A stretch of 29,086 bases of DNA, from the IMG/VR virus record IMGVR_UViG_3300008107_000273, positions 1 to 29,086 of that record. One strand, given 5' to 3'. This document shows positions 1 through 29,086 of the stretch, one piece after another. The position numbers and the translations under genes are program-made. Source of the stretch: a virus. The first letter of the stretch is position 1; every line of letters begins with the position of its first letter. A model generated the notes under the pieces. That model did not search any database, was not told where the DNA came from, and saw nothing but the letters and a program-made list of their open reading frames with translations.

Positions 1-2807
1 GAACTCTCGACTATGATCGTGTTGTTCTGACAGTAACATCGAATACTGGTTTTGCTGTTGGTGATAGAGTCTATCAAGAAACAAGTAAAATCGGATTTAA
101 CGCAAATAGTTCGGTGAATGCAACAACCGGATTCATTACTCTTCCGACTGCAAATACACGATTCATAGTCGGCGACATTGTCAGATATGAAGTAGCAACA
201 GGAAACACCGCTCTTACCGGACTGTTTAATGGTGATTACTATTACGTTGCTGCAGCGAATACTACAGGTATTATTCTGTCGTATCCTTATCGTAAATCCG
301 ATCAAATCAATTCAACTAACTTCTCGACATTCGCCAATAATAAAGTTAATGAAGTTGGTCACTATTTGTATAAAATGGCACACGGAACAGTTTTTGAAAT
401 CGGTTCTGGCGTGATCCGAACAAAAGATAACCATAACGCATTTGGAAATACCGGCGGAACTGCAAATACCACAACATATGCAAATAGCAATGTGATCAAG
501 TATAGTGGTACTACAACAAATACCGCTATCAACTCCATTACAGTATACACGACTCTTACACAAGCAAACCAGGCATATTCTGCTCTTCCAGTTGCTGCCG
601 CTGCTTTTGGATTCCCAAAGAATCCACAGGGTGATTCAAAGAATACTATCTTCTCGTGTCTTTCGTTTAATAAGTTTACGATAGGGTCGATCGGATCACT
701 ATCTGGAGTCGACCCAGGTTCTGGTTATAACGTCGACCCATATGTTATTGCACACCAGCCATACATTTCTGGATTCAATCGAAAAGACTTTGTGATCACT
801 GTTACTGATTCTACTGGTGTGTTTGTTGTAGGTGAAAGAGTAAATCAAACACTTGCCAATCTTGTGTACTATGATCTAAAGGTAGATGATGGTGCATACA
901 GCAATACGTTTGATGAAAAAATCGCAACAGTGAATACAAAAGACGAGATTCAAAGCGCAAATGACTTTATTCTGTATGCATCAAACACTGTAACATTTAA
1001 TACTACAGATGAAGTCAACTCAAATACCGACTTTATTACAATTGCAAATGCAGACGTAAATTATCCAGCAAACTCGTATGTGCGTTATTATACCAACACC
1101 GGAAATACTGCATTAACTGGTCTATCAAATAACGCGTTCTATTTTGTTGCGTATGCTAACTCTACTGGAGTTACTCTTTCATCAACCGTCGGTGGCGCAA
1201 ACCTAAATATTACACAGACTTCGAACGTAGCGACATTCAACTCAAACACCTCTGTAAATGGAACTGCTAACTTTATCAGTATTACGAATGCGAACACATT
1301 GTTTGCAAACGGCCAACAAGTCAGATATCTGACTGCCGCCGGAAATACTGCAGTTACCGGCCTGACGAACAACGCACTATACTATGTAAGATACGCAAAC
1401 AGCACCGGTCTTGCTCTGTCCGAAACCGTTTCTGGAGCAAACGTCGATATTACCGCTCTCAATCCTGGAGGTTCTGGTCACTTCCTGAGATATTATAATG
1501 CAGATGCAAACGGGCATAATCTGGTAAAGTATGCAAACGAGTTTGCCAACAACCAGAGACTTCTGTACAGAACACCTGCATCAAATACCGTGATTGCAGG
1601 CCTGGCAAATAACACTGCGTACTATATTGTCAATGCAAACACAGTTGGATTCCAACTATCTGATACTCGCGGCGGTGCGGCCAAGACTGTAAATGCTACA
1701 GCCGGTGCAGCAGAATCACATACATTCTCGACCGTTCCTGGATTCTTACCAGGAGATCGTCTGTATGTAAACAGTTCACCGGTTGTGAACGTTACGGTGC
1801 AATCAATCTATACCGTCGGAGCAAACGGATTTGTTCGTGTGTCTGGTAATACCGGTACACTTACAACAAATACTCTACACTCGTATTCGAATCCATACGC
1901 AAGCGCAAACGTTTCAAATATTGCGCTGTATCAAATCACCTCAACTGCAAAGGGTATTGTCAAGTCGGCAAACACATCAGTTGTTCGTGTGAAGAGACTT
2001 ACATTCGAAAACACATTCCAAGAAGGATCGTTGCTGATTGGTGATGTTTCAGGTGTTTCTGCAAATGTGGTTGGTGTAGCACAAGATCTAGATGTTCTAT
2101 ATCCGATCGGACTTAATGCAGATATCGAAGCAAATGTTATTACAGCAAACGGACAGGTCACATCTCTTCAGGTTATCGATTCTGGTATCGGTTATTCGAA
2201 TGGTGACGTACTACAATATACATCAGAAGATGGACTCAGAGCTGGGTCGATCAAGGTTGTAATTGACGGTCACGGGATTGGCAAGGGTTATTACAGAAGT
2301 ACAAAGGGCTTCCTCTCAGAAGACATGTACGTACATGATGGCGATTACTATCAAGAATATTCTTATGAGATTCTTTCAAAGATCTCGGTTGATCGCTATG
2401 CCGATATGTTCAAGAAGGTAATGCACACAGCTGGCACGAAGTTCTTCGGGTCGGCGGTTATTGTTGAAGAAGACTCGGCAACAGTAGAACTTTCAGAGAT
2501 TGCAACCGGTCAAGAAGTACAGTTTAACTCAGCCACAGATGTCAGCTCTGTGAATGAAACGATTGATACTGATATTACGCCAAATCCATTTGCGAATGGA
2601 GATATTGTAAGATATACTACAGCTGCAGCAAATACTGTTGTCCAGGGTCTAGCAAACAATACTAATTATTATATTGTTCAGACATCCGGAACTACAGTAA
2701 AGCTTGCAAGCACTGCGAATGGAACTCCTATAAATATAACAGCTAATACTACAGCAAGTGGAGCTGCAACATCAGGCCACTATTTGACAAAGACGATCGA
2801 GGAATAA
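1..2807 (+). CDS. Baseplate wedge-type virion protein, gp7 position (5' end missing)
   Basis: The frame is open from base 3, so this is the C-terminal part of a longer protein; the GTG at 114 is an internal codon, because in-frame coding (TLDYDRVVLTVTSNTG) precedes it. At least 935 residues are visible. Two parts can be distinguished. One is a beta-rich module of about 80 residues (pattern ANGD-V-Y...NT...GL-NN-YYV...LS-T) recurring near 129-378, 1029-1236, 1269-1494, 1503-1731 and 2517-2796. The other is a conserved block near 2270-2470 containing DGDYYQEYSYEI and MHTAGTKFFG, which I recall from large virion proteins encoded beside gp8 in marine T4-like phages. It abuts gp8 (stop TAA 2805-2807, next ATG 2808), the T4 order 7-8, so I infer a gp7 counterpart acting in the baseplate wedge. 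Homology to T4 gp7 itself is not shown by the sequence; the structural-protein call is firmer than the gp7 label. Confidence 0.75.
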   Translation, partial: TLDYDRVVLTVTSNTGFAVGDRVYQETSKIGFNANSSVNATTGFITLPTANTRFIVGDIVRYEVATGNTALTGLFNGDYYYVAAANTTGIILSYPYRKSDQINSTNFSTFANNKVNEVGHYLYKMAHGTVFEIGSGVIRTKDNHNAFGNTGGTANTTTYANSNVIKYSGTTTNTAINSITVYTTLTQANQAYSALPVAAAAFGFPKNPQGDSKNTIFSCLSFNKFTIGSIGSLSGVDPGSGYNVDPYVIAHQPYISGFNRKDFVITVTDSTGVFVVGERVNQTLANLVYYDLKVDDGAYSNTFDEKIATVNTKDEIQSANDFILYASNTVTFNTTDEVNSNTDFITIANADVNYPANSYVRYYTNTGNTALTGLSNNAFYFVAYANSTGVTLSSTVGGANLNITQTSNVATFNSNTSVNGTANFISITNANTLFANGQQVRYLTAAGNTAVTGLTNNALYYVRYANSTGLALSETVSGANVDITALNPGGSGHFLRYYNADANGHNLVKYANEFANNQRLLYRTPASNTVIAGLANNTAYYIVNANTVGFQLSDTRGGAAKTVNATAGAAESHTFSTVPGFLPGDRLYVNSSPVVNVTVQSIYTVGANGFVRVSGNTGTLTTNTLHSYSNPYASANVSNIALYQITSTAKGIVKSANTSVVRVKRLTFENTFQEGSLLIGDVSGVSANVVGVAQDLDVLYPIGLNADIEANVITANGQVTSLQVIDSGIGYSNGDVLQYTSEDGLRAGSIKVVIDGHGIGKGYYRSTKGFLSEDMYVHDGDYYQEYSYEILSKISVDRYADMFKKVMHTAGTKFFGSAVIVEEDSATVELSEIATGQEVQFNSATDVSSVNETIDTDITPNPFANGDIVRYTTAAANTVVQGLANNTNYYIVQTSGTTVKLASTANGTPINITANTTASGAATSGHYLTKTIEE
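2729..2736 (+). promoter_or_regulatory. Candidate T4-type late promoter octamer upstream of gp8
   Basis: An exact TATAAATA lies inside the 3' end of the preceding gene, 71 bases before the gp8 ATG. In T4 this octamer is the only sequence element of late promoters, with transcription starting about 12-13 bases from its first base, so a transcript here would have a leader of roughly 65 bases. The octamer encodes part of Pro-Ile-Asn-Ile in the overlapping frame and could be coincidence. Confidence 0.3.
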
Positions 2808-5213
2808 ATGTCAGTTACTCAGAAACTTGTAACAACAAATTTTAATGTAGAAAGCGCCGCAAGTTTTGTGAGCTCTTTTGCAAACAACGATTACTTTGTC
2901 TTTGCTGGTAAGCATACTCCATATCCTGGAAGTGATGCAAACCTAACTACACCGAATAATAGTTTGAAGTCAACAAACCTTGACGTCTATGATAACATGA
3001 TCTTCGCCAAAAGAATTTCTTCCAGCGATGTGGTGCATGTTGTCAACAAATATCTTTGGACTTCAAATACTTTCTATTACAAGTATGATCATCGTGATGG
3101 TGATCTTTACGACAAGAGATTTTACACCGTTGTAGACGATAGCACAGAGTTTAATGTTTATAAGTGCCTATTCAATGCTAGTAATACTACAGTCAATGTA
3201 AATTCTACTGTTGCTCCTTCAACAAAAACCCTAGATCCAATTATTACCGGCGACGGTTATATTTGGAAGTACATGTATAGCATCTCAAAAACACAATATG
3301 AAAAGTTTGCAACTGGGAATTATATTCCGGTTGTTGCTAATACAACCGTACAGGATGGTGCAGTTGACGGAACGATTGAAGTAATTGATATTATTACTCG
3401 CGGCCGTGGTTATGACAACTATATCGAAAACGGTGTGTTTAGAACAACCGATCTTTCAGTCGGAGGATCGAGCGAAGTTTATGGTGCACCTGATGATGCC
3501 GAAGCTGAAGATGACTATTACCGTGGTTGTGTAATCAAGATTACCAACTCTTCTGTAGGAGCTGCAGGACAATATCGTCGAATTGTTGATTATCGTGGTG
3601 TTGGTGGCCAGAAGATCTTTACTTTAGACTCTGCATTTACGACAGCACCCGCTGCTGGTGACGAGTATGAAGTCTATCCGTATGTTTATGTTTGGGGTGA
3701 TGGAACAGAAACTACTTCCGCTGAAGGAAGAGCTATTATAGATTCTACTGCCAATTCCATCGTAGAAATCGAAATGCTGAATGTTGGTGCTGGTTATCGC
3801 TATGGCGAATCATATGCTGGTAAAACACCAGATACTATTCCAGTTACGATTAATAGCGCTTTTATTGATCTTCCTGCTTCTATTGCAAATAATGCTAATT
3901 TCACGGCTGCAACACTTCAGCCGATTATTTCGCCAATCGGCGGGCATGGGGCTGATCCTCTTAAAGAACTTGGGGCAAGAAGAGTTTGCATCAGCACAAA
4001 ATTTACAAATAGCGAAGGCGGAACTATTCCAGTTGAGAATGATTTCCGTCAAGTCGGAATTGTAAAGAATCCTTTATTCACAAATGTAGATATTATTTTA
4101 AGATCGGCAAACACCGTCGGTGGCAGCTTTACGATCGGCGAAACAGTACATCAATTCAAGCAATATAAGCTACACGGAAACGTATCAGTAACCGCATCAA
4201 ATAGCACTATTAAGAAAACAGACCAGGGACGTATTTCATCAACTGTTACCATCACAAATGGCGGTACCGGATATAACAGTGCAGTTGATACAATTACTGT
4301 AAACAACACCGGCACAGGTGGATCTGGCTTTGCTGCGACCTTTGCTAATAATGGATCAGGTGTAATCACTTCGGTTACAGTAACCAATCAAGGTAATAAT
4401 TATGTTACGGTTCCAACACTTTCGATTAGTACAGCTACCGGTTCGAATGGTCAACTTGCGGTTGCACTAGCAAATCCGCAGACTCCGACATTTAAAGACA
4501 ATTTTGCTGTTGGGGATTATGTTTTAGTAACTAACGGAAGCAATAACTATCTTTCGACTGTTGCAAGTGTACCTTACGATTATCAGATTACTGCATCTAC
4601 CAATTCTACATTTACAGCCGACAACTGCGAAATTTCAGCTCTTGTTCTAGAGGCATCCGGAACAGTTACTTCGACAAGTGCCGGGCAAATTACACTTTCA
4701 AATGTTTCAGGGGTGTTTACAGAAGAATCAAAGATCATTGGTCTTACTTCGAATACGACTAGCATTATCCAGACAACTGCTCTTGCCGGTCAAGCTGCTA
4801 TTCAAGTCAATGATAAAACTGCAGGATCTTTTGATACGGCAGTTCAACTGTCAAGACTTGTTGGCAACTTCCCTTCAGGTGGTACAGACTTTATTTCTGA
4901 TGAAACCATTCAACAGAATAGCCTAGTAGAATATGCTAAGCCACGTGGCGCTTTCCACTCTATCAGTCTTGGCGGCGGTGTTGATGACGATGTCATGTAT
5001 ATCAGTAATAAATTTGGAATCTATAATCTAGACCCGGCTGGAGTAAGAAATATCGTTGGTGCAACTTCTGGCGCTACCCTTCAGAATTTGAGTAATAAAT
5101 ATCCTGGAGACTTTGTTGTTGGCAGCGGTCAAGTTCTATATATTGAAAATCTAGATCCGATTACTCGAAGCGGCAACAAATCAGAAATAATTAAGATAAT
5201 TTTGGAGTTCTAA
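2808..5213 (+). CDS. gp8: Baseplate wedge subunit gp8-like
   Basis: This is an 801-residue protein resembling T4 gp8, which bridges parts of the baseplate wedge. N-terminal landmarks are the TTNFNVESAASFVSSF start and NDYFVFAGKHTPYP (about residues 26-39, equivalent to the T4 segment after its N-terminal helix). Next come a YKCLFNA segment and GDGYIWKYMYSI (about 147-158), matching T4 GDGYVWEYLFEI. RQVGIVKNP near residue 410 matches T4 RQISIITNP, and the terminal VLYIENLDPI...EIIKIILEF matches T4 MIYMENRPPI...EINILFTF. T4 gp8 is 334 residues, so this homologue is much enlarged, mainly by beta-rich, Gly/Thr/Asn-rich sequence between about 425 and 700. The ATG follows GAGGA (2799-2803) and the upstream stop directly. 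It lies in the 7-8 order typical of T4-like phages. Confidence 0.88.
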   Translation: MSVTQKLVTTNFNVESAASFVSSFANNDYFVFAGKHTPYPGSDANLTTPNNSLKSTNLDVYDNMIFAKRISSSDVVHVVNKYLWTSNTFYYKYDHRDGDLYDKRFYTVVDDSTEFNVYKCLFNASNTTVNVNSTVAPSTKTLDPIITGDGYIWKYMYSISKTQYEKFATGNYIPVVANTTVQDGAVDGTIEVIDIITRGRGYDNYIENGVFRTTDLSVGGSSEVYGAPDDAEAEDDYYRGCVIKITNSSVGAAGQYRRIVDYRGVGGQKIFTLDSAFTTAPAAGDEYEVYPYVYVWGDGTETTSAEGRAIIDSTANSIVEIEMLNVGAGYRYGESYAGKTPDTIPVTINSAFIDLPASIANNANFTAATLQPIISPIGGHGADPLKELGARRVCISTKFTNSEGGTIPVENDFRQVGIVKNPLFTNVDIILRSANTVGGSFTIGETVHQFKQYKLHGNVSVTASNSTIKKTDQGRISSTVTITNGGTGYNSAVDTITVNNTGTGGSGFAATFANNGSGVITSVTVTNQGNNYVTVPTLSISTATGSNGQLAVALANPQTPTFKDNFAVGDYVLVTNGSNNYLSTVASVPYDYQITASTNSTFTADNCEISALVLEASGTVTSTSAGQITLSNVSGVFTEESKIIGLTSNTTSIIQTTALAGQAAIQVNDKTAGSFDTAVQLSRLVGNFPSGGTDFISDETIQQNSLVEYAKPRGAFHSISLGGGVDDDVMYISNKFGIYNLDPAGVRNIVGATSGATLQNLSNKYPGDFVVGSGQVLYIENLDPITRSGNKSEIIKIILEF

Positions 5214-5217
5214 ATAA

Positions 5218-8200
5218 ATGGCTCTGCAGACAGACCTAAACGTATTTCCATATTACGACGACTACGACCCGAACAAGAATTTCTATCGTGTTCTTTTTCG
5301 CCCGGGCGTGGCCGTTCAGGCACGTGAGCTAAATCAGCTACAGACTATTCTGCAGAATCAAATCGAACGATTTGGCGACAATATTTTCAAGCGTGGTACA
5401 ATCATTGAGGGTTGTAACATTGTTCGCCATCCAGTGCTGCCATTCGTCAAGATCAAAGACACCGAAACTGACGGAACACAAATTGCTGTTACTGCATACG
5501 AAGGTATGTCCGTTCGTAACAGTTCAAACGTAACCGGTTATATTGTCAAGACGGTTGCCGGGTTCGAATCGCGCGCACCTGATCTTAATACTCTCTATGT
5601 CAAGTACAATTCGTCGGGTTCTGATTCGAATACTTCGACATTTGCTGCCGGCGATACACTCACTGTATTCAGCCCACTTTATCCAATCTTTAAGACACGC
5701 GTAACCAACGGGTCATCGCTATTTAGTAATAATGATGGAGTTGTGTTCGTTTCGGCTCTTGCTGTACAGAACTCGACCGGGGGCGCAACATTCCCTGCCG
5801 CGGCATTCGTAGCAGGTCAAGTAATTCAGAACGGTGTTGCCAACATACAGATTATTGAAGCAAATACCACAGCAAATACTCAAGCTCTTATTCTTAAGGT
5901 GAAGCCGCTTGCTGCTGACCTTCTGACTGCAAACACGACAAAGTGGCGCTTCGGTGCTGGTGAAACTATTCGTAATGCAACAACTGCAAATACTGCAAAC
6001 GTTGTAGCCGTGATTGGTTCAGGTGCTGCTGGTTCTCTTGTAACAGACTCTCTCGGTAAGATTACTTCTATCTCTATTACCGGCCAAGGCGGTGGATACT
6101 ATGTTGCTCCACACGTAACTGTTATGAAGCAGACTACATCTTCGCTTTCAGCAACTGAAATTGCGGATCTCGATGTCACCGCTCTTAACTATATGGCCGA
6201 TGTGACTGTTGCTAACTCGTCGCTGACACCAGTCGGAACCGGTTATGGTGTAACGGTCGATGAAGGTACCATTTATCAGAAGGGCTTCTTCTCACGCGTT
6301 TCATCACAGCTCGTTGTTGTAAGTAAGTACTCGAACACAGACTTTGATAAGTCGGTTGGATTCTACACTGCAGAAGACATCATCGACAGCAACGAAGATA
6401 CTTCTCTTCTAGACAATGCTACTGGCACATACAACTACGCTGCTCCTGGCGCAGACCGTCTGAAGTTGACTCCAGAACTTCGCGTTCTTGACAAAGAAGA
6501 AGCTGATGCAAATACAGACTTCCTTCCTGTCATCGAGTTCGCTGATGGTCGTCCATACAAGCAAACACAGAGCACTGTTTATAATGTTATCGGTAACGAG
6601 ATTGCTAAGAGAACATATGAGGAGTCTGGTAACTATGTTCTAGACCAGTTTATTCTTTCTACTCGCGATTCTTCTACATTCTCTGAAACACCATCTGTCT
6701 TCAAGATCAACGTTGATCCAGGTAAAGCCTACATCAATGGTTTCCGTGTAGAGACAGAACACTACAGAGCAAATGTCGCCAAGGGTATTGCAACCGCAAC
6801 CAATAATTCGGCTAAGATTCGTCTTGGATACGGAAACTTTGTTCGCGTAAATCAACTGGCTGGTAACTTTGCTTTCAACCTCGGAGCTCAGATCGATCTC
6901 CAGAGCGCAGCTGCTACTTATGTTACATCGAATGCCGGCAACACAATCACAGCCGCTGGTACTAAAATCGGCGAAGCTCGCATTCGTTCAATAACTCTTG
7001 AATCTGGTGAACCAGGTTCTGCCAATGCCGTGTACAGGCTGTATCTATTTGATATCGTCATGAGCAGCGGCAAGAACTTCGGTGCTGTACGTTCTGTTTA
7101 TTACGGTGGAACAAACAGAGGTGTTGCAGATATTGTTCTTGGTGCATCTGGTGCAGCAGTGCTAGAAGATGCCGGAGCCAGTGCTCTTCTTTATAGCTCT
7201 GTTCCTGCTATGAAGTCAGCATCAAATATCTCCTACACATATCGTACAATTAACGAATCAGAAACTGCAAACACGACAGGATACATTGAACTAAATCTTG
7301 GTACCGGTGAAAACTTCCCTTATACTGGTGCACTAGGCACTACTGCTAAGAGAGAACTTCTTGTTATACCGAAAGCCAACTATCAGGCTTCTGCTGCGGC
7401 AACAGGAACAATTTCAATCGGCGCTGGATCTACTTCAAATACAATCGTTGCTGGTGCTGGTGGTACAAACTTCTTGAATGTATTTAGTGCCGGCGACTTT
7501 GTCAAGTTCGCAAATAGCACCGGCGGTACAACTGTAATTAGTCAGGTTGCTCAGGTGACTGGCGCGTCGTCGATGATTCTTACAGCTGGTCCAGGGCAAA
7601 CATACAGTGGTGGTACAGCGACTCTATATTTCCCAGCCAATGTTCCTATTTCACTAACAAACAAAGCATCGCGCTGGGCGAACGTAAGCGTTTCGAACAG
7701 CCAAGTCATGACTATCTACCTTGCAAACAATATTGCAAACTCGACAGGTAGCTCGTCATCTGCTAACGTAATGGTGATCTACAACGCTACGCGAAACAAT
7801 GTAAGCTCGGCTGTAAAAACATCAAACCGCTCAGTTCACACCCGCCTCGTGTGCTCTAACAATGCTGGTGGTGTGCGTGGACCATGGGCTCTTGGTCTAT
7901 CTGATGCTTTCCGTCTCAGAAAAGTATATCAAGCCAACGGTGCTTCTACTGCAAAGACGTTCAATGCCAATACCGGTGTTTTAAACTCCGGCACTGCAAA
8001 CGCATTTATTCAGATTTCCAACAATCCATTTGCTAATGGAGATTCACTTGTTTACGCGGACAATGCTACAACAATTACAGGACTATCTGACGGCGGAACA
8101 TACTATGCTGTATATGCCAATAGTAGCGGTATGGCTCTTGCTTCTACTCGTGGTGGAGCCAATCTAACTCTTACCGCGACAGGAACATCTGAGAACCATA

Positions 8201-10536
8201 CGCTCACCGGCCGCGCGATCTTCTTTACCGGAAACACGTATGGAGTGCTGGATGTCACAAATGATTTCTATATTGACACAAACCAGAAAGAAGACTATTT
8301 AGATACTTCTTATCTGTACAGAAAGCCACGTGCAACTGCTCTGTCGACAAATGACGTTCTACTTGTTCAATATGACGTCTTCACCGGTGGTGACGCTAGC
8401 GTAAAAACAATCAGCTCTTATCCAATTGATGATAGCCTTGGGTTTACTGCTCTTACTGCGTCGGCTAATGTCCATACAATGGAAATCCCAGAGATCCTGG
8501 GAACAAGCGGAATCTATTATGATCTTCGTGATCAGTATGACTTCCGTCCTCGTTCAGCTAATACAATCAACTTGATCACAGACATCTCTTCTGTTGCCGC
8601 AGGAGCAAATGCTGCTTCTATTATCAACCCAACAGAACCAAGTGCTGCAAACCGTTTCACTGCTTCTGAGAAGTATTTCCCCGCACCTGATACTGATCTG
8701 ACAGCAAATATCGAATACTATCTTGGTAGATCGGATCGTGTTGTTGTTGATAGCAACGGCGACTTTGTTGTTCGTACCGGCAAGAATGGATTCCAGAATG
8801 AGATTCCACCCGAGCCACAGAACAGCTTGACTCTTCAGGTTCTAAGCATCCCACCGTATCCTTCACTTCCACAGTCACTGTCGGAAGACATGGCGAAGAT
8901 CATTGATACGAAGGTTGCTAATGAATCGTTCGGAAGAAGAGTAAAGAATTATTCTGTTACTACTCTGATTAGTGCTACAGACCGCTCGCGTATCCAAGTC
9001 AAGGGATACAAGATGTCTGATATTGCTTCTCTCGAGAAGCGTATTAAGGATCTGGAATACTACGTATCGTTTACTCTAGCAGAGGCACTGGCTAAGGCAA
9101 GATTTATTCCTTCGTCGCTTGATGCTCTGACCGACCGTTTCCGTTTCGGATTCTTTGTTGATCCATTCACCGACTACAATTATTCTGATCTTGGAAACCC
9201 AGAGTTCTATGCTACAATCAAGGACGATCAACTTGGTCCAAGACTGTCTGAACTCAATCTTGAATTCAAGCCGCAGGATAACTCGGTAGGTGTTGTAACG
9301 CTTCCATACAACGAATTCACTATTGTATCACAGAATGATGCAACTGATGGTTCGGTCGAAGGACCTGTTGAGGTTACCGTTGTTACTCAAACCACTTCGA
9401 TTGCTCTCCAGTCTCAACGCAGCACATCAAAGAGCGATAGCGGAACGGTATACGAAGAGTTCTTCTATACATTCAGTAGTCTGGCTGGACCGGTTGAGTT
9501 CTATATCAACGGCCGCGATAACAACCTGGCTCTGGAAGTGTTCCAATCTCAGACACCTGGCGGTGAATATGTAACCACATATACTTCGGCAGCCGCTCTT
9601 CCTCTTACAAATGCTGATATCTCGGCTAAGGGTCTAAGCGTCCTGAATGATGGAAGAAAGATTGAACACCCAGGTTCTATGGAACGTAAGTCTTATGGTC
9701 CTGTTGGTGGTTGGATCGAAGATCACTTCAAGCTTCTTTGGACACACAATCCAAATGATGGTCAGTACTATAAGTTTAGAATCTATAAAGGCAAGTTCGA
9801 CAGTGGTCTCTTCCAGAGTGCCAAGGCAGGAACCTTTGGTTACAAACTATACTACCCATCGGATGTTGTAACTCGCGAAACACGTATTGTACCAAATCCA
9901 GCCAATTTCGGTTATACTGGTGTGGTACATAACGTTTCTCCATCAGAGTTTACAATTTCTCTATCGACACAATATGTCTATGGCGATTTCTTCGGTTCGA
10001 TTCCAACCGGAGAATATATCTCTGATGCTCAAAAGTTCTCGATTGCAATCACTGGTCTAAAACCAAATACATATCACAAGTTTGTATTTGACGGCGAGGA
10101 TCAGACCTCGAAGTGCTCGCAGTCAAGAACATCCACAACAAATACAAGTGGACTTCTGACTGACGCAAATGGTACGCTCACCTTTGATTTCTACTTTGAT
10201 GCTGGAATCAATGAAGCTACCAGTGATCTTGAGCAACAAAACAAACTGGCAGCAGCAAAGGCTGGGATTAAGGTCTTCACCGTCCAGTCATATGATGGCA
10301 ACTCGAAGACAACAGGTTCTATTGGTCTAAAGTATTACACAAGCCTTCCATATGGTTACGCCGATCCGGTTGGTCTAAATACTTCGCAGACTGCTACAAT
10401 GGCTTCCACTGTTGAATCGCCGACTGTTACAACAGAAATTCCAGTTGGATTTACTTCACAGTATATCAATGATGCAATGGATAGAAATAATGTTCGATTC
10501 ATTGACTGGAATGGTCTTAACGAGCAGCTTTACTAA
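5218..10536 (+). CDS. DUF4815 domain virion structural protein
   Basis: This 1772-residue protein has the DUF4815 N-terminus characteristic of marine T4-like phage structural proteins: FPYYDDYDPNKNFYRVLFRP, then VQARELNQLQTILQNQIERF (about residues 9-54). Further landmarks are DPGKAYINGFRVE (about 501), a RDQYDFRPR segment (about 1104), YYLGRSDRVVVDSNGDF, LEKRIKDLEYYVSF (about 1272) and FGFFVDPFTDYNYSDLGNP (about 1310). A beta module of the NGD...GL...YYAVYANSSG type lies near 914-1000 and is shared with the first protein in the window. GTISIGAGSTSNTIV (about 729) resembles a module in the next gene. It follows gp8 by four bases; GGAG at 5203-5206 may serve as ribosome binding site. By position it could take the role of T4 gp9/gp10 in connecting baseplate and fibres, but that is inference; the domain has no assigned function that I know. 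Confidence 0.85.
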   Translation: MALQTDLNVFPYYDDYDPNKNFYRVLFRPGVAVQARELNQLQTILQNQIERFGDNIFKRGTIIEGCNIVRHPVLPFVKIKDTETDGTQIAVTAYEGMSVRNSSNVTGYIVKTVAGFESRAPDLNTLYVKYNSSGSDSNTSTFAAGDTLTVFSPLYPIFKTRVTNGSSLFSNNDGVVFVSALAVQNSTGGATFPAAAFVAGQVIQNGVANIQIIEANTTANTQALILKVKPLAADLLTANTTKWRFGAGETIRNATTANTANVVAVIGSGAAGSLVTDSLGKITSISITGQGGGYYVAPHVTVMKQTTSSLSATEIADLDVTALNYMADVTVANSSLTPVGTGYGVTVDEGTIYQKGFFSRVSSQLVVVSKYSNTDFDKSVGFYTAEDIIDSNEDTSLLDNATGTYNYAAPGADRLKLTPELRVLDKEEADANTDFLPVIEFADGRPYKQTQSTVYNVIGNEIAKRTYEESGNYVLDQFILSTRDSSTFSETPSVFKINVDPGKAYINGFRVETEHYRANVAKGIATATNNSAKIRLGYGNFVRVNQLAGNFAFNLGAQIDLQSAAATYVTSNAGNTITAAGTKIGEARIRSITLESGEPGSANAVYRLYLFDIVMSSGKNFGAVRSVYYGGTNRGVADIVLGASGAAVLEDAGASALLYSSVPAMKSASNISYTYRTINESETANTTGYIELNLGTGENFPYTGALGTTAKRELLVIPKANYQASAAATGTISIGAGSTSNTIVAGAGGTNFLNVFSAGDFVKFANSTGGTTVISQVAQVTGASSMILTAGPGQTYSGGTATLYFPANVPISLTNKASRWANVSVSNSQVMTIYLANNIANSTGSSSSANVMVIYNATRNNVSSAVKTSNRSVHTRLVCSNNAGGVRGPWALGLSDAFRLRKVYQANGASTAKTFNANTGVLNSGTANAFIQISNNPFANGDSLVYADNATTITGLSDGGTYYAVYANSSGMALASTRGGANLTLTATGTSENHTLTGRAIFFTGNTYGVLDVTNDFYIDTNQKEDYLDTSYLYRKPRATALSTNDVLLVQYDVFTGGDASVKTISSYPIDDSLGFTALTASANVHTMEIPEILGTSGIYYDLRDQYDFRPRSANTINLITDISSVAAGANAASIINPTEPSAANRFTASEKYFPAPDTDLTANIEYYLGRSDRVVVDSNGDFVVRTGKNGFQNEIPPEPQNSLTLQVLSIPPYPSLPQSLSEDMAKIIDTKVANESFGRRVKNYSVTTLISATDRSRIQVKGYKMSDIASLEKRIKDLEYYVSFTLAEALAKARFIPSSLDALTDRFRFGFFVDPFTDYNYSDLGNPEFYATIKDDQLGPRLSELNLEFKPQDNSVGVVTLPYNEFTIVSQNDATDGSVEGPVEVTVVTQTTSIALQSQRSTSKSDSGTVYEEFFYTFSSLAGPVEFYINGRDNNLALEVFQSQTPGGEYVTTYTSAAALPLTNADISAKGLSVLNDGRKIEHPGSMERKSYGPVGGWIEDHFKLLWTHNPNDGQYYKFRIYKGKFDSGLFQSAKAGTFGYKLYYPSDVVTRETRIVPNPANFGYTGVVHNVSPSEFTISLSTQYVYGDFFGSIPTGEYISDAQKFSIAITGLKPNTYHKFVFDGEDQTSKCSQSRTSTTNTSGLLTDANGTLTFDFYFDAGINEATSDLEQQNKLAAAKAGIKVFTVQSYDGNSKTTGSIGLKYYTSLPYGYADPVGLNTSQTATMASTVESPTVTTEIPVGFTSQYINDAMDRNNVRFIDWNGLNEQLY

Positions 10537-10537
10537 T

Positions 10538-10545
10538 AATAAATA
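10538..10545 (+). promoter_or_regulatory. Candidate late promoter (AATAAATA)
   Basis: AATAAATA lies in the 31-base gap, one of the few real gaps in this plus-strand cluster. It differs from the T4 octamer only at the first base, which is variable in T4-like cyanophage late promoters as I recall. A start about 12 bases on would leave AGAGGA (10558-10563) as ribosome binding site ahead of the ATG at 10568. An AT-rich gap would produce similar strings by chance. Confidence 0.35.
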
Positions 10546-10567
10546 AAGAAAAGACTAAGAGGAATTA

Positions 10568-12643
10568 ATGTCGACATTTGACTATATTCAAACATTCTAT
10601 GTAAATCCTGATACGGTTGCAAATGCGACTGAAATCATGTTGACTTCCGTAGATCTGTTCTTTAAAGCAAAGCCTGCAGAAAATGCTAATGTCAGTGGTA
10701 CAACAAAGCCCGGCATTAACGTTTGGATTTGTGAAGTAGAAAACGGCGATCCAAACCCAAATCTTTCGCTAGTTAATTCTGTCAAGGCGATTGATTACGA
10801 TTCTGTCAATATCAGCAGTGATGCACAAACACCAACTGTTGTTGGCTTTTCAAATCCCGTTTTAATCAAAACAGACAGATATTACGGGATTGTAATCAAG
10901 TATAACGATCCTGCTTATGACATTTGGACGAATGTTCAAGGTGATAGACTGATCGGATCAGGCGGAGTTACTAATACCGCTTCGCCAGGTTCACAATCAC
11001 GTTTTGATGGCTTCCTTTATAAGGCGACTAACTCAAATAGTTATGACAAGTTCAGCAACAAAGATCTGAAGTTCAAAGTAAAAGTAGCTCAGTTTATTTC
11101 GAACACTGTCACAGTACCTCTTGTAAACAAAGACTATGAGTTCTTTACCATCGACTCTACTTCATCTGGAGCATTTATCGGCGGTGAATGGTGTTATCAG
11201 AATGTTGCAAATGCCACCGGTACTGTTACGGTGTCTTCTGCATCGAATACGATTGTAGGATCTGGTACAACTCTCACCGGATATAATATCGAAGACAAGC
11301 TTGTTGTTTCAAACGGAACAGTGAGCGATGTTCTTACAATTACAAATGTGATTAATGCTACTGCCATGACTGTTGATAGATTCCCAAGCTTTAGTGCTTC
11401 CGGAATCGGATTCAAGGTTCCACCGATCGGTGTAGTATACTTCACAGACTATACAAAGAATAAAGTGTATCTTGTAGATTCCTCTGCAAACAGTTCTGTC
11501 AAGTTTGCAACCGGAACCAGAATTATTGGGGCAAGATCCGGTGCTTCTGCAAATGTAACTTCAATCGATCGTTTCCAGGTTGATAACTTTAAGCCAACAT
11601 TTCTGATTGGTAATCCAACCACTTCAGATTATTCGATGGTTTACAATATTGCTAACTCATCGAATGCAATGCCAGCCACTACAAATAATCTTGAATTACT
11701 GAAGTTCAACAACGCAGTGAGAGAATCTTATATTCTTTCGAGATCGTTAGAAGTTGATAACATCAATCTGTATGGCGCAACAAGAAAATCTGCGGTTGTC
11801 AACGTTACATTTAATGTGGCCGTAACCGAAGCAAATCGATTCTCTGTTCCTTATCTGAAGACCAATGAACTTGATTTCTTCTTCTATCAGAATGATATTA
11901 ACAATACCTATACAGAAACTCGTGGAAGTATTACGGACTACGACACCGAAGTTGATCGCAACGGTCTTGCAAAATCAAAGTATATCTCGAAGAAGATCTC
12001 GTTTGGTGAAGGCAGATACGCAGAAGACGTAGTTGTCTATCTTGCAGGATATCGTCCAGCCGGTACACAAATCAAGGTGTATGCAAAGCTGCACAACGCT
12101 GCTGACAAGGAAGCGTTCGATGATAAAGCCTGGACACCGTTAGAACTCAAGAACAACACCGATCGATTCAGTACAGAAGATCCAAAGGATCTGTGGGAAT
12201 ATACCTACGGTCTTCCACAATATCCAGAAGTTCATACCGCTCTATCTGGTACTTTCCTAACGACTCTCAGCAGCAACTCGATTGCTACCTCTACTGATCA
12301 ATCTTCTATTGTTTCTACTGGTGATTTAGTTCGTGTGTATAGTGTTCTTACACCTGAGAATCATGAAGTATTCCCAGTGTCGAGTGCAAACTCTACTGCT
12401 ATTACTCTCTTCAAGCCAATATCAAACACTAATATTGTTGGCGATGTTGGTGTTCAAAAGCTGAAGTACAAGAATGTTGCATGGAATAATATTGCCAATG
12501 ACAACGTAGCAAGATATGTTACTTCATCATATACAGAATTTGATACGTACAATACTATGCAGATTAAGGTTGTTCTACTTTCTGAAAATACACATACTGT
12601 ACCAAAGGTAGAACAAATCCAAGTAATTGGGGTATCTGCATAA
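10568..12643 (+). CDS. Virion structural protein, baseplate or fibre-associated
   Basis: This is a 691-residue protein with a clear AGAGGA ribosome binding site four bases before its ATG. The N-terminus MSTFDYIQTFYVNP, the segment VVGFSNPVLIKTDRYYGIVI followed by NDPAYDIWTNVQGDRLIG (about 90-132), the KFKVKVAQF segment, and the C-terminus TMQIKVVLLSENTHTVPKVE recall a conserved protein that follows the DUF4815 gene in marine T4-like phages. A Thr/Ser/Val module (TVTVSSASNTIVGSGTTLTG, about 217-292) resembles one in the DUF4815 protein. No signal peptide or membrane segment is seen. Its neighbours make it a late virion component, probably of the baseplate periphery. A T4 gp10 equivalent is possible from gene order only. 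Confidence 0.72.
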   Translation: MSTFDYIQTFYVNPDTVANATEIMLTSVDLFFKAKPAENANVSGTTKPGINVWICEVENGDPNPNLSLVNSVKAIDYDSVNISSDAQTPTVVGFSNPVLIKTDRYYGIVIKYNDPAYDIWTNVQGDRLIGSGGVTNTASPGSQSRFDGFLYKATNSNSYDKFSNKDLKFKVKVAQFISNTVTVPLVNKDYEFFTIDSTSSGAFIGGEWCYQNVANATGTVTVSSASNTIVGSGTTLTGYNIEDKLVVSNGTVSDVLTITNVINATAMTVDRFPSFSASGIGFKVPPIGVVYFTDYTKNKVYLVDSSANSSVKFATGTRIIGARSGASANVTSIDRFQVDNFKPTFLIGNPTTSDYSMVYNIANSSNAMPATTNNLELLKFNNAVRESYILSRSLEVDNINLYGATRKSAVVNVTFNVAVTEANRFSVPYLKTNELDFFFYQNDINNTYTETRGSITDYDTEVDRNGLAKSKYISKKISFGEGRYAEDVVVYLAGYRPAGTQIKVYAKLHNAADKEAFDDKAWTPLELKNNTDRFSTEDPKDLWEYTYGLPQYPEVHTALSGTFLTTLSSNSIATSTDQSSIVSTGDLVRVYSVLTPENHEVFPVSSANSTAITLFKPISNTNIVGDVGVQKLKYKNVAWNNIANDNVARYVTSSYTEFDTYNTMQIKVVLLSENTHTVPKVEQIQVIGVSA

Positions 12644-12852
12644 TGTTAGCAAAAACAAATCATCATGGTTATGTAAAAGATACCGATACCGGTGTCATCA
12701 TAAATAACGATGAAGAAGAATATAAAAAGTTCTTGGCAACACGAGAATCTATTAAAAGAAACAACAATCTGTGCAAGAGAATAGATGAAGTTGAAAACGA
12801 TCTTCGTGATATCAAAGAACTTTTACTACAGTTAGTACATAGGAATAATTAA
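12643..12852 (+). CDS. Small coiled-coil protein, hypothetical
   Basis: This is a 69-residue charged protein whose ATG overlaps the preceding stop by one base (TAATG) and whose own stop overlaps the next ATG in the same way. The first 25 residues include KDTDTGVIINNDEEEYKKF, followed by a predicted amphipathic helix (about residues 29-66, RIDEVENDLRDIKELLLQL with heptad-like hydrophobic spacing). A small protein of this make-up, with a 'DT..G.I.N.D...Y' start and a coiled-coil tail, is common at this place in T4-like marine phages as I recall, without known function. Translational coupling on both sides suggests that it is made together with the fibre protein that follows. A role as assembly helper or short connector is a guess. 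Confidence 0.7.
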   Translation: MLAKTNHHGYVKDTDTGVIINNDEEEYKKFLATRESIKRNNNLCKRIDEVENDLRDIKELLLQLVHRNN

Positions 12853-15149
12853 TGGCAAGACAAGTAGCTAACGTAGACATTATTACTGATAGTTTTGAAG
12901 TTTGGTTGCTTCAGACCAACGAACTGCTGCATGCCTTTTCACGTGAAATCATCACGGCCAATACCACATATGCTAACACTGGCAACTCGACGATTAGCCG
13001 TACCTCTCAACTATGGGGTACCTTTGGTGCTAATAATCTTGTAGTAACAGATGCTCTTCGTGGCGGTAATGTCAACGGTCTTTCTGCCAACCTGGTAATT
13101 ACCACAAATGCTACTGCTTACGTTGCTGCCGATGCTGGCATCCGTGTGCTAGCAGGCAACAGCACTTCGAACAGTTTCCTCAGTCCAGTTGGCGTTCACT
13201 TAGGTCTTGGTACTGCTAATACTGTCGTTAACAGCATAGCTATTATAACACAATCCAACAATGTTGTAAACACAAATATTAGCCCAACGCGCATTCAAAT
13301 TGCAAATAGTACGTCAACTGCAAACATGACACCGACTGCTTTCAGCACCGGCCTGTTTGTTGGTAATACTACTGCGATGGCTATTGGTGCAAATGTATAT
13401 GCCAATGCTACTTCTGTATATGTCGGTAACTCTACACTGAATAGTACATTCGGAAATGGAACATGGTCGGGTACTGCTAACCTTGCAATTACTCCTACCG
13501 GTTATCTTACAGTTACTGGCGCTGCTAACGTTACAAGTAATGCTAATTTTGCAAATACAGTTACGGTCACTGGAGCAACAACTCTCTCGAATACTCTTGC
13601 AGTCACAGGAAATGTAACGCTTTCAAATACTCTTGCTGTTACAGGCGCTGCAACTCTTTCTAGCACTCTTGGTGTGACTGGAGCGACAACACTCTCGAAT
13701 ACATTGACCGTATCTGGACTTGCAAACGCCGCAGCCGGATTAAATACCACGACAGCAAATGCTTCTGTGGCCGTGAATGTTGGAGCAAACGTCAATTTAA
13801 CAACAACCGCTGTAAATGTTGGCAACTCAACAGTTAATACTGCAATTACTGCTACAGCAATTGACACCGATGGAACTCTAGCGGTTCTCGGTGCTACTAC
13901 TCTTTCAAATACGCTTTCAGTCACCGGCCTGACTACTGCTTCCGGTAATTTAAATACACCAACAGCAAATGCTTCTGTGGCCGTGAATGTTGGTGCCAAT
14001 GTTAACTTGTCGACAACATCTATAAATGTTGGCAACTCGACTGTTAATACGTCTATTACTGCTACAGCAATTGACACCGATGGAACTCTAGCGGTTCTCG
14101 GTGCTACTACTTTGTCAAACACTCTTAATGTGACTGGACTGGCATCTCTGAATGGTGCGCTAAATACTACAACAGCAAATGCTTCTGTGGCCGTGAATGT
14201 TGGTGCAAACGTTAATCTTACTACGTCTAGATTTAACGTTGGTAACTCAACGGTTAATACATTCATTACATCCACTGCTATTGAAACAGACGGCACGCTC
14301 ACAGTTCTTGGAGCAACATCACTAGCAAATACGCTTGGTGTGACTGGAGCTGCTACGCTTTCAAATACTCTTGGTGTATCTGGAGCTACGACCCTTTCTA
14401 GCACTCTTGGTGTGACTGGAGCTGCAACGCTTTCGAATACAATTGCAGTAACCGGTGCAGCTACGCTTTCGAATACATTGAACGTAACTGGTCTATCAAC
14501 ACTAGGTCTTCTGAATGCGACAACTGCTAACGTAACTACACTGAATGTCGGTGCTAATGTTAATCTGTCGACGACACGAATCAATGTTGGCAATTCGACT
14601 GTTAATACATTCATTACTTCGACTGCAATTGAAACTGATGGTACGCTCACAGTTCTTGGTGCAACATCATTAGCGAATACTCTTGCAGTTACTGGCGCAA
14701 CAACACTTTCGAACACGATTACAGTTACCGGTGCGGCTAACGTACTTAGCACCTTTGGTGTTGGCGGTGCCACATCTCTGGCTGGATCTCTTACCGTTGG
14801 CGGTGTTACTACACTTCAAAACGAATATGTAATCGACGTGGCAGCAAATGCTGACATTGGTTCTACTGTTGGTCCTGTACTTGTTTACAGATTCCCGAAA
14901 GCAACGTATGCTTCGGCCAAGTTTGAAGTCCAGGTAAAGAATGGTAATACACAACTTTCAGAACTAGTTCTAGCTCATGATGGCGGACTCAATGCCTTTG
15001 TGACTGTGTATGGTACTGTTGCTTCAAACGGTGGCGCTTCTCCACTCGGAACATTTACTGCAAATACTGATACTGCGAATGTGAATCTCTATCTCGTTCA
15101 GACTGTTGCAAACTCGGCCGTGAAGGTCGTAGCTCATCTAATTAAGTAA
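12852..15149 (+). CDS. Long repetitive tail fibre protein
   Basis: This 765-residue Asn/Thr/Ala/Val-rich protein has no cysteine that I can find. The N-terminal region ([18 protein letters not shown], then [18 protein letters not shown]) is a conserved attachment-type start of marine T4-like fibre proteins. The middle holds 12-residue repeats of the type [12 protein letters not shown] and 70-residue repeats beginning [15 protein letters not shown], consistent with a trimeric beta-structured shaft. The C-terminal domain (about 655-765) contains [20 protein letters not shown] and [15 protein letters not shown], a compact beta module recurring at the end of such fibres. AGGA (12841-12844) precedes the ATG, which overlaps the previous stop. 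It is probably a side fibre or baseplate-attached spike shaft; which T4 fibre it replaces cannot be told. Confidence 0.8.
13752..14732 (+). repeat. 210-base in-frame repeats in the fibre shaft
   Basis: Identical 32-base blocks start at 13752, 13962 and 14172, giving an exact 210-base (70-residue) period. A second block of at least 56 identical bases (13845-13900 and 14055-14110) repeats with the same spacing. A diverged fourth unit starts near 14523 after a run of 36-base (12-residue) repeats. Each unit reads [15 protein letters not shown], then NVGNSTVNT, then a TDGTL-VLGAT segment and 12-residue shaft repeats. The near-identity at DNA level points to recent tandem duplication or gene conversion. 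Confidence 0.9.
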
Positions 15150-15156
15150 GGTTGAC

Positions 15157-16740
15157 ATGGCAAATACGACTTTTAAAGTAGACAATGGACTTTTAGTAAA
15201 CGAAGATGCGCTGTTTACGGCGAACGCAACTGTAAATGGTCATGCTGTTGTTAATCAGACTCTTTCGGTGAATGGACCTCTTAGTGTCAACTCCGCCGTA
15301 TCAGTGAGTGGAAACATTGCTGTTACAGGAAACGTTCTTCCAGATGCAAACGGCAGACTTATCGGAAATACTACTAGAACGTTTGATGTCTTTGCAAATA
15401 ACGTTAACATTGCCAATTCTATCGTAACGGCAAACGGCGCTGCTGTTAATATCAGAGCTGGTTCCGGCATAGTGGCCAACGCTGTTGGTATTACTGTTAA
15501 CGCATCTTCTATCAGCAACGGCGTTTTGAATATCGGCCAGGGTGGTACAAACGCTACAACCCGTGCCGCTGGTCTAAATAATCTTCTACCAACACAAAAT
15601 ACATCTGTTCAGAACTATTTCTTAAGAACCGATGGTACAAACGCAGTTTGGATCGATGGTACCGGTCCTGCAGGTTCGGTCGGACCGGCCGGTCCTGCGG
15701 GTCCTATCGGGTTTACCGGTTCCCAGGGCCCAATTGGATTTACTGGTTCTGCTGGTATTAATGGAACGAATGGTCCAACCGGTCCAACAGGTTTTACAGG
15801 ATCCCAGGGAGCTACAGGACCACAGGGTTCGATCGGATTCACTGGTTCAGCCGGTGTAAATGGAACGAATGGATTCACTGGATCCCAAGGAGCTACCGGA
15901 CCAACCGGTCCAACAGGATCGCAGGGTGTAGTTGGTTTCACCGGTTCTCAGGGCGCGCAGGGTGCTCAAGGTCCAATTGGGTTTACTGGTAGCCAAGGTG
16001 CTCAAGGTCCGCAGGGTACTACCGGATTTACCGGTAGTCAAGGTGCTCAGGGTCCAATTGGGTTTACTGGTAGCCAAGGTGCTCAAGGTCCACAGGGTAC
16101 GCAGGGTGCAACCGGATTTACAGGATCGCAAGGCGCAACAGGACCGACAGGTCCACAGGGTGCACAGGGACCTCAGGGAGCAACTGGTCCACAGGGTGCA
16201 ACCGGATTTACAGGATCTCAAGGGATTCAGGGCGCACAAGGCCCTCAGGGTACTACTGGCCCAACAGGACCAACTGGTCCACAGGGAGCAACAGGATTCA
16301 CTGGTTCTCAAGGTGCACAAGGCCCTCAGGGTACTACTGGCCCAACAGGTCCAACTGGACCAGTTGGACCACAAGGTCCGCAGGGTGCGACTGGTTTTAC
16401 CGGATCCCAGGGTGCACAAGGTCCTCAGGGTGCAACAGGACCGACCGGCCCGACCGGCCCGCAAGGACCGCAGGGTGCACAAGGTGCGACCGGCTTCACA
16501 GGATCTCAAGGTGCTCAAGGACCGGCCGGGCCAACAGGACCAACCGGACCACAAGGTCCGCAGGGAACTACCGGTGCTACCGGACCGCAAGGTCCTATTG
16601 GATATACCGGATCCTCAGCTGCAGCCGCTGCACCAATTCTTCGTCACGTGACCACTGGTTACACAAGCGGTGGACAGGTGTTTGTAAGCTCAACACAACC
16701 AACCGCGTCTAACCAGGGCGATATTTGGATTCAGATCTAA
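15157..16740 (+). CDS. Collagen-like tail fibre protein
   Basis: This is a 527-residue protein. Residues 1-165 form a non-collagen N-terminal part with short beta repeats ([18 protein letters not shown]) and the fibre motif [19 protein letters not shown]. Residues 170-487 are an uninterrupted run of 106 Gly-X-Y triplets (15664-16617), rich in [15 protein letters not shown] and GAT. An alanine stretch (SSAAAAAP) follows, and then a C-terminal [20 protein letters not shown] segment of the 'GDIW' type found at phage fibre ends. Bacterial and phage Gly-X-Y repeats can form triple helices without hydroxyproline. It follows the previous gene by seven bases, with AAGG at 15148-15151 ahead of the ATG. 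The next gene starts on its stop codon. It is probably a trimeric rod-like adsorption fibre. Confidence 0.85.
15664..16617 (+). repeat. Uninterrupted collagen-like Gly-X-Y tract (106 triplets)
   Basis: Nine-base units encode Gly-X-Y with no break in phase over 954 bases. The common higher-order unit is [13 protein letters not shown]. Codon choice varies between units (Gly as GGT, GGA, GGC; Gln as CAA, CAG), so the tract is old or under pressure against exact repetition. Thr is frequent in the Y position. Confidence 0.92.
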
Positions 16741-17279
16741 TGGCTTTTCATATTTGGAATGGATCAGCATGGAAAGCTATTAATCAGGATAGCGGCGACG
16801 TCAATGACCGCGGCCTTGTCGTGTGGAATGGATCGGCGTGGGTAAATGCGGCTAATGCTAAGGTTTGGAATGGAAGTGCTTGGAAAGGTTTTCTAGATAA
16901 TATTACTTTGAATGATGACAATGTTTTTTATAGTACTGGAAATAACTTTGCAACGGTCCAGTGGGTAATAGCTTTAAATGGGTATATTGCTTTCACATCA
17001 ACTTTGACTGGAGATACGGTTGATCAATATCAATGGAACCTAAATACTGATAACAATGGACAATACGAAGTAAGAGTTGATGTTACTGCCGGTTCTTTTG
17101 ATTTTGGTTCATCATCAACTGGAACATGGTTATCTTGCTCGGCCGGACCACACGCATGGAATTTATCTGACAACATTGGCGGTAGCAGCGTATCATTTAC
17201 AGCTCAAATTAGAAATGCTATTACTCAAGAAGTGTTAGCTACTAATACTGTAAATATGGATGTAATTGCAACTCCTTAA
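16740..17279 (+). CDS. WNGSAW-repeat, Ig-like virion protein
   Basis: This is a 179-residue protein. I take the ATG at 16740, which overlaps the collagen-like gene's stop by one base (TAATG), rather than the in-frame TTG at 16725. The first 55 residues hold three WNGSAW motifs (about 6-11, 29-34, 47-52), a short repeat common near the tips of phage fibres. The rest (about 57-179) looks like a single beta-sandwich or Ig-like domain, with YQWNLNTDNNGQYEVRVDV, TGTWLSCSAGPHAWNLSD and SFTAQIRNAITQEVLATNTV. That domain recurs in fibre-tip and tail proteins of many phages. Because the preceding protein ends in a GDIW segment, the two probably belong to one structure and are translated coupled. Confidence 0.78.
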   Translation: MAFHIWNGSAWKAINQDSGDVNDRGLVVWNGSAWVNAANAKVWNGSAWKGFLDNITLNDDNVFYSTGNNFATVQWVIALNGYIAFTSTLTGDTVDQYQWNLNTDNNGQYEVRVDVTAGSFDFGSSSTGTWLSCSAGPHAWNLSDNIGGSSVSFTAQIRNAITQEVLATNTVNMDVIATP

Positions 17280-17293
17280 TACAGAGAATATAG

Positions 17294-17623
17294 ATGGCAA
17301 TTAAAGCAAATATAGTAATCGATCAAGGAACAACCTTTCAGACGTCGATCAATGTGACTGACGACGAAGAGAATCCTGTCGATCTTACAGAATATTCAGC
17401 AGCTGCACAGATGAGGAAGCATTATACTTCTTCAAACGCCTTCTCTTTTACTACTTCGATCTCACCGAACCTTGGTATCGTAACACTGTCGATGACGGCA
17501 AACACCACGAACACGATTACACCTGGTAGATACATGTACGACTGCGAACTCACAGATCCAAACGGTGCTGTGAGCCGACTTGTTGAAGGTATTGTAACGG
17601 TGACGCCAGGAGTGACAAGATGA
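17294..17623 (+). CDS. Small beta-sandwich virion protein
   Basis: This is a 109-residue protein, MAIKANIVIDQGTTFQTSIN onward, with VDLTEYSAAAQMRKHYTS and PGRYMYDCELTDPNGAVSRL. The pattern 'I.QG..F.....V.D..G.P.DLTGY.A..QMR', ending in 'G.Y.YD.EL.DP.G....L..G...V.P.VTR', is familiar from many T4-like marine phages and from small beta-sandwich domains in baseplate upper or fibre-associated proteins. AGAGAA at 17283-17288 is a possible ribosome binding site. Its last four bases overlap the start of the next gene (ATGA). It is probably a small fibre or baseplate accessory; no enzymatic residues are seen. Confidence 0.72.
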   Translation: MAIKANIVIDQGTTFQTSINVTDDEENPVDLTEYSAAAQMRKHYTSSNAFSFTTSISPNLGIVTLSMTANTTNTITPGRYMYDCELTDPNGAVSRLVEGIVTVTPGVTR

Positions 17624-17895
17624 CTTTTAACGTAAGAGTAAATCCGAATCCTGAAACAAAGATCGTTGCTAAGGTTACAAACAATAACGGAGTGCTTTCT
17701 TCAGGCACTCCTGTTACTGTTAAAAACCAGTTCCGTGAATATCAGATCAATAGCATCGAGGATCTACCAAACGTAGATGAGATAAATGTCGGCAGTGGAT
17801 CTACACTGGTGTTTAATGCTAACACCAACAAGTATGAAGTAAAGCCGCTCGATGCTACTAACATCACTGGAATCATTGACGGCGGAGAGTTTTAA
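17620..17895 (+). CDS. Small fibre-associated protein
   Basis: This 91-residue protein starts on the ATGA overlap with the preceding gene. The first half (MTFNVRVNPNPETKIVAKVT, then GTPVTVKNQ) looks like a short beta segment. The second half (SIEDLPNVDEINVGSGSTLV, then FNANTNKYEVKPLD and a final GIIDGGEF) is the 'I.D..DVD......G..LVYN..T.KYEV.PL' motif that links fibre domains in many phages. It therefore reads as a small fibre component rather than an enzyme. It is the last plus-strand gene before the strand switch, and its stop codon overlaps the stop of the convergent methyltransferase gene. Confidence 0.7.
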   Translation: MTFNVRVNPNPETKIVAKVTNNNGVLSSGTPVTVKNQFREYQINSIEDLPNVDEINVGSGSTLVFNANTNKYEVKPLDATNITGIIDGGEF

Positions 17896-17903
17896 ACTCT
17901 TTT
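17886..17903 (+). terminator. Possible weak terminator hairpin at convergent gene ends
   Basis: AGAGTTT-T-AAACTCT is a perfect 7-base inverted repeat centred on the overlapping stop codons of the two convergent genes, followed on the plus strand by TTTT. A hairpin with a usable loop would have only about four or five pairs and little G+C, so termination here would be inefficient. On the minus strand no T-run follows. Confidence 0.25.
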
Positions 17904-19133
17904 GAAATGATAGTCTCCATCCACGTTACCTACGTGGATTCTAGTCACTAACTCAAATCCAATAATGTTAAGATACTCTGTAACCTCGGCAACATCCGGG
18001 GCTCCAATATTATATTCTACATGTTGCATTTCAATGATGATATCTTTACAGTTTGCTAGAGTTTCTTTCGCACCAGCAAGGACAAGCAACTCTGCTCCTT
18101 GCACATCAATCTTTACTAGATCTGGTAAAGGATAATTTCGCTCTTTTACGATATCATCGAGAGCTCTCATCTTTTTATCAACAGCATGTTCTTCTGTAAA
18201 GAACTGCGTATCTTCCTTGTACACAGAGTTGCCGGCAGGATCCATAGCATTCTCGTAGAACTTTACCCAGAGTGTTTCGTCACCGATTGGGCCGTCACAA
18301 TAATAATCAAGACCAGATTCCTTATAGAGGAACTCTGCATGATTCATAGCATCAAACATTACGATCTTTGAGTCTGGCCAGATCTTACGAGCTTCCTTGG
18401 TCCAGTGCATGACGCACGCACCGATATCATAGATTACTTTGGGCTCTACACCTTCAAGCATCATTCCATGTAGATAGTCGACATGATCTTTCGGTTGGTC
18501 ATCTCGTAAAGACAGTTCTCTTAATCTTGTCTCAATCGGATTTTCAACTGGGACCTGCACATGCATGGTGGTTGAACCAATGTGACCGCAGAGGATCGAA
18601 GGATTACACCAGAGCTTGAATCCCTTATTCATTGCTTTCTTACAGAAGTCTGTGTCTTCACTAATCGTGTTACCATGATCGAGGGCTGGATGATACTCGA
18701 ACTGCGGATAACCAATTCCCGCAATCACCTCTTTCTTGACAAGAACACAACCGAATCCACAACCACCGATTGGAACCAGTGGTTGACCATAGATCTGTTC
18801 GATTGTCATACGCTGTTGATTTAAATCGTAGATCTCAATTGCCTGCGGCTCGAGTCTCTGACGATACACACCAGCTACAAGATCCACATCATGAGCCAGC
18901 ATCTTCTTCAATGTGTCAGGAGGAAACGTGATATCATGATCTACCGAGAACAGGTAATCGTATCCACGAACGACCCAGTCACAGATCAGATTACGAACCT
19001 GATCGACTCGATAACCATAGAAGTATTGAAAGGTCGTTTCATATCCTTCTGGAATCTCGAGATTATAGATCGACTTGAATGTGTCTGCTTCGATATAACG
19101 AGCGGTAGGAATTGCAATTAGGATCTTTTTCAT
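17892..19133 (-). CDS. Glycosyltransferase-FkbM methyltransferase fusion
   Basis: This is a 413-residue two-domain enzyme. Residues 1-195 resemble GT-A glycosyltransferases: the start KKILIAIPTARYIEA, then QVRNLICDWVVRGYDYLFSV followed by DHD (D65, D67; DxD-type metal and nucleotide-sugar site). PPDTLKKMLAHDVDLVAGVY, SEDTDFCKKA (158-167, candidate catalytic acid region) and GHIG (183-186) follow. Residues 230-413 resemble FkbM-family SAM-dependent O-methyltransferases: VIYDIGACVMHW (233-244, SAM motif I) and DLVKIDVQGAELLVLAGA (338-355, the family signature). Motif I has Met242 where Gly is usual. Its ATG overlaps the stop of the upstream double glycosyltransferase (ATGA), so the two form an operon. 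The predicted role is transfer of a sugar and methylation of a glycan, probably in the host cytoplasm. Substrate is unknown; phage fibre, host surface glycan or other acceptors all fit. Confidence 0.8.
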   Translation of the reverse strand: MKKILIAIPTARYIEADTFKSIYNLEIPEGYETTFQYFYGYRVDQVRNLICDWVVRGYDYLFSVDHDITFPPDTLKKMLAHDVDLVAGVYRQRLEPQAIEIYDLNQQRMTIEQIYGQPLVPIGGCGFGCVLVKKEVIAGIGYPQFEYHPALDHGNTISEDTDFCKKAMNKGFKLWCNPSILCGHIGSTTMHVQVPVENPIETRLRELSLRDDQPKDHVDYLHGMMLEGVEPKVIYDIGACVMHWTKEARKIWPDSKIVMFDAMNHAEFLYKESGLDYYCDGPIGDETLWVKFYENAMDPAGNSVYKEDTQFFTEEHAVDKKMRALDDIVKERNYPLPDLVKIDVQGAELLVLAGAKETLANCKDIIIEMQHVEYNIGAPDVAEVTEYLNIIGFELVTRIHVGNVDGDYHFKRV

Positions 19134-21172
19134 AACGGTCTCAAATCAATCTGTCCTGGGATAAACGGGCTCTTGTTCAATACTTTTGCTGCAGTCTTAT
19201 TCTGCTCTTCTGCATTTACCTTATAATCATTCAATGGATTTGCATCATTGTAATGATACACAATATCAGGAATGCAAACAACTCTATCTGGTTCTGCTGC
19301 TTCAATCATCGCATAGAATACCGCAGTATCACCGCCGGCCTTTAGCCAGTTACCATTCTCATCTTTAAAGGCTGAATCGCCGTGAGTGGTAAGATGATAT
19401 CTCATAAGATGAGCGCGGAACGTACGCAGGTGAGTGTATGGCATGTTCCAGTTAAACTTATAATTACGATAAGCTCTATTTGCTTTGACTTCCGGAGGAT
19501 ATTCTTGAGCAATCAAAGGAATGTTATCTACTACTGACCAACACGATCCATAGGTAAATTCTGCTCCATCATTATAGATGTTATTGTACTTATCAAAGAG
19601 ACTTGGATCATTAACAAGCCAATCATCACCATCAAGAAGCATAATAATATCAGAACTGTACTGACTCGCAATATTTTTTACTTGATTTGCCACAGCACCA
19701 TAATTTTGTTCGTTGCTAATAACAATAAACTTTCCTTGAATCTCTTGTGGCAATCTATCGATTACTTGGCACGCAATCTTATGTGTATCATCAGTCGAGT
19801 TATCGTCGATGATATACATCTCATAGTTTGAATAATTTTGTTGAGCAACCGAAAGAATGCATCGCTCAATATATTTTTCAGCGTTATAGACAGGTGTGAC
19901 TACAATAATAGTATTTTCATCATTCTTTGGTTCTACCATCTCTTCAGCATTTAAGAATCGACGGTTGAATACCTTACGAACCTTTGTATTGATCTTCTGA
20001 ACCCGGCGATACTCGTCAACCGGCAAATACTCTCCGAGCTTCTTGTAGAGATGTTGCTTCCACTGAAGAGCAACGGTATCCCAACCACAAATATCCTTGA
20101 CCTGATTGCAAGCATACATCTTCTGCTGGTGGAGATACGGAGTATTATACGCCTCTACGACCTTATCAACAAAGATGTTTACCTGTTGTTCTTGGTTGAG
20201 CCAAGGAAGAGCCCAGTTAGGTTCTACCGGATACTTGATCTTCCATGAAGCCAGATCGATAGCCGTCTCTTCAAGTGCGCCGAAGATGCAGGTGATGAGT
20301 GGAACGTTATGAGCCAGAGCCTCGAGAGTAGAGATACCGAACGTCTCTGGAAATCCGGCTGGATAGATCATATAGCTGGCTTTACGTAGGATATCAGAAA
20401 TCTCCGGCTGAGTAATTACGCCGGTGAAGTGAATATCCTTGCCGTGTTGAAGAGCAAGTTCCGTCCAGTCTTTCTGCTGCTGATCTGGTCCTGCCGCTTC
20501 ACGGAACTTATAGTAGCCACCAATGATTGTCAACTTAGCGTCTGGAATTCTGCGCTTGACCTCCGGCCAGATCTGCTTGACTAGTGGTACCATTCCCTTG
20601 GTAACAGATGCATTAAAGACAAAGAGGTTCGGATCTTTTTCTCGAACATCGATCCAACCTGGATTCATGTTTCCAATGCCGTTACGAGTCATGAAGATAT
20701 GATTCTTGAGAACATCGTAGTTACGACGGAATCCATGGTCGCAGTGAGTGACGTAGCCGGTATGCCAGTCTGAAAGAGTAAAGATCTCTTGTAGTTTACC
20801 TTGGTTAATCAGATACTCGATCTGATCATCGCCTTCGCAGAACGTATCATGCATCCAGAGACAGACATGCTTGGAATTTTTAACTGCTAACCAGTCTTCT
20901 GCAATAGGCTTGATAGAGCGTGAAACAATACACACATCATACTCATTAAAATGAGTACGAGCAGCATTTACTGGAGTGTAGATTACGGCGTTGTAAAGCC
21001 CTGGTCGCGAGTCATCTGACATACAGTCGTTGAAGACCGTGACGTCGAATCCAATCTTTGCGAGTTCTTCGGCCATGCGAATGACGGCTGATTCGGATCC
21101 TCCTAGTCCTCTCTTTGAGAGAGTGGATCCGTCGTACGTAAGACCGAGCGTATCAATAAAAGCTATCTTCAT
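19130..21172 (-). CDS. Bifunctional glycosyltransferase, GT4 plus GT2
   Basis: This is a 680-residue protein from the ATG at 21172 (MKIAFIDTLGLTYDGSTLSK). An in-frame TTG at 21202 would add ten residues but lies between the -35 and -10 boxes of the promoter, so it is unlikely. The N-terminal half is GT-B fold, GT4-like: RGLGGSESAVIRMAEELAK (21-39), FVFNASVTKGM, KLTIIGGYYKF, and FPETFGISTLEALAHNVPLI (274-293) with the E-x7-E pair E276/E284. The C-terminal half is GT-A fold, GT2-like: TIIVVTPVYNAEKYIERCIL (421-440), DD at 456-457 and LLDGDDW (512-518, metal-binding DxD). Two fused transferases suggest sequential addition of two sugars. No signal peptide or membrane helix is seen, so action is cytoplasmic. 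It is the first gene of a minus-strand pair inserted between collagen-like fibre genes. The acceptor is not known. Confidence 0.87.
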   Translation of the reverse strand: MKIAFIDTLGLTYDGSTLSKRGLGGSESAVIRMAEELAKIGFDVTVFNDCMSDDSRPGLYNAVIYTPVNAARTHFNEYDVCIVSRSIKPIAEDWLAVKNSKHVCLWMHDTFCEGDDQIEYLINQGKLQEIFTLSDWHTGYVTHCDHGFRRNYDVLKNHIFMTRNGIGNMNPGWIDVREKDPNLFVFNASVTKGMVPLVKQIWPEVKRRIPDAKLTIIGGYYKFREAAGPDQQQKDWTELALQHGKDIHFTGVITQPEISDILRKASYMIYPAGFPETFGISTLEALAHNVPLITCIFGALEETAIDLASWKIKYPVEPNWALPWLNQEQQVNIFVDKVVEAYNTPYLHQQKMYACNQVKDICGWDTVALQWKQHLYKKLGEYLPVDEYRRVQKINTKVRKVFNRRFLNAEEMVEPKNDENTIIVVTPVYNAEKYIERCILSVAQQNYSNYEMYIIDDNSTDDTHKIACQVIDRLPQEIQGKFIVISNEQNYGAVANQVKNIASQYSSDIIMLLDGDDWLVNDPSLFDKYNNIYNDGAEFTYGSCWSVVDNIPLIAQEYPPEVKANRAYRNYKFNWNMPYTHLRTFRAHLMRYHLTTHGDSAFKDENGNWLKAGGDTAVFYAMIEAAEPDRVVCIPDIVYHYNDANPLNDYKVNAEEQNKTAAKVLNKSPFIPGQIDLRPL

Positions 21173-21181
21173 TATGTTTCC

Positions 21182-21209
21182 ATTATAAATAATTTGAAGC
21201 AAATGTCAA
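21182..21209 (-). promoter_or_regulatory. Consensus sigma70 promoter for the glycosyltransferase operon
   Basis: Reading the minus strand, TTGACA (21209-21204) and TATAAT (21187-21182) are both perfect hexamers separated by 16 bases. The expected transcription start is about 21175, only three bases before the ATG at 21172, which would give an almost leaderless mRNA. It is the only perfect pair I noticed in the window and lies in the only sizeable divergent gap, which supports function. It implies recognition by the host's housekeeping RNA polymerase, that is, early or continuous expression. Confidence 0.65.
21184..21191 (+). promoter_or_regulatory. T4-type late promoter for the giant fibre gene
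   Basis: An exact TATAAATA octamer lies in the divergent intergenic region, 65 bases before the ATG at 21256. Initiation about 12-13 bases from the first base (near 21196) would give a leader of about 60 bases carrying two palindromes and the AAAGAGG ribosome binding site (21245-21251). It shares four bases (21184-21187) with the -10 box of the opposing sigma70 promoter. Late sigma (gp55-type) recognition is established for T4; its use here is inferred. Confidence 0.6.
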
Positions 21210-21221
21210 CTAAATAGTTGA
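21206..21221. promoter_or_regulatory. Inverted repeat over the sigma70 -35 box
   Basis: TCAACTA-AA-TAGTTGA has perfect 7-base arms with a 2-base centre. It overlaps four bases of the TTGACA box of the minus-strand promoter and lies just downstream of the late promoter's expected start. Size and symmetry fit a dimeric repressor operator, or a small hairpin in the fibre mRNA leader. No regulator gene is visible in the window. Confidence 0.4.
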
Positions 21222-21228
21222 TGCACAC

Positions 21229-21240
21229 AGATATATATCT
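21229..21240. repeat. 12-base perfect palindrome in the fibre gene leader
   Basis: AGATATATATCT is a perfect palindrome five bases before the AAAGAGG ribosome binding site of the giant fibre gene. It is AT-rich and without a loop, so a protein-binding site is more plausible than an RNA hairpin. Chance occurrence in AT-rich DNA is quite possible. Confidence 0.3.
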
Positions 21241-21255
21241 ACTCAAAGAGGCCAC

Positions 21256-24200
21256 ATGGCAAACACATTACCCATTGTTCACAAGAGAACTTCAGTATCT
21301 GGTCGTTTGCCAGAAGCAGCCAATACAGCTAATACCCGTTATATTTATCCCGGTGAGCTGTCGATTAACCTCACAGACCAAAAAGTTCATACTTCGAATG
21401 GCAGTGCTATCTTCGAGGTCGGCTCGAACGTTTCCACACTAAGAGTTGAATCCATTGTAGCAAATGGTTCTGTTGGCGTAGATGGTTATCATCTTGTATC
21501 CAACGGAAGTGCTGTATATTGGTCAGATGATCGTGGATTTACGGGATCTCGTGGTTTTACTGGGTCACAGGGTGCGGGTTTCACCGGATCTGCAGGTACT
21601 CCTGGTCCTACAGGCCCAGCTGGATCTTTAGGCTTTACCGGCTCTCAGGGTTATGATGGTTCTCAAGGATTTACCGGTTCGGTAGGATTCATTGGATCTA
21701 CCGGCTTTACCGGATCACGAGGTTATGATGGTTCTCAAGGATTTACCGGTTCAGTAGGATTCGTTGGATCTACCGGCTTTACAGGATCTTTAGGCTTTAC
21801 AGGTTCACAGGGCACAGGTTTCACCGGTTCTGCAGGTGCCCAAGGTCCTCAAGGTCTTACGGGATTTACTGGATCACAAGGTGATACAGGTCCACAAGGA
21901 ACTTCAGGATTTACCGGTTCGGCATCTACGACAGCTGGTCCTCAAGGTATTATTGGTTTCACCGGATCTCAAGGACAAACAGGACCGCAGGGTGCAACCG
22001 GATTCACAGGATCAAAAGGCGATCTTGGTTTCACCGGTTCACAGGGTGCCGGATTTACTGGATCGGCCGGATCTCAAGGTCCACAAGGATCTCTAGGATT
22101 CACCGGTTCTCAAGGTGATACAGGTCCTCAGGGCGCAACTGGATTTACTGGGTCTCAAGGTGTAGGATTTGCCGGTTCGAAGGGCGATACTGGCTTTACA
22201 GGTTCAATTGGTTTCACTGGATCAGCATCTACAGTTCCAGGACCGCAAGGATCTTTAGGATATACCGGGTCTGAAGGACCAGTTGGACCGCAGGGAACCA
22301 CTGGATTTACAGGATCTGTTGGAGCAACCGGTCCTCAGGGACCAATTGGTTATACCGGATCTTCTGGGTTTGCCGGATCAGTTGGTTTTACCGGCAGTAA
22401 AGGTGATACCGGCTTTACAGGATCTGAAGGACCAACCGGTCCTCAGGGTATTATTGGTTTTACAGGATCACAGGGAGACACAGGTCCTCAGGGAGCGACC
22501 GGCTTCACAGGAAGTCGTGGCGATACAGGATTTGTTGGTTCTAGAGGATCTACGGGCTTCACCGGTTCTCAAGGCGATATTGGTCCGCAAGGTACAACCG
22601 GATTTACTGGTTCTGTTGGCGCCCAAGGTCCACAAGGTAACGTTGGATTTACCGGATCTCAAGGCGATGTTGGTCCACAGGGTACAACCGGTTTTACTGG
22701 TTCGCAAGGTGCGCAGGGTCCGCAAGGTAACGTTGGATTTACAGGATCGCAGGGTAATACCGGATTTGTCGGCTCGACAGGTGATCAGGGCCCAATAGGA
22801 TTTACTGGTAGCCACGGCGCGCAAGGCCCAACCGGTTTCACCGGTAGCCAAGGAGCGACTGGACCACAGGGGGCAACAGGATTCACCGGATCACAAGGAC
22901 CACAGGGTGTAATCGGTTACACCGGCTCAAAGGGCGACCAAGGAACAGCCGGCTTTACTGGATCTCAAGGTGCGCAGGGTATAACTGGATTTACAGGATC
23001 ACAAGGTGACCAAGGAACAACCGGCTTTGTAGGATCTACCGGTTTCACCGGCTCAAAGGGAGATGCAGGCTTTACCGGCTCTCAAGGCCCGATCGGATTT
23101 ACTGGATCTGAAGCAAATATTGCAGCACACGAAGCAGCAGCAGATCCTCACCCACAGTACACTACAACTATTGACGTTGCAACACTCACCGGCGACGTTC
23201 ATGGTGTTGTAAGTCGTTCTGCTTCTCAGTTGTACTTTAATGATGCAACACGAGAGTTTAAGATCGCTCCTACCGGTTCTTCATGGACATACTACCACCA
23301 TGGTAATCTTCACACGATCAGTGCAAACCTGACCGTAACAATCGCGAATACCTCTGGTGCTCGATTCATCAAGATCGATCCAACATCGAATACGCTGATC
23401 GAAGGCGGTCCAGTACCAAACTTCAAAGACGATTCGATCGTATCTTACATTTACTATAATGCTGCCGATGCCAAGGGTATCATTCTTGGTGACGAACGCC
23501 ATGGCTTTGAAAGAGATACCACATGGCACTCTGCACAGCACTTAAATCTTGGTACTGTCTGGAGATCTGGTGGTACATTATCTTACACACTCAACGATGC
23601 AAACAATGTTAGTATCGGTGTCGGTACTCCACTCGTTATCGCTGACGAAGATCTAATCCATACAATTACTCACTCTGCTTCTCCGTCTGCAGACTTCCAG
23701 CAGGTTCTAAACACCGCGGCTTCACTTGAAGTACTTTATCTTAGCGGCACGGCTTATACTGACACCACAGCAAATACTGTTCCGTGGGTAGCAGGAACTT
23801 CGCTTGCTCGATACAACTCTGTGACTGCGGGAAGTGGTTCACTCGTTGATGCTAACGAAGGCGAGTACATTACATACTGGCTGATCGCTACGAACGATAT
23901 TCGCTATCCAGTAAAACTTGTTATGGGTCGAGCATCTCATGCCTCGATCGACGATGCATATGCAGAAGAGTTCCAAGAATATGGATTGTCTTTTGCTGAA
24001 CAGGTGTTCATGTATCAGATCGTTCTGAAAACAAGTGCGTCTTATACTACTAATACACCAAAGGTTGTTATTGCTGCAGTTCGTAAGGTAACAAGTAAAC
24101 TTGCTGCAACTGCGTCAACCGCTACTGCAACAGACCACGGAACTCTTACCGGAAGAGACTCTGCTGATTCGCACACTATTGGTGCTATCACAGGCCTGCA

Positions 24201-26685
24201 AGCAAACCTTGATTCTAAGCAAGCAACACTTGTATCTAACGTTAATATCAAAACTATTAATGGCCAAACCATTCTTGGTTCTGGTAATATTAACGAAGTA
24301 GGATACACCGGATCACAAGGTACAACCGGATTCACTGGATCTGCAGGAACTCAAGGAGCTACTGGATTTACAGGTTCACAAGGATCCGTAGGATTTACTG
24401 GATCTGTTGGTGCTCAAGGACCAACTGGATTCACCGGATCACAAGGTACCACTGGATTTACTGGATCTGAAGGCGCACAAGGTCCACAGGGAATTGCGGG
24501 TTTCACCGGATCACAAGGTGCTACCGGTCCACAGGGCGCAATTGGATTTACTGGTTCGCAGGGACCACAGGGTAACATCGGATTTACTGGTTCTATCGGC
24601 GATCAAGGTCCGATAGGATTTACCGGTTCTCAAGGACCAATTGGTTTCACAGGTTCTCAAGGTGCGCAGGGCGATGCCGGTTTCACTGGAAGTCAAGGTA
24701 CACAGGGTAACATCGGATTTACTGGTTCAATAGGTTTCACGGGTTCTCAAGGCACTCAAGGTAACATTGGATTTACCGGATCTCAGGGTACACAGGGAAC
24801 TACAGGTTTTACTGGATCTGTAGGATTTACCGGGTCACAAGGTGCACAGGGCCCTCAAGGAGAGATTGGCTTTACTGGAAGTCAGGGTGCAACAGGTCCT
24901 CAAGGTGCAACCGGATTCACCGGATCGCAAGGTGATACTGGTTCAACCGGCTTCACCGGCTCGATAGGTGCTCAAGGACCGACTGGATTCACTGGTTCGG
25001 TAGGCGCTCAAGGACCGCAGGGCAATGTCGGTTTCACCGGAAGCCAGGGTACCCAGGGTGAGATCGGTTTCACCGGAAGCCAGGGTGCTCAAGGGCCACA
25101 GGGTACAGTAGGTTTCACCGGTTCTGTAGGATTTACCGGATCTGTTGGTGCACAAGGTCCACAAGGTAATGTTGGCTTTACCGGGTCAGAAGGCGCTCAA
25201 GGACCACAGGGTGCAACTGGATTCACCGGATCCCAAGGCAGTGTCGGCTTCACTGGAAGTCAAGGTACTCAAGGCGACCAAGGTCCAATTGGATTTACCG
25301 GAAGCCAAGGTCCACAAGGAACTACTGGTTTCACTGGTTCTGCAGGCTTTACAGGATCTGCATCAACCATTGCTGGTCCAACTGGATTTACTGGTTCTGA
25401 GGGTCCAGTCGGACCACAGGGTAATATTGGATTCACTGGTTCTCAGGGTACAACAGGACCGACCGGTTTTACCGGATCTCAAGGTACAATTGGGCCAGAG
25501 GGACCACAGGGTGCAACCGGCTTTACCGGATCTCAAGGTGCGCAGGGTCCACAAGGAGAGATTGGTTTCACCGGAAGCCAGGGTGCTCAAGGTAATGTTG
25601 GTTTCACTGGAAGCCAAGGCACACAGGGCGATGTTGGCTTTACCGGATCAGCAGGCTTTACTGGATCTGCTGGTTTCACCGGTTCTGTAGGATTTACCGG
25701 GTCTACTGGATTTACAGGATCAGCAGGCTTTACTGGATCTGCTGGTTTCACCGGTTCCGTTGGGTTTACTGGATCTGCCTCTACTGTCGCGGGACCAACT
25801 GGATTTACGGGATCACAAGGAGATCCAGGACCAACAGGATTTACCGGCTCGGGCGGTGGCGGATCTGGAACAAGTATTATCAACGGTACTTCTAACGTTA
25901 ACATTGCCACATCTGGTGGATCTGTTACCGTTGCAGTTGCCGGTTCAACTGTCGCGACCTTCAACTCTGCTAACCTTGTTATTGGTACAGGAAGCGGCGG
26001 AGACATTCTAAACGCCGGAACTATTTCTGGTACGACTATCCAGGGATTCATCCAGCCAACGGCCGGTACAACATCGACAGCACCGATCGACTTGGTTCCA
26101 GGATCACTGCTTTCTACTCCTGTTATCGGTGCGATTGAAATGGACGGCAACGCCATCTACGTTACCGAAAACACCACATCCGGTCGCGGTGAGATGGGTG
26201 TATTCCACCAGTATCGTCTGACTACTGATAGCTCGGCGTTCGGTCCTGGTATCACCGACTTCTTCCCGGCGACATCATCTATTCAGCTAGAGGCCAGCTC
26301 GATCTACGAGATCGACGCGCAGGTTTGGTTCTTGAAGACCACTGCCGGCACGGCAACGTGGACATGGACTGCATCATCAGCAGCTTCGATGATGCGTAGT
26401 TATTATGTCGGTACAGCGGTTACAGGTTTTACTACAACAATCACGACTGCTGCTCCTATTGGTGGTATCGCTGCGCAGCAGACCGCAACAGCCATGGCTC
26501 ATGCTGCTACGGCTTCTCTTACAACTGCTGTAAACCATCACTATCACTTTAAACTTCACGTATGGACAAACGCGGCTACTAACCTTCGTCTGAGATTAAC
26601 TCAATCTGCTGGTACTGCTACTCCGAGAGCAGGCAGTTATTATTCAGTAAGAAAGATTTCTACGAACGCTGGTACCTTCGCTTAA
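21256..26685 (+). CDS. Giant tail fibre with two collagen-like rods
   Basis: This is an 1809-residue protein; AAAGAGG (21245-21251) fixes the ATG. Residues 1-93 are an attachment-type N-terminus containing the phage-fibre motif [19 protein letters not shown]. Residues 94-619 form collagen-like rod 1, dominated by GFTGSQG, with phase breaks (GAG, GTG, GVG; GSAST-x-x-GP). Residues 620-1015 are a globular or beta region starting [14 protein letters not shown], a classical fibre motif, and ending [14 protein letters not shown] and [16 protein letters not shown], also typical linkers. Residues 1016-1537 form rod 2, and residues 1538-1809 are a C-terminal head after a GGGGSG hinge, with [20 protein letters not shown] and a His cluster [11 protein letters not shown] (1760-1770). 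It is probably a long adsorption fibre; the head may bind the receptor or hold the adhesin encoded next. It is likely late-transcribed from 21184. Confidence 0.87.
21535..23112 (+). repeat. Collagen-like rod 1 of the giant fibre
   Basis: About 526 residues of Gly-X-Y repeats, mostly GFTGSQG with GPQ, GAT and GDT triplets. Phase is broken at least four times by a one-residue deletion (GAG, GTG, GAG, GVG) and twice by [10 protein letters not shown] or [11 protein letters not shown] 72-base (24-residue) near-identical duplication starts at 21649 and 21721. Confidence 0.9.
24301..25866 (+). repeat. Collagen-like rod 2 of the giant fibre
   Basis: About 522 residues of Gly-X-Y repeats, similar in make-up to rod 1, interrupted by [10 protein letters not shown] and [10 protein letters not shown]. 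Near its end a 72-base duplication (41 identical bases at 25645-25685 and 25717-25757) encodes a run of GFTGSAG/GFTGSVG units. Confidence 0.9.
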
Positions 26686-26696
26686 TGGTGAAATAG

Positions 26697-27824
26697 ATGC
26701 CTACTAAAACATATTTGTTTACATCTCCAACAAACTCGATACAATCTTGGACCCTTCCATCTGATTGTGACGTGAGTCAACCGGTCAAAGTAATTTGTGT
26801 AGGCGGCGGTGGTGGAGGCGGCAGAGCGCAAGCCTCCGGTGGTGGCGGTGGTGGTGGCGGTTGGTCACATTCTAATATTACATGTACTGCAGGACAGACT
26901 ATATGGTGGTTTGTCGGTGCTGCAGGTACCGGCGCTCCGGCCGCGCTCACCACAGCGGGTGCCGCTTCAGGTACCGCCGGAGGCAACACATGGGTAAATA
27001 AGTCTACAAACAGCGCTCCCACAACAGCCACAGATGGAGCTTTGGCAAATGGTGGAGCAAGTACCGGTACAACCTTCGGCGGTGCAGGAGGTTCTACCAC
27101 TGGAGCAATTGGACAAACAACTTTTGCAGGTGGTAACGGCGGAAACGGCGGAAACCTTAACGGCGCCGGTGGAGGTGGTGGCGGTGGTGCTGCAGGATTG
27201 TTCGGTAATGGATTTGCTGGAGGCAGCTCTCCTGCTACTTCTACTGCCGGCGGCGGCGGTGGTGCTGGAAGCGGTGGTGTCGGGATTAACTCTCCTAGTA
27301 CAACCCAGGGTCCAGGCGGAAATGGTGGTATTGGAACCGCGGGTCCGTTTAATCAGAATGCAGCTGCAATAAGCGGCGGTGCAGGTGGTGCTTCTCAAAC
27401 CAATGGAAGCAACGCGCCAGGCACCTTTCCTACTGCCGGCGGAGGTGGAGGTGGAGGTGGAGGAAGATCTACTCCAAACAACTCAACCGCAGGTAGTGGC
27501 GGAAACGCATCGTTTACCAATGCTATTCCTGTAGATTTTGAAAACGGTACTGCTGCTCTACCTGGTGCGCACACTGGTCCTGGTGGTGGTGGCGGAGGCG
27601 GAGGAGGTCATAGTGCCGGCGGTTCAACCACCGGTGCAGGTGGTAATGGTTCTTTCGGTGGTGGCGGTGGTGGTAGTGGCGGAAACGCGACAACTACAGG
27701 TACAACTCTTGCTAAAGGCGGTGAAGGTAGCGCTGGATTCGCATTGATTATATACACTGTTAAAGATTCCGTAACAGTCAACAATACAACTCTACGTAAT
27801 ATCACCACAACTTGGGTAGCATAA
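26697..27824 (+). CDS. Polyglycine adhesin-like tail fibre protein
   Basis: This is a 375-residue protein. The N-terminus (YLFTSPTNSIQSWTLPSDCD, then VKVICVGGGGGGG) matches the start of phage glycine-rich domain proteins: a short beta unit, then 'v.v.GGGGGGG'. About ten glycine runs of six to nine residues or GGNGG-type segments follow through residue 350. It ends KGGEGSAGFALIIYTV and a small Asn/Thr tail. Such proteins pack parallel polyglycine II helices; T-even and S16-type gp38 adhesins use this fold at the fibre tip with variable loops between glycine runs binding receptors. Its place directly after the giant fibre gene (11-base gap) mirrors T4-like gene 37-38 order. A tip adhesin or receptor-binding protein is the best inference, but sequence homology to gp38 is not shown. 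Confidence 0.78.
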   Translation: MPTKTYLFTSPTNSIQSWTLPSDCDVSQPVKVICVGGGGGGGRAQASGGGGGGGGWSHSNITCTAGQTIWWFVGAAGTGAPAALTTAGAASGTAGGNTWVNKSTNSAPTTATDGALANGGASTGTTFGGAGGSTTGAIGQTTFAGGNGGNGGNLNGAGGGGGGGAAGLFGNGFAGGSSPATSTAGGGGGAGSGGVGINSPSTTQGPGGNGGIGTAGPFNQNAAAISGGAGGASQTNGSNAPGTFPTAGGGGGGGGGRSTPNNSTAGSGGNASFTNAIPVDFENGTAALPGAHTGPGGGGGGGGGHSAGGSTTGAGGNGSFGGGGGGSGGNATTTGTTLAKGGEGSAGFALIIYTVKDSVTVNNTTLRNITTTWVA

Positions 27825-27825
27825 C

Positions 27826-29058
27826 ATGGCAAACGTAGTATACACATCTACAAATACTTCTTCTCAGGCAATCGATACATTCGATCTGCCGACAGAGAAG
27901 GTTATCAACTATAAAGTCCATGTAACTGCAGGAAACACCACGTGGTATTCTCTGTTGGATGTCAGTCACAACGGAATCCAAGCCTCTGAACAACAAACTG
28001 CTCTGGCACAGACTGGAATTACTCCACTCGAGTTTGTAGTATCGATTGCAAATAACAGTGGCACCGTTAATGTCACACCTACTGTGATACCAACTACGTT
28101 TAGCATCGAAAGGTTGGCTACACTCTGTAACCTGTATTCAGAGAATACACTGAGTGGAAGAAACATTCAGACTGAAGAAGGTCTTGGTATCTATTTTAAT
28201 AGCGCAAATAATATTACTATTCGCCAATCAAATAATAATGTATTCGCATACGCAAATGCATATATCACATCTGGTGTAATGGGTCCGATCAAGACTAAGT
28301 CAAATATTCTGAGTGAATGGACTGCAGCAAACGGATCTATTCGTACGATTGATGGTGACTATCAGGTTGCAATCTCATCCGGTCAAAAAGATAATTGCCA
28401 GACTCAAGAAATTGCTGTATCTCCAGGCAAAAGATATATTTTAACTGGAAATGCTTATTATACAACAGATCAAAACTATTCGCACACTCTAGAAGATAGG
28501 GATACGGGCCCGTCCCGAATTGAAATTGGCACGCGTTTTGGAGATAATGACTACGGCGGTTATATTGCAAATACTTCAGACAATGCATTCTCTATTGTGT
28601 TTTCACCAACCTCAAATAGTGCTCATGTATCATTTGGCTTTGGTGATATCAATAACCGGCTTTTTGTGAAAAATATCGAATTAAAAGAATATGTACCATT
28701 CCATACATACAACCAAGACGAAGGTGCTATCTATATCAAGTGGGATGCAGTTGCTGCCGGAAATACCATCCTCAGTTTAAATTCAAACAACGCAAATAAT
28801 AGAATCTATGTCGATTCTTCAAATAATATATTCGTTAATACCACTAACTGTGGTTCTCAACAGGTAACAAATAAAATTGTATTGAATTATAACGCAGACG
28901 GAATAAGTATAAGTCGAAACGGAAATTCTATCATCACGGCATCAGAAACTTTCAATAAATATATTGCAAATGCAGTTTTTGCTTCAATTCCATATGAGTT
29001 TGCATACATGTCAAGCAATATATCAAACACCGTAATGGTAGCGCTATCGAATGTCTAA
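27826..29058 (+). CDS. Beta-rich fibre or decoration protein with sugar-binding-like modules
   Basis: This is a 410-residue protein starting one base after the preceding stop. Residues 1-95 (ANVVYTSTNTSSQAIDTFDL, then WYSLLDVSHNG) form a small beta domain seen in several T4-like marine virion proteins as I recall. Residues about 160-290 (ILSEWTAANGSIRTIDGDY, SPGKRYILTGNAYY, then FVKNIELKEY) resemble jelly-roll carbohydrate-binding modules. Residues 295-375 (DEGAIYIKWDAVAAGNTILS, NNANNRIYVDSSNNIFV, KIVLNYNADGISISRNGNSI) resemble a laminin-G or concanavalin-like fold common in phage particles. Together this suggests glycan contact at the fibre tip or capsid surface. No catalytic motif is seen. 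Confidence 0.65.
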   Translation: MANVVYTSTNTSSQAIDTFDLPTEKVINYKVHVTAGNTTWYSLLDVSHNGIQASEQQTALAQTGITPLEFVVSIANNSGTVNVTPTVIPTTFSIERLATLCNLYSENTLSGRNIQTEEGLGIYFNSANNITIRQSNNNVFAYANAYITSGVMGPIKTKSNILSEWTAANGSIRTIDGDYQVAISSGQKDNCQTQEIAVSPGKRYILTGNAYYTTDQNYSHTLEDRDTGPSRIEIGTRFGDNDYGGYIANTSDNAFSIVFSPTSNSAHVSFGFGDINNRLFVKNIELKEYVPFHTYNQDEGAIYIKWDAVAAGNTILSLNSNNANNRIYVDSSNNIFVNTTNCGSQQVTNKIVLNYNADGISISRNGNSIITASETFNKYIANAVFASIPYEFAYMSSNISNTVMVALSNV

Positions 29059-29086
29059 AGATACAATTCACTTATTTAATAATGTT
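29051..29086 (+). CDS. Start of a further gene, truncated by window end
   Basis: An ATG at 29051 overlaps the end of the preceding gene by eight bases and stays open to the window end (MSKDTIHLFNNV). The hydrophilic start and the overlap style fit this cluster, but only twelve codons are visible and no strong ribosome binding site precedes it. No function can be assigned. Confidence 0.4.
   Translation, partial: MSKDTIHLFNNV

Follow-up and report, generated by a model that had tools for sequence, protein, structure and literature searches.

The window analysed here, taken from IMG/VR, is a virus record with a length of 29,086 bases. At positions 26697–27824 of its plus strand there is an ATG-initiated open reading frame of 375 amino acids, termed P0001, which follows the gene of a giant collagen-like fibre (fibre B). 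The question raised by this locus is whether P0001 is a separately encoded adhesin that sits at the tip of the fibre, as a first-pass annotation had proposed. Phage adhesins rich in glycine are difficult to detect from their sequence, and a 2026 paper describes the question of how they are distributed among phages as an interesting problem (PMC13243795). The family described here was assembled from uncultured phages, T4-like and others, with the help of sequence patterns and comes with a usable structural model. Nature also provides a comparison here, with different solutions for the end of a fibre found in one and the same slot.

The glycine-rich gene

P0001 contains 117 glycine residues, which is 31% of the protein. 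There are seven runs of five or more glycines, with lengths of 7, 8, 7, 5, 9, 9 and 6, all encoded on the plus strand. These are at amino acid positions 36–42 (nt 26802–26822), 48–55 (nt 26838–26861), 158–164 (nt 27168–27188), 185–189 (nt 27249–27263), 248–256 (nt 27438–27464), 296–304 (nt 27582–27608) and 321–326 (nt 27657–27674). Six of the seven fall in the range of six to nine glycines given by the first-pass annotation, and their number is far above the shuffled expectation: 20,000 shuffles of the same residues gave a mean of 0.21 and a maximum of 3 runs of six or more (observed 6), and a mean of 0.71 and a maximum of 5 runs of five or more (observed 7). By a simple rule, 16 segments of the protein are glycine-dense. 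The codons of the glycine runs are a mixture of GGT, GGC and GGA, thus it is at the level of the protein that the pattern is kept, and a DNA microsatellite is ruled out as the origin of the runs.

The fibre B stop codon is at 26683–26685, and 11 bases separate it from the P0001 ATG. The P0001 stop is at 27824 and the ATG of the next gene, P0002, is at 27826, which leaves one base between the two. The start codon of P0001 is supported by the aligned family members (alignment A6, see below), whose starts agree within about three residues. In the Pfam scan P0001 matches a single family, the composition-heavy Gly_rich_2 (PF21722), at 31.9 bits, which is above the curated cut-off of 24.3. It also matches phrog_2295 (function unknown) at 26.7 bits. 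The N-terminus is thus of the general phage glycine-rich type, as had been recognised.

Predicted fold of P0001

The AlphaFold2 model of P0001 made with A6 has a pLDDT of 75.0 and a pTM of 0.80; a model from the single sequence had a pLDDT of 35.6 and was discarded as uninformative, thus the fold rests on a shallow alignment. Predicted beta strands are at residues 3–8, 16–19, 30–35, 56–61, 68–72, 98–101, 114–117, 141–143 and 348–355. The chain begins at the first strand and the model has no helix of four or more residues. Residues 1–35 (nt 26697–26801, plus strand) encompass the first three strands of a putative TNF-like base, and the family profile aligns to gp24, the tail fibre of cyanophage Pam3, in this same region. 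The strand at residues 348–355 (nt 27738–27761, plus strand) is predicted to close the base and is followed by a low-confidence tail at residues 360–375. The pLDDT is under 50 in this tail and at residues 217–220, 238–243, 246–249, 275–278 and 280–295. The model displays TNF-like beta strands at both chain ends with glycine-rich loops between them, which is the arrangement of the TNF-like and glycine-rich domain proteins of the Pam3 gp24 distal type.

The closest solved folds to the model (Foldseek, VIA-align 2) are the Pam3 fibre gp24, the Bxb1 tail tip and ALK/LTK. There is a gap below the ALK/LTK block, where the next row has a Z of 3.1. A search of 177,635 PDB sequences with the A6 profile gave only Pam3 gp24 (two entries) up to E 1, with an E-value of 2e-10 and a best stretch of 1e-6, values for which glycine bias is a caveat. 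P0001 alone gave no match to the PDB sequences. In BFVD, 192 predicted viral proteins match the P0001 model at E 0.001 or better, and many among the 50 matches listed are glycine-rich domain-containing proteins by name.

Because of the Pam3, Bxb1 and ALK fold matches, the profile match and the BFVD matches, the predicted fold class of P0001 is one that is already known. This applies to the fold class and not to the polyglycine packing. Pam3 provides a known example of the TNF-like/glycine-rich domain, and Bxb1 one of polyglycine-rich parts at a tail tip (PMC13252515). The reading of the first-pass annotation is supported in so far as a glycine-rich receptor-binding-type fold is predicted. Based on sequence, profile and model, the gene is described as encoding a predicted TNF-like and glycine-rich receptor-binding protein of the Pam3 gp24 distal type.

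The family and its conservation

As the sole query, P0001 detected only a near-identical contig, and P0001 is identical in this second contig. A search with the fibre N-terminus led to contig L052, which has a homologous fibre B, then 2 bases, then a 339 aa glycine-rich protein with 49% identity to P0001; glycine bias inflates alignments and identities such as this one. Extension from L052 gave 16 distinct contig groups that contain family members, with the window's group included and duplicates merged. Alignment A6 has 15 rows and leaves out the split genes of L064 and L071, the divergent and open-ended L094, and duplicates. Entropy was computed on 13 of these rows, with L075 (a near duplicate of L074) and the truncated L077 dropped.

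Mean column entropy is 0.50 bits in the glycine runs, 0.92 at other glycines and 1.58 at non-glycine positions, a contrast that follows in part from aligning on glycines. The idea that variable loops separate conserved runs holds for these averages. However, the non-glycine segments GGxTWxN, APTxxxxGxLANGG and TTGAIG are strongly conserved, therefore not every loop is variable. Length variation in A6 is strong around residues 81–90, 121–130, 181–200, 211–240, 281–290, 301–310 and 331–340. PF21722 is matched at E 0.01 by ten of the 15 aligned members, and its cut-off was passed in only two of the 16 records in a genome search.

Searches of isolated phages by tblastn with P0001 or its first 83 residues, queries that are largely of low complexity and filtered by BLAST, gave no match, and nothing was found with P0004. 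P0005 (from L063) matched two phage records, solely outside of its glycine-rich part. No relative was confirmed when genome contigs of bacteria and archaea were scanned twice, and as these scans used two patterns each, absence there is weak. The patterns of a viral scan with alignment A5 fell on glycine runs, and at least one locus was confirmed. Among six T4-like isolates searched, Gly_rich_2 is above the cut-off in three (P-SSM2, S-CREM1 and syn9), and the A6 family profile matches one, S-CREM1. The P-SSM2 gene is located between gp16 and gp17. The S-CREM1 gene matched by A6 encodes a 1117 aa collagen-like protein and is located after psbA. These two positions, apart from fibre genes, speak against a strict link of the domain to fibres. 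In syn9 there are two Gly_rich_2 genes, which follow a putative fibre at a distance of several genes.

The glycine-rich gene is split in L064 (positions 1309–2459) and L071 (positions 2155–4899) at the same alignment position, after AGGNGGA. A stop codon is followed by an immediate ATG and by 17–25 codons of differing sequence, after which the glycine-rich part resumes; in L064 the split also shifts the frame. This may represent a split adhesin, an insertion scar or a sequencing problem.

Gene neighbourhood among relatives

When a small inserted open reading frame is set aside, the nearest upstream gene is of fibre type in 12 of the 16 contig groups. The location directly after a fibre-type gene, which had been pointed out for the window, is thus recurrent. 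The upstream gene is a collagen-like fibre in the window, L052 and L096. In L070 and L071 it has matches to tail-fibre PHROGs together with a phrog_3030 end. The upstream protein is phrog_3030-ended in L066, L073, L074, L077 and L088, and in L062 and L069 it ends in a phrog_3030-type domain by pairwise similarity (the L069 protein is only 132 aa). As phrog_3030 is annotated as ‘unknown function’, the fibre label of proteins with this ending is partly interpretive. Four groups (L063, L064, L078 and L094) are without a fibre gene upstream. The proteins of L063, L078 and L094 are longer and have the glycine-rich domain as their N-terminal part, thus not every member can be assigned a tip position. 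The open-licence papers searched gave no description of a TNF-like/glycine-rich gene that is free-standing and forms a pair with a collagen-like fibre.

Seven free-standing members (L062, L066, L069, L070, L073, L074 and L088) end in a short hydrophobic tail, e.g. GNMFLMF or NFFFLFG. All seven follow a phrog_3030-type end, whereas the tail-less proteins of the window, of L052 and the two of L096 do not; the members compared are related, and the comparison excludes L077 (cut off), L071 and L064 (split), and L063, L078 and L094 (longer). The hydrophobic C-terminal tail, which is missing from P0001, is possibly a docking peptide.

A small protein of 60–67 aa is found immediately upstream of the glycine-rich gene in eight of the 16 contig groups and is absent from the window. 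It is located at 5819–5998 in L066, 5798–5998 in L077, 3811–4008 in L088, 1967–2149 in L071, 5818–5997 in L078, 4615–4797 in L063, 1119–1292 in L064 and 5642–5998 in L070, the last with two tandem copies. In the four tested (L066, L070, L077 and L088) it is phrog_14370 or phrog_18617 (function unknown). It could be a dedicated folding helper, and we take it to resemble Tfa N-termini. The suggestion that it is a chaperone like Pam3 gp25 is unsupported, as profile searches gave nothing in the PDB and nothing convincing in Pfam. L096 (positions 3690–5960) has two tandem glycine-rich paralogues of 347 and 353 aa directly after a 939 aa collagen-like fibre. The last 120 aa of this fibre are related to the L052 fibre end (31–34% identity).

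The source phage and the slot before P0002

An 801 aa open reading frame at position 2808 of the window matches T4 gp8 (Pfam); 488 phage records match it, all under 60% identity. The portal protein of a related contig has 50–54% identity to 15 listed phage portals (cyanophages and one Stenotrophomonas phage) and is matched by 2503 phage records, all under 60% identity. The gp8 match and the distant portal matches place the phage, as judged from sequence, in an uncultured T4-like group. In pelagimyophages and cyanomyophages a hypervariable host recognition cluster lies between VrlC and gp14, and the fibre, glycosyltransferase and methyltransferase genes of the window resemble this cluster as it appears in the cited part of the source (PMC7029224). 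The window's glycosyltransferase and FkbM-type methyltransferase genes are at 17892–21202 on the minus strand, between two collagen-like fibre genes. A glycosyltransferase homologue precedes fibre B in L037, L043, L045, L048, L052–L054 and L056–L059.

Fibre B (positions 21256–26685, plus strand), the presumed carrier of P0001, is a giant collagen-like tail fibre of 1809 aa. It has 19 Pfam collagen stretches (Pfam Collagen, 466 bits) and matches PHROG tail fibre families. Its non-collagen C-terminal part (25930–26685, plus strand), presumably the distal end, is without a Pfam or PHROG match. A scan with most of this part gave matches confined to the same population, and the fibre end of the window is unlike the fibre ends seen in other contigs. 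In the near-identical contig IMGVR_UViG_3300021599_001523 (L046:2490–7855) the fibre open reading frame is broken into 1681 and 98 aa near the C-terminus; the window copy is intact.

P0002 (positions 27826–29058, plus strand) is an orphan protein of 410 aa that forms the 3′ boundary of a variable slot. It has no Pfam, PHROG or PDB match, and tblastn against isolated phages was also empty. It is present at 28 loci in IMG/VR, with an identity of 67–84% in 25 and 100% in the other three. The next fibre gene starts at 29051–29086 (plus strand; MSKDTIHLFNN...), where it is cut by the window end, and has a counterpart in L042. P0002 is thus placed between two giant fibre genes and is a possible connector.

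The DNA upstream of P0002 is readable in 22 of the 28 loci; L003, L004, L016, L023, L024 and L029, with too little or no upstream DNA, were excluded from the count. A glycine-rich gene is in the slot in one of the 22, the window's population, and there is something else or nothing in 21. In ten loci the giant fibre runs straight into P0002 and its last residues are near-identical; Pfam Peptidase_S74 was found on all four of these ends that were tested. Five loci have a 160 aa protein between the fibre and P0002. The L020 copy has matches to Phage_tail_APC and to tail fibre assembly families of PHROG; L021, L022, L027 and L028 have a 160 aa open reading frame with the same ends. Three loci have a 201 aa protein, sulfotransferase-like where tested (L015), and the protein that precedes it in L015 has no Pfam or PHROG match. 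At one locus (L005/L048) there are three proteins, each about 280 aa long and alike at the start; two of them were compared with PHROGs and gave no match. In L025 there is a 273 aa stretch without a Pfam match. The slot before P0002 thus accommodates several means by which the fibre is completed or decorated. In L026 (693–5299) P0002 abuts an opposite-strand glycosyltransferase open reading frame with no giant fibre gene between; either fibre B has genuinely been lost there, or repeats may have collapsed in the assembly.

A Gly_rich_2 search of 29 records matched the window and its near-identical contig at the P0001 gene. Four relatives (G006, G007, G010 and G012) carry a different glycine-rich gene further downstream. 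This gene encodes a protein of 256–257 aa with the N-terminus MTLQTSGAITLAQIQTEFGG (L038:6475–7245 and L040:9765–10532 for G006 and G010; also in G007 and G012). L042, L047 and L049 have proteins with a similar N-terminus and without the glycine-rich end. The sequences suggest that domain swapping may also take place at this downstream gene.

Proposed role of P0001 and alternatives

The fold class, the family, the recurrent gene position and the variable slot were computed. The reading that we favour, and hold to be reasonably probable, is that P0001 is a free-standing TNF-like/glycine-rich receptor-binding protein that probably caps fibre B. The N-terminal strands together with the C-terminal strand would form a TNF-like beta base, and the glycine runs would extend from this base as a packed bundle of polyglycine-type strands. 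The connecting loops, several of which are variable in sequence and length, would provide the binding surface. P0001 would most likely be attached as a cap at the distal end of fibre B, and the slot between fibre B and P0002 would be a site where alternative fibre endings are exchanged: an S74 self-chaperoned end, a fibre with a separate assembly chaperone, or an add-on adhesin of the P0001 type. As related phages carry quite different genes in this slot, P0001 is probably an exchangeable host-recognition part. Its presence in the virion, attachment to fibre B, oligomeric state, receptor binding and role in host range are what we infer.

A virion adhesin of the same fold might instead be carried by the baseplate, by P0002 or by the next fibre (MSKDTIHLFNN). 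This is rather unlikely, yet it is the alternative to which several arrangements point: P0001 and P0002 are nearly adjacent (stop 27824, ATG 27826), the family member of L070 follows a different fibre and a 119 aa open reading frame, L063, L064, L078 and L094 have no fibre-type gene before the family member, and the two Gly_rich_2 genes of syn9 lie several genes beyond the putative fibre. However, the glycine-rich gene follows a collagen-like fibre in L052 and L096, where P0002 is not adjoining, and where P0002 is present the glycine-rich gene is missing before it in 21 of the 22 readable loci. We regard as improbable a role as a fibre assembly factor or chaperone that is not part of the mature virion, as T4 gp38 is for gp37. 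The gene position is like that of T4 gene 38 as given in the cited passages (PMC6851490), and a tail assembly chaperone occupies the slot at five loci (L020; L021, L022, L027, L028), but P0001 matches a receptor-binding fibre domain in fold and sequence and not a chaperone, and the glycine-rich bundle with variable loops of its family also argues against this role. It seems very improbable that P0001 is a cassette that was captured recently and does little or nothing in the window phage. Only the window's own population carries it among the 22 readable P0002 loci, but its 375 codons are uninterrupted, a second contig has an identical copy, the strand and glycine pattern is kept across 15 aligned members, and family members recur beside fibre-type genes.

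A broader proposal is offered tentatively, and we would not yet call it probable. The free-standing TNF-like/glycine-rich protein may be a portable host-recognition cartridge that is moved among unrelated fibres (collagen-like and phrog_3030-ended) and phage types, with its C-terminal tail suited to the end of the fibre that it plugs into. In the host-recognition clusters of T4-like phages it may be one of several interchangeable finishes of the same giant fibre, alternating with S74-ended and chaperone-dependent fibres. If the receptor-binding role of P0001 and its family is confirmed, genes of this kind would show where host range is determined in phages that only metagenomes have revealed.

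Comparison with known systems

The Pam3 tail fibre gp24 (PDB 7YFW and 7YPX) has Z values of 17.3 and 16.3 to the P0001 model, and the best match has an rmsd of 2.7 over 193 residues with 30% identity over the aligned residues. TNF-like strands and a glycine-rich domain are common to gp24 and the P0001 model. The 16 glycine-dense segments of P0001, counted by the simple rule, compare with 12 glycine-rich motifs reported in gp24. In the cited part of its description, Pam3 gp24 has an N-terminal alpha-helical shaft that docks to the baseplate, and there is a chaperone, gp25 (PMC9608196). Unlike gp24, P0001 is without such a shaft; it begins at the predicted TNF-like base and follows a separate giant fibre. 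As regards a chaperone gene of the Pam3 type, the 11-base gap is too short for an open reading frame, P0002 is without a family and the small open reading frame profile gave no convincing match in the window. A gp24-like fibre is present in a Klebsiella phage, where infection was restored by mutations in the glycine-rich domain (PMC12671077).

The tail tip of mycobacteriophage Bxb1 (9D93, chains Qa/Qb) has a Z of 15.4 to the P0001 model for chain Qb, with an rmsd of 3.6 over 192 residues. The central fibre of Bxb1 has polyglycine-rich domains associated with it (PMC13252515), which offers a precedent for a glycine-rich part at a tip. The Bxb1 structure is a siphophage tail tip and not a collagen-like fibre, and its Qa/Qb would be separately encoded, judging from the chain listing. 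The glycine-rich (TG) domain of ALK/LTK, an animal receptor kinase, displays a TNF-like base with a glycine-rich insertion, as does the P0001 model. ALK/LTK have Z values of 7.6–8.2 over 141–159 residues, with ALK the best at 8.2 (rmsd 2.8, 143 residues), and a Z near 8 is modest.

Like gp38 of T-even phages and S16 (6F45), P0001 is separately encoded by a gene beside the distal fibre gene, and its glycine runs alternate with variable segments. In S16, gp38 caps gp37 and docks on it through helices at its N-terminus that bear three tryptophans; it also has a beta-helix, and its distal loops have a bearing on host range (PMC6851490). These docking helices and tryptophans are absent from P0001, as its model has no helix. 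PDB sequence searches with P0001 and with the A6 profile gave no S16 gp38 up to E 1, and the Pfam library presumably holds a gp38 model. 6F45 is also absent among the listed fold matches, which by itself is not evidence of a different fold. Membership of P0001 in the T-even gp38 group is ruled out by the missing attachment helices and the lack of a gp38 sequence match. The likeness to T-even genes 37 and 38 drawn in the first-pass annotation thus survives as an analogy of layout; beyond the layout it is not supported, since P0001 starts at a predicted TNF-like strand, has no helix and finds its match in Pam3 gp24. Having neither the Pam3 helical shaft nor the gp38 attachment helices, P0001 combines a predicted Pam3-type domain with an S16-type gene layout.
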